Positions 1 through 64,000 of a DNA stretch of 64,000 bases are shown one piece after another (the stretch's first letter is position 1; each line of letters opens with the position of its first letter). The position numbers were made by a program, and so were the translations under genes. Below the pieces are notes generated by a model. That model had not been told where the DNA came from. It did not search any database and was given only the letters and a program-made list of their open reading frames with translations. Origin of the DNA: Diphasiastrum complanatum (taxonomy: Eukaryota > Streptophyta > Lycopodiopsida > Lycopodiales > Lycopodiaceae). The stretch spans positions 27,320,922 through 27,384,921 of the forward strand of contig CM055102.1 of the NCBI GenBank assembly GCA_029204225.1, written 5' to 3'.

Positions 1-99
1 ACTAGGATGCCACCTAAGGAGCTCTCTTGCTTCTTTAAGAGACTCCCTCTTTTATTTGGTGTTATTTTGGTTTGTATGACAAGTGGCCAAATAAATTAT

Positions 100-296
100 A
101 TTGATGACATGCTTTATGTATCATGAACGGACTATTAAGAATTTACTTTCAAGAACAAATTGGAAAATGAAAGCAAAGAATAATCGAGACAAATGCTTGT
201 TCGAGGAGAAGCAAAATAATAATAAAGTGATGGTTGAAGGAATTAGGATTGGTGAGCTCTACGAAGTCCCTATCAATTTTCAGCTTATCAATTGAT
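100..296 (+). pseudogene. Ty1/copia pre-integrase remnant
   Basis: A short plus-strand stretch reads, with frame changes, as the segment between copia protease and integrase: an IKNLLS motif, then a KCLFEE block and a GIRIGELYEV end, the usual order in that linker. No protease active site or integrase core follows, so it is a truncated scrap. It runs opposite to element A and to the RT fragment at 6279-6890. The assignment rests on short motifs only. Confidence 0.45.
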
Positions 297-704
297 CATG
301 TCATCATCAATCAAGTGGGCAAGAATTATCCAAAGCTCAATGAAAATAGGGGCAAGAAAATTAACAGTAGGTAAAAACTCCAAAGCTTAAAAACAATTCT
401 AGTTGTTTTGAATCCAATAGTATGACATAAGAATCAACGAGACTTGGTAGCTTCTAGATTGGTAGAATTCAAAGGAGGACTGACTATTAGCATCACAAAT
501 TTCTTGAGAAAACATTTCTAGTCGAGAAGTACTTTCCTCATCTAAATTCTCTATTAAAATCAAAGGGTGTAGAGAAAGAGGGGAATAAATGATGGGGAAG
601 TTAACTCAAAAAGGACACCATCCTTTTTTTAAAGACAAGCAAAAACCTTTCGCATGCGAGAGTAACAGATTTTTTCGCATCCTCAAACCTATCAACATAA
701 TAGA
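297..704. other. Flank of copia A, no gene seen
   Basis: AT-rich sequence between the copia scrap and the left target duplication of element A. No reading frame, repeat or RNA gene is recognisable. Confidence 0.5.
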
Positions 705-709
705 GAGAT
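705..709. repeat. Target-site duplication of copia A, left
   Basis: GAGAT immediately before the left LTR, matching GAGAT at 6233-6237. Confidence 0.85.
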
Positions 710-959
710 TGTCAATAATCAGATATGCAACATCAAACATTCACCAACAAGAAGGCGGAAGAAGAACACGCACTATCACTTTGTCACACTATCTCATACA
801 AAATGTAAAATGTACGAATGAACCCTGAACCCTAATAGAGAAAGAAAACCTACGAGTAGACTAATAGACTAGCCTACGGCTAATGACAGTTGGTCACAAC
901 TGTCAACATTAGTGTACATCGTAAACAGTAACAATGAAGTTTATCATTGATTTCTAACA
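710..959 (-). repeat. 3' LTR of copia A
   Basis: A 250-bp repeat beginning TGTCAATAATC and ending TTTCTAACA on the plus strand, matching 5983-6232 at about 93%. It is the 3' LTR because the coding strand is minus and the purine tract abuts it at 960. Confidence 0.92.
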
Positions 960-968
960 CTCTCCCTC
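960..968 (-). other. Polypurine tract of copia A
   Basis: GAGGGAGAG on the minus strand directly next to the 3' LTR, the plus-strand DNA primer used in retroelement replication. Confidence 0.8.
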
Positions 969-978
969 AATGATAAAA

Positions 979-1551
979 TTATTCTTCTATTCCTAATAGA
1001 GTACGAAACCTCTCAAATTTACATCTACCTAATGACTTAGTAAAAATATCTGTCATTTGATCTTTAGATCTACAAAAAACAAGATCAATGGCTCCATCAA
1101 GAATTTTCTCTCGAACAAAATGGTAGTGTATTTCGATGTGCTTGGTTCGAGCATGTAAAACTGGATTTTTGGCAAGGTAAATGCACTTTTGATTATCACA
1201 AGATATAGTAGTCGCATCCACCTGTGGTTGACCTAAATCCACAAGCAATCTTCGTAACCATACCGCTTCTTGTGTAGCATTGTTGAGTGCTCGATATTCA
1301 GCTTTCGTCGATGATATGACTACTATAGGTTGCTTTTTGCTGCTCCATGAAATTGTAGCTGTACCATAACTGAATGTATGACCACTGGTAGATTTTCTGT
1401 CATCAATATTACTAGCCCAATCGACATCTATATAACCTACCAACATTGGCGCTTCAAGCTGATCATACTTCAAACCAAAATTCAATGTCCCTCGAATGTA
1501 TCTGAGAATACGTTTAGCAGACTTCCAGTGTGCTTGACTAGGATCTTGCAT
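979..1551 (-). pseudogene. Copia A RNase H domain
   Basis: A 190-residue frame reading from the end of RT into RNase H, which removes the RNA strand during reverse transcription. Visible signatures are the DVDWAS block, the KSTSGHTF stretch, the SSTKAEY block with the catalytic Glu, SCDNQ with another acidic residue, and the KHIEIHYHFVRE and DIFTKSL blocks near the end, in normal order. The domain itself is nearly full length. It is out of frame with the RT piece at 1593-1994. The stop lies just before the purine tract, as expected for the end of a copia polyprotein. Confidence 0.85.
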
Positions 1552-1592
1552 ACTAATTGACTAACAACATCAACAACATAAGAAGTATCAGG

Positions 1593-2418
1593 TCATGTGT
1601 GTATCAAATAAATCAAACTACCCACCAGCTGTCTATACAGATAAGCATCCACTTTCTCAGATTCATCATATGCAGTAAGCTTCATGTTGACATCCATAGG
1701 TATACTCAAAGGCTTACAATCCTGCATATTAAACTTATAAAGCAAATCTTGTGCATATTTGCTTTGTGTAAGAAAGACCATGTCTTCCTTTTGCCATACT
1801 TCAATGCCAAGACAATAGTGCATCAATCCTAGGACAGTCATGTCAAAAGTATTGGAAAGATTTGATTTGATTTCATCGATTAACTTCTCATTACTTCTTG
1901 TAATAATCAGATCATCCACGTACAAGACAATGAACACTATATGTGAATCTTCTCTTAGAATGCAAAGATTAGGATCAGCATCACTCTTTACCATTCCTCT
2001 TCATTTGAAGTGTTCATCAATGCAAGAGTACCATGCCCATGGGGCTTGCTTCAATCCATAAATGGCACTCTCTCCCTGGCTCAACAAATCCTTGAGGTTG
2101 TACTAAGTACACCTCTTCATCCAGCACTCCATTAAGAAAAGTAGATTTAACATCCATTTGCTGGATCTTCCAACCATAGAAAGCAGAAGTAGCAATGATA
2201 GAACGTATAGTCACCATCTTAGCTATGGGCACAAAGGTTTTCTCAAAATCAATACCTTCTTGTTGCTTAAATCCTCTCGCAACCAACCGTGCTTTGTACT
2301 TGTTGAGTTGCCCATCTGTTCCATATTTGATCTTATAAATCCATTTGCAAGTGATAGGCTTCTTACCATCAGGTAGCTCAACCAAATTCCACGTCCTCTT
2401 TTTCGATATGGCTTCCAT
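1593..2418 (-). pseudogene. Copia A reverse transcriptase, two frames
   Basis: The N-terminal part (2017-2418) carries the WNLVELPDGKK start and the KYKARLVARGF and MDVKSTFLNG motifs. The C-terminal part (1593-1994) carries the catalytic YVDD in LYVDDLIIT and continues to the QLVGSLIYL connection region. The two halves are in different frames with a junction near 2000-2020, where the conserved KSLYGLKQ-type block has decayed. RT copies element RNA into DNA in a cytoplasmic particle. Both catalytic blocks are recognisable, but the gene is broken. Confidence 0.85.
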
Positions 2419-2424
2419 TTTTGT

Positions 2425-3530
2425 TTATATAACTGCACGCCACTCCTTGTGCTCCTTTGCTTCATCAATTTTTTTTGGTTCTTGAGCCTTGAGCACAGAG
2501 CCCATCAGGGCTAGATTCATCTCTAATCTTGCAGGAGGTTTTCGATTTCTACTTGATCTTCTAAGCTCTCCCTGCTCACTTGATTCGGGAGTATCTCCCT
2601 TATTAGCATCACTTGTTACTGACAAGTACCACTTAGGCACTCTCCTAGGAGTCTCATTATTAACCCTGTCTTTTTCCATTGGCTCTTCCATATGGACACC
2701 AACTTCTTCCTTCACTTGCACTTTCGCTTTATCATTAAAGGGATCAATTGTCAATTTTATCTAGTCATTTTGACCCATCTCATCAAAAGTAGCATCTTTG
2801 GAAATCACGATCTTTTGTGCATCTGTGTCATACATCCTGTATGCCTTGGCTCTTTCATCATATCCAAGGAAAATACACTTAACAACTTTTGCATCCAACT
2901 TCTTTCATTTTCATCAGGCACATGAGCGTAAGCATCACAACCAAATACTCGTAAATGAGAAACATTAGGTTTCTTTCCAGTAAAAGCTTTGTAAGGTGTC
3001 TTACCCTCCACGGACTTAGTAGGACACCGATTCAAGATATAAGTATTTGGCAAACCCTTGCTCTTAAGCATTGCCCTAGCCATCTCCACAATGGATCTGT
3101 TTTTCAGTTCTGCAACTCCATTCTGTTGTGGTGAATAGGGTGTAGTATTTTGTCTCTTGATCCCCTGATCCTTGCAAAAATTTATAAACTCTATTGAAAA
3201 ATACTCACCGCCACCATCTGATCTGAGGGTCTTAATATAACAACTTGTTTGTTTTTCAACTAGAGCCTTGAACTCTCTAAACTTGGCAAAAGCATCAAAT
3301 TTCTTGCTCATGAAGTAAATCCAGATATGTCTACTACAGTCATCAATAAATGTGATGAAATAGTAACAACCACTAATGGACCTAGTTTGTATTGGTCCAC
3401 ATAGATCACTATGAACAAGATCAAGAATGCCGTTGGCTCTTCTTGCTCCATCTTTGGGAAATCTCTTTCTATGATGTTTTCCCAAAATGCAACCCTCACA
3501 AATTTTTCCTTCAAAAGAAATATCAGACAA
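2425..3530 (-). pseudogene. Copia A integrase and integrase-RT linker
   Basis: The 241-residue frame 2805-3530 holds the end of the zinc-binding segment (CEGCILGKHH), then the core with the first Asp in LVHSDLCGP, the second in RSDGGGEY and the Glu in SPQQNGVAE, in normal D,D,E order. Residues near the end (VFGCDAYAHVP) are the usual copia C-terminal core. The next frame, 2425-2754, is the low-complexity linker with the RRSSRNRKPP motif that precedes RT. A frameshift near 2760-2805 separates them. Integrase inserts the DNA copy into the genome. Confidence 0.85.
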
Positions 3531-3671
3531 TCCAACAACTAGATTACCTCTTTATAGGATTTGCAAGCTTTGAGAACTAATATGACCAAACCTTTGATGC
3601 CAAAGGTCACTTCGACTATCAACAATGCTTACCATAGCTTGAATAAAAAATCTCGCATTCAATTTATAGAG

Positions 3672-4015
3672 TCAATTCTCGTGGACTCTAGCTCCTGTAG
3701 CAATCACTTTGTAGTGATTCTTGATGTCCTTGACAAGACATTTGTCGCTGTCAAACTCAACCTTGAGTTGTTGATCAGCCATCGTCCCAACAGATAGTAG
3801 ATTGTTAGCTAAGTCACGTACATATTGCACATTGCTTATCTGCTTTATCTTCCCGTTGGCTAACTTCACTGGTACCACTCCAACTCCTTTAACAGATAGC
3901 AATTTGCCATCAGCTTGTCCAACTTCATCACCATTGTTAGTTTCCTTGAGTTCTGAAAACCACTCTTTCCTTGAAGTCATGTGCTGGATGCACCACTATC
4001 AATGTACCAGGTATC
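3672..4015 (-). pseudogene. Copia A aspartic protease and pre-integrase
   Basis: The active-site triad D-S-G is encoded at 3992-4000 in the context YIDSGASS. Immediately after it the frame shifts into a 102-residue segment (3672-3980) ending in the NNLLSVGTMADQ and KCLVKD blocks typical of the protease to integrase region. The protease matures the polyprotein. The frameshift next to the active site would prevent a normal product. Confidence 0.8.
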
Positions 4016-4216
4016 CTTGGCTTCATCACTTGTCATTAATGTTGTAATGAACAATTTTGAACTTTCACCTATATCATTTTCATATTGATCATCATCGTAG
4101 TGATGTTGATCAGTATAATTGTCTTCATAATAATAGTCATCAAATTGATGTTGATCAGCATAATTTCCCGCTTGCTAGTTGTCTTTTCTTTGTTCCATCT
4201 CCTTCTGTTTCTTGAA

Positions 4217-5027
4217 GCATTCATGCTCCCAGTGGCTAGGTTTGTTGCAGTACCTACAATTTCCAGGTTTATTCTTGAGTAGCCTCGTCCTTGATCTCGA
4301 CCTTGATTCCAATTGCCTCGATTCGGACTATCATTTACTTGCTCATGAAATTGTTGAAATGATCCCCGGCTTGAGTTTCCTCCTCTTGATTGATACCTTC
4401 TCCTCTAACTGCAAGAGCTTGATCATAGCTCCTGTTACGATGATTCAAGTTCTCTTGACGTTGCTCTTCTTGCAAAAGCAATCCACCTAGTTCTTCATAG
4501 GTTGGAAGATTTTCTCTTGTGGCTATACTCGTCACAAACATCTAATGTGAGTCACTCAGACTATTCAATGTCAATTGCACGATCTCACGATCTTGTACTC
4601 GCTCTCCAATTGTTGCTAATTGGTCACGGATCTCTTTGATCTTCAGTATGTGATCGACAATAGTTGCACCATCATCCATTCGCAATGTATGCAACTTCAT
4701 CTTCAGAAATAATGTTCGAGATGTATTTGTCGTTTCAAACAATGCCTTCAGTGTATCCCATGCTTCTTTTGGTCCTTCTGAATCTGAAATATAGGAAATA
4801 ATTGCATCTCTAACTAGTAAGTTGATGACATTCTGGGCTTTCCGTTTTCTCCTATCAAATGTCCGCTGATCTTCTTCAATCACTGGCCTTGTCTCTTCAC
4901 CTGTCACGATCTCCCATAGCTCCTTTTCCATCAAAATGGTCTTCACTTTGAATTTCCAAACTGCATAGTTGTCAGCACCTTCCAATTTGCTTGACTCATT
5001 AAGGACACTCTCGCTTATAGTTGCCAT
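4217..5027 (-). pseudogene. Copia A gag with zinc knuckle
   Basis: The likely start is the methionine of MATISES at 5027. The following 160 residues match the plant copia gag domain: a YAVWKFKVKTIL block, then AWDTLKALFETT and a zinc knuckle near the end. The knuckle at 4217-4258 reads C-x2-C-x4-H-x4-C (CRYCNKPSHWEHEC) and is intact. A stop near 4541 and a frame change follow. Gag packages the RNA. Confidence 0.82.
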
Positions 5028-5097
5028 TACTGGATAGATGAGTCTGGACCACAAAATTTATCACACCACCTAACTGTAATTTTTTGGATGTACACCT

Positions 5098-5335
5098 GAT
5101 ATCGGTATGACACGCGGGTGCATGACTGCTCGGGATTCTCTTTAGCTTGCGCGCGTGGATCCAATATTGGTACAGGTATGCGATATCGGTATGACGGGCA
5201 GAACCGCTCAGTATTTTCTTTACCTTTGGCACGTGGATCCGATATTGGTACAAATATGTATATCTATACGCGCGGATGTACGACTGTTCAGGATTTTTCC
5301 TACCTCTGGCATGTCGATCCGATATTGGTACTAAG
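5098..5335. repeat. Degenerate tandem repeats in copia A leader
   Basis: About three diverged copies of a roughly 75-bp unit lie between the primer site and gag. Each contains a CATGACTGCTC-like block and ends with GATCC(A/G)ATATTGGTAC. Several ATGs occur here. Confidence 0.7.
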
Positions 5336-5591
5336 AAAATGAAAAGTAGAGAGAATATAAGAACTTTCAGAGGGAATATTCTAGATTCCTCACTACGACG
5401 TGGCGACTACGCTGTCTCCTCTTTGCAAAGATTTCGAAATGTGTGATCGTTCAAAGGACAAAGATCAGTAATGTGAAAAGTATGAAGCCTCCTAACTCTG
5501 AATGGCAGTACTAGACACTGTCTAGTGTGATTTGCGATACCCCAAATAGACAAATGAGAGATTTCTTGGCAAACCTCTCACACAAATGGCA

Positions 5592-5796
5592 CTTTTCACA
5601 ACAACTAGAAAGTATTTTAAAAAATTTCCCCCCACTCAACAGATTTTCAATCTGTCTGATACTGCCCTGGCCTTTCTGATGCCTTCGGGACTATGCTTTT
5701 CACAACAACTAGGAAGTATTGTAAAAATCTCTCCACTCAACAAATTTTCAATCTGTCTGATGCTGCCCTGGCCTTTCTGATGCCTTCAAGACTGTG
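5592..5796. repeat. 104-bp tandem duplication in copia A leader
   Basis: Two adjacent copies (5592-5695 and 5696-5796) share the start CTTTTCACAACAACTA and the end CTTTCTGATGCCTTC with a handful of substitutions and small indels. They lie in the untranslated leader downstream of the primer site. Confidence 0.85.
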
Positions 5797-5970
5797 TCTT
5801 CATTCCCCACTAATGATTCTAAGCTCCAAACCTGCAAAATACACCAAAAAAGGATTTCTTCCAGCCGTTTTTGTCTCTCCAAGCTTTCACCTCCCATGAA
5901 GGACTTTCTCAATTCATTGTAGAGCCTGTGACAAGTTGTATCCATTGATCAGGCACGTAGGACTATCACT

Positions 5971-5982
5971 GCTCTGATACCA
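5971..5982 (-). other. Primer-binding site of copia A (tRNA-iMet)
   Basis: TGGTATCAGAGC on the minus strand, directly adjacent to the 5' LTR. It is the standard plant copia site complementary to the 3' end of initiator methionine tRNA. Confidence 0.92.
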
Positions 5983-6232
5983 TGTCAATAATCAGATATG
6001 CAACATCAAGCATTCACCAACAAGAAGGCGGAAGAAGAACAGGCACTATCACTCTGTCACACTATCTCATATAGAATGTAAAATGTACAAATGAACCCTG
6101 AACCTTGATAGAGAGAGAAAACCTATGAGTAGACTAATAGACTAGCCTACGACTAATGACAGCTGGTCACAACTGTCAACACTAATGTACATCATAAACA
6201 ATAACAATGAAGTTTATCATTGATTTCTAATA
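5983..6232 (-). repeat. 5' LTR of copia A
   Basis: A 250-bp copy of 710-959. The outer end reads TTTCTAATA instead of TTTCTAACA, a transition that changes the terminal CA to TA. It is followed by the GAGAT duplication at 6233-6237. Confidence 0.92.
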
Positions 6233-6237
6233 GAGAT
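6233..6237. repeat. Target-site duplication of copia A, right
   Basis: GAGAT, identical to 705-709. Confidence 0.85.
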
Positions 6238-6278
6238 TAATGAAGATACTTTTAACAATGCTCAGAGGATCTCTATTT

Positions 6279-6890
6279 TTAATATATTTCATGTAGACTT
6301 CCCCCCCAATCAATGATCTTTCCATCATGAAATCTTATGTACAATGATGGATCATAAGAACTTAAAACAAAGTTGATGGAGATAAGAAAAGAGTTTAGCC
6401 TAGAGTACCATGCTCTAGGTGCTTGCTCAAGTCCATAAAGACTCTTTTTCAAAAAACACACTTTTTCTTCATGCTCCTCCTTGATGAAGCCCTCGGGTTG
6501 CCTCATGTAGATATCTTCTTCCAAGTAGCCATTGAGGAAGGCATGTGTAACATCAAGTTGAAATAGCTTCCAATTGAAAGTAGTAGCAAGGCTAATGATC
6601 AATCTTATTGTAACTAGCTTAGCCACAGGAGCAAAAGTTTCATCATAATCAATTCCTTTGGTTTGCAAGAAACCTTTTGCTACAAGCCTAGCTTTATACT
6701 TATTTATTGATCCATCTTGATTATACTTCAATCTATACACCCACTTGTAATCAAGTGGTTTCTTCCCTTGAGGAAGATCAACAAGTTCCCAAGTACGATT
6801 CTCCATGAGAGCATCATACTCCACTTGCATAACATTCATCCAACTTTTTGATTTACAAGCATCTTCATAGCAAGTTGGTTCATCGAGCAT
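6279..6890 (-). pseudogene. Copia reverse transcriptase fragment
   Basis: A 203-residue open frame covering the N-terminal two thirds of a copia RT: WELVDLPQGKK, KYKARLVAKGFLQTKGIDY, ETFAPVAKLVTIR, LDVTHAFLNGYLEEDIYM and a KKSLYGLEQAPRAWYSRL block (Glu where Lys is usual). It breaks off before YVDD, close to the right end of element A. It resembles the RT of copia C at 59350-60849, so both belong to one lineage. No integrase lies upstream, so it is an isolated piece of an older element. Confidence 0.85.
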
Positions 6891-7556
6891 TGAAATAAGG
6901 AAAGTGTATGAAGTAAAAGATAAAATGCCTTCCCTTTGATCACCTTTGCCATCTTAAGTGAGCCTCAATGGCTCGGCTCTTGATCTTGTGGATCGAAAAT
7001 AAGTGAATCATAGATGTAGTAGTTAAAGTATACACGCTTTTCTAAGTCTTATTCTTTAATAAGCAGCGAGCATTGAGCATTTTATACTATTGTCTTCTGT
7101 CTATTACAATCTTTGATATGAGTAGATTTGTAGTAATTTTGAAGTCTAAGTTTGTATTTCATTTCTACAATTTTCCAAAATATTGTTTCATAGCAACTCA
7201 GAGAAGGTAGAGCTATTGAGTGGGACCGTTAATTGTAGGATTAGTGTGAATAGAGAAGTTACCTTGAAGGCTTTACACAAGTAGCATAGAACCAAAAATA
7301 ATGTATATAAAAATGTGTGCAACATCAATACAAAACCATGTGTTTTCTGTTGTGTCTTGTGCCCTATTGATGAGTTGAGTAATAGTCATCTCTTTGCTCT
7401 AGCTTGTATTGTGAATCATCAAGGATCATCTTGAAGGTAGAAGTCTATCTACACTACATGTCTTATCTCTCAAGTAGCATAAAGATTCAATTTCTTTTGC
7501 AACAGATTCTTATAGATTTTGTTGATCCTTTTTTGTTGTTGTGAAAATACATAATT
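6891..7556. other. Intervening sequence, no gene
   Basis: AT-rich sequence between two copia remnants of opposite orientation. It may include LTR or leader of either, but no repeat pair, primer site or purine tract is identifiable. Confidence 0.4.
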
Positions 7557-7658
7557 TTGGACACCAGCATAGTGCTTCTACATAGCAGTGATCAAATTTC
7601 AATTGATTTTAATTTGCATTGGTCACATTTTATCTATTCTACGCAAAGTACATTCATT

Positions 7659-8035
7659 ATGTCAACAAACAATGCAAGTCCAGTTTTGGAAAGTCGTGAT
7701 AGATTGTCAGCTTCCAATTATTCATATATGAGGATGCGTAGATGTTCTTCTTCAACTAGGGGCTTGACTTCTTCAAGTACAAGAACATGCAAAGTTTGAT
7801 AGACGATCTAGAGGAGCTCTTGATATTATTAAAATGAATGTATCTAATGATCTCTCCTCAAGGAGATTACGAAAGCTATTAGAGCAAAGCATGCATGTGA
7901 TAAACTCCAAATGATTTATGAATCCAAGAATACTTCAAGTATGGTGACCTTGAGGACCCAAATTAGTCAAAGTTATATGCTTGATGATGAATCTGCTCAT
8001 GTTTACTTAAAATCAAATCTCATGGTGATGAGCTA
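7659..8035 (+). pseudogene. Copia gag remnant
   Basis: Starting at ATG 7659 the frame gives a gag N-terminus with the LSASNYSYMRMR block (compare LTSTNYSIWKVRM in copia C). It then continues across several frameshifts through an IIKMNVSNDL block and a KMIYESKNTSSMVTLR block to DESAHVYLKS. The order matches the plant copia gag domain. No zinc knuckle is visible before the sequence jumps to integrase. Confidence 0.65.
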
Positions 8036-8109
8036 GATTGTATTGGTGATGCTATCGAAGGAAAATAACTTGTACAAATACTCCCAAATGGCTTTTGACA
8101 AGGATATAA

Positions 8110-8660
8110 AAATTTGGTCCAAAAGCATGTTTATCACCTTCATTAATGTTCTTAGTAGATATAATTGGGTATATCTTCTAAAATGAAAGCACAAGTGTTG
8201 AAGACCTTCATTCATTTCAAGTTGATGGTGGAGAACCAACTCAACAAGAAAATCAAGACATTCAGATGAAATAATGGTGGTGACTTTATTTCAAAGGGTT
8301 TTTGGAGATTTTGTAGCACTCATGGGATTCAAAGCCAAATCTCATACCCAAGGATCCCAAGGACTCTTCAATAAAATGGTATTGCCGAGAGGAAAACAAA
8401 AAAAAAGGACTTTATGTGAATGTGCTATAGCTAATAAGTTGTTAAGAAAGCTACTACATAATCTTGTAATTTTCTTGATGGTAAAATGCCTTATGGAGTA
8501 GATTTGAGTGTAGGCCAATCTTAAAGTGTTTGATTGTACATGTAATGCACAGATTCCTTCAGAGGGTATATCTAAAGAGAACACTTATTGTAAAATATGC
8601 ATTTTCTTGGATATAGCAACAAGAGCAAATCATCCTAAAGTTTATGGTCCAAATTAAATA
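8110..8660 (+). pseudogene. Copia integrase remnant
   Basis: With frameshifts the sequence reads through the integrase core: a YNWVYLLKMKAQ block, then NNGGDFISKGF in place of the D-N-G-R-E-Y region, a GLYNKM-like NGIAER block around 8370-8400, and a CECAIANKLL block as in the end of the core. The region between gag (7659-8035) and this piece, including protease, is missing. It is a deleted copy of a plus-strand element. Confidence 0.65.
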
Positions 8661-9490
8661 CTTATTGCAAGTATAGTTGTTATTTATTTTTATTATAGAT
8701 AAGTGATGGACATTTTTTGTCAAGAGGTGAGAGTTGGAATTATTCATTACATCTTAGAAATAGGAGTTTGGAACAGCTATGATACTTTATTGTGTCAAGC
8801 AAAATCTTTATGTTGTATTAAGAAGTTTAAGATGGATAACAATGCCCATGGAGGTGAATTGTACATTTGAAAAGGGAGATAATGAAGCATTTTTTAATAG
8901 CATTACTCCCTATAAAAGAAGAGATCTATAATTGAGAGAGAAGAACTTGGATTCTAAGGAGAATGTGAAAAAATATGCAAATGCCAACTACATGTTTAAA
9001 TCTCAATCTTTATTAGGAAATTAATTTTAGGGCTAAGAGCCATGAATTTAGACCTCATTCTTCATTAGAATGTCATTCTAAGAACGAGAGCCACATTAAA
9101 CGGATGGTAGAATCAAAGGGAAAAATTGTGGGAGTTCATCAATGGAGAGGTAGACCTAATGCTACCTCTTCTCTATATATGATCATCATCAAGTTTGTAT
9201 AAGCTTTTTTGGTGGCATTGAGTTGGTTTGAAAATTATGCTTTGTATTCCATCTTTTGATGTATTTACCTCTTGATTTGTCATCTATGCGAGTGATAGCC
9301 TATTATCCTCAATTAAATATCAAGCTCGTTTATCTTGGATACATTTCTTTTTTTTATTTCATTGAATTTAAAAATTCATATTGTAGCTCCATGTGTGCCA
9401 AGAGTTCCCATCATAGAACTTGGAAATCTCTATGTAAAACTTTCACTTGACCTTATTGGACTGACTACCAAATACTTGTCAGAATAGTAT
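8661..9490. other. Intervening sequence, no gene
   Basis: AT-rich. Short stretches could be further decayed copia, but none can be placed with confidence. Confidence 0.4.
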
Positions 9491-9499
9491 GTATAATAG

Positions 9500-9925
9500 A
9501 TTGTGAATATTACTTACTTCAATACCCCTCCTTAATAATCAGTTTATTCTCACAAATATTCATCAAAGATTGAAAACATTCAAAATTCCAAGGTATCAAC
9601 AACTTGCTCATTGGTAAACCAGCTCCACTTCTTAAAAATTGATGTTTTCATGAATGTAGTAGTGTGTCTCAATGTTTTTAGTATGAGCAGAAATACCAAA
9701 TTCTTAGAAATCTGGATACAACTCTGTTTTATCATAATAAATGGTGGTTGATGCATCTTGAGGAACCTCTAGCTTCTCAAATAGTCTTCTCAACCAAAAA
9801 CTTTCACATATAGCATATGTGACACAATCAGACTTAGGTTCAGTAAAAGACAATGTTATTGTAGCTCGTTTCTTACTCTTCCAAGATATAGTATAAGAAC
9901 TAGGTAGAAAACATACGCTGAATTA
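9500..9925 (-). pseudogene. Copia RNase H remnant
   Basis: On the minus strand the region decodes, with interruptions, to RNase H: a SDCVTYAICESFWLRRLFEKLEV-like stretch, a TTIYYDKT block in place of the usual acidic DNQ block, and an H-T-K-N-I-E-T-H block. It is the 3' end of the remnant that continues at 10121-11573. Confidence 0.65.
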
Positions 9926-9938
9926 TAATGTCTCGGTT

Positions 9939-10070
9939 TGGCATTTTGCGAGTAAATTTTCTACGAGTTTTCCTCCAAAATTGCAAGTTTTTCCTTCCAA
10001 AAGTGCGAGTTTTGCGAGTTTTTGAGGAAAAACTCACAAAACTCGCAGAAAATTTACTCGCAGATTGTCA
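9939..10070. repeat. Foldback (inverted-repeat) insert
   Basis: A hairpin-forming sequence of about 130 bp. The left arm (9947-9975) contains GCGAGTAAATTTTCTACGAG and the right arm (10024-10062) contains its near-complement. Weaker pairing extends to TTTGGCA and TTGTCAAA at the ends. It interrupts a copia RNase H/RT remnant, consistent with a small non-autonomous MITE-like or foldback insertion. No target duplication can be fixed. Confidence 0.65.
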
Positions 10071-10120
10071 AAACCCCTCAATCGACACCACAATATCCAT
10101 GAAGAAAAAGATTAGTAGAA

Positions 10121-11100
10121 GTTGAACATTCAACTCCATAGTTGAAGGTTTTTTGAAGATATCTCAACACACACTTGGCTATTATCCAATGCAATTCCTT
10201 TGTGAAAATAAATTAACTAATCACTCTAACTACATAGAAAACATCAAGACGAGCAATAGTCATATAGATAAGGGATCCGATCAAATATTTGAATAATGTT
10301 TTGTTTACTCCACTTTCATCATCAAAGCCATAGTTGTAGAAATTGAATTACAATCAAGCAATTTTTTGAAGCTATGATTGTTATGATAATGCCAAACTTT
10401 AATTTGAAGACAAAAGTAATGTTCACCAAATAATTTCATTTCACACTCAAGAGAGACTGTCTTAATATATTCAACAAATTACTACTACTTTCAACAATAA
10501 TAAGGTCATTAGCATAAACAACGAAAATAAATATTTCACCATCCTTATGTATGATTTAAAAATTCACTTCTCAACAAATAAAATCTCGATAAATATTCAT
10601 GAATACAAGAGTACCAATCTCTTGAAGATTGCTTTAAACCATACAACACTTATTCCTCTAGGATGCCGTTAAAAAATGCAGTTTTAAAATCGGCAACACG
10701 CCAATCAAAATGAGACGCTATAGCCAACACAGATGCCATTAAAAAATGTAGTTTTAAAATCAGCAACACGCTAATCAAAATGAGACGCTATAGCCGACAC
10801 ACAACATATAATATTCATCTTAGCAATTGGCAGCGAATATTTTTTCGATACATTCCTTTTGAACATAACAGTTTGTTAAAAAAGTTGTGTTTTGTGCTTA
10901 TCAGGAGACCACTCAAATTTATATTTCAACTTATAAACCCACTTAGCTCCAATTAACTTTTTTATCTTGAGGAAGATCCACAAGATCCCAAGCATCATTC
11001 TTCGTGATGGATTCACATTCTTTCTACATTACCTTTCTCCAAGATTTATGCTTAGGTGCTTCATAAAATGGTGGTTCAGATACTATTAAATACAACAATG
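10121..11100 (-). pseudogene. Copia reverse transcriptase remnant
   Basis: Read on the minus strand: the start SWRKVM near 11030, WDLVDLPQDKK near 10975, SHFDWRVADFKTAFFNGI at 10662-10800 (present twice), a decayed catalytic block reading YANDL instead of YVDD near 10520, and GSLIYMTIARLDVFYVV near 10270. Order and spacing match copia RT. The catalytic change and many stops show a dead copy. Confidence 0.75.
10662..10801. repeat. 70-bp tandem duplication inside an RT remnant
   Basis: Two adjacent 70-bp copies (10662-10731 and 10732-10801) with about five differences, duplicating the conserved RT block for SHFDWRVADFKTAFFNG. Confidence 0.9.
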
Positions 11101-11387
11101 ATTCGCATTATTCTTTGGTTGTCCTTTTTCTTGAAACTCTAGTTGATCCTTGTTTAGTTCATTCAGGTTGTTCCAAAAACACTATTTTTAACAACTTTGA
11201 AAAACCATTTTTAAAACTTTTCTACATATGTAGGTTCCATTGAATCAAAAGCATTATTTGAGTCAACTTGAGATACTATAGAGTAGATATGACATCATCA
11301 CTGGCAGGTTGACTTTTAAAATCAATAGAACGAGTAAACTCACTACCTATCTTATTTCCTTTGTCATCCACATGTTTATTTGATTGA

Positions 11388-11573
11388 TCAACTAACACAT
11401 TTTCCTTTGTCAAATATGGCATCTCGAATAGTAATTATCTTTCTTGAGTTGGGATCAAACAACTTATATGACTTGGATGTTAGTGAATATCTAATAAAAT
11501 GCAATAATATGATTTGGATCAAGTTTTCTCCTAGTCTCAACATCACGAATATGAACATATATAGTACATCCAA
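11388..11573 (-). pseudogene. Copia integrase C-terminal remnant
   Basis: A 61-residue frame ends in SYKLFDPNSRKIITIRDAIF, the block at the end of copia integrase just before the linker to RT. It lies upstream (on the minus strand) of the RT remnant at 10121-11100 and belongs to the same element. No catalytic core is found to the right. Confidence 0.7.
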
Positions 11574-11639
11574 AACTACTTAGATGACCAACACAAGGCT
11601 TATGACCAATGGGGAATTAATTGAGTTTTAGAATTGAAC

Positions 11640-13400
11640 TATAACAAGGCAACGGGAAATTAGTTGAGATTGTAAAACATTCTCATACTATAATAGAGCA
11701 ACTAAGGAGATCATTGTAGAAGAGTCAACTAGCCCTAATAAGCAAGAAATGGTTAATCTTATTTGTGCTTAGTGAAATTATGACAATTCTCTTGGTAGTA
11801 ACATTTACAAAAAATACAATATTTTTTATTGTGTTTTGCAAATTACAATGAAAATTGAACTACATTTAATATTTAACTTCTAACATTTTATAAGATTTCA
11901 AAACAAGTAATTGCATCTCTTCTTCTACGATTTCAATTAGTTAAAAATTTTGGGCCTTCTAAATAATGCTTGATTTTTAGAAAAACTAACATTTAATATA
12001 GAGTTTAGTTATTTATTTTTTTAGTGCTAGATATGTGAAGTGTATTTCATAATTTTGATTATGATTGTGTGATTTTTATGTTTCTTCGATACTTCGTTCT
12101 CACAACTTCATTTAGTTTGACTCTTCAACCCTTTTTATAGCAATCTAAAATTCTAGAAGGGTCAAGATATCTCCTTTCTTTAATCTGTCATAAAGTAAGT
12201 AACTGATTTATGGTTTAAAATGCTCCTATTTCAAATCACACAAGCACGAGGTAACACTTCAAGCTAGCTATTCATCAAAAACACATGAATCCATGAAATA
12301 GCCTCTTTCTTGCCCTCTAGGTTTGTTGCTCTATTCAAGCAAATAGATTAGAAAACGACTTGTGCTTTGGCGCACACAAAAATTTACAGAGAGTACAATA
12401 TCATGAACTTCTTGTGTACAATAGACTTAGATGAGGAAAAAGATAATAAGTTACAAATGTAATGTACAAGTAGTTGGCAAATCATTTCTAACCTCTACGT
12501 TGCTCCGTCTTATTTAGAAAGACCTAAACAAGGCAAAACGTTGAAGGGAATTGCTTTCCATCACTATGATATCCTTTTGTTGACTTAGTTCTTAGGACTT
12601 GTCTCCCGGTGCATATGGAACGCCCCTGCTTCAAGAAGTCCTACAGACAATAAAACATGTGTATCAGCAATTTAAGTTTCATACATTTCGATCCGGAAGT
12701 ATCTCTAAGGTATTGTCAAAAGGACATCAACAACTTTGCAATAATTGACTCTATCCAGAGAGTTTCCATAACAGCTTTAAATGCAACTATGTTGGAAATG
12801 TCAAAAGCACATTGACAACTTTACAATTCGTAGTTGATTTTAATGCCATGATGAAGTTTTTTGTATTATCTTGTATGTCCTTCCTACGAGCACAAGAAAA
12901 ATTTAGCTCCGAACCATTATTCGAAGAAAGCGCATGTCAACCATTAAGCTCATGTTGGAGCTATTCCCTCTTGTATGTTCACATTTTTGTGCAATTTATT
13001 GAAGTAACTAAAACGTCTCACCTCAAGTGATGGAAAGGAAGTCTTTGCCGAAAAGTCACTGTTTGAAGGACTACGGTGAGTTTTAATTACAGAAACAAGA
13101 TCCTGAACTTCAGCAAAAGCGGGTATGTTCAACTTCAAGGATATCATTCGAAAGACAGCTAAAACCAAGCCATTCACGCATACGAAAATAGGGCCGCATG
13201 CAAATATAAACAAAAAAAGAGTTGCTTGATGCATTAGTAGGATGTAACTCGAAGGTCAGAATGGAACAAGCAATGGATTTACCAAGCAAGATATAAGAAC
13301 AGAGAAAGTGTGAGCAAACTTAAGATGGATGAAAGAAAGACACTTTACAAACTTGGAAGCAAGCAATTGAGCATGAACGGCAAGACAAATAATCGCAAAC
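11640..13400. other. Sequence 3' of the J-protein gene, no gene
   Basis: AT-rich. It presumably includes the 3' untranslated region and downstream flank of the minus-strand J-protein gene. A minus frame at 12950-13234 has no recognisable domain. No repeats or RNA genes were seen. Confidence 0.4.
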
Positions 13401-13405
13401 AAGAC

Positions 13406-13966
13406 TCACCAGCATTGATCTGTCTCCCAGTTGCAGCCGGCCCTCCATTCCCCCCGCCAGTTTCTAAATGCCATCACATCTCTGGAGCCAGAAGCTTTTT
13501 GTATTTGGTAGTCATACAGAGCTCTTGACTCTGGATCTTTCAAAACACTGTAAGCGTCGTAAGCTTCCATGAACTTCCTTTGGTACTCCTCTAGTTGATT
13601 TGGAGATGCAAGATCTGGATGAAACGCCTTCGCTATCCTTCTGAATGACTCTTTTAATTCGTTGTCTGTGACGTCCTCTGGTACTCCTAAAACATTATAG
13701 TGAGTTATGGACCTCTTTTCTTGCATAGTCATCCGTGCGCGTCCCTGTGTTGCTTGCGCAGGGCATAATCTTGGTTTTTGTTGCCACCAATAACATGCAC
13801 CCGAGTTTCGACTTACCTTCAGATGTCGAAAATCCCTAGTCTTCGCAGATGAAGCGGCTGATTCTATTGAGCAGCAGGCGGCGCTCTCCGGGCATCGGAA
13901 GAAGAAGAATTGCATTGGCAACGGGCACTGGATGTGTCTCAGCAAGGAAATAGCAGCCGTTTCCAT
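13406..13966 (-). CDS. Small plastid-type J-domain (DnaJ) protein
   Basis: A 186-residue single-exon frame. Residues 1-75 or so are rich in Ser, Ala, Cys, Arg and Lys with few acidic residues, as in a chloroplast transit peptide. Residues 89-154 form a J domain: the THYNVLGVP start, a KESFRRIAKAF helix, the HPD motif at 116-118 that stimulates the Hsp70 ATPase, and a DAYSVLKDPESRALYD end. The last seven residues, WETDQCW, are the C-terminal signature of small plastid J proteins of the J11 type, which argues that this stop is the real one. There is no zinc-finger or client-binding domain. A partner chloroplast Hsp70 is inferred. Met79 is a shorter alternative start. It is the only intact host gene here. 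Confidence 0.9.
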   Translation of the reverse strand: METAAISLLRHIQCPLPMQFFFFRCPESAACCSIESAASSAKTRDFRHLKVSRNSGACYWWQQKPRLCPAQATQGRARMTMQEKRSITHYNVLGVPEDVTDNELKESFRRIAKAFHPDLASPNQLEEYQRKFMEAYDAYSVLKDPESRALYDYQIQKASGSRDVMAFRNWRGEWRAGCNWETDQCW

Positions 13967-14053
13967 TTCAGAAAAAGCACATATCCGGTTTCTTGTTTGG
14001 TTTATCTGTGTTCTAAACCTTGCACAAAGAACCTAATCTGATGTTTAGCTTTT

Positions 14054-14076
14054 GGGCTAAATTATATCATCATTAT
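14054..14076 (-). promoter_or_regulatory. Possible TATA region of the J-protein gene
   Basis: The minus strand carries GATATAATTTAG about 90-100 bases upstream of the start codon, a plausible TATA element. This rests on sequence and distance alone. Confidence 0.35.
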
Positions 14077-14216
14077 GCGTTTTTGATACATTACAGATTG
14101 TAGTACCATAGCATAAATGCGAGCATTTCACTTATCTCGTTACGCTCTGGAATTTATCTTCGAAAGTGGATGCTGTGGAGTGAAAATATTCCGTTTCTTG
14201 ATCATAAAAGGTGCAA

Positions 14217-14312
14217 AAACACGTAAACGTATATCCGCTCCAAAGTGTAAAAATACGAAAAACGTAACCGCTCCAAAAGATGAACAAACACGAAAACGTA
14301 TCCGCTACAAAT
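14217..14312. repeat. 34-bp tandem repeat upstream of the J-protein gene
   Basis: Three copies (starting 14217, 14251, 14285) of a unit of the type AAACACGAAAACGTATCCGC followed by TCCAAA. Each carries an ACGT core, the core of many plant bZIP sites. They lie 250-350 bases upstream of the start codon. Confidence 0.8.
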
Positions 14313-14795
14313 TGTTGAGACAAGTTTCAGCACCTCAGATCCATTTCAGCATCGTTCAAGATATCAAAGACAGCAAAGCTCCTGCTCTCTTCTCACCCTA
14401 TCCAAGCCCGAAAACCACAGATCCGTACTGGTTTCATGAAACCGCGCTTCCTTAAACCCCAAAAAAGATGAAAGCATCTGATAGTCCCCAGATGCAGTGC
14501 AATTACATATACTATTCGAGATGCATATGAGCACACAGACGGTGCAGAGCAGATGCTTTTTCTGTGGCGTTTCTCCCTCAGATAAAACTAAATCCAGGAA
14601 TCTTGTGAAATCAAAGCAGATCTTCCCAAAATTAAACCAGATCCTTCACAAAATCAATCAGCAGCAGCAGCAACAGCCAGAGTCAGATATGGCTGGCGGA
14701 AGCGATCCAGGATCCTTAATTTCATCGTCTTTCCTTCTCCTTCACGATCCTCCTCAGTTTATCATCCATTCTGAGCACCCCTGCATATCTCTCCT

Positions 14796-14805
14796 GCCAC
14801 GTGGC
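14796..14805. promoter_or_regulatory. Perfect G-box
   Basis: GCCACGTGGC, a 10-bp palindrome containing the CACGTG core bound by plant bZIP and bHLH factors, about 830 bases upstream of the J-protein gene. Whether it acts on that gene is inference. Confidence 0.5.
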
Positions 14806-14909
14806 GCTCATCGCCTGGCTGGCGCTTACATGTCCAACGCGGCAATTGGATGGGTGGGGTGGGGGCGTGGTTATGACACGTCATCAGGTGGTAGGAGATC
14901 CCATCTAGT

Positions 14910-14934
14910 GGGGGGGGGGGGGGGGGGGGGGGGG
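14910..14934 (+). repeat. 25-nt G homopolymer
   Basis: An unbroken run of 25 G, able to form G-quadruplexes. The length is prone to sequencing error. Confidence 0.8.
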
Positions 14935-15120
14935 TTCATACAGGGAGCATGGCCATATCTATATCACCTAATTTTCATTAAAACAATAACATTCATATTA
15001 AATAATGCCATTGTGAGGCCAAATTCAAATTCAACTTACTAATTTTATTCTTGTATATTATATAACCTAGACAAGCTAAAAAGATCTCATTTGTTTTTTT
15101 TCACAAATGATGTGATGTGT

Positions 15121-15237
15121 TGTAATTCTCAACTCTCAAAGTACGAAGGACTCATTGGTTGTAATTTTCAACTCTCAAAGTCTAAAGAGTTCATTACATG
15201 TGATTTTCAGCTTGCAAAGTACAACCAACTCATAAAT
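15121..15237. repeat. 39-bp tandem repeat, three copies
   Basis: Units start at 15121, 15160 and 15199. Each reads TGTAATTCTCAACTCTCAAA-like sequence followed by an (A/T)CTCATT-like end. The third is the most diverged. Confidence 0.8.
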
Positions 15238-15289
15238 GGAGTCTTGAAAATGAAGCTCGAGCCTCCCATATGTTAACGCGCTAGGCCAT

Positions 15290-16190
15290 TCTTGTGTAAG
15301 GTGGCACAAAGTTGAGGATTCGCGGTGCTGGAGGCCCCACATACTCAAGCTCTGTACCCAATCTTTGCCATATGGCATGCAATCATGTTGTGGGTCCCAC
15401 AGTGAAGCGGTAGGCCATTTTTGTGCCAAGTGGCATGAATTCATTGATCATAGATTATTGTTGGCCCCACATGTTAAAGTTTTATTCTAGGATTGTTCAA
15501 TGTGGCAAAACATAATTTACCCAATCTTTTTCGCATTACAACAATGTCTATTCCTTTCTTAATAACTTATGTGCACTCTGAACAATTTACGACTCATGTC
15601 TTACAATTTCTAGAGCTAAATCTTTTGTTCATTTTTAGCTTTGCCATGGTGGCTACAAGCGATAAGCTGTTGTGGAGACTTTTAACGCTGTTGTGGAGAT
15701 TTGTTAAAAGTTGCGCTGTCACTCTCACTCTTAGGTGCATTTGAGCATTAAAATGAGTTTTTTAGATTTGTTAATTCTTACAAAATGCAATCTTCATTTC
15801 AATTTTCAAAATTTTAATGATTTGAATTTCCTATGCAAGGCAAAGCTTCTTGTGATGTATAGATATCTCACCTTGTTTTTTCTCTCATCCTATTGACTTT
15901 CCTTTCTTTTTGTCTTGCATGCATGGTTTGTATCATTGTTGGACCCACACAACCAAATACAAGGTAGATAATGCTTTGCAAGAGTTGGCGTTGACGACTA
16001 CATTCTATCCCATTGGTGCTTGGCTTTTTATGTATGGTTCATATTGATGTTGGCCCTACATAAGCACATAATAATATGCTTGAAAATTTTGGTTTAGTTG
16101 ATCAAATCTCCATACGCTACATTCTTTTGTTTTGGAGCTTGGCATGGCATGAATGATTTATGTCATAGTTGACCCTATGAGGGAAATTAG
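15290..16190. repeat. Degenerate repeated motif region
   Basis: A motif of the type TTGGCATGCATGG followed 15-25 bases later by TTGGCCCCACA recurs at about 15310, 15370, 15430, 15915, 16020 and 16138. The last three are 106-119 bp apart. It looks like an old, diverged tandem repeat. There is no coding potential. Confidence 0.45.
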
Positions 16191-18645
16191 ATGGCTGGAC
16201 AAAACATTGTTGGTGATAAAATCTCAATAGCTCAATTATGGTAAGGTTTTGGGACCAAATGCAAGGCTTACTTATTTGAAAAATTTACTAGGGTGTTTCT
16301 CACATAAAGTCTTAGGGACCATATTGCATAGATAGTTATAAGTCATGTATAAAGTATTTGAAAATTTTTTGGCAACATACTCCAACTAAATCGAGTTCAT
16401 GCACAAAGCTATTTCATCAAAAAATCACTTTACAACTTTGTGGAACTTTATAATCTAAAAGACAACATAGAGCAAAACTAATGTGAAGAGTGGCCAAGTT
16501 TCCTAATAAATTGCCTCCAACATTACACAACCCAACATAGTTGTAAGCCATAGAAACCAAATCACCATGAGATGACAACTTTGCTAGATCCTTCAAACAC
16601 AAACTTGACCTGATATTTTCCATATCTATTGCAATTAACAACCATTTCAAAACATGGCAACTATGCTTGGGCACTCTCCAATGTGACTGTGGAAGAATGT
16701 AACCCACTTTGCATCTAAGTGCTTATTTAACAAAACCAATTCTCTAGTATTAACATTGGCTATTATGTTGTAATGAGTAAGTAAATCTTTCGATGATACA
16801 CAATCCTTGTCTAGACATGCATTCCTTTTGCTATGGATCAACATAAACAAACACGTTCAATCACATCCTCTCCCTTCAATAGATGTCTACTGATCAAGAG
16901 AGAAAGATATGCTTCCCACCATATTAAAACTTTGTTGGCATACCATTAAGACCATGCGCCCTATCCTTACTCATATGGCAGAAATCCCTCTTCAATCACT
17001 CTATCTCAAAGGGTAATTAGAGGTTCCGTAGCTTCTTCCTCAACTAGAACTTTCTATGTACAATAATAAGACTCCCAAGAGATGGCTCCATCTCCTTTAA
17101 GATCTTGAAGTTATTGAATTTTTTTTTAGAAAGTCTCCTAAAACTATCTAATTTTCCTAGCTTATCACGTTTATATTAACTTCATAATGTTCTTTATTTA
17201 TTATTTTTTCTTCTCAAAATCATATTGTCCTTTTTAAGCTATCTAAGATAGAAAGTATATGGAGGTCACCATTTTGTGCATAATGTCCTACTCTGACTAC
17301 TCAAACCATTCAAGAGTATAGACACATCTTCTTTGTCTCAAACTCTAGGTGCATAAACTCCAACTAGCCAATATTCTTAGGGAAGGACCCTAAGGAAGCT
17401 TTCATCATACAAAGTTGATTTAAGTACATGAGTTAGTCTATGTCTACAATATAAAGTTGATGTAATTACTTAAGGTTAGGCTTTGTACATGGTTAATATT
17501 TGTGAGCCTTTTGACGAGCCAAATTATAGTATGTGCATGTGTTTTTCATCTCGTAGTTAACATGTAGTTAGCATAAAATGTTTTATAATTAACTTGACAC
17601 CTGGAATGGTTCTATCAAATCTAGTAGAGTGGCGAAAGTCTTTTCTCAATTTATAGTATAATAAAAAAGAGCTGCATCTCCTCTCCATATAGTTCATGGA
17701 TTTGCAGGTATCTTCATACACACCATTTTGAGAAAAAGTTGGGTGTACTATGCTCAAGTGAGCTCTTTCATTAAAATACCATCCATTGGTACTGAACCTT
17801 TTGATTGTAATATCAATTTTCTCTCAATTTGTGCTTTCAATGTAATGTCATTGGTATGAATATTTATTCTTAGTGGATTACAATGTGATTGAATTTTTTG
17901 ATCATCAATCCAACAACAACACACATTTGGAACTATATCGTAGAAGGAGATTTGCTAATTTGCACTCATGCGCACAAGAAACACTATTAGAACAGAGTAT
18001 CCTATGTGGGAATTGCAAACATCACTAGACATCTCCAATTATTATCCAGGTCACTATGATAATAATCCAAAGTGTGTCACTCTTTTTGAGTTGCCATAGA
18101 CATTATTCACAAATTTAATAGATGGTCATAATTTTTCTTTTCAAATTTTTTATTCAAATCATATGATCAAAAAACTTTCTACCACATCAATAGTAACTTT
18201 TTTAAAACATTTATGAACAAACTTACGTAACAAAAACCGCAATAAGTGGTTCTAGTTGTGGAAAACATATTTTAGCCATTGTTTTGAACAAGAGAATGTT
18301 AAGATTCACCAATGATAAGACCTTTGGTTAAACCATTAGAACTAGAATCTGGTTTAAATTTCCAAGTAAAACACGATGACATTTGTTTTGGGACTTTGAC
18401 CTAAAAAAGAGTAATCTTTTTTGGTGTTTTTTAATGGTCCTAGTTCTAGGCCAAAATCATGGATTTTTTTAATAAATCTCTAAATTTTGTTTTTTCAAAA
18501 AATCCAAAAAATGCATATTATAAATAAAGAACTACAAGTTTTTTGTTGCAAACTTCATAAAGCCATCATAATTACAAATGAAATAATAACTCGAAATCCC
18601 ATTGAAATACAAAACAACTTAAATTATATTTGCACATTCTTTTTT
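16191..18645. other. AT-rich sequence, no gene recognised
   Basis: Short minus frames at 16417-16850 and 17557-17757 match no family I know and are not conserved-looking. The left end of the transposon module should lie in or near 18200-18645, but no terminal inverted repeat could be found by eye. Confidence 0.35.
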
Positions 18646-21600
18646 TTAAAGTACATTTTCTAAGGAATTTTCACTGATGCATCTCAATTCAGAACTTGAC
18701 ATGTTCTCAACACTCTCGTTTTCAGCTGATGAAGTGGAAGACCCATCTTCGTCATCAGAGTCAACTGACATATCTTCCTTAGAATCCGTGTCTAATGTTG
18801 ACAAAAAACCTTGTAAATCAGCTTTTCTCTGTTGATGATGAGTGGAGGATGATGGTTTTTCCAGTAATCCATGTCGTTCTTTCAATATAGGTATAGTTGA
18901 CTTTCGTAGATGATTGGTCATTGTTAATTCAAAATTAAATGCCAAACATCTACATCTTGTAGATTCAAATCGTCGACTCTTGGTTGATTTTTTGGCAGTA
19001 TCTTTCTCTTGCCCTTTGGATCTACTTGCAACATTGTGAGTTCGTACCTTCCCAAAAAAGCATTCGTTGAAGTGGTGCGCAACCAATGGACATGTAGTAC
19101 TTTTGTTTGATTGCTATTTTGAATAAGACTAAGTACTTTGGCAATCCAAAATGGATGTCCTCCATTGTTTTCTGAAGCTAGAAGTGGAACAAGGCTTCCA
19201 ATTTGGATTTCATTCAAATCACCACACCATTTCATTTTTGCAGCTTTTACACACCCACATAAATTTCACGTTCCTCACCTTGCACAAGCTGCAAGAAATC
19301 ATTATCTCGAGGAAGATATGAAGTTTCGACAATTGTAGTTGATGTTCCTAATTTATGAGGCCAATGAAATTTTTCAGTTGTTGATGTATGTTCGAGATTG
19401 AGCAAATCGATTTTTTGTTCCTCGAAAAAGTCCCAATGTTGATCAAACTCATCAAAAAAATGATAAGCTGCATGAATATCTGATTCCAAAAAATATAATG
19501 AGGGAAATGGATCAATCTCACGATGTTCTCTTTGCGCCTTTTGTTCTTCTAGCAAGAACTTCAAGGGAGACAACACAACAATCTTGATTTGAGTCGATGG
19601 AATACTAAGCAAAAATCGAACTCCTTCAAGAGGTAGCCATGAAACTGAATCTGAAAATAGTTTGTCCCATAATAATATAATGTCTGATTCGTTACATTTG
19701 ATTTTATACTAGTGTTGAAAGCTAATATCATTAATATTAGCTACGCATTGCTCTGTTTCATTGGACGCCTTAACATAATCACGAAAATCATATGTGTATC
19801 TGATTAATGACACGTTTGGCTTTGGCACATACGATTTCTCAACAATGCTTTGAAGCCTTGGTAAAGAAAATGCTTTCTTGCGTCTCAACCTCTTAGAAAA
19901 GCAACTAAACATTTGATCAATTTGATCGTGGGCTACCAACAAAAATCCTATTTTTATTTTTTTGAAATTCTTTTCTCCACTAGCATGGACAAGTATGCCA
20001 AAACAGTTTGGTTTTTATTTTTCCTAGCAGTGTTGTCAAGCTCCAAATAAAGTATTTCTGGAAGATTTTCACCAAATTCGCAAATTATCTTATGTACAAT
20101 GGTGATCGTCAAATTTGGATCGTTTCGAATATTGGGATAATTAAAAAAGACCTTGGACTCTCAAGTGCCATTAAACACAAGTGCTCCAACGAGATGAACC
20201 TGAATAGAATCTGCCTCGTTCAAATTTTTGGGCACTCTGACAAAATGAGACAACATTGTTTTCTTCTGATCCATGCCATCAATAACAAGGCCCAGATATT
20301 TTTGTGGATATTCCAAACATTTTTTTTCGATGCTTTGCCAACTTTTGTCTTTCAACTGTTTGTTGATCCCTATGCAGTTGAAGAGCTTTTGCAGCATCCA
20401 CTAAAAATACAATGATTCACTTATTTAATAGAATAAAGATCATACCATAATGATATTAAAAAAGATTGCAACTTAAATTTTTTCAAAACAAAAAGTATTA
20501 AAATGAAAGACAAATTTGATTAATATTTACCTTTCTCATCATTGGTCTTTGCAAGTTGTTTTGTAGACTTTAAAAACTCGCAAGTGGAGCATACTGTCAT
20601 TCATGTTTTTTTAAAAATATTTATCAGTCCAAAATCTCTTTTCCAAATTCGAAAAAAATATGAAACTCGAATATGGAACATTTTTTGTTTTGGCAAACTC
20701 TTTGTACATCAAAAATAATTTTAATTTTGTAAAATTATCTAGCAAGTGAGAATATAAGAAATTAGGCAATTTCTCTCCATGCACATCTATGAAATGTTTT
20801 AGCCAAGCAGTTGTATTTAAAGCATCTGGAGAAACAGTTCGACCTTGTAACGATCCCGTAATGTTGGGTCTTTCTGAAGTCGTGCATGCATTCGTTGAAG
20901 CCGTGAGTTTCCGATTGCGTGAACTGCTTTGTAATCTTTGCAACAAACCTCCAAAGCATTTAAAAAATACAAAAATGAGTTTTGTCCAGCCTCACTGTTA
21001 CACACAAATAGTAATTTCTCTCATCCTTACTTCGTAAAAAGAAGTTTGATCTTAATTTTTCAATTTTTCTGATACTCAGCTTTTGCAAACAACAGGATGA
21101 GCAGCAAATAATATTCTGTATCTTTCGAATCTCAGATTTTGTAATCAACTGTTTTTTACGATTCGTTAAATCAGGTGAGGATCTCAAGTCTCTCTTGTAT
21201 TTTTCTTTTTGTTTGGAGTCTGATCTATAAATTGAACTTGTAACACTAGTAGGTGCTTGAACTGGTTGATAATGTGTTAGAATTTCATGACTCGAAATTC
21301 TGGCTCCAACCTCAAAATGTTCTGGACCCTCAGAAGGTTCTAAATTTTCAACGAATATAGGCCTTTTAGATTTAACACAATGAACATCACTTTGAGAAGG
21401 TCTCCTACGAACATGAGGAAAGCTTGAACGTTGCGGATCAACAGACTTACGCAGACTGTTGATTTACTAGAATCAGTAACTGAGTTAATTGAAGCTTTTG
21501 ACTCATCACTCAACGATTCAACTTGTTCAAAAAAACAATGTTCTAATTGTGTAGAGCTTGTATCTGAAGAGGAGGACAAGGTCGAAAGATTTGACACAAG

Positions 21601-21822
21601 TTGAGTTACGGACGTCATTTCTTGAAAAGTACTTGCGTGAGGAATTTCAGAAGATGAACGGGTAAATGATGATGATGTCACATCATTTATGAAAATATGT
21701 TGAGAATCAGGAGTGACTTTATAGAAAAAGCTTTCATTGGAAATATCAGATGAAGATGATGCACTTGTTGCAACGTATTGAGTTACAACTACTGGAATAG
21801 AAGAGGTAGAACTACTTGACAT
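18646..21822 (-). pseudogene. DDE-type transposase (DUF7869-like), decayed
   Basis: A broken minus-strand gene of roughly 1,000 codons. The Ser-rich N-terminus starts at 21822. Next come a CCSSCCL Cys block near 21090, a VCCKDYKAVHAIG block near 20920, a WLKHFIDVHGEKLP block near 20780, and a CSTCEFL Cys pair near 20575. After an intron there is a core with VIDGMDQ (Asp at 20278), LELDNTARKNKNQ (Asp at 20035) and AHDQIDQMFS near 19910. These three acidic blocks in this order fit an RNase-H-fold transposase of the DUF7869 group. That family name is from memory and needs a profile search. The C-terminus (18924-19235) has a PFWIAKVL to VHWLR block like a chromo or BAH-type module, then an acidic Ser-rich tail. 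Frameshifts near 19090, 19240, 20160, 20325 and 20800 and stops between make it inactive. Confidence 0.72.
20401..20530 (-). other. Intron in the transposase gene
   Basis: On the minus strand a GTAAATATT donor follows AATGATGAGAAAG and a TATTTTTAG acceptor precedes TGGATGCTGC. Joining across 130 bp keeps one frame and makes a continuous stretch with the C-x2-C pair, then H and ERQK residues. The interval is AT-rich, as in plant introns. Confidence 0.65.
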
Positions 21823-22079
21823 CGTAACCTTAAAAAATATTCTAACTATGTACTTATGCTAAGCATAGACCCGTTAAAATAGTTAACACATAAAATTGAA
21901 TGTGCTCCACAAACTTAACTGCAACCTATGTTGGTCATAGAACAAATAAAAAGCTATGTGAACCTCAATAGATGGAAACAAGAAAAACAACTAAATGCAA
22001 ATGAGCAACAAGCCTAGAAAGTAACTGGTTAATTGAAATTTCCAATGGCTACCATGCCTTAAATATTGTTTGGCAGCAT

Positions 22080-22131
22080 CCTTAGGGTTAGGGTTGACCC
22101 AAGAGTAGGTTTAGGATTAGGTTTAGGTTTG
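22080..22131. repeat. Interstitial telomere-like repeat
   Basis: TTAGGGTTAGGG near 22083, then AGGTTTAGGATTAGGTTTAG at 22106. Variants of the plant telomere unit TTTAGGG, also the sequence of the promoter telo-box. Too short to be a telomere remnant with certainty. Confidence 0.6.
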
Positions 22132-22367
22132 GACGGTCCCGGCTTAGACTCGAGGTCGGCGTGACGTGAGGTGAGTCGTGGCAATTCGGCCCCGACGCAA
22201 GCTCGAGGTCGGCGAGAAGTGAGTTGAGTCTCATGCTCCAAATCGGCGTGAGGCGAGGGTCTGGAAAAAAAAATTATTTAAGGACCGTAGTCCAAGCATA
22301 ACTCACCTCATCTGTGAATTCAGAATCACACATGCTGCCAGAGCTCTCGCTGCGACAAAGTCACGGA

Positions 22368-22382
22368 TTTTTATAGTATATT
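22368..22382 (+). promoter_or_regulatory. Possible TATA box of the methyltransferase gene
   Basis: TTTTTATAGTATAT at the 3' edge of the GC-richer island, facing the plus-strand gene. No transcript evidence. Confidence 0.35.
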
Positions 22383-22566
22383 GCATACGTTCTCGCTCAC
22401 ACATTTCTTGACGGTAAGATTATTGTCATTTTTTAACTTTGTTCTATGCTTAGCATGGGTACTAATTTTTTGCATTACTAAATATTCAGGTTTTAGCTAG
22501 TGTTCATCTTCTTAAAACTTGGGTGACCTATGCTCAGCATAGGTGGCTGCACGAGTCCTCTCCTCT

Positions 22567-22939
22567 AACCTATGTTGAGCATAGGTTGTGTTCGGGTCCT
22601 AAGTAACAACCTATCCTCAGCATAGGTTGTCGGCGAGATGTTTCTATTCTTACCACATTTTGACCTATGCTGAGCATAGGTTGCATCTCTGGTCCTCTTC
22701 TAACCTATGCTCAGCATAGGTCGTTACTTGCGTGCTCTAGTCCTACCTATGCTCAGCATAGGATGTCTTCGCATGCTGCTTGCTAACCTGTGCTTAGTAT
22801 AGGTTAGAAGAGGACTAGAGATGTAACCTATGCTCAGCATAGGTCGATAGGTGATAAGAATAAAAACATCACGCCGACATCCTATGCTGATCATAGGTTG
22901 TTACTCAGGACTCAAACACAACCCATGCTCAACATAGGC
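22567..22939. repeat. Large inverted repeat built from the palindromes
   Basis: The left arm 22567-22721 pairs with the right arm 22786-22939 at about 88% (roughly 19 mismatches in 155), including the spacers between palindromes and the two 54-bp steps. The 64-bp centre holds one further palindrome at 22745-22763, which sits on the axis. RNA or single-stranded DNA from here would form a long hairpin. Confidence 0.9.
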
Positions 22940-23378
22940 TGTTACTCGTATTTTTTCCGTTTTACAAGGCTTAGTCTTAGAAAAGTGAAACTTTTGAGAT
23001 GTTTTAGTAAGAAAATGTGTTGAATTTTTAGTTATGATTTTTAGAGATGTTTCACAAAAACTGCTTGTCTATTTGAAGTTTTCTAGGGTTGCCGATGGTC
23101 AACTTTCTTTGGCAGAAATGAGAAAAGAATTTTAAAGGTAATAGTCATAATCTAAATATTTATTTTCATGTTACTTTTTGTAATAAAGTGATTTTCATGA
23201 TTTTGTTGGATTTTTAACAATTATACTTTTTAAATGCAGGCATAAATTATTTATGAAAGTTCAAGAAGCCCTTGTGATAGGGTTAAATTGTCAAGATTTC
23301 GAAGAGTGCTAGAGGCTTTATCCTCTGAACAGCCAAAATGAATCTTTGAGTCCATTTCTGATTTTGTTTAGAGACATG

Positions 23379-23558
23379 GTATTTATTTCACCCATGCTTA
23401 GCATAGGTGCTTATTAATTGTTTCTTTTTTATATTTTATGTCTCCTATGCTAAGCATAGTTTTTTATTTATTTAATTATTTCTTTTTTATACTTTAAGTC
23501 TCCTATTCTATTTTATATTTTATGTCTCCCATGCTAAGCATAGCTTTTTATTTTTCAG
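23379..23558 (+). other. Methyltransferase intron containing three palindromes
   Basis: GTATTT donor after GACATG and TTTTTCAG acceptor before TCTCCCGAAG. It is T-rich, 180 bp, with palindromes at 23390, 23443 and 23527. Confidence 0.55.
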
Positions 23559-24011
23559 TCTCCCGAAGATAAGAAAAACAAAGTCCTTCCAAGGCAATTC
23601 AAGAGACATATTCTGAAGACAAAAGTAGAAAAAAGGAACAGGGAGAGATTAGCACGGGGTGAGACCATTGCGGAGGAGAATCCATTAGAGACCTACCTTC
23701 CCAAAGGTGTCGATGATCAACCATGTTTTTACTTAGTTGAGGAGGACGATTGTAGAGAAATTTCAATTTCTTTTACAAAAAAGGCCTTATACACTCTACA
23801 TTGTCTATATACCATATGGATTTCAGATGAAGGAATAATTAAATGACGATTCTCCCTTCAAATTCACTGAAATCCATAGTTTCATGCAGGGTTTTCTCGA
23901 GTCACAACTTCTCCAATTTGGAGAGTTGTTATTTTTCATTCTTCTTGGCAGTCAGCTTCAATATAGAAAGCTCTACTAACTTTCTAATGCGGGAATAGAA
24001 AATGCTGTGTG

Positions 24012-24084
24012 GTAAGTTTTAAGTTCCTGAATTATTAATTCATATTTTAATTCATAATTATATTTTAAATTTTTTATTTTAAAG
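24012..24084 (+). other. Probable second methyltransferase intron
   Basis: GTAAGTTTT donor after GCTGTGTG and a TTTTAAAG acceptor; very AT-rich. The frame is not preserved across it, so either an indel occurred or the acceptor is elsewhere. Confidence 0.45.
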
Positions 24085-24662
24085 TTAAATTTTTAACCGT
24101 CGGTTATTATTCTTTGGATAACAAACGCTCGATGCTTCATTACAACATTTCCAGACTGACAAGTTTTGGAAACTTGTTTCAGTATTCAGCCGTGATCAAG
24201 AAATTAAAGAATCCAATGACAGGTTCCGTGGCTTGTCCCTACCAAAAGTCACAACAATTAATTAATCATTTAATTGATATTTTTTCTCATCCAACTGATT
24301 GAGTTTTGGATTTATTTAGCGGTAGCGGCACTACGAGCGCATGTGCTGTTCAGAAAGATAGACATGTTGCTACAATAGATTTAGATTCTAAACTAGTTGA
24401 TTTTGTAAAAATGAGAATGAAATCTCTTTCAGTTTTGTCAAATGAACTATCTGAGGTGGGAAAGAGTTTAGATAGCGAGGATTCAGTAATTCCCTTGTCC
24501 AAGGAATCTCAGCCTCCTACTAGCAGAAAAGTAGGCGATATAGGAGAATTTGCTGATGTCTTGGTTCAAGATTATAATGTGGTTACGGTAGTCGAGAAAA
24601 CTGTAGAAGAGGTGCCACTTGAAACTATAGGGCTACTCAAGAAAAAAAAAAAAAAGATGTAA

Positions 24663-25900
24663 ATGAACTCGATGATTTTTGAGAATAAAAATTTTCTTTT
24701 GTTTCAGAAAATAATTGCATTTATATTTTTTGAAGTATTGTGTTTTGAATTTTTTTTTATTGATTTAATGTTCTTAATTTGTGTTTTAATGATTTAAAAT
24801 TAGAAATTTGAAACTTTTAAAATTTTTTAACATTGATAATCATTACCAAAACTAAAATTGTAACGATTTGTCAAGTTTATAATATTTTAATTTTGGATGT
24901 ATTTTTATAATATTTGTTATAAAAAAAAATATTGTTAGGAACTTAAAGAAATGAAAAAAAAAAATTCAAGGTGATTTAAATATTTTCACAAATCATTTAA
25001 TTTTGATTATTGTAAAGTAATTTCATTTGAGTTTATTTAATGTTTAAATATTCAATGAACTTACATAGGTATAAGTAAAAATTTTAAAATTTTTAAAATT
25101 TTAAAAAATAATGATTAAAAGTTTTATTTTAATTTAAGAAATATTTTTTTTGATACAAGATTGTAATTCAAAAAACTTTTAAAATTCCAAAAAAAAAACT
25201 ATAAGTTTTGTTTTAAATAAGCAAAAAATATGTTCTAGTTATTTTAGTGGTTGTGTATCTAATGATTTTATTTTAAATAGTATTATTATTTTATATAAGC
25301 TAATTTTAAGTTATTTATGAAAATCTATTGACCAAATTTTTGTAGGTTGAATTATTTTCTTGCAAAATACAACATTTTTTTAACATTACAATATATTTAT
25401 TTGAAGTATTTTAAATTTGGATACTTTTTAAAAAAAATTAAAAAATTTGAAAAAAATGGGTCTCCATGTCATTTCTCTTTTTTTTGGTCATCATGTTATA
25501 AGTATTTTTTCTTAGCAAATAAGTTCGATATAAGAGATAGTCTCTCAAATATTTTGCTAATAATGAAGTTGCCATTAATAAGCTGTATAAAACAATGTTG
25601 ATGTGCCGTATTTCAAATTTCTAAATATGTCGTACAATTTTTACTATTTACTATTAAAATTTAGCAAGTCATAGAAAGATATTTGCACCAAATGTAGAAG
25701 TGAAAATTGGTCAATACAATTATGGTCCATAATACAAAGTAAATAGTCATCAATAATCAATTCATAGAAGGACTACACACCATGATCATAAGTACATTGC
25801 ATAGATAATACAAGATCGAGGTCTAAGAAGAACATGTCCATGACATTTTTATGTTAGAAGTACATTGGCAAAGCCAAATTATTAAGCACAAGTACTATAA
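24663..25900. other. Very AT-rich sequence, no gene
   Basis: Long A and T runs and no recognisable coding sequence; the frame at 25347-25601 is low-complexity. The right end of the transposon module should be here, but no terminal inverted repeat is evident. Confidence 0.4.
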
Positions 25901-25985
25901 TGCTTCTTGGTTTCCAAGGGGAGGCTCGAACCTGAGACCAAAGAAACTTTGGATGTCAAGCTAACCAACTAAGACAACCCCGTTG
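25901..25985 (-). repeat. tRNA-related repeat, copy 1
   Basis: On the minus strand it has an A-box-like TTAGTTGGTTAGC and a perfect B-box-like GGTTCGAGCC, spaced as in a tRNA, followed by TCCCCTTGG. It lacks a proper acceptor stem and anticodon arm, so it is a tRNA-derived (SINE-like) repeat rather than a working gene. Confidence 0.55.
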
Positions 25986-26034
25986 GTTATAAAATGGAAT
26001 CAGCTTCACTAGAAAGACATTCAACAATAAGTAA

Positions 26035-26118
26035 TGCTTCTTGGTTTCCAAGGGGAGGCTCAAACTTGAGACCAAAGAAACTTTGGATGCCAAGATAACC
26101 AATTGAGCCAACACCCTT
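26035..26118 (-). repeat. tRNA-related repeat, copy 2
   Basis: A diverged second copy of 25901-25985 in the same orientation, 134 bp away, with the B-box changed to AGTTTGAGCC. The shared block includes CTTTGGATG and CCAAGGGGAGGCTC on the plus strand. Confidence 0.55.
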
Positions 26119-26309
26119 GAGTAACAATAAGTAATGAAAGAGCAAGGGTTAAGATGAACATTTCTATGACAATAATACATACAAAAAAAGTTCAAAGAAT
26201 CATTTTCTACATAACCTAAACCTTGTGGTAGATCGTCGATAATCACCTTTTCAATCCACATCAATATTGACTCAAATCTCACATAGATTCTCCTATCTTT
26301 TGTATACTA

Positions 26310-26470
26310 CACCATAATTGGAAGTGCCCATAACATACCTCAAGATGTGCCTAGCTACCTTCCAATTCTCTTCAATAGGTGCTACCATAAATTACCTCAC
26401 AAGACCAACAACATAGCATATGTATGGTCTAATCGTGGTGAGATAGATCAAGCTTCCTGCCAGCTGAATA
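26310..26470 (-). pseudogene. Copia RT to RNase H junction fragment
   Basis: On the minus strand the region reads QLAGSLIYLTTIRPYICYVV, then a stop, then an ENWKVARHILRYVMGTSNYG block, the classic junction between copia RT and RNase H. No flanking domains remain. Confidence 0.75.
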
Positions 26471-26939
26471 GAGCCGACCCAAGAGCCAAATTTACATATA
26501 AAAAATCTTTTCAATATGATATAAGAGAAGGCTAGAGAGGACCTAGCATTGGTCCAAGTATGGGCCCTAGGAGAATTGCAAAGAAAAAGAGCACCAACAA
26601 AGTTAATATTGTCGATAAAATAGTCCTAGGCTATTTTTTCAACAAAAGAAATATGACGGGCCATTAAGGGGATGAGATACCTATTAAAGTCACCAAAAAG
26701 GATTGACAAATGGGACCTAAAAGGAGACATGGACCTCCAAACATTAACGAAAATAATAGAGGAACAAGAGGCATAAATGCTGAGAATATAAAAGGAAACT
26801 CTAGTTTGGACTTAGTTTACTGAAAAAGACAATTTTTGCAAAAATCTAGCCTATCTTTGATCTAGGCTAGGATTTTTCTAGACAGAGGGGACCGTAAATG
26901 CACCTATAGTAGGCGATCATTTTTGGCATGCTCATTGAT
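26471..26939. other. No gene recognised
   Basis: Sequence between the copia fragment and the gypsy-type LTR; nothing identifiable. Confidence 0.4.
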
Positions 26940-27255
26940 TGTTGGGGTTATTCCCAACATAGAGCGAATAAAGAAAATGAGTCAATAAATGTGTTGCGAG
27001 GGCATGGCTTCCTGCGTGTATAAGTCCATGACCCAAGGAGCACGCAAGGCGAATGTAAATAGAAATAATGGACTTGGGCCCCTCGTAATTAAAATAAAAC
27101 TTGAGGCCCAAAGTCATTTTAAACTTAGAAGTTTATTATTTTAGAGTTGAGTCCAACTTTGGACTCACATGAATCTTGTGATTTCTAATGTACTTTTTGT
27201 GGACCCTTGGATTAAGTTGGGTCCAAGATGAATGGATAGGATCAATGTGCATATT

Positions 27256-27300
27256 AGCCAATAGGATTTTGGGGCAAGGGCCTTCTCCATTTATAAAAAG
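27256..27300 (+). promoter_or_regulatory. CCAAT and TATA elements of the LTR
   Basis: AGCCAATAGG at 27256 and TTTATAAAAAG at 27290, spaced as in a pol II promoter inside an LTR. Confidence 0.55.
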
Positions 27301-27505
27301 GCACCATTTGTACTCTATTTTTCATGCTTAATAGAGAGGAGGAGACTCTACCATTTTGGAGCTCAGGCATTCTCATTTGCTAATCACTCTTGCTTGTGCC
27401 ATTGTTGTGGATTGCTTATTATTTCCATTTTTCATCTTTTTGTTTATGCTAGTTAAAGTTTCTCCATAAGCAATGACATTGAGCATTTCAGCTAACCTCC
27501 ATCTC

Positions 27506-27510
<5 letters not shown>

Positions 27511-27588
<78 letters not shown>
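27511..27588 (+). repeat. (TC)39 microsatellite
   Basis: 78 bases of uninterrupted TC dinucleotide inside the LTR. Confidence 0.95.
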
Positions 27589-27592
<4 letters not shown>

Positions 27593-27796
27593 CTACTCTC
27601 TCTTCCCTTTCATAAAAATCATGATGAATGTTAGTTTAATGAGGTTGGGTGAGTAGTGTTAGTGGTGCTAGTGTTAGGAAAAAAGTAGAGAACTATTTAA
27701 AAGTAGCATCTATTGATAGTTAGGCACCTATCCAGTGTTCTAACCCTTGTTGACAGGCGGGAGGGCTACTACGACACGAGACCATCGACCATACAG

Positions 27797-27814
27797 TGGC
27801 GCCGTTGTCGAGGA
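27797..27814 (+). other. Primer-binding site, tRNA-Asp type
   Basis: TGGCGCCGTTGTCGAGGA differs at two positions from the site complementary to the 3' end of plant tRNA-Asp, used by many plant gypsy elements of the Tat/Athila kind. Confidence 0.7.
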
Positions 27815-28162
27815 TAGGTTTTCAATAATTAGTATAGCTGCATTTTAGTTATTTCTTGTTTTTTAGAGTAGTTTTAGGTGGAGGGTGGAGGAGGCCCTGA
27901 ACAGCCTCTAAGGGCTTGAAATCCAAACCAAAACCTAAGAAAACCCCAAAAAAGAAAACACACCAATCTACATTTTGGAAGAAAAAAGAGCCAAAATTTT
28001 CATCAACTTTTGTTTTCTCCAAAACCAGTGAGAGATAACCCTCGCACAACTAGCAGCAGCTCCAGGGTATTATCCCAGACCCGCATAGAAGCCTACCAGA
28101 GTTAGTTTTAAGCAGATTGCAAATTATATGTAGGTTGTACATTATTATATGCATTAGATTAT
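27815..28162. other. Leader of the truncated gypsy element
   Basis: Sequence after the primer site; no coding region is recognisable. The join to the next fragment lies somewhere near 28060-28160. Confidence 0.4.
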
Positions 28163-28726
28163 TTGAAACAGAAGGAAATGGAATTTTATGAGTATTATCA
28201 AGGACAAATTGATTATTGGAGAAGACACTATCAATTTGACCTATGCTGGTCGAAGGAAGAGTCAAATTTTGCAAGGTTCAACAGAGAGAACATGTTGCAA
28301 GGTATTGACGTCTCTTATCTAGAGCTGTGGGAGCTGTATGCCAACTGGGAAGCTGGTTATCATGTTCACTATGAGAATGTTGTCTGATGCATCAAAAAAA
28401 GAAGAGCTTATAAAGACCATGCGAATTTTGTTACTTATTCAGTGACACACTTTGGCACTCTTATCGGCCATGTCCTTACAACAATGCAGAGTCTTTATTT
28501 GGATGGCTCCTTTGTCCAGACAAATGCTAAGCTGCTGAAAAATGTTATACAGAAGATTTTGTTGTTGCAGCTTCTGTGTATAACAGAACCTTCTTGAGAA
28601 CATGTTTTGCTAATCTGGGCAATCATGTTGTTGGTCAATTTCGTGAGGCCAAGAGAAGGAAAATTGAAAGACAAATTCATTTAGATGAAAAGCTATCTCT
28701 GAGATTACAAAATGCTCTAGAGTGAT
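28163..28726 (+). pseudogene. Unrecognised element-encoded frames
   Basis: The first frame (28163-28387, 74 residues) is rich in Tyr, Glu and Trp (YEYYQGQIDYW). A second, in another phase to 28726, is basic at its end (REAKRRKIERQIHLDEKL). I do not recognise either. They sit just upstream of a gypsy-type purine tract, so they probably form the degraded 3' coding end of that element, perhaps an extra ORF after pol. Start and extent are uncertain. Confidence 0.35.
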
Positions 28727-28867
28727 GTATACACATTGTATATATATTCAAGTAAAGACTTTTTATCTTTCATGATTGTTCGAGATCCATTATGGAATGT
28801 GTTGAAGAAATATCTTTTCTTTGATGTGTTGCTAATTTCGATTGTTCGCGAGGACGCTTCACATTTG

Positions 28868-28880
28868 AGCGGGGGGGATA
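28868..28880 (+). other. Polypurine tract of a gypsy-type element
   Basis: GAGCGGGGGGGAT-like purine run directly before TGTAATACCC, preceded by a SGGDM-type coding end common in plant gypsy elements. Confidence 0.65.
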
Positions 28881-31119
28881 TGTAATACCCTATTACATGC
28901 ATATTTTTCTTAAATTACTAATTTGTGATTCAAAACCCCAGTCAACCTACTCAACTAATGAAGATAACCACCAAATATGAAAAAATATCTAATGGTCGCG
29001 ACAATGACAAGTTATTCAAAGATATATCAAAGATAAAGAGGCCTAAATAAATGTGACTGAAGAAAGGACTATAACCTGAAGGGCAATTATGAAACGACAT
29101 GAACCTTAACAAGAAGGCTAGCCCTAAGAGCAAAACATTCCAGAAGATGCATTTATTACGCCTCAAGCAAATGTTGCAACCTTCCACGTGCCTGCTTCTC
29201 ATTGGAGCAAAGTCACTTGACAAGGATGCCACCTAGGAAATTGAACACTTGTAATTTTCCTATTGGATGGAATTAGTTGATTAAATTAAATAAGAAACGG
29301 CATATTGGTTACTAAAGAACTACGTACTTTTGCACTCGTTCCCTATATGTACACCACTTATGCTTCAATTCAACCACCAAGTTTTTCAAGAGATCATAGA
29401 GAGAGTTTGAGTCTTCAAGTTTTCCCTTCTCTCTGCTTTCATAAGCCCTCTGCTTGCTGAATACTTATGTTTTTGACAGTTGGTAAGCCTCACCTTGTCG
29501 GATGTGCTTGTGATTGTAACTCTGGTCAGACACTTCTTGAGCCTTGATATTGTCGTATGCGAGCAACTGTAAATTCATTGCTAAGATTGTCTTAAAACTC
29601 ATTGGTTATTTGATTGCCTGTGTGATCTAATAATCGATTGCTTGGAACTTAATTGTCATGTTAACAATTGGAATCACTGTTCCATTACACTGACATATAT
29701 CCAGACTTATACATCCTAAAGCTTGCTCTGTGTTGTTGTGAATCAATACTCTGAAATTTGCATATGGATACTCGTGCAATTTAACTCAGTAGTCAGTCGT
29801 TCTTTTGAATGAGTACTTTCTGTTGTTGAGGACAGTTTGTCGGACTACATTTGGATTGTGCTGAGACATTTGTATGTTTTTTTGCCTTGGTTTATCTGAT
29901 GCAACATACCTCGCTTGTCTGACAAACTTTATTAGGTGCACAGACTGATAGATCAGTCTGGCTTATTAGTCAGATACACTAATCAATAATGCAACATGTT
30001 CGATATGAGATTAGTCGGCATCAATATCTTTCACTTTTGTATGTTTGAAATCACATCTTAACCAGTGTTACTGGTTGCCGATACTTCTAAATGTCCGTTG
30101 ACAACGAACTTTTAATCCAAGAACAATAAATGAGTTAAAAACATCTAAAATTACAATAATAAGCAGTCTCTTTGGGGAACGACAATCTTTTATACTACGT
30201 ATCCTTACAATTAAGATAAGTATAACGTGACAAGTATTGAGGGCTTTATACGTTGTATGATTGTATCTCGTGCTTTCTTTCTGCTTATTATTTTCGGGTT
30301 TACGCTTATACTATTGTGTGTTAAGTATAATCTCTATGGTTCAATTAAATGTTATGGATTACAACGTGATGAATGCGCATTTCAGTACATAGATTTGCTA
30401 ATCTAAATTAGGCTGCAACAAGCATTTTGAGGATTTCTATACATTACAACTATATGTTTATTGATTTGATGAGTAGGATATTTGGTGTTGTAAAACTATT
30501 TCGAATCATTGTTCATATAACATCGAAACTATACAGATTCATTGACATGGCTTGTGTAATTAGTAATAAATCTAATTCGAGACAACTCTGATCATGCACA
30601 GATGTCTGCATGAGATAAGTAGATGCATTGGAACTTTGTGCAAATTGAATAAACATTTAAACTTTGAATGATGGGCAGTATTGGCTGCCTGATAAAACAT
30701 ATATTGATGACCAGTTAATTATCTATTTCACTACGTAAGACCTTTTCACTTCCCTTGCTTGAAAAAGAAATTACGATTCTTGGGAATCTGCTAAAAGTAA
30801 AAGGAGAATTTCGATGGACTAGGCGACATGAGACTTGTTATCATAATATTGTAACAGCAATTGTGAACTATGTATGGCCATAAAAGAACGTTGAAATAAA
30901 AACAGAATCCAACCAATGTAAAGATGCAGTGATAACAAAATCTTGGCATTTATGTATATGTATACAAGATTATTACATCAAAGAGATTCCGTGGTACAAC
31001 GTCATGACTAGATTGTATACATAGAGACTTGCGTAGATTATCAATGCAATTTTTAAAATTTTAAATGCTGGTAACTCTTGAAGCGCCGGAGTCATAGTCT
31101 CTGAGAGAACTTCATCTGG
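28881..31119 (+). repeat. 3' LTR region of a gypsy-type element, end not fixed
   Basis: It begins TGTAATACCCTATTACATGC right after the purine tract, a typical gypsy LTR start, and has a TATA-like CCCTATATGTACACC at 29340. The right boundary cannot be set without a second copy. The rest to 31119 has no recognisable genes. Confidence 0.5.
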
Positions 31120-31275
31120 CTAGGGTTCTCGGGAGGAAACCTCTTCAACATTTACAAAATAATTTACGGGAGGAGAACCTTCGAATGTAATGTTGGAATC
31201 TTCATTAACATCCAGTAACATAATTACCCATCTTCGAATAAGTCGACCACCTCTGGCTATAACGCGTTTAGCCAT
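31120..31275 (-). pseudogene. Small unrecognised ORF
   Basis: A 51-residue frame from ATG 31273-31275, starting MAKRVIARGGRLIRRW and turning acidic. The same frame stays open past the TAG at 31120 for some 40 codons. Basic then acidic composition; no known domain. It may be the edge of an element gene. Confidence 0.3.
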
Positions 31276-31718
31276 TTTGACAGATACAGAGGAGTGAGCA
31301 CAATGAGCAGAAGGTCGAATTGTAATATCCTATGAATTCTATGGATTAATGGTTGGATTTATAGAGGAAGAGTTATTAATTCTAGATAAGTCTTTGAAGA
31401 TTTGAATTCATGTGATTACTCTTTTTGATAAGACCTCATGACACCTTAAAAGACATGAGTAATTATGAAGTAAAGATACTACTCGCGTGTACGAAACCAG
31501 TGACATATGCATCCATGTGAACTAAAAATCGAATAAGTTTGATCTTGGATCGGAAAATTCTGACCTGACGAACTCCGATATTATGATTGAATATTTAACA
31601 TCACTTCTTCTGTATTTTTATGTTGGAAAATCAAGAGTGGAAAGATTGACGAGAAAGACAGAGAAAAGTGCGAGAAGAAAGACGGAGACATCGAGAAAGA
31701 GAAAGAGAATTAAACTAG

Positions 31719-32675
31719 GATTCAGATACTTGTACGGATCGAAGAAGGAAACCCGATACCAAGGAACCTCCTTTATCAGAACCCGAATTTGAAAAGGGAA
31801 AATCATCCAGCCCACCCCATTCAGATAAAGGTGATGGTGAACAGGACAATATAGCGGCTCCAAGATCAACTTCCTCCAAGATTCGGTATGACTATTTTAA
31901 GGGAAAATCCCCTGAGGATGTTGATAGTTATGTGTTCCAATTCGAGTCAATAGCGGTCAACAATAAAGAAAGCCTGGATGCGGACAAGCTAAGAATTTTT
32001 TCTGGTTCATTAAGGAAGGAGGCGAGAACTTGGCTCAATCAGATTGAACCAGCCTTGGTTTCCACTTGGACTGACTTAAAGAACCAGTTCTTGAAGCAAT
32101 TTCGAGAAATTGGATATTCCACTCGGATTTTTTCTCAATTAAATTCAATAAGAAAGAAGAAAAAAGAGTCCTCACGAAAATATACGAGAAGCGTTAAAAA
32201 GCTTATTGGTCAATTGACAGGATAATATCATGTCGCTATGCAGATTGAATGGTTCTTGGGAGGGCTACCTAAAAGAATAGATCAGTACTGTAGGCGCCCA
32301 GGACCAGATACACTGGAACATGTTATGTCAACGACTAAGAATTATGAAACCTCTCGAATATCTAGAAGTTGTAGATCTATTAAACATTCTTCTTCTAAGA
32401 AGAAAAAACATGTTTTGTCGTCTTCAGATGACTCAAATAGTAGTTCTGACTCGGACTCGAGTTATTTTTCGAGTTCTAGTTCAGAATCAAGCTCTAGTTC
32501 AAGTGAAGATGAAAGATTGAAAAAGCAGCACATCAGACATTCTAAGGATTGTAAAAAGAATGAAGATTCAAAAAAGTCTGAACATAAGCAGAAGAGCATA
32601 TGGAAGAGAGAAGTATTGGATTTAAGTAAGAAATTCGATGAGCTCAAAGATATATGCTATTGCGTTCTCGATTGA
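31719..32675 (+). pseudogene. Ty3/gypsy gag (capsid-type)
   Basis: The open frame from the TAG near 31716 begins with a hydrophilic Pro/Ser/Glu-rich stretch. It then enters the retrotransposon gag domain at about 31895: a YFKGKSPEDVDSYVFQFES block, then KLRIFSGSLRKEARTWL and WTDLKNQFLKQF. A stop at 32223 interrupts it; the sequence resumes at 32238 with a GGLPKRIDQY block and a very Ser-rich tail (32400-32510) followed by a Lys-rich one. No zinc knuckle and no protease or RT follow. Gag forms the particle. Confidence 0.75.
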
Positions 32676-32683
32676 TCGGAATG

Positions 32684-34452
32684 ATGGCGTCCACGCGAGT
32701 TTGGAAATCACGAACTAAGATACCTTATGAAGAATGGTGCATAGGTGCAGAAGTATTCAAGCTAAGCGATATAAGATATGTTGTAATGCTGACGGATGTG
32801 TGCAACAAGCTTATTGATGGCATACGAATCAGAGGGGAGTCGTGTTTCTTTACTATTAGAAACCAGACTCTCAAGTTAACCTTAGATATGTATGCAGAGT
32901 GCTTCAAATTGCTGACCACTAAAAGTGTGCGCAAAGGTAAGAAAATTACGGACTCTCAAAAGCTTGCACATTGGTTCGACGTATTGTAGGGTGAAGCAAT
33001 TATCTACCAAGATACAAAGGGATACAAGGTGACATATTTCAAAGATTTTGGTTGGTGTTGCATTCATTAAGTGGGAGAGTGATATTATTTTTGGTATTGA
33101 CAATAATCCGACCATCTCTCCCTGTAATCTTACCTCATACAAATTTATGAAGGACAAGAGGTGAACTTGGCGGAAATCTCTCTCTCTTGTTATTTCTAAA
33201 AGCTACGAAAAAGCCATAGCTAACAAGATTCTGGGGAGCGCAGCTGAGCTATATAGCAGTATACCTAGGCCTCCTCACTGACGAAGAGAAGGAATTGTTG
33301 AAAAAGGATGACACAAAGAACCTGAAAAGTATGTATGACGTTGGGGAGACAAGCGGTAATACGCAGGATCAACATAATATCATAGATGATGATCGAACGG
33401 AATCTGACACAGAACCAGATCAGTTGGATGACACTACCGCTCCTACTCTATCCTTAATCGATCATATGCTGCAAGATCCGGAGACGGAGGAAGAGCTAGC
33501 CATGGATACGTCACCTAATACGGGTACCATGGTGGCGATAATCCGATCCCCGCAGAATGAAACTGCAAAGGAAACTACTGCGGAACCATCTTTTCAGACA
33601 ATTGATGAGCCATATTTGAATGAAGAAGACAAGAAACCAGAAACTTGAAAAATGGTTGGTAATTTTGATGATTTATCTGACCATACGTTATATCCAGTCC
33701 CGCAGAACTTGTTTCATCTACCCTCGAAGTAGCGAATTTCATAAGAAGATAGCAGGCAGAGGCTGAAGAACTGCAAGCCCTAAAGTTTAGAGTTAAGCAG
33801 CAGCAGAGTACTATTTCGACCCTAACAATTTCGGCCAAACGAGTTACTGAGCTTCAAGTCGACTTAGCAAAAAGTAAACTCGAAGTTGCTGACCTAACGA
33901 AGGAGAGGTTGCAACAAAAACTGTTGATGACTGAGTCACAAAGAGCTTACGAGGAGCTAAAGGCTGATCACGCAAAAAGGCTGATCACGCAGCAGAAAAG
34001 AATTTAGTGTTGTTAGAACAACATGTGCTCAGACTTCAAACTTGAAGCTGATGAAGGAATTACATGATATTCGACCTAGAATGGAAATGGCTAAATCATT
34101 TCAGGAAGAGCGTATGCGGTTCAAGGAAGAAGCATTGAAAGCCCAACTCGAAAACCAGAGTCTTCAAACTTTCTTTGCGCCTGTCACTTCCGAAAAGGGA
34201 GGCATATTGGTAATTAAAGCTAAATTCGAGAAATACAGGGCTGAGACCATTGAAGTTTTTAAAGCAAAATTCTTGGATCCTGTTAAGAAGGAGAATGATG
34301 CTTTATCTGCTATGATTTTTCGAGAAACTGAAATGGAGAGTCTATCGAGTTCTAATGATGAGGAAGAAGCAGAGTCAGTGACCATGAGCAAGTGTTTATT
34401 GCAAAGGAAAGTCGAGGAGTTGCAGTTGCAGCTAAACACCAAGGCTATATAG
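32684..34452 (+). pseudogene. Unknown coiled-coil ORF after gag, part 1
   Basis: It starts MASTRVWKSRTKIPYEEW at 32684 and runs 102 codons to a stop at 32987. This mixed-composition segment could be a folded domain. Pieces follow in shifting frames: an acidic linker (33295-33648, with many Asp, Glu, Thr) and a coiled-coil stretch (about 33745-34008 and 34042-34452) with regular Leu spacing, such as TELQVDLAKSKLEVADLTKE. I do not recognise it. It replaces the pol genes expected after gag, as in non-autonomous or extra-ORF-bearing elements. Several stops show decay. Confidence 0.4.
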
Positions 34453-35584
34453 ACAGATAAATCTATGCAGACCTTGGAGCTTTGGGCCGAGTTTTCAATG
34501 ATGGAGAGCGAGATTCAGAGATCCATCGATTACGGATTCGGATCAGGAAATTTTTCCAGACCAGCTGCCTGCTCCAACAACCCATAAGGGGAAGAGTGCA
34601 GGACGTTGTCGAGCTTAACCAGGTATTGGCCAACACGATTATACATCTAAAGAAACCATGTCCCAGTTACGAAATCTAGAACATCTTAAATCTAGAACAT
34701 TTGTGGATGTTGGAGTATGCTTTTCTTCCTAGCATAAAAGGCTATTCGAATGACCAATGACATTCAGTGTGGAGTGCTATTGAGTTTTTAAATATGGGGA
34801 ATAAGTTATCTATAAAAGAACAAGGGTGTTTTGTCCCGGGCAATACTTCAAGGTTATTTCATAGTTGAAAGGCCCGGACTTACCAAAATGTCAATTGGTA
34901 GCTCCTCAATCTATGCTTTGGAATATATTCGAATAAAAGAACTTAACTTTTTCAGAGAATCGGACGAGACTTTAAAAAATCATCATCACCTGAGTTTCAC
35001 TATTACAAGAAATACAAAGGAGTTTGATGTTCGGAAGAATTTAAAGAAACCACGGATATATAACCTAATTGACTATTATTATCCGAACATGTGGAAACTG
35101 TACATTAAGTGAGAATAATTATTCCTCATATTTTGAATAGCTATCCATGCTCATGAAAAAATGAGAAGTTCATCTTGCACATCGGTTGTGGATGACTTAT
35201 CAAATCTCTGATCTGGCGGGTTTTATTTGTAGAAGTATCTTTGTTGTGCAGATAATGTATTCAAGATTGGGCTACCTTCCTCTTACTAAGGAATTCTACT
35301 TATCACATATATTGAGGAAGGGCGGTGCAACTCAAACGGGCGATTATGTAGTATTGGTAAAAGATTCATCTTTTCTTAAATTCAGATTGAACTCCAAGCT
35401 AACTGAAAATGATCAAGGTGATGCTAGAGATTGGATGCCTTTTTGTAACTTAGAGTGTGAATTTTTGTACAGGCTACATAAAAGATGCTGCATCCATTGG
35501 CGGAAGACACGATACAATGAGGAAAGCTACTCGAGATACCTAGCAAGTCTACAACCCGACTTCTTCGTCATCAGAGAGACCTGA
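34453..35584 (+). pseudogene. Unknown ORF after gag, part 2
   Basis: Two frames, 34831-35112 (93 residues) and 35186-35584 (132 residues), continue on the same strand after the coiled coil. The second contains a GDYVVLVKDSSFLKFRLNSK block. No family recognised. With part 1 the layout is domain, acidic linker, coiled coil, domain. It could be one decayed protein or unrelated pieces. Confidence 0.35.
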
Positions 35585-36508
35585 TGAAGTTGAGGGCGAA
35601 GACATGTGATAGCCCACATGATCACTCTCTATCCTTTTTATATATGTTTGTAATTAGAGTTTATGTTTATTGATGGTAGATAGTGATGGGACAAGGGAGA
35701 TAGAAGAACGTGAATGGAGAAGAGAGCAGAAAGATTGCGGAACAGCTCTCCCGTTCCAATCAGTTGCTAGATGCAAAAAGTCTAATAGAAAGCTTATGCT
35801 AAATATAATCACAACTTTAAGTGTTCTAATTGCCCAATAGGATCTTAAAAATTAATTCATACTCACAAAAACAAGAGTATAGTCCACCGAAGAGATTAGA
35901 AATGGTTTGTGTGTGTGGTATTACTGAAAAATGGATTCAATGTGAAGTTTGGTTCTGAAATAGATGGAAAGAGCAGTATGATATCGCGAGTTCAGGCGTC
36001 AAAGATAGCCATCGTCTAATCAAAAGTGAAAGAGTCGTAGACGTCCGTGTTCTGATCAGAGTAAACAAGCACGATCAAAAAACGATGAAGTGCATTCAAT
36101 CACAATAAGCATTCATCTACGTTATACACAGATAAAAAGCATGTTGTTGCTATATTACATTGAAGCACAATAAGATAGCAATTACAACCAAAATGGCGAT
36201 GTAACTGGGAGGCTCAAATCATACGTCTCATGGACGGAGCATCACGTAGAATGTGCCTGGATGATCCATTTATATATTGCATCCATGTATTAATCACAAT
36301 AAATGTCTGTCATCTAATTAGGCAAGCCGTTGTACTTGGAAGTATTGGCTTAAGATGACAACTATATATAGCCAACCCGTAGGGAATGTTGACGTGGACG
36401 AGGACGCTGCAAATTCTCTCACTTCGTATTTTATGGGAAGTGTCTGCAACGTTCCTCGTTGAAAATAGAGGACTGTCGCTTTTTCTCTCTCTTCATGATT
36501 TTGCGAAA

Positions 36509-36595
36509 AAGTCGACAGTGCCCTTGAAAAGGCGACAATATCCTTTTAAAAACCGATGGTGCCCTTAAAAAAACGACACTATCCTTTAAAAAGCT
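36509..36595. repeat. Four short tandem CGACA-type units
   Basis: About four copies of a 21-22 bp unit of the type GTCGACAGTGCCCTTGAAAA. Similar GCGACACTGTC motifs recur at 42990-43260 and 46985-47200. Confidence 0.65.
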
Positions 36596-36791
36596 GTTGA
36601 AAGTAAATCTTGTTTGGCTTGAGATCTACTCACGATGTCGTGTAGTATAGCAAAAGCTTCAAACGAAACTAGCTGCGGCTAACTAATAATTAACAAATAA
36701 AGTATGCCACAAATAAACCAATGAGAAGGAGGCAAGAGAAGGTCTGAGCACCTTCCCTCAAGCTATGCACCTTCCCAAAGGGAACACAAAT

Positions 36792-36840
36792 GAAATAGAG
36801 AGATATTCTCGAAATAGAGAGATATTCTCAAAATAGAGAG
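36792..36840. repeat. 19-bp tandem repeat
   Basis: GAAATAGAGAGATATTCTC twice in a row (36792, 36811) and a partial third. Confidence 0.85.
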
Positions 36841-37179
36841 CAAGATAACTTAATCTCAAAAGTGTTGTTAACATGGCAAATATCTCTCCTTTTATGGCAA
36901 GGAGGGTCTTTCATAAGTATCCACTAACTTATGGGATTAACTTATTTCTAGCCTTTCTAGAACTTCTAACTTAGGACTTAGAACTTCAAAAAGTTTCTAA
37001 CTTACGAAAACTTAAGACAAAGTTTCTAATCTTAAGTTTCTTAAGTCTAAGTTCTAAATCTAAGTTTAAGTTATTTTATTATTTTAAGCTTCTACTCATG
37101 GACTTACAAAACACATGCCATGGTGAAAGTTTATTCACAGATACTCATACGTGGACTTACAAAACACATGTCACGGAGT

Positions 37180-37198
37180 TTATATATATATATCTATA

Positions 37199-37240
<42 letters not shown>
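37180..37240. repeat. AT-dinucleotide microsatellite
   Basis: About 60 bases of TA repeats with two TC interruptions, at the outer part of the gypsy 3' LTR. Confidence 0.95.
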
Positions 37241-37241
<1 letters not shown>

Positions 37242-37252
37242 CTCTCCTAACA

Positions 37253-37266
37253 TTTTCCCCTTCCTT
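37253..37266 (-). other. Polypurine tract of the gypsy element
   Basis: AAGGAAGGGGAAAA on the minus strand next to TGTTAGGAG. It overlaps the stop codon of the extra ORF. Confidence 0.75.
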
Positions 37267-40200
37267 ATTGGATTGAAGGTCCCACACCAATCGAAGCTTT
37301 TTCGTCTTGGATTTTTTGAGCTTCGTGGAGGTGAGATTGTTGCTGTCGGGATTGGTAAATTTTGTTGCTGATGTCCTCCATCATTTGCCATCGTAATTTG
37401 TTAAGGAAGGGCATGGGTTTGTAGTATTGGAGCATACCCTGTAGAAAGTTGTGGATTTTCCATAACTCCACCATATCAACGCGTAGTGCCGAAGTGAGGG
37501 CTGCGCGATAGTAAAGCCTTGCTATGTTGATGTGGTCGTCTTGCGTTCGCAATAGTTTGTTGATATCAATTGCTATTGGTGATAGCCCTTGATCCCAAAA
37601 ATCCTTGAGTTCTGCCAAGAATGCCACCAGGCCGCAATTGTCTGCAAAATATATTTTGATCTTGGTGACAAGAAACGGTCCTCGCCGCGCTACCAGATAG
37701 TAGTATGGATTGGTGCGCATGTAGGAGGGCGCTTCAAGATACCGTGCCATGGATGTTTTGCTCTGTAGCAAGAGCTGATGGTGCCAGAGTGGTTATGGAT
37801 CCAGAAGCTTGACGGCTTCCTTATGGGTTTGGCACTGGTCCAGATCTGGTAGGATCTAGCCGCCGCACTCTTTTGTGGTTGGATTTTTCTTGGCAAATTC
37901 TTGAGATGCACGCAACTCCTTGCTCGGTTCAGTGGGCGTGATTTTGTGCCGAATGGTTGGTGCTTCAGCTGCAATGGCATGTTCAGTTTGTGGATCAGGT
38001 TTAGGGGATAGAGGAGGTGAAGGGTTAGCTGTAGCAATTCTTTGAGATTCGGGAGAAAATTGGCGTTGGATGAATGGAAGGTTAGTGGTGTCGATGGGAT
38101 TAGAAGTGGAGGAAGGAAAAAGATAGTGTTGGGAGCCGGTACCACCAGAGCCCTATGAATTGGTTGGTACTAGAGCTCCTTGCCCTTGGGTTTGGCCTTG
38201 AAATGACGAGCCTTGAGCAGTAGGTGGAGGCTGCTGGAATCCTGCTCCATCTCCACCATCTGATCCATCAAACTAGTGTCCGGAATCATTAAACTGGGCG
38301 TGCTCTGCATGGACAGAAGACGTTGACTGGATAGCTGCCTTTAGCCTTTCTTCCAGGGTGGCGATGTGTTGGTTAAGAGTCTCGACGAAAGCAATATATG
38401 ATTGTTGTAGTTTAGTGTGTTGCTCCGTTGTGGCTTTCAACTTTTGGGCCAACGTTTGATAGGCCACCACTGGAATTGGAGTTCCCTCGGGAATAGTTGG
38501 TGGTGCGAAATCATTGAAATCCACCAATTTCAACTGTTCCTTCATAGCGGAACATGCGGCTTGTGCATATGCTATAGCCTCGTCCCTTTCGGCTGTAAGG
38601 TTGTCTATGACGGTTTGCATGTTGGAGATTTTCAGTTGGAGCTAGTTCTGGAGGTGGTTGAGCATTGCTTGCTGTTGTTGATTATAAGTGGTGAGGTTTT
38701 GAATTTGTTGCTGTTGTTGATTGCTTTCCGCCTCCAACCTTGCTTTTTCTTTCTGAAGATCCGCCATAGCGCCATCATCAAATTGTCTCATGGTGTATTG
38801 TCCCCCTAGGGTGCCGAATAAATTATATTGGAGCTCATTCACCAACCATACCGCTTTTTGGGCTGCAAGGGGTAACTGTTCCCAAGGGCCAATGTCAGAG
38901 ATAGTGTGGGTATAGTTAGGATACGACATCGGATTATATGGGAGAAAATATGGAATTGGCCTCCTTGGATTTGGAGAAAAGACAGGGGGTGGTGATTGAG
39001 GGATGAGAGGGGATGTTGGTGGGGTTGATTGTTTTATGAGATGTAGTGAATGTGGTTTTGACAAAATGTGTGGATCGGAGGAGTCGTGATGGTGGTGGAT
39101 GTAGTCTATGTTAATAATTGCAAAACAAAATCATCTACATTGACTGCAGAGTCAAGTAGGGTGGAAGATTGTATAGGGGAGGGCTTTGGTGGAATTGTGG
39201 AATCAAAGCTCGTGTTGAGTGTGACTGAGGGGGTGGATGTGGTGGCAAATGGTGGGGGTGGTGGTGGAATAGTAGTTGTGATAGCAAGTAAGGAAACTAG
39301 AGCTGTGGAAGATGGCTGACTGGACAGAACCACGCCCACGGAACTAGAACCGGAAGCGCCTGCATTGAGTGAACTGCCTGCTGCTGCTACTGCTTTTTGA
39401 CATTGTTGGGCCTGGTGGAGTAAGGCCTCCTGTTGTGCTAGGATGTCCTTTGGGACTTAAGAGGGTTTCAAGCTCCCACCAGATTCAACATACTCTGTCC
39501 CTATATCACTGGATAAGATATCATGGGAGATGGTGTCATTCGTGCTGATGAAACAAGTTCTGCTGTCGGTTGTGGGGTGGCTCGCCTTTTGGTGTTCGGA
39601 TAGACGTCGTTGAGCTCTTTGATAGCAGCGACGACTCGATGTCCCAACTGTTTGGTGACCAACATGTGGAGGAGATATCTACATTTGGTGGTTGGTTTCT
39701 TGGCTTTTAAGGCCCCGCATAACTTGTTTGATACCTTTTCCGCCCACTTGTAGTTGTGAGTGAGATCATCCATGGTGAGGGTCAAGAAGAAGAGATCGTT
39801 CGGTGGGATGCGCTCCATTTTGACTGTATGGACCTCGACCATAGTGACTAGGATTTCTGATGCTGCCTGGAGATGGGGATCTGTGAGAAGGCGAATAGCT
39901 ATCCCATCATTGGTTTGGGCAATGATTTTTTTGTCCTCCATTAGAAACTTGGTGAAATATTTGGCATCATAACTAGTACCCTTGCCATGGATCGTCTCTC
40001 CCATATTAGGAAATCCAATACTTTGTAGGTGCTCGGGAGAGTTGTTGATGAGGGTATAACTACCGCTCTTAGATGCGATTTTGAACGTTTGGAACTCATC
40101 TGAATAGGTTGAGTAGGCAGCTCAAATCAAACTCTCGCTCTGCTGATCGAGGAAGTAAGTAAGATTAAAGCCAATGTTCGTAAGAATATCCTTGGCTAGG

Positions 40201-40481
40201 ATAAGTTGCTCAACATTATTTTTGATAGAAATCATGAAAATGTCCCATGAATAGGGCTTAGGGGCCTTTATGACGGTGGTGAGAGAGCAATGAGTTGCGA
40301 GAGGCCATGATAGCAGTGATTCTAGATTGTTCGGAAAGTTTTGAAAATTCTGAAAAATTTCAGCATGAACTTGGTAGCAGGAATCTAGAATGAATTTGTG
40401 GAGAGGATGGAAGAGGCCTATATATAGACTTTTTTGGTCAAGAATTTGCAACTTCACCCAAAAATCGTCCTCAGTGTCCAC
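37265..40481 (-). pseudogene. Long extra ORF downstream of integrase, unknown
   Basis: About 1,070 codons with a handful of stops and few frame changes. Start MDTEDDFWVKLQ at 40481. An N-terminal mixed region runs to 39501 (about 325 codons, one TGA at 40122) with a KKIIAQTNDGIAIRLL block. It is followed by a Ser/Pro/Thr-rich segment (39064-39455), a Pro-rich stretch (PPPVFSPNPRRPIPYF), a Gln-rich coiled coil (38273-38760; DLQKEKARLEAESNQQQQQ), a Gly/Gln/Pro linker, and a C-terminal Tyr/Arg-rich domain (37265-37771; TNPYYYLVARRGPF). The stop overlaps the purine tract, so it belongs to the element. No known domain recognised. Extra ORFs in this position are known from some Tat-lineage plant gypsy elements, but identity with those is not shown. 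Confidence 0.6.
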
Positions 40482-40970
40482 GATTTCCTAGTGAGGTTTG
40501 CAAATTTCGAGGCACTGTTCTAAGGGTTGGCGAATTCCTATAAGTGATTTTTTTGTACAAAACTGAGATAAATGGCTGATAGTACAAAAACGGATCTAAT
40601 CAGAATTCATGGAGATGACAGAAAAATCATGGAGATGATTCTGATGCTCAATGAATTTGCTATGAACTCTGTCAGGGAGGATCTGATGCAGAAAACTAAT
40701 GTTTTTTATTCATGAAAAGTTTGTCTCTAAGACAGAATTTGTGGAGGTCAAAAATGAATCGTGCATACTGAAAAAGTAGTTGGGCGAATTCTATCTAAGG
40801 TGGTTGTGAGACATTGTTATGAAAAGAATGATTCCTATGGTTTGCTCAGAAAAAGACTAATTGGATGTCTGATCTGATGATATCTTGATGTTGTGAAACA
40901 AGAAAACATGGCAAAAATGACAAGTAGGCAGGAAATAAAACTAAGGAAGAAAAATTAGGAAAGAAAACAA
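40482..40970. other. Spacer between integrase and extra ORF
   Basis: About 490 bp with no frame of note. It could carry a promoter or splice acceptor for the extra ORF; none is evident. Confidence 0.4.
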
Positions 40971-41938
40971 CTAATACATATCAAGATAAAAGCAGGGCTC
41001 ATTGTACTTTCTCAATCGACTCCCATTAACCACAATGTCTAGGATGTCGCCTTGGAGGGTTTGGAGTTGTACATGTCCAGAGGCAAATATTTTTTGGATG
41101 ATATAAGTTCCTTGGCCAAAAAATTTGAGTTTTCCTTTAAAAGCTTTAGCTTGGTATAGCAGAATCTTATCTCCGATTTGAAACTCTTTGAGTTTTAAGG
41201 ATCGATCATGGCATGTCGACATTTGTGGACTTGTTGAGCATGGATGCTGATCCGTTGTGTTTCACATAGTTGTTCCAGATGAAATAACCAGTTTGCTAGA
41301 GTCTGTTGATTATCTAGCTCCAGGTTATAGGCCACTCGAAGGGATGGGATATGGAATTCTACAAGCATAACGACTTCTTGGCCATATACTAGCTAAAAAG
41401 GGGTTAAGCCTGTAGCTCGCTTTGGGGTAGTGTGATAGGCCCATAGAGCAGCATGAAGTTTTAGTTCCCAATCGGATAAGCTGGATTTGACGGTTTTGGT
41501 GAGAACGCCACATAAAATTTTGTTTGTGGATTCCGCCTGGCCATTGCATTGTGGATAATATGGGGAACGTTTGCCATGTACCACAAAAAATTTGGTAGTG
41601 AGGGAGATGATAGAGGGTATTTCACCTTCAGTAAGACAACGTCGGATAATTCCATCTAACCCTTGTTTGTAAAGTTGGCCTGCAATTAACGTATAAGGTT
41701 TGGTTTTGATGCCCAATGCACGTTGTTCGGGTTTAGATAAGGATAGATCCATCTGTCCTGAAGTTAAATATTCTGTGATTTCCTTGGCCCAAACAAGTGT
41801 AGAATCAACTTGAAATAAGATGGCATCGGGTAAATCATCGTTGACGCCATGATCTGGGGTGGGTAGGTTAGGGATTTGAGATAGATGGTCCACTAAAAAA
41901 ATGTTGAACTCCCTTTCGAACAACGATCCTAAACTCAA
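40971..41938 (-). pseudogene. Gypsy integrase with internal deletion
   Basis: The frame 41393-41938 starts in the RNase H-integrase connection (VDHLSQIPNLP), passes an IRRCLTEGEIPSII stretch from the edge of the zinc-binding region, and then jumps to HGKRSPYYPQCNGQAESTNK, the Glu block of the D,D,E core. Both Asp blocks are therefore deleted. After a frame change, 40971-41222 gives the C-terminal domain (FQIGDKILLYQAKAFKGKL to VNGSRLRKY). No chromodomain, so not a chromovirus. It cannot be active. Confidence 0.8.
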
Positions 41939-42366
41939 ATTCTCGCAGTAACAGGATCCATCGAGTGATACAACCAGTCGTGGAAGTCTTGTTGATGAGA
42001 TATAAGAGTGCTTGATGATCAGTGAAGAAGGTAATGGCGAAACTTCTGAACTGCATATACCATTGCCAATGCTTCACGCTCGGTAGTGATATAATTGACT
42101 TCAGCAAGTATCAATTGTCTATTGAGAAATCAAATTGGATAATCCTTTTTGAATTCTCCCGGTTGGGTGAGCACTGTTCCAATGGCATACTTGGATGCAT
42201 CGATATACACATGGAATTCTTTGGAGTAATCAGGAGCCCGGAGGATATATGCATTGGTAAGGGCTTCTTTGAGTTGATGAATGCGACACGTCATGTTGGA
42301 AATAGGATAGATAATAGTAGCGGAAACTTCCTAGTTCCAATGCATGACTATGCCTATCAAAATTGA
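41868..42366 (-). pseudogene. Gypsy RNase H
   Basis: The minus strand reads a YSKEFHVYIDASKYAIGTVL block with the first catalytic Asp, then NYITTEREALAMVYAVQKFR with the Glu, and FFTDHQALLYLINK with the next Asp, in order. Frame changes occur between them. Confidence 0.8.
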
Positions 42367-43448
42367 ACAAAGCAGTATTGATGGGAATCACGTATAATCT
42401 TTAGCAACTAACTTTGAAATTGCTAGATACAAAGTGATTACGTAGCCAAACATGAAGTATTGAATTCTCAGAAAATTTCTATCAGTTACAAAGGAAATAC
42501 AAAGATGCATGCATTCTGACATATATTGAACGCAATAAAGGATAATATCGATTCAGAAAAACAAAATCAGATGCTAATGAGCGCAAAACAATAGCGGATA
42601 AAAATCGCGCACTCTAAGTTGTCTCTGAGTAATTGCGGATAAGTCTGATAGTAAGTAGCTATGTTGATATGCAATAGCGCAATAGCAACTCTAAAATATA
42701 ACTCTAAAAGACTGAGCTAGAATGCTCAAGAGAGTTCAAGCTTGAAAGCTTGACAGAGAGCTAACTACAATACTTGCTGATTGATCTCTTCGATCATTTT
42801 CTAACTTGAAATTGTATGAATATGAACAATTATTTATACTAAGAAATTAGGTCGTCAATTGCAATTGCCAGTTGGCTTATCTCCACTAGCATCCATCCGG
42901 TTCCTTGTCAATGATTATTGATAAGCGGTGGAAATTGGCCGTAAAGCGTATGTCTGCATAAATGAACGAAACTGTCACTTCTGTAGAAATGAACTAAAAT
43001 AGCCACATGCGACACTGTCGCAAAAATGCGAAAAACGCGACAATGTCAGGATTTTTCATAAAAGACGACAGTGACCTTAAATCTCATTTAGGGTTGTCCC
43101 ACACTTTGTCACAATCATTTCCTTAGCATTTGAGGCTCTTTGGAAAAAGCGAAAAATGCGACACTGTGATTTTACATGAGATTTCTGTCAGGCAAAAAAT
43201 GCGAAAAAGGTGACACTGCATTTTTTTCAACGGGATTTCTGACAGGTGAAAAAGGCAACATTGTTATAAACTTCGTGTATTGCTGCAGACTGTAAAAACA
43301 CTTGTGAAACTACAAACTGTGGAAAAACACGAAAAAATCCGCAGAACTAGATAAACAACGGATGAAGATTAAAACCGATTATTCGATTAGCAAGAAGGAG
43401 AATAATCCAACACATCAGTCCATTTGGGAACAACAACTACTTTGTAGA
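42367..43448. other. Insert or LTR-like block replacing the RT core
   Basis: The RT catalytic region expected between the protease and RNase H pieces is absent; this kilobase sits in its place. It contains repeated GCGACACTGTC and AAAAAGCGAAAAATGCGAC motifs and stretches like the region left of copia B (46985-47200). It may be a solo LTR or an insertion; boundaries not fixed. Confidence 0.45.
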
Positions 43449-44525
43449 TTAACTATGCGTTATTAGCAAAGTCGAAAATAAAGCATCGATAGTAGTTGGC
43501 GTGTCTAAGAAAAGAATACACTTCGTGGATGGATTTTGAATGATGATAATCTTTTCTGAGTCAGTTGCGATGTTATTTTTTGAGATGATATGTCCTAACA
43601 CAATATTGTGTGTTACCCAGATCTGGCATTTTTCAGGGTTTAGGGAGATGTCGAATCGTTGACATTGGATAAAATATTTTCGAGGAATGGGTGGTACAAC
43701 ATGGAGGATCTCGTCATCGATTTGAAAGATTGTTTCCTCCTCATAGAGATCCCATGGATAATTTGGTCGTCTGACACGATAGAACTTAGTATCAGGTTTT
43801 TCGACCGCCACCTTAGCAACTGGTTCCACTTTGGATGCATGTTGCGGGAAGGCCTTGAGTGGAAGTGCTTCCATGTAGTTGAGGATTTGAATATCAGAAA
43901 TGTTTAAATCGTCTGGGCAATTCTGAATTCGTAAGACATTCTCATCATCTACGAATAATTCTTCTGATTCATCAGTAGGTAGCCATGCAACGTTTAGCAA
44001 CTCATCATTGTGTAGAAAAATATCAATAAAATTGATATTAATGATAGGTGTATAAAGATTTATATCAGTAGATTTAACATAATGACCTTTTTCGTGGCTG
44101 GACTGATATGGCTCAAACACTGAATTAGTGGTTGAGGATCCCTCGTCATGAATGCGTGCAGGTTTGAGTTTGCCAGATGAATCAATGGTGACAAAATTGT
44201 CTTGATTTTCAAAGGTGACTTGGCCTTTGCTCCAGTCGTGAACTACTCGTGCATTGGTGAGCCATGGGCGACCAAGTAATAACTCATAGGAATAGGCATT
44301 ATTGGGAATATCAAGTACTACTAGATCTACAAAAAACTTTAGACCTCCTAGTTTGATTGGCATTTGCAGAAGGAAACTGGTAGGTCGAACCACACTTTGA
44401 TCAGCCATCTTAAGCTGACAAGTGGGTTTGGTAAGCTTGTCTCTCAGATTCTATTCTAGCATGAGGGCTGTGGAAATGATATTGACACATGAGCCACCAT
44501 TGAGAATAGCTAGGACTTCGCGAGA
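43449..44525 (-). pseudogene. Gypsy aspartic protease and RT scrap
   Basis: The protease active site near 44499 reads VLAILNGGSCVNIIS: the catalytic Asp has become Asn (codon AAT at 44499-44501). After a frame change a 319-residue frame continues with the flap and LLLGRPWL block. Its last 80 codons jump to the end of RT (RFDISLNPEKCQ and GHIISKNNI), so the RT palm with YVDD is deleted. Confidence 0.8.
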
Positions 44526-45568
44526 TTGACGATCGGGTTGCCCCGTTCACTGAGTGGATTGGTGAAGTGTAATGACATTTTGAGCATCTCATCAAGGGTG
44601 GTGGTTTCAGTGGATTGAATCTGGTATTTCCATTTGCCAGCATGCTTCCATAGAACATGGAAAGGGAGAGTGACATTGGCTTGCAGTAAATCCCCCAAGA
44701 TTTCAGTACCTTCAAGGGCTTTGCTTTCAAAAGGCTTGTGAGGTACTTTATGGGAGGTGGAAGCTTGTTGGTCGGCATTGCCAATTTGCTGGCGATATTA
44801 ATGATGCAGTTGAATTTCTTCAGATGGGTGAGGATAAACTATTGGGGTTGAGTCTTCACTTGGAGGGATAGCATGATGCTGAGTTTTGTTGGGTGCAAGT
44901 GTAGGGGCTTGTCATTGAGTTTGTGTCCGAGTCAAGACCCATGCCGGATGAGTTTCAACTAACAAAGTTTCTACTTGCACTGAACAGACAAGAGTAGCAG
45001 GTTTTGGATCATGATGGGCAATCCTTCACGTGATGTTCAATACCGCAGTTTCACAAGCTGGAGAAAAGCGGAGTTTATCTGGGCAGCGAATACTAGGATG
45101 TTTACCTACACAGAAAACATCCTTGTATTGTTGGGAGTTGATGCGCAGCAAATACAGTGTGGTTTGGATCGTACGTTTGGGCATTGGGGTCCACTGCTTG
45201 GGCACTAGGATTATATGTATAATAAACAACTGTCTCAGTGGGGTACTGCTGTTGAGTATGGTCTTGCACATAGTAGGTTGCTAGATCGATAGTATTGGGA
45301 TCAAGATAATGTACAGCTTGTTGTGGAGCAGGTTGGTTAACGACAAACTATTGACGTGGTGGTTGGTACTGATTTGGTGCAGTTGGTTGTGGCATAGGCT
45401 GTTGTTGTGGAGGGTAGCTGGAAAATGGTTTCGCAGTTGAGCGCATTAATTAGCAGTATGATGTTGTGAGCAGATTGGACACCAGACATTTTCTCTTGTT
45501 GGAAAATATTTCTCAGCAATTTGTTTCATGGTGGTTTGGAAATCGACAGTGAGTTTATCCATATGAGA
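44526..45568 (-). pseudogene. Gag to protease connecting region
   Basis: Broken minus frames (44526-44784, 45337-45519) with Gln/Pro-rich stretches and a Cys-His scrap near 45490 (a degenerate knuckle is possible but not convincing). It links gag to protease. Confidence 0.45.
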
Positions 45569-46242
45569 TTATTGAGCTTTTTGCCAGGTTTCCATTTGAT
45601 GTAGAAGTTCAGAAGATTGGGCAACATTTTCAGACTTCGGGTGATTAAGACGGTCGGGATTCTTAGATTTCTTTTCACGATGGTCTAAGTCATCGTCGGA
45701 ACCTTTGTCTTCTTCACAGATAGCATCAATCATTACATATTTAAGTTGATCATAAAGGTCAACTGGTTTTAGCTCTCGGCGGACGTTTTTAGGCAATCCC
45801 ACCAAGAATAATTTTATGGCCATTCGTTCAGTGATGTTTTCGTCAACGCATTCGACCTTGAGACGTTTAAAGCGCTCAATGTAGTTTTGAACAGACTCGT
45901 CACGACGCATTTTGATATGGGTAATTTGGATGAATGGGCTCTGAGTCAGTTTGGATGGTTTGAAACGCTTTATGAGGGCGTCTTTGAGAGTGGTCCAAGA
46001 AGCAAGATCAGGATTTTCGAGGTTAAGATACCGCTCTTTGTTGTTCCATAGAGTACCATGGGGAATAGGTGAAGCTTTTCAGTCTCAAAGGTATCTCCAT
46101 AGAAGTGGCATGCATTATCAAAGTCTTGGAAAAATCAGATTGGGTCAGATTCTCCATCATACTTTGGGACATCAATATGTGGAATTCTTCGTTCTAGTTG
46201 TGGAGCTGCCGGATTGAAAGATTCAGCACAGTCTCGAGACAT
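45569..46242 (-). pseudogene. Gypsy gag
   Basis: Start MSRDCAESFNP at 46242. An IPHIDVPKYDGESDP block is followed by frame changes and the frame 45569-45910 with RRDESVQNYIERFKRLKVEC and MAIKLFLVGLPKNVRRELK, the standard retrotransposon gag fold, then a charged tail. A stop interrupts near 46140. Confidence 0.8.
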
Positions 46243-47419
46243 GATGCAATATGAGGAATAGAGTAATAGTAGGGCAGTACTGTACTTGGCCAAAAGTAAA
46301 AAAGAGCAGTTTTCTTGCAGAATGGAGAAGTTTGGGTAAAAATTGAACTTTTGTGCAGTAATAGAATTTGTGGATAGTGAGATGAATCCAATGCAGTACT
46401 CGCGAATTCTGACAAGGAGTGCTTTATGTCAAAATATTGATTTTTTTTTTTATGTTTTTTTGGAAAATTTTTATGGATAGAATTCGCAGAGGGTATAGAG
46501 AAATCGTTCTCATTGTGGGCAATTTTGTCGTATGACTGGCGATTTCTGATACTGAGGTTTTGCTGACAAACAAGGAAAATAGTGAAAAAGGTGATTTTTT
46601 GACAGAAAACAGGCAAAATCTGTGAGATAGAATTCGCGGAGCTGCTGGAGGGTTGATCTTTGATAGATCTAGCCTCATTGAAGCCGACAAATTTTAAGAC
46701 CAAGATTTGACTGGAAAACAGTGGATTTTGATAGTATATCAGGGTGTTTTCACAGATTCTGGACAGGGTCAAAATTCGTGGAGGTGATAAAATGGAAGGT
46801 TAGGGTCTGTTATGGCTGTAGACAGACCGACGAATTTTGATATACCTGTTTGGTTGAAAAAAAATGTCACTTGGGTCACTTCTTTCAAAGAAAATGCCCA
46901 AGTTGACACTTTGTTGTTTCTCCCCTGGTTTGATAGGTTGCTCTGCAGCCCGTTGAGGACTTGGAGAGAAGTCTCATGCTGTGGTTTGAAGACAAGTGCG
47001 CTTTTTCGAAAAAAATATGAAAAAGCCAACACTGTTGCAAAAAGTTGAATTTTATGAACTATACTAAAGTGTCGCTTTTTGAGAAAAGCCGACACTATGT
47101 AAAAGATAGTTCATTTCTGCAGACTGTAGCGACACTTAGAGTATTTCTGCAGACTGTTGCGACACTTAGTGTATTTCTGCAAATTGTTGAAAAAGTAATG
47201 TAAATCTGCAGACTTGTTCTAAATGCTAGTTCTTGGAAGTCCTTGAAGACGACCAAGTCTTCAATGACTTCAAGAACTTAACATCTGAACTTGACATTAT
47301 GACAGGATTGGTTACCCTTTGTTGGAGATCAGCCGGAAGTCCGTTGTAGACGTTCTTCAAATAATTTGGCTATCTAAGTTGTGATTCCAAGGAGACAACT
47401 GCGGGCTTAATTTCCAACA
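46243..47419. other. Gypsy leader and left LTR of copia B
   Basis: The left part should be the untranslated leader of the minus-strand gypsy element; no primer site is visible. The right part, ending ...TTTCCAACA at 47419, is the 3' LTR of copia B (outer boundary not fixed). Confidence 0.5.
47113..47202. repeat. 30-bp tandem repeat in copia B LTR
   Basis: Units at 47113, 47143 and 47173, of the type ATTTCTGCAGACTGTTGCGA followed by CACTTAGTGT; the third is diverged. Confidence 0.85.
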
Positions 47420-47428
47420 GTCCTCCTT
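47420..47428 (-). other. Polypurine tract of copia B
   Basis: AAGGAGGAC on the minus strand adjacent to TGTTGGAAATTAAGCC. Confidence 0.75.
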
Positions 47429-47432
47429 AAAG

Positions 47433-48634
47433 TCACGGTTGGTGCCTTTGTATCTTCGTCAAGTTCAGCATGTTGAAGAACTTCTGATGCTTGATCCTAG
47501 GAAGTGCTTTGGTGAAGATGTCTACGACTATTTTTGTTGTGGAGAAGTATTGAAGGATCACTTGCCCTGAGAAGACTTTCTCCCGAATGAAATGATACTG
47601 AATTTCTATGTGCTTGGATTTGCCATGAAATCTACATAACATAAAATGTGATTTAGATTTCCCTGAATATATCTCATCACTTTCTTTAATGCTATCCAAT
47701 GAGAGATCCTAGGACTAGACATGAATTGACTTAACATGCTTACAATGTATGTTAAATATGGTCTAGTACACAACATTGCATACATCAAAGATCCTATTAG
47801 TGAATGATAAGGGTACTTCGCTATGTCGAGTTCTTCACTATCAGAATCAACACAAGTAGGTTTAGTCAATAGTATACTTGGATCCATTGGAGTATCAATT
47901 GGTCTGCAATTAGACATATGAAATTTTTTAAAAATGCCTTTTAGATATGTGTGTTGGCTAAGATAGATCTTCTTCTGAAGTCTATTTCTAGTAATGTGAA
48001 TTCCTAGCAAAAAATGGACAGCTCCTAAATCAGTCATGTCAAATTTCTTTGACAGATCACTCTTAGTAGTGTGCAGAAGAGAAGTGTCGTTAAAAAAAAT
48101 AAACGCATCATCTACGTAAAGAGCTATGTGAACTAAAGTGGTGCGTATATGCTTTGAATAAACATTACAGTCAACTGAATTGTTTGCAAATCCCAATTGA
48201 ATGAGATAGGAGTTGATTCTATCAAACCATGCTCTTGAGGCCTGTTTTAGACCGTAGATTGCTTTGTGCATCTTGCACACTTTGTGCTCTTGGCCTTTGA
48301 CTTCGAATCCTTACGCTTGGAAGGTGTATAACTCATCTTCGACATTGCCATTGAGAAATGTTGTCTTGACATCCATTTGATGCATTTCATGGTCTTTCAT
48401 GGCTGCTAACGCAATTAGAGTCTTGATTGACTGCATTTTGATGACATGACTGAAATTTTTTTGATATCCTTTAGCCACCACCCGTGCTTTCCATTTAACA
48501 ATGGAAGCATAAGAGTTGATCTTCTTCTTGAAGATCCACTTGTTGTCGATAACTCTCTTGTGAGAGGGAAAGTCGACCAGTGTCCAGGTCTGGTTCGTCA
48601 AAAGTTCGCTTTTCATAGCTTCTTGCCACTTCAC
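47433..48634 (-). pseudogene. Copia B RT with remnant RNase H
   Basis: The N-terminal part (48311-48634) has WTLVDFPSHKR and MDVKTTFLNGNVEDELY. The next frame (47606-48280) has MHKAIYGLKQASRAWFDR, the catalytic YVDD in IALYVDDAFIF, and SLIGSLMYAMLCTRP. RNase H is mostly deleted: the sequence jumps from the end of the RT region to KHIEIQYHFIREKV and DIFTKALPR. A frameshift near 48300 separates the two RT halves. Confidence 0.83.
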
Positions 48635-48669
48635 AGCATCCTTGGAGTTAATTGCTTCGGCTAGGCTTT

Positions 48670-49900
48670 CTAGTTCTTCTGATGAAGTCCAGAATGATTG
48701 AGGTGTACCGTGAGGACGTTTGGTTGACCAAGATGTGATGATGCTTCTTCTTGAATTTCTCCAGATCTGTTTGAGCTAGCTTGGTCTAGTCTGATGACAG
48801 GTACTGTCGGCTGCTCGGCTTCTGTAGCTGTAGCTGCAGGTTCTATAGAAGGAACATCATCGTTGGAAGAATCCATGCTACATAAAATAGATGAAATGAT
48901 ATAGCATCGTTTATCGATGGTTGTTTAAAATCATAGTATATATGTTCTTGAAATATTACATCCCTAGAGACAAATACTACATTGGTGGATGGATCGTAAA
49001 CTTTATAAGCTTTATGTTCATCAGGATAGCCAATGAAAATATATTTATTTGTCTTATGATCCAGCTTCTTCCTAAGCTGTTTAGGAATGTAAACAAAACA
49101 TATACAACCAAAAATTTTTAAATGGCTGACACTAGGCTTGTGTCCATGCCAAACTTCATAAGGAGTTTTATTGTTGACGGCTTTGGTGCTGGATCTGTTC
49201 TGTAAGTAACAAGCTGTGGTAGTAGCTTCTGTCCAGAACTTCGCAGGTAGATGTGATTGATGTAGCATGGATCTGGATGAGTTGAGAAGAGTTCGGTTCT
49301 TCCTTTCTGCAATCCCGTTTTGTTGAGGTGAATAGGAAGTGGTGAACTGTCTTCTAATACCATGTTCAGCCATGTAGTCAGACATGTCGTTAGAGAGGTA
49401 TTCGTTGCCACCATCAGTTTGGAGTGCTTTCACTTTTGTAGACATTTGTGTCTCAGCCATGGCCTTGAATCTCTTGAAGCATTCAAAGGCTTCAAATTCG
49501 TGCTTAATGAACAAGACTGTAGACCATCTAGAATAATCATCTATGAAAGTGATAATATAGATTGCATATCCTAAGGGCGGAGTTGGCATTGGACCACAAA
49601 GATCGCTATGTACAAGATCCAATACATGTTTTGTTTTGATGGAATGTGATTTGGGAAACTTGCTTCTAGAGTGCTTCCCATAGATTCATGATTCACAAAA
49701 GAAAGATTTGCTATCCAATAAAGAAGAGAAATACAATCCATCAACTAAATTATTACAACGCATATAAGAAAGTGATCTTGTATTCACGTGTCCAAATCAA
49801 CTATGCCATAGAATAACATTATCGTTTACATTTTCATGGGAGATACTAGCTAATGCAACTGAAAGAGGAGGAGTGTGAAGAATTGTCAAAAATTGACAAA
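48670..49900 (-). pseudogene. Copia B integrase
   Basis: The 259-residue frame 48843-49622 is a nearly full core: LVHSDLCGPMPT (first Asp), ALQTDGGNEYLSND (second Asp), SPQQNGIAERKNRTL (Glu), then the VWHGHKPSVSHLKIFGC end and VYDPSTNVVFVSRDVIF. 48670-48876 is the acidic linker to RT. The N-terminal zinc-binding region (49623-49900) is present with stops (VILWH, FGHVN). Element N inserted just upstream of it. Confidence 0.83.
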
Positions 49901-49930
49901 TCTAGCTTGATCAAAGACCATGTAGAACAT

Positions 49931-50487
49931 TGTAAATATTGTGTATAATTGGGTTCCACACATGTAAGGCCAAGATGCCACGTGGCAACCCACTCCTAAT
50001 TTAGGTTAGGTCAAGTCAAGAGAGTTGGCCATGTCTATTTGGTGGTCATCCCTACTTTATAGGACCTACACCTAAGTTTAAGGTGAAATTTTGACCAACT
50101 AGCTATCTACCAAGCATAACTCTAGGATCTAGGCTAGAGTTTCATTTTAGATAGGAGAGTGAGTTAACTTCCTTATTACATGCTGGAAATCCACCTAAGT
50201 TCAATAAGGAAGTCGAATTTGCTATGTATTCCCTCTCTCCATAGTGAGAAGATAGAAAATTTTTGGAGCTCATTGGCAATCTCAAGCTAGTTCACTATGT
50301 ACACTGAGTTTTTGTGATCCAAATGAAACCAAATCAATTTCTACTTGTTTCTCAGGTTGAAGGCCATACTACAGCCTGTAGTACTTTTTTGTGTCTAGTT
50401 TTTTGATAGATTGTTAAGCAAGCATCCAATCACTCCGGTGGATCTTTTGTAAATCCATTTATGGTCCTAAAGTACAGCACTTTCACA
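49931..50487 (+). repeat. 5' LTR of element N
   Basis: 557 bp, TGTAAATATTG to TTTCACA. It carries a G-box palindrome GCCACGTGGC at 49977-49986. Compared with the 3' LTR it lacks an 85-bp block. Confidence 0.88.
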
Positions 50488-50500
50488 TGATATCAGAGCC
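50488..50500 (+). other. Primer-binding site of element N
   Basis: TGATATCAGAGCC, one base from the standard initiator-Met site TGGTATCAGAGCC, directly after the LTR. Confidence 0.85.
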
Positions 50501-50916
50501 AAGTACAAGAGCATAAGCCATTGATCTAATGCAAATCCATTTTTAGCAAGTTTTGGTGTTAAAACTAGTATTGAGAGGGCAAGCTAGAATCTTGATTTTG
50601 GTGAGGAGATTTGATCCCAAACTTGGTAGGGGTCCAAATCCGCCACATGTGTGGGCAACTCTGAACCTGCATTAATGCATGGCATTCATTTGATCCAAAG
50701 AAATTCAATTTGTGAGCTTTTGATGTAATTTTTGGTGGAAATCTTAGGATAAGCTACCAAGATTGAGTGCCATTGATTAGATTTGACATAGGATCATGAA
50801 GTCAAATTAATCTAGGCTGAAATCAGGTCCTCTAAACTTGTTTTACAGGTCTTGAAAGTACATCAAAAAGTGTGAGGGAGATTTAGTCATGTTATTGTCC
50901 AAAAATAGCCAAAATT

Positions 50917-51262
50917 GACAAGATTTGATTGTAAGTACATTTCACAACATCTTATCTTCATTCCAACTTTGTGAGGGAGTGCTAGAACTGAGATTATAAG
51001 TCCATTTGTTGGATTAGAAATCTAATTTGAGTGAAAAACTACAAGAGAGAGGCCTTAGTGAGTTTTTAGAGACAATCAAATTCATTTCTTGGCAAGATTT
51101 GTTTGAAAGTAGTTTTCACTTCATCTTATCTTTATTCCAGCTTTGTGAGGGAGTGATAGAACTGTGATTATAAGTCCATTTGTTGGATTAGAAATTAAAT
51201 TTGAGTGAAACACCGCAAGTGTGAGACCTTTGTGAGTTTCAAGTTCAATCAAATCTATTTCT
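50917..51262 (+). repeat. 174-bp tandem duplication in element N leader
   Basis: Two copies (50917-51090 and 51091-51262) sharing TTTGTGAGGGAGTG and TAAGTCCATTTGTTGGATTA blocks. The remainder of 50501-51285 is non-coding leader. Confidence 0.85.
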
Positions 51263-51285
51263 TGTTTGTAGAAGTCACTAGTAAG

Positions 51286-52264
51286 ATGGGATATGCTGGA
51301 GCATACCTTCTAGAAGCTAGTGAGAGATTGAATTCTACAAATTATGCTATTTGGAAGGTTAGGATGGAGTCACTCTTGGTGCTCCAAGATCTTTAAAGAT
51401 GAAGATGAACCTCTAGGTGCACAGGAGTTAGCTAGATACAAGAAGAGATCTAGGCTTGCACTTCATTGTGTGAAGATGAATGTGAGCAATGATTTGTTGA
51501 GAGAAGTATCAGCATGTACTAGTGCTAAAGAGGCTTGGGAGTCTTTAAAATCAATCTACAAATCTAGCAACACTTCTAGAGTTCTTATGCTTAGAAATCA
51601 GAATTTGCAAAGCATGAGGAGAAGTGAGGAGAGTGCACATGATTATGTACTCAGAATCGAGTCTCTAAATAGGGAGTTGGCTTCCATTGGAGAGAAGATT
51701 CATGATGGAGAGCTTGGACAAATTTTTCTTAATGGTCTTCTTTTCTTGAGAAGACACCATCAAGACTTTGCAAATTTGGTCCAAAGTTTTGCCATCCAAG
51801 ACACTTTGCCAACTATAGAAAAACTTTATTGTGTATTAGTGGCTGAAGAGTGTAGGATGCTCCATGCAAAATCTAGGATGAGCTCCTTGTCTTTGCATAA
51901 TGGTGATGAGAAAGCCAATTTCTCATTCAAGGGCAAAAAGAAGACCAATGGAAAGAAAAAGCATCCAAAGGAGGCCAAAGAAGAGGATGATGCATCAAGC
52001 TCAAAGGACAAGTCAAAGCAAAAATGCTTCTTTTGTGGAAAGAAGGGGCATTATGCATCTGAATGCTACAAGAGGCTAAGAGCACAAGTGGAGGAGGACA
52101 AACAAGGAAACCTTGCAAAGGAGGAGGAGGAGGATGAAGTAGATGTATTCTTGATGGCATCTACATCCTCACCAACAAGCAATAGCAATTCAGGAGACAA
52201 TTGGTGGATCGACAGTGGGGCTAGCTCCCACATGTCTTGTGAAAAGGACTTTTTCTCAACCTAA
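51286..52264 (+). pseudogene. Element N gag and protease
   Basis: ATG 51286 opens MGYAGAYLLEASERLNSTN; a stop at 51394 and a frame change lead into a 306-residue frame with the gag domain (RLALHCVKMNVSNDLL, AWESLKSIYKSSNTSRVLM), an intact zinc knuckle C-x2-C-x4-H-x4-C (CFFCGKKGHYASEC), an acidic stretch and the protease active site WWIDSGASSHM. A stop at 52262 follows. It closely parallels copia C gag at 62020-62789, so N belongs to that family. Confidence 0.85.
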
Positions 52265-52345
52265 CACTCTTTCAATGCTTCTAAAAAGTTTGTCTTTACT
52301 GCAAATGATGAAGAGTGTAGGATAGATGGTGTTGGCACCATCTCT

Positions 52346-53437
52346 TTGTGTCTAGAATCCTCAAAATGCATGGATCTAGAAAATGTCCTTTATGTACCAT
52401 CAATCACCAAGAATATGCTTAGTGTTGGTCTATTCTTAGAAAGTGGTTTGGATGTCCACTTTAAGCATAGTGTTTGCTTCATCTTGAAGAATGATGTTTG
52501 CATTGCAAAGGGATTTAAACATGGAAGATTGTTTAAGTTGGAAGCTAGTGTTGCATTTGAGTGGGTGAGCTTGGCAAATGAGAAGATCACTCAAGAGGAG
52601 ATCTTGGCGAAGTGTGATCTTGCTTGCATTGAGGAGGAGCATCAAAAGGAGGAAGATCTTGAGGATCAGCCTCAAAGCATGAGAGTTCCAAGGGAGTCCT
52701 CAATGACAATGGTCAAGTCATCAAATTGCATGCAAATTGTCCATTCAAGTGTGCATCTTGCAAGGGTGGTGAGCATTGGAGAGTCTACTATCTTTGAATA
52801 CTTTTTGGAAAGTATTAGTAGACATGAGGTGACTTGTTTCTTACCTTTAAGATCTATGGTATTTAGTACTCTTTATGACAAGACAATGAAATTAGATGCT
52901 ACATCTGTTGTTGATAAAACAATTTCATTGGATAACTATTTTTGTAATAGTTTGAATAGAGTTATAGAAGATGAAATATCATTTGTATTGGAAATCTTTG
53001 GGTCCACATGCTTTGAGCATGATCATTCCAATGTAAGGACCAAAGATTATCCTATTTCAATGATAGGAATAATGGTAGTGTTTTGCTCTTCAAGTAGAGA
53101 TTGTAGAATCTATTTGTTTTCCATCAAACAAGTTGTCAATGGTGGAAATGTGATCTTTCAAAAGTGGAAGAATTGTAAACTTGAAGAAGCACCTTTGGAT
53201 CAACACCTTATTCAATTCATTGTTGGTTTGGAGTCAAGTCAAGTGGAGGAGCAAGCTCAAGACCCAAGGACTCCAAGAAGGACCTTGAGTATCAAGATGG
53301 AGCCATTGAGGCTCAATCATATGGATCAAGCAAGGCAAACAGTCTTTGACAACAATGTGTATGCACTTAATAGTTTAATTGATGTATCTTCAAGTGCACA
53401 AAATGCCTTGGAATCCATGGCTTGGCATGATGTATAG
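52346..53437 (+). CDS. Element N ORF with unknown segment in place of integrase
   Basis: 363 codons without a stop. Residues 1-80 are the protease to integrase linker (CLESSKCMDLENVLYVP, ITKNMLSVG, GRLFKLE), matching copia C. Residues 296-363 match the integrase to RT linker (DPRTPRRTLSIKMEPLRL and the AWHDV end, compare VWRDAM). Residues 81 to about 295 match neither integrase nor any domain I know: no HHCC, no D,D,E. This part is acidic first (EEEHQKEEDLEDQPQ), then hydrophobic and Ser/Cys-rich, and remains open although the rest of the element is damaged. The frame upstream stays open back to 52267 but the gag stop separates them. It could be captured host sequence or an old non-autonomous gene. 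Confidence 0.6.
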   Translation: MCLESSKCMDLENVLYVPSITKNMLSVGLFLESGLDVHFKHSVCFILKNDVCIAKGFKHGRLFKLEASVAFEWVSLANEKITQEEILAKCDLACIEEEHQKEEDLEDQPQSMRVPRESSMTMVKSSNCMQIVHSSVHLARVVSIGESTIFEYFLESISRHEVTCFLPLRSMVFSTLYDKTMKLDATSVVDKTISLDNYFCNSLNRVIEDEISFVLEIFGSTCFEHDHSNVRTKDYPISMIGIMVVFCSSSRDCRIYLFSIKQVVNGGNVIFQKWKNCKLEEAPLDQHLIQFIVGLESSQVEEQAQDPRTPRRTLSIKMEPLRLNHMDQARQTVFDNNVYALNSLIDVSSSAQNALESMAWHDV

Positions 53438-53614
53438 TTTTTGAAGTGTGCTACATGACACATTTATGAAACATCTTGTAAGAGATCCTTTAAGAGGTGA
53501 TCCAACATAAATTCCAAAGAGAGATACAAAATTGGATTGAATCTCCACAAAGCATAAATAATTTATCTCTCTAATCCAACTCAAAGCATCAATGACACAA
53601 TTTTGACTCTCTCT

Positions 53615-54257
53615 TGTAAATATTGTGTGTAATTGGGTTTCACACATGTGAGGCCAAGATGCCACGTGGCAACCCACTCCTAATGTAGGTTAGGTCAAGT
53701 CAAGAGAGTTGGTCATGTCTATTTGGTGGTCATCCCTACTTTATGGGACCTACCCTAAGTTTAAGGTGAAAATTTGACCAACTAGCTACCTACCAAGCAT
53801 AACTCTAGGATCTAGGCTAGGGTTTCATTTTAGGTCAAGGAGAGTGAGTTAAATTCCTTATTAAATGCTGGAAATCCACCTAACTTCAAGAAGGAAGTCG
53901 AATTTGCTATGTATTCCCTCTCTCCATAGTGAGAAGATAGAAAATATTCGGAGCTCATTGGAAATCTCAAGCTAATTCACTATGTACACTGAGTTTTTGT
54001 GATCCAAATGAAACCAAATCAATTTATACTTGTTGCTTAGGTTGAAGGCCGTACTACAGCCTATAGTACACGCGTGTGAGCGCGGATTTCAATGTTTATC
54101 AATGCTTTTGATTGTTAATGCTTGTTGTTTGTCAAATTGCCAATCTAGATCAACTTTTTTGTGTCTAGTTTTTTGATAGATTGTTAAGCAAGCATCCAAT
54201 CACTCTTGTGGATCTTTTGTAGATCCATTTATGGTCCTAAAGTACAGTACTTTCATA
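53615..54257 (+). repeat. 3' LTR of element N
   Basis: 643 bp matching the 5' LTR, ending TTTCATA (CA changed to TA), with the G-box at 53661-53670 and an additional 85-bp block at 54070-54154 containing ACGCGTGTGAGCGCGG. No clear purine tract precedes it. Confidence 0.88.
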
Positions 54258-54640
54258 GAGAGTATGTAAAGATTTTCAACTCTAGTGCATGAGTAGTATC
54301 TTTCTCGGATATTGTACACTGCTCAAATGAGAAAGTAACAGTGTAGCCCTCATCAGTTATCTTAGAGACTGATAAAAGGTTCTTTGATAGCTAAGGAACG
54401 TGAAGGACATTGGAAACACAAATAGATAGATTGTTGCTGAATGTAATCTTGACTGTCCCTTTGCCTTCAACGCGTATGGTGCTGGAATCTCCGAGGTAGA
54501 TGAATTGATCTTTGTTGTAAGCTGCATACTCCGTAAATCATTCCTTGCGAGAGGTCATGTGTTGGGTAGCGCCGCTATCCAGGTATCAACTATCACAGTC
54601 TTCATTGCTACTGTTGTAAGCCATTAACAAGTGTGTATCT
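54258..54640 (-). pseudogene. Copia B protease
   Basis: The minus strand shows YLDSGATQHMTSRKE with the D-S-G active site at 54571-54579. A stop codon lies just before it. Downstream the linker is decayed and cut by element N. Confidence 0.75.
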
Positions 54641-54723
54641 TGTTTCTTGAATTCTGTTGCGTTGGAGGAGTCTGGCTGTTGTTGCTGCTATTGCTTCTTT
54701 GCCTCGTTGTAGATGCAGATGCA

Positions 54724-55480
54724 ACACTTCTTGATGTCATGATTGGCTCTTTTGAAATATCTGCAGAAAAGCTTCTTGCGTGATCCACCATGCTCACCTT
54801 GAGTGTGAGGCTTCTGTTGTTGCTATTGCACTTTGCCTTTGGAATAGTCTTTCTTTTTGGTGTACGGGGCCATGGATTTGTCTTTGATGGACAGGCCGCT
54901 GGCCTTTCTCCGCATTTATTCTTGAAGAAGATGACCGATCACCTTTTGAAGATGAGGACGGGTTATGTGGAGATCATCACCACAAAGTGTTCATATGAAT
55001 TTGGAAGAGAAGAAAGCAAGGTCATAACGGCATCATCATCTTGAATAGCACACCCTACAGCTGATAACTGATCCATTAAATATTCGAAGTTGTTGATGTG
55101 AGAAGTGATGATAGTAGAATCAGACATGCTAAGAGTAAAGAACTTCCTTCTAAGATGTAATCTAGTGGTTACATCATGAGTCTCATAGAGATTTGATAAC
55201 AAATCTAATGCATCCTTAGAGGTTTTGCATGTGATAACGTGGGATATTTGGGAGTCGGCCAGATTGAGTGTGATACATGCTAAGGCCTTTTGATCTTTGA
55301 TCTTCCATGCCTTTTCTTGATCACCAACTCTTGGTTTCAGGTCAACACCTTCTACTACATCCCAAAGATATTTATCTATCAGCATCATCCGGAGTTTTAA
55401 CTTCTAGATGTAGAAGTTAGAACCATTGAACTTGTCAATGATTCTAGCCTCGTTGGATAATGACGAAGAATTACATTTGT
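54724..55480 (-). pseudogene. Copia B gag
   Basis: A frame from about 55480 (NEARIIDKFNGSNFYI) with one stop leads into the 141-residue gag piece 54963-55388: MMLIDKYLWDVVEGV, ALACITLNLADSQI, DALDLLSNLYETHDVTTRL and the HINNFEYLMDQL block. The zinc knuckle at 54724-54765 has lost its second Cys (CRYF instead of CRYC, then H and C). Confidence 0.8.
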
Positions 55481-55599
55481 TGATGACTAGTTAATCATCT
55501 AGTTTATTACATAATATATTTTTCACTAAGTAATAACCAGAAATTTGATCCTTGTGGGGAATGATATCTTTTATATTGCACAAAACATAGAAAATCGAG

Positions 55600-56271
55600 T
55601 TCAATGAGTTACGACACGTGCAGAGAAAGAAACTGGTAAAATGATCAAAGCCCTGAGGTCCAACAATGGTGGAGGCTATATCTATCTCTATTGAATTCAA
55701 GGAGTACTGCCAAAGCCAAGACATTGAACAACATTTCATCACTCCCTATTCGCCCCAGTCTAACGGCTTAGTCGAGAGGAAGAATTGTACCCTGGTCAAG
55801 TCAGCTAAATGTATGCTGGCACAGACATCATTTCCAAAGAGTTTTTCTGGCCTAAAGCTGTCTCCACTGTAGCTTACATCCAGAACAAATGTTCTTGACT
55901 AAGTCCCTCTTAGGCAAAACACCCCATGAGGTTTGGATAGGATCCAAACCTTCAATGAAGAACCTACGAGGATTCGGTGCATCGCCTACGCGCAAATCCC
56001 GAAGGAGACAAGGAAGAAATTTGACTTCCAAAGTCTAAAGACCATCTTGATCGGTTATACTTCCTTCGACAATACCTATAAGTTGTACAACTCCGATACT
56101 CAACAGATTTTATTCAACAAGGATACTGTTTTTATCGAGAATCAGTTCATCGACTTCGATGGAAAAGGTAAAGTTCCATGTGAACAAGAACCAAACATGG
56201 TCATGATTGGTCAAACCTCCTGCCGGCAACAATCTTATCGATTGAAAATGGGTCTTCAAGATCAAGTATAA
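55600..56271 (+). pseudogene. Copia D integrase, C-terminal part
   Basis: It starts near ALRSNNGGGYI, where the second catalytic Asp region (usually D-N-G-G-E-Y) reads SNNGGGY, so the Asp is lost. The Glu block follows intact as HFITPYSPQSNGLVERKN. After a frame change, 55933-56271 continues with IAYAQIPKETRKKFDFQ and YKLYNSDTQQILFNKDTVF. The first Asp block is absent. Confidence 0.78.
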
Positions 56272-56279
56272 AGCTGACG

Positions 56280-56870
56280 AGAGTATCGACTGAAGGAAAC
56301 CCTGACTAGTAGCCAGAAGATTCTCTCAAATCCCAAACATCGACTACAATGAGACTTTTAGTCCAGTAGTCAAACATTCATTGATCAGAATCCTCTTATA
56401 ACTTGTTGTTGTGGCCGACCTCAAAGTACATCAACTCGAAGCACAAACAATCTATATGAATGGAGTCATCGAAGAGAACAGCTGCATGCTACAGCCTGAG
56501 AGATACGTTCTCAAAGGTATGGAGAATCATGTCTGTAAACTCCATGAGGCACTTTACGACTTGAAACAATCAACAAGAGCTTATTTTAGAGAATCAACAC
56601 ATTCCTTATCCAACATGGTTTTCAACTAAGCACTACCAATTCTAATGTCTATTTCAAGTTCATGCAACATTCCTTCATTATTATCACTTTGTATATCGAC
56701 GATACATTGCTTTTTAACAACAGTACCGATCAGATGAAGGATGCTAAACAACTGCTATCCTTTGAATTCGACATGACCGATCTGGGTGAGGCTCATTGCT
56801 GTCTAGGAATTCAAATCCATAGAGATAGAGAGAGACAACTGAATTACATTACTAAATAAAAGTGTCTTCA
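56280..56870 (+). pseudogene. Copia D reverse transcriptase
   Basis: Frames across 56280-56870 give ETFSPVVKH, LKVHQLEAQTIYMNGVIEE, CKLHEALYDLKQSTRAYF, and the catalytic block as ITLYIDDTLLF (Ile for Val). The TDLGEAHCCLGIQI block follows. Stops separate the pieces. Confidence 0.8.
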
Positions 56871-57600
56871 TAATACTCTTATCAGATACAATCTGATTAA
56901 TTGCAAAGAAACTCACTCACCAATGGATCCAGGCACAAGCAGGAGAAGGAGCAAATGAGAGAGTATCTGTATCAGTCGATACTCGGCTCTCTCATGTATG
57001 CAATGGTCTGTACAAGTCCTGACATTGCTTTTGCAGTTAGCTCATTAAGCCAATTCATGGCTAATCCTGACATCATACATTGGAAGGCTCTTATCAGAGT
57101 CATGAGGTACATTCATGCTACAACGGACCTGTGCATCCGCTATGAAAAAATCGACAACGACAATCTTCATCAGTTAAGTGGATATTTAGATGCAAGCTGG
57201 GGAGGAGATGTAGATACGTGTAAATCCACATTTGGATTTACATTCTTCTTCAACGACGGTCCTATCTCCTGGAACAATCATAAGCAAACCTCTATTGCTC
57301 TCTCATCCACAAAAGCATAATACATTATTGTCTCTCAAGCTATTAAGGACACAATTTGGTTGAGAAATTTACTATCAGATATTAGTCTGAATTAGTACAC
57401 TCATACAATTATGCTTTGTGTTTATCAGAGTGACATTGCCTTATCAGCCAATCCTAGATTTCACTCTAGGAGTAAGAACATTGAGATTTGATATCACTAT
57501 GTAAGGAGTAAGGTTCTTGACAAAGAGGTAAGTTTAACGTACTGTCGGACGCAAAACATGATCGCAGATGTGTTTACAAGTCTTTGGGCATTGATGCACA
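56871..57600 (+). pseudogene. Copia D RT end and RNase H
   Basis: The 139-residue frame 56901-57320 has YQSILGSLMYAMVCTSPDIA, then LSGYLDASWGGDVDTCKST and a FFFNDGPISWNNHKQTSIAL block ending at the A-E-Y motif, with a stop in place of Glu. RNase H continues, broken, to an H-S-R-S-K-N-I block near 57470 and a stop near 57600. Confidence 0.78.
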
Positions 57601-57655
57601 CAACAAATTTTGTGCATTGAATAGTCTAAAGATCAAGGCATTCAGGATCGAGGTT

Positions 57656-57667
57656 AAGGGGGGGGGG
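57656..57667 (+). other. Polypurine tract of copia D
   Basis: AAGGGGGGGGGG directly before TGTTGGATTTATTCC. Confidence 0.85.
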
Positions 57668-58116
57668 TGTTGGATTTATTCCTCTACTCTCCTACATCCT
57701 ATGTTAATCTAGTTCCATTCAGCGCAGTCTATAGCAATACTCTATTATCAAAGACATGCAAGAGAATGGCAGTCCGACTTGTCGAAGTCACCTGACTTGT
57801 CAGAGTTGGCCGACTTATCGGAGAAGACTGACTTGGCTGACTTATTGGAGAGTCTGACTTATCGACTCAACTGACTATCGTCGAGAATCGTCAAACAACT
57901 ATCTCAACTCCATTGATTATCGACAGCGACGTGCTCGACTCCGAATAGTCGAAGCCTTCTCACTCCCACTATTCATTTTCTGAATTCAGGACAATGATTG
58001 ATTGTACTAATCAATCTACAAGAGTTATTGGTTGCCAAATCAAAGGATTCATCAAATTCTATTGACTAGATCTTGATCTAGAAGCAAATCACTAACTATT
58101 TAGCAAGGTCAATGAA
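57668..58116 (+). repeat. 3' LTR of copia D, probably cut by copia C
   Basis: It starts TGTTGGATTTATTCC after the purine tract. The right end is not defined because the LTR of copia C appears to begin at 58117. Confidence 0.65.
57773..57880 (+). repeat. Short tandem repeat in copia D LTR
   Basis: Six or seven diverged copies of a 15-18 bp unit around CTGACTTGTCGGAG (for example near 57792, 57811, 57828, 57837, 57854). Confidence 0.75.
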
Positions 58117-58836
58117 TGTAATAGCAAAAATCTAGCAAGGGCGGCCTCACATGTGTGGAAAATAGTCACTGTACGGACTGTGACCAGAGAGCAAAGTACA
58201 ATAACATATGATAGCATTCCAAGCATAAAATCACAATTCTAATGTGGCAATCTTAAGCAAATTGCATAGAATGGAAATGTCTCATCAACTTTTCATTAGA
58301 ATTGGTGATCTCTTTATAGATCAAGTGCAAGGATGACATGTATACTGGTCTAGCAGGTCTTCACACGTGTGGGGCGTGCCACATCATGTAGATCCACCAA
58401 TAGGAGCAAGATATGCCCATAGATCAAAGTTGACTTATCCTACTAGTAGCTAGAATCCAAATGCTAGTCTCCACAAAAATAGGAATCTTTCCTATAAAAC
58501 AGGATCTAGGAGAATATGTACATCTTATGAAGTACATCCAGATCCACACGTGTGAACAACATCTTGACATGTGAGCATGTGAGCATTTACTCATTCACAT
58601 GAAAGTGCAAGCTAATTACAAGGAAATTGACCAAAATGACTTTTTTTTTAGATTTAGTCAAAAGTCAAGATCACACTTGTGTAGATTTATCTAAAATGAA
58701 TCTAACTATATACAAGTACATTTTCTACTTCCTTTCACACATGGAAACAGGCTCCACACGTGTGAGATCTCAATATCAATCTAGATCTCAAGATTAACAT
58801 ATTACATCAACCAAGTTAGAAGCGACAATTTCAACA
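58117..58836 (-). repeat. 3' LTR of copia C
   Basis: On the minus strand it begins TGTTGAAATTGTCGC beside the purine tract. The left boundary at TGTAATAGC (58117) is proposed from TG/CA ends only. It contains repeated ACACGTGTG palindromes at 58362, 58545 and 58755 and a CACATGTGTG variant at 58148. Confidence 0.55.
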
Positions 58837-58845
58837 CTCCTCCTC
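58837..58845 (-). other. Polypurine tract of copia C
   Basis: GAGGAGGAG on the minus strand, adjacent to the LTR. Confidence 0.8.
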
Positions 58846-59417
58846 AATTATAACCTGGTAAATCCAATGTACATCTATCTACAATTCCAAGAGCAAATCT
58901 TAACTTGAAAAATGGATCTTTAGGCAAAGGCTTGGTTAAGATATCAGCTATGCACTCGGATGATGGCACATGATGAAGTTGTACCTCCTTGGATTGCACC
59001 TTCTCCCTCACAAAGAGATAAGCTATCTCAATATGCTTTGTTCTAGCATGGAAGATAGAATTTGTAGCAATTTGTTGAGATGCTTGATTATCAAAATAGA
59101 TGCAAGGGATCTCCTCGGCCTTCATCACTTGAAGCTCCTCCAAAAGTCTTCTTATCCAAAGGAGTTCTTTTGTTGTTGAAGTCAAGGCCTTGTACTCGGC
59201 TTCACAAGAAGAAAGAAAGATAGTATCTTGCTTTTTGCCAAAGCCAAGATATCACTCCTCCACAAATGAAAGTAGCAAATGCACTTATGGATTTTCTATC
59301 CATCTTTTCACTTGCAAAATCCAAATTAGAGTATGCCCTCAAGTGCAAATTAGATCCTTGATAGAGAATGCCAAAAAATCTGGTAGAAGAGATAGTGACT
59401 AAGTACTCTTTTGGCAC
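58844..59417 (-). pseudogene. Copia C RNase H
   Basis: The frame 59202-59417 gives AYSNLDFASEKMDRKSISAF (first acidic block) and the frame 58844-59185 gives TTKELLWIRRLLEEL, IYFDNQASQQIA (acidic), RTKHIEIAYLFVREKV and ADILTKPLPKDPF. A frame break near 59190 removes the usual A-E-Y Glu context. Confidence 0.8.
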
Positions 59418-60849
59418 TTTTCCAATGATGTATTAAAGGATCTTGCATGTGTTGACTTAATTTGCTTACACAAAAACTCAAATCTAGTCTACTGATTGTC
59501 AAATAGATTAATGAGCCTATAAGCTTTCTAAAGAGTGTGATGTTCTCAAATGATGCTTCATCATTATCATTAGAAACTTTAACAACATGCTCCATAGGGG
59601 TGTCAATCCCTTTACAATCTTTCATGCCAAGCTTTTCAAGAATGGAAGTAGCATACTTTGATTGACTTATAAAAGTGAAATCGCTACCTCTAGAAACTTC
59701 TATTCCAAGTATAAACTTAAGAAGTCTTAGATCTACCATCTTGAATTCACTAGACAATGCAACTTTAACTTTTCTTATGTCTTCACCATCATTTCCTGTC
59801 AATATGATATCATCAACATAAAGAACCAATATGATGATCTTTCCATCATTACACTTGATGTACAAAGAAGTTTTATAATAACTAATCACAAAGCCAAAAG
59901 AGTAGAGATAGTTATGCAACCTAGAGTACCAAGGTCTAGGTGCTTGCTTAAGGCCATATAGGCTCTTCTTCAAGTGGCAAACCTTGTCTTCCTCTCCATC
60001 CTTGATGAAGTCCTCGAGTTTCAACATGTATATCTCCTCCTCCAAGAAGCCATTAAGAAATGCATTGGTCACATCCATTTGAAAGAGATCCCATTTGAGC
60101 AAAGTAGCAATACAAATGATCAATCTAATAGTTACAAGCTTTGCTACAAGTGCAAATGTTTCTTCATAATCTATGCCTTTAGTTTGAAGAAAACCTTTAG
60201 CAACAAGTCTAGCTTTGTACTTATTTATAGAACGATCTTGATTGTACTTTAATCTATAAATCCACTTACATGCAAGCTTCTTTCCATGTGGAAGGTATAC
60301 AAGATCCCAAGTTTGATTATCTACTAAAGCATCAAACTCTACTTTCATTGCATCTCTCCAAACATGTGATTTACTAGCATCTTCAAAACTTGATGGCTCT
60401 TCAAGCATTGTGGATAGAAAGGAGTAAGAGGTAGTAGGATTTGAGTCTTCCCTTTGCTTTCCCTTCTCAAGGTAGGTAAGCCTTGATGGCTCGGCCTTGT
60501 TCCTTGTAGATCTCCTTGGCCCCTTTGGCTCTTGAGATTCATCCTCCAAAAGCACATCTTCATGAAGATCCTCCTTGTGTCTTGCAAGATCTTGGACACA
60601 TAGAGGATTAGATGCACTTGAATAGATCTTGGAACATTGAGATTCATCAAATAAGACATCCTTACTAATTTTTACTTTCTTTGAAATAGGATCAAAAGTC
60701 CTACAATATTTGCTATTTTCACTATAGCCAACAAAAATTCCTTTGAAAGAAGTTGCATCCTCTTTCTTTCTAGTTTCCAAAGGAATGTGGACATAACAAA
60801 TACATCCAAACACTTTCAAATCTTTTACATTTGGCTTATTGCCATACAA
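59350..60849 (-). CDS. Copia C RT with integrase C-terminus, long open frame
   Basis: 499 codons without interruption, the longest frame in the window. Residues 1-65 are the end of integrase (VFGCICYVHIPLETRKK, FDPISKKVKISKDVLF). Then comes the acidic linker with RRSTRNKAEPSRL, and RT from about residue 170: WDLVYLPHGKK, KYKARLVAKGFLQTKGIDYEE, MDVTNAFLNGFLEEEIYM, KKSLYGLKQAPRPWYSRL and the catalytic YVDD in LVLYVDDIILTGND, then the KLIGSLIYLTISRLDLSFCV connection. It is not preceded by an in-frame gag, so it is a fragment of a broken polyprotein, but the RT itself looks intact. Confidence 0.88.
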   Translation of the reverse strand: MYGNKPNVKDLKVFGCICYVHIPLETRKKEDATSFKGIFVGYSENSKYCRTFDPISKKVKISKDVLFDESQCSKIYSSASNPLCVQDLARHKEDLHEDVLLEDESQEPKGPRRSTRNKAEPSRLTYLEKGKQREDSNPTTSYSFLSTMLEEPSSFEDASKSHVWRDAMKVEFDALVDNQTWDLVYLPHGKKLACKWIYRLKYNQDRSINKYKARLVAKGFLQTKGIDYEETFALVAKLVTIRLIICIATLLKWDLFQMDVTNAFLNGFLEEEIYMLKLEDFIKDGEEDKVCHLKKSLYGLKQAPRPWYSRLHNYLYSFGFVISYYKTSLYIKCNDGKIIILVLYVDDIILTGNDGEDIRKVKVALSSEFKMVDLRLLKFILGIEVSRGSDFTFISQSKYATSILEKLGMKDCKGIDTPMEHVVKVSNDNDEASFENITLFRKLIGSLIYLTISRLDLSFCVSKLSQHMQDPLIHHWKSAKRVLSHYLFYQIFWHSLSRI

Positions 60850-61543
60850 GGCTTGATATGGTGAGATCCCACCAATGGCACTACTTGGAAGCCTATTACA
60901 TAAATAGTTAGCACGTGTTATGGCCTCTTCCCAAAATTATATGGGTAGAGATGCATCTAGCCTCAAAGACTTTGCACACTCACATAGGCTTCTATTTTTC
61001 CGCTCGGACACCCCATTTTTTTGGGGGTGTAGGAACATGTGTACTCTCTTTAATGCCATTACTCTCATAAAAATCTCTCATCTTATTGGAGAGATATTCT
61101 CTTCCATTATCACATCTTAGAACTTTGATGCTAGAACTAAGTTGATTCTCAATAAGAGATTTAAACTTTACAAAAGCTTCATATACAAGGCTTTTCTTTG
61201 GCAATAGATCTATCCAAGTATATCTAGTACAATCATCTATGGAAGTCACATACATTAAAGCACCTCCATTACTTTCATGAGAAAAAGACTGTACATCAGA
61301 ATGAATGAGATCTAAAGGAGAGGTAGATCTTGACAAGGATCTCTTGCAGGATGTCTTATGAGACTTTGCAAGTCCACAAGCCTCACACCCTTTGCCACAT
61401 CTTGAGAATGATTTGGGGAGGCCGAGAGCAATCTCCTTGGAGGCCATAGATTCCATTGCTTGAAGATTAGGAGGGCCTAATCTTTTATGCCATAGCTCCA
61501 CTTGTGTCATCTCCTCCCTAACCATGGCCACATTAGCATCCAA
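60850..61543 (-). pseudogene. Copia C integrase
   Basis: The frame 60992-61543 has the H-KRLG block of the zinc-binding region (LWHKRLGPPNLQ, CEACGLAKSHK), the core Asp as LIHSDVQSF, then VLRCDNGREYLSNKM with the second Asp. The Glu block is damaged: PTPPKKWGVRAEK in place of S-P-Q-Q-N-G-V-A-E-R, just where the frame changes. The rest (60850-60990) reads CECAKSLRLDASLP and a stop. Confidence 0.83.
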
Positions 61544-61555
61544 CTTAAAAAGTCT

Positions 61556-61980
61556 TTAGTGCTTAATGCCACTAGTTGTGCACTTATCACTTTTCAAGAT
61601 GGAACACACTCTATTCTTGAAATGTACATCTAGTCCATTATCCATCAATTGTCCAACACTAAGCAAATGTTTAGTAATGGTTGGAACATACAAGACATTA
61701 TCTAGATCTATCTTTTTAGATGATTCTAAGCATAATGGAATAGTTTCAATACCATCCATTTTACATTCTTGATCACTAGCGGTGTAGATAGATTTCTTAA
61801 AATCATTACAAGAAAGTAAAGTAGAGAAAAAATACTTGTTAAATGACATGTGGGAGCTAACCCCACTATCAATTCCCATCTCTCTTTGCTTGATGTTGGA
61901 TTTGATGCTACCATCAAGGATGTGTTGAAACCATCCTCTTCCTCCTCCTCTTGTGCAAGGTTGCCTTGATCTTCATTCAC
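61556..61980 (-). pseudogene. Copia C protease and pre-integrase
   Basis: The frame 61556-61879 begins at the protease active site IDSGVSSHMSFNK and continues with PLCLESSKKIDLDNVLYVP, ITKHLLSVGQLM and a stop at the KH position. The preceding frame (61726-61980) gives the acidic end of gag. A frameshift lies just before the active site. Confidence 0.8.
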
Positions 61981-62019
61981 TTGTGCATTCTTCTTTTTAA
62001 AGCATTCAAAAGCGAAGTG

Positions 62020-62789
62020 TCATTTCTTTCCACAAAAGAAGCACTTTAGCTTGGCTTTATTCTTGTTCTTCCCTTTGGAGGTAGATCCACCATCCTTGAC
62101 CTCGGCCTCCTTGCCTTGGTGCTTCTTGAATGGTTGGGACTTCTTTTTGCCTTTGGATGTGAAATTTGCTTTTTCATCACCACCTTGTAGTGACATAGAT
62201 CCCATCCTAGATTTGAAGTGTAGAATCCTACTCTCCTCGGCCACAAGTACATTATGTAACTTGCCAATGGTTGGAAGTTGGTCTTGGATGGCAAATATTT
62301 GAACAAGATTGGTGAACTCATCACCAAGTCCATTCAATATGACTTGTACTAGTTCTTTATCTTGGATTTTGTCTCCAATTGAGCCCAATTCTTTGTTTAA
62401 AGATTTGATTCTTAGGACATATTCTTGTCCACTTTCTCCATTTCCCTTCATGCTTTGGATTGATTCCTTAGCATGAGTACTCTAGAGGTGTTGTTGGATT
62501 CATAAATGTTCTTTAGTGAATCCCAAGCCTCTTTGGATGAGGCACAAGAAGCTACCTCTTTCAAGAGCTCATTGCTTACATTCATCTTTAAGCAATGCAA
62601 GGATAATCTAGCCTTATTCTTGTATTTCAATTGTTCTTGAGCTCCTTGAAGTTCTTCCTCAACTCCAAGAACAATATCATAGAGGTCATGGATCACAAAT
62701 AGTGATTCCATCCTCACTTTCCATATGGAATAATTTGTGGATGTTAGTCTCTCACAAGATTCTAACAAAAATCCACCCATGGAAGACAT
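62020..62789 (-). pseudogene. Copia C gag
   Basis: Likely start MSSMGGFLLESCERL at 62789. Gag domain: LTSTNYSIWKVRMESLF, LSLHCLKMNVSNELL, AWDSLKNIYESNNTSRVLM; a frameshift near 62450 leads to the second part (EYVLRIKSLNKELGSIG, LPTIGKLHNVLVAEE). The zinc knuckle reads CFFCGKK then a TGA stop near 62020, then HFAFEC in the same frame. Confidence 0.83.
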
Positions 62790-62819
62790 TATGAATGGTT
62801 TGCTCTTTAAAATGCACAA

Positions 62820-64000
62820 AGATCTCTGAATATGAATGATCTAAGATAGACTTCTAGTTCACTAAGAAGCTTCTAGTCTTGTCCCTATCAAACTAGCCCA
62901 AGCTTGAATGATGGTGTAATAGATCCACTCAAAATTCCTAGCAAAACACACTCTCAAAAAAAAGATATTTTCGCAACCATGAGATTAACCATAAGTTTGG
63001 GATGTAAATTGTGATGAGAGAAGTAGAAATTTAATACATGGATCACATTGGACTTGTTAGTATGAGACATGAGAAAATGTGATTATCTAGAAACATTTTT
63101 GGACTAACCCACGATACAAAAATGGAACTTTTTAAATAGATATATTCTTTAAGGATCATGTGGAACAAATGGTACAAGAAAATATCAAAATTACTAATCC
63201 CAATGTGTTTCAAGATGGAAGTAAACTTTGATCATACGATTGAATTTGGAATGTTTGTATAGGATCAACCTTATCTTAGATTTGAGTACTAGAATTAGTG
63301 AGAGGTTGATTGTTTAAATGGAGGAAATTATGTTGTTAGAGATAAGTTGGGCTGGAAAACTCATGAGGGTGAATATGTTCTTTGTCTCAAAGATTTCCCA
63401 CATATGTTATTTACTCATGACGAATAGAATTTATTGGTAGTCGAGTTACAAGATTCTCATTGAGATATGTGAGTAACATATGCAGATTTTGGAGGAATCT
63501 GCAAGATCTATGGATATGTTTATGTACATGATCATAGTGAGATTATTCTCATATGTGCATGACTGATCTTGTTGAAGCCTTGTTGCTAGGTTTATCTAAT
63601 GCAACTTAAACTAGTCAGTGAACATAGACATACGATCACATATTGTTCAAGAACTATTACTCGGAGGTTAATGAGTCTTTTCAATGAAAAATTAACATAT
63701 TAACTTAAGAATGATTCAGAAAAGGATTTGAATGCAGTGTTATATTAGTGGCCTACACCTAGACATTTTGAGATCTTTGAATCACCAATAATTAACTTGA
63801 GTAGCTGAATTGCTCTTGAATAAAGTTAATTTTTGAGACAAGCAGTGTGAATAGAATTCACCAAAAACAGTCATTTTAAACATATTTCTTTTGTAAGTCA
63901 CATATTCCGTAAGTCATTAGGATTTATTAGTAAGATTATATGCATAGATTATATGGAACTCTTGGGAGTAGAGTTTGCATAATAGACTCGATTGTTAGTA
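62820..64000. other. Right flank, no gene recognised
   Basis: AT-rich sequence. The 5' LTR and primer site expected for copia C are not visible. A plus-strand stretch near 63330-63430 is open for short distances (a KLGWKTHEGEYVLCLKD-like reading) but matches nothing I know. Confidence 0.4.

Follow-up and report, generated by a model that had tools for sequence, protein, structure and literature searches.

Sola elements are described as DNA transposons with 4-bp target duplications, a DDD transposase, and terminal inverted repeats from 11 bp upward (accessible part of PMC10741241). Sola1-1_Ec32 of Ectocarpus is a 21.5-kb Sola-1 element in which a gene for a ParB-like and N4/N6 methyltransferase protein lies opposite the transposase, and its authors suggested that proteins of this type may bind the transposon that encodes them and modify it; the accessible part of this 2025 study also mentions green and red algal cases, citing Iyer 2011 and Petroll 2025 (PMC12477816). 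VANDAL transposons of Arabidopsis are reported to harbor transposon-specific arrays of short motifs in noncoding regions and introns; these arrays differ between related families and run in one orientation, and the VANC protein causes loss of DNA methylation (accessible part of PMC5735166). KDZ and other fungal transposons are reported to carry TET/JBP dioxygenases (accessible part of PMC12730594).

We analyzed a 64,000-nucleotide stretch of Diphasiastrum complanatum DNA (the window) and identified an abundant cut-and-paste DNA transposon. This element is Sola-like because it has a 4-bp target duplication, short terminal inverted repeats, and a DDD transposase; all of these described hallmarks were tested and found. 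As in the available description of Sola1-1_Ec32, a ParB-like and methyltransferase protein is encoded on the strand opposite the transposase, so that both the domain fusion and the opposite coding within one element, which characterize ParB-methyltransferase transposon accessory proteins, were observed. Unlike the 21.5-kb brown algal element, the present one is approximately 9 kb long, resides in land plants, and has very many copies; site arrays are identifiable here, whereas the accessible description of Sola1-1_Ec32 mentions no palindrome array. The initial annotation knew of no description of this pairing in plants. Since algal ParB-methyltransferase accessory genes have been reported (accessible part of PMC12477816), this kind of element is already known; neither its occurrence on this scale among land plants nor the arrays of palindromes were found in the literature searched.

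Family-specific motif arrays in noncoding regions are shared with VANDAL/VANC, as far as that system is described, but VANC is a different protein, for which the accessible text mentions no methyltransferase, and the sites found here are palindromes. Like the KDZ and fungal TET/JBP elements, as reported, this is a DNA transposon with a DNA base-modifying enzyme, predicted here to methylate, whereas theirs act by oxidation and accompany other transposases. The methyltransferase resembles the beta-class enzymes of bacteria and phages (CcrM, M.BceJIV, RsrI; PHROG 67) in its predicted fold and in the order of motif IV before motif I. Unlike CcrM, M.BceJIV, and RsrI, it is eukaryotic, intron-bearing, fused to a ParB-like domain, and located inside a transposon.

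Bounds and copies of the element

Three fuller copies of the element were 8.5-9.4 kb long. When further flanking sequence was added to copies L041, L043, and L053, their alignments with the window ended at two identical points (Table 1). The initial annotation had placed the element at 18646..24662; both genes lie inside this interval, but the true bounds are larger. The window copy is a relic, in which the transposase and methyltransferase frames are both broken by frameshifts and stops, and it has an internal deletion of approximately 1.9 kb relative to the 9.1-kb copy L041, the ParB-like exons being included in the loss.

The terminal inverted repeats are 11 bp long (AACAYGATGAC), with one mismatch in the window. 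The left-end 31-mer had 509 genomic matches with at most one mismatch, while a reversed control had 0. Of 21 sequences, comprising the window and 20 fetched copies, 14 yielded the right end. Among eight copies with both ends, four had exact 4-bp target duplications (AACT, AATA, TATA, and TTAA), three, including the window (GTAA/ATAA), matched at three of four bases, and one lay inside a TC repeat; the right end was not found in three further copies examined for target duplications.

Table 1. Coordinates of the features of the transposon copy in the window
Feature	Position	Strand	Basis or remark
Left target-site duplication GTAA, probable	18366..18369	.	Three of four bases equal the right one; exact in other copies
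Whole transposon copy	18370..25497	.	7128 bp; sharp alignment breaks at two common points against L041, L043, L053
Left terminal inverted repeat AACACGATGAC	18370..18380	+	End printout; genome matches of the 31-bp left end
DUF7869 transposase gene, decayed	18646..21822	-	Pfam match, motifs
BAH-like domain of transposase, approximate bounds	19020..19250	-	
Third acidic motif HDQIDQ	19913..19930	-	Invariant GHT preceding the motif damaged in window copy
Second acidic motif LDNTARKNKNQ	20008..20040	-	D and N invariant
First acidic motif VIDGMDQ	20266..20286	-	D conserved to at least 90% among the 23 relatives aligned (53 found)
Region with 15 palindrome sites, consensus ACCTATGCTNAGCATAGGT	21854..23543	.	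11 in main array 22444-22937
ParB-like/beta-class DNA methyltransferase remains, C-terminal exons, decayed	23070..24662	+	Start approximate; ParB-like exons missing
Palindrome sites in methyltransferase intron	23392-23543		Three of the 15
Catalytic motif IV remnant PYG	23812..23820	+	ADIPYG in majority reading of 17 copies
AdoMet-binding motif I FSGSGTT	24315..24335	+	Profile and PDB matches
Right terminal inverted repeat (GTCATCATGTT on +)	25487..25497	-	Equivalent end recovered from 14 of the 21 sequences
Right target-site duplication ATAA, probable	25498..25501	.	End comparison

The source genome (1.74 Gb, 5176 contigs) was searched with one exon of each gene, giving 2136 first-look candidates for the methyltransferase and 2022 for the transposase. 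For each gene, 150 candidates were scored, and all 150 listed had E <0.001. The two scored lists contained 19 pairs within 15 kb of each other, against 0.39 expected. The divergent arrangement described in the initial annotation was seen in the window and in 17 of these 19 pairs; the remaining two, C14 and C746, have both genes on the same strand and identical spacing, and probably represent a single locus that was assembled twice. Among 20 stretches fetched around high-scoring methyltransferase matches, transposase remains were present within 7.5 kb in eight (in L050 as a fragment only) and were not found within that distance in 12. Many copies have thus lost one of the two genes. Although one-gene copies are common, other copies keep both genes between shared ends, and the pair also occurs in another plant lineage, so the proposal of one mobile element held.

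The two genes and their relatives in other plants

The three acidic blocks of the minus strand were all located in the order first described, and an RNase-H-fold transposase is consistent with the DUF7869 profile, which matched two pieces of the core (E=7e-17 and 2e-17) and the joined read-through (E=2e-38). Pfam includes a KDZ model; in a Pfam scan of the read-through and four relatives, DUF7869 was the sole family above its cut-off. The window gene contains several frameshifts and stops, and its third motif is short of residues (AHDQID, vs GHTHD in relatives). By eye, approximately 20410-20550 looks like an intron.

On the plus strand, PYG followed by FSGSGTT was likewise confirmed; the fuller reading is ADIPYG, a DPPY variant, then DLFSGSGTT, which is the beta-class order of motif IV before motif I. 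Both families named in the initial annotation were matched, Pfam N6_N4_Mtase being detected in the joined read-through of the window (E=5e-12) and in the joined majority reading (E=1.6e-15). Against the PDB, the read-through matched beta-class enzymes (E=3e-5 and weaker), and the methyltransferase matched phrog_67 (E=9e-21). In the three fuller copies, the methyltransferase has a ParB-like domain at its N-terminus. Predicted fold matches of P0056 were ParB-type N-domains at 313-453 and beta-class methyltransferases at 688-924; the two structure models were both imperfect (mean pLDDT 51 and 73), the modeled match to the DNA-binding part of ParB deviated widely (rmsd 9.9 across 133 residues), and Pfam searches of the methyltransferase gave no ParB match. 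Judged from these profile and fold matches, the protein is a fusion of a ParB-like domain with a predicted beta-class DNA amino-methyltransferase. Its target type is most likely N6-adenine, and family and fold suggest that the element may modify DNA.

Eight contigs from a cyanobiont bin titled Trichormus carry DUF7869 transposases; these contigs are very likely DNA of the host fern Azolla. A divergent methyltransferase was present in all five contigs with upstream room (L003, L004, L005, L006, and L008), while L001, L002, and L007 were too short to show one. The element in contig L006 is complete (391-8114); its terminal repeats begin AACACG and extend imperfectly over approximately 33 bp (compared by eye), and it has an exact AACA duplication; in L008, the flanks gave no match for a target duplication. 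In seven of the eight contigs, the transposase is encoded by one long uninterrupted frame of 873-924 aa that includes all three motifs; that of L008 is split. The methyltransferase exons were open, and those of L003 and L004 stop short of motif I. The pN/pS values were 0.05-0.32 for the methyltransferase (23 exon comparisons) and 0.18-0.40 for the transposase (21 comparisons), with synonymous sites saturated in many comparisons. These ratios indicate that the Azolla-associated methyltransferase is under strong purifying selection. Among 17 rows from the source genome, variants at codon positions 1/2/3 numbered 70/49/106 when shared by at least three rows, 69/45/61 when shared by two, and 205/181/170 as singletons. 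In Riccia, a transposase (R1sor_010795) and a methyltransferase (R1sor_010796) are numbered consecutively and are assigned to contigs of equal length; the divergent pair probably recurs there. The element occurs in several plant lineages.

Palindrome arrays of the divergent promoter region

The divergent promoter region contains an array of 19-bp palindromes, ACCTATGC-TNA-GCATAGGT, with 8-bp half-sites and a 3-bp center. At up to two mismatches, all 15 sites of the window element lay inside it and 0 in 6,871 bp of flank; at up to three mismatches, the whole window gave 19 matches, of which three (2-3 mismatches) were outside the element, vs 2.8 expected by chance. In four complete copies, related by descent, 66 sites were counted within the elements, whose 18,363 bp of flanking sequence contained 0, and a fuller copy had approximately 17 palindromes between the genes and in the methyltransferase intron. 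The perfect palindrome occurred at 1517 genomic sites (reversed control, 0), and 47 of 50 listed sites had a second one within 600 bp (counted by eye). The central base of the 66 sites was A in 17, G in 15, T in 15, and C in 19; such even use is as expected for the binding site of a dimer. The initial annotation did not include this array.

The Azolla-associated palindrome differs (GTCGATRC-NNN-GYATCGAC) but is alike in position and in its 8+3+8 length. Full sites upstream of the transposase numbered 10 in L003, 13 in L004, 1 in L005, 4 in L006, and 2 each in L002 and L007; elsewhere in the eight contigs, there were 0 full sites and two lone half-sites. Two of the eight contigs had no palindromes, namely L001, with 518 bp of upstream sequence only, and L008, in which the divergent region is complete and which is a clear exception to the pattern. 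Different palindromes of identical 8+3+8 design suggest co-evolution of the recognition site, as in VANDAL/VANC.

Possible roles of the methyltransferase

The two genes and the array form one mobile unit, with selection on the methyltransferase. The best explanation, in which we place about even confidence, is that the ParB-like methyltransferase would methylate its own element under the guidance of the palindromes and so keep it active. A dimer of an element-encoded protein would bind the palindromes, the best candidate being the ParB-like/helical part of the methyltransferase; the enzyme would then methylate a base in the control region of the element, and this mark might maintain the activity of both promoters or oppose cytosine methylation by the host. 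The initial annotation had suggested marking of the element's own ends, which gained no support, the recurrent sites being located mid-element. C-to-T decay in the copies was 0.06-0.20 at CG, 0.06-0.19 at CHG, and 0.04-0.11 at CHH, compared with an A/T transition rate of 0.013-0.044; in 16 of the 17 rows, decay was higher at CHG than at CHH, and in 13 of the 17 it was higher at CG than at CHH. Silencing by 5mC after insertion is therefore probable despite the methyltransferase gene, and this pattern points away from an efficient anti-silencing role.

A bolder form of this explanation is offered tentatively: the array may act in the manner of parS, as the site where the element's own N6-adenine methyltransferase loads through its ParB-like part, and binding would paint the element with a non-host mark for self-recognition and activity. 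This would be sequence-specific self-labelling of bacterial origin within the chromosomes of eukaryotes, with an operator that co-evolved with its protein across land plants. It is debated whether DNA adenine methylation is used in eukaryotes and what would deposit it. In this plant transposon family, a methyltransferase of bacterial type is kept under selection together with possible recognition sites, so that a one-line suggestion on algal transposons becomes a protein-site pair that can be tested. Some of the 6mA signals of seedless plants may be transposon-borne, and the family may join VANC as a second case in which transposons evolve sequence-specific control of the chromatin they occupy.

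Dam methylation times IS10 transposition by hemimethylated sites. By analogy, the palindromes might be an operator or enhancer of the transposase, or of both proteins, with methylation timing transposition to replication and hemimethylated sites being permissive. This possibility, which we consider somewhat doubtful, agrees with the position of the arrays between the two promoters, with one palindrome approximately 30 bp ahead of the transposase start codon, and with main-array spacings of mostly 40-42, 54, or 84 bp, near whole helical turns; however, the terminal repeats contain no palindrome, and three sites lie inside the methyltransferase intron.

The N4CMT of bdelloids silences transposons, and the methyltransferase might similarly lay a repressive mark that limits the copy number of its own element. 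This appears unlikely, as approximately 2,000 first-look candidates per gene have been reached, and a gene that represses its own element seems more difficult for selection to maintain in different lineages.

It is very improbable that the methyltransferase gene travels as passenger cargo or is a separate gene nested by chance: although transposons do capture genes and many copies retain one gene only, this reading is largely refuted by the identical divergent order in two plant sources, the matching ends, and the strong purifying selection indicated for the methyltransferase. Among 17 rows from the source genome, variants at codon positions 1/2/3 numbered 70/49/106 when shared by at least three rows, 69/45/61 when shared by two, and 205/181/170 as singletons.

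Palindrome structure in the window and on L004

The palindrome array between the two genes of the element is made up of an inverted duplication, in which positions 22569-22721 and 22786-22938 of the window (153 nt) are 88% complementary, suggesting the route by which the array grew. On L004, one of the Azolla-associated contigs with a divergent methyltransferase, two palindrome types, GTCGATAC..GTATCGAC and GTCGATGC..GCATCGAC, were found at L004:2594-3285. They are spaced about 50 bp apart and alternate in part, and some sites have mixed halves. Judged from these repeats, the palindrome site of L004 looks as if it were changing in step.

Contigs in bacterial bins

Plant-type transposons were present on L001-L008, eight contigs of a bacterial reference bin labelled Trichormus (CAKZGI), and this bin therefore seems to be contaminated with host DNA. 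The DUF7869 relative encoded at L009:70-483, on a contig of a Flavobacteriaceae marine bin, is possibly eukaryotic contamination.

Surroundings of the element

Retroelements are abundant in the window. The DnaJ-like frame is possibly an ordinary host gene close to the element, and its predicted protein is perhaps plastid-targeted.

Features of the window around the element
Feature	Window positions	Strand	Basis
Copia-type retrotransposon polyprotein fragments, many	979-6953, 47606-49685, 51332-53437, 58844-62840		ORF list, by eye
Open frame resembling DnaJ protein	13406-14032	-	By eye
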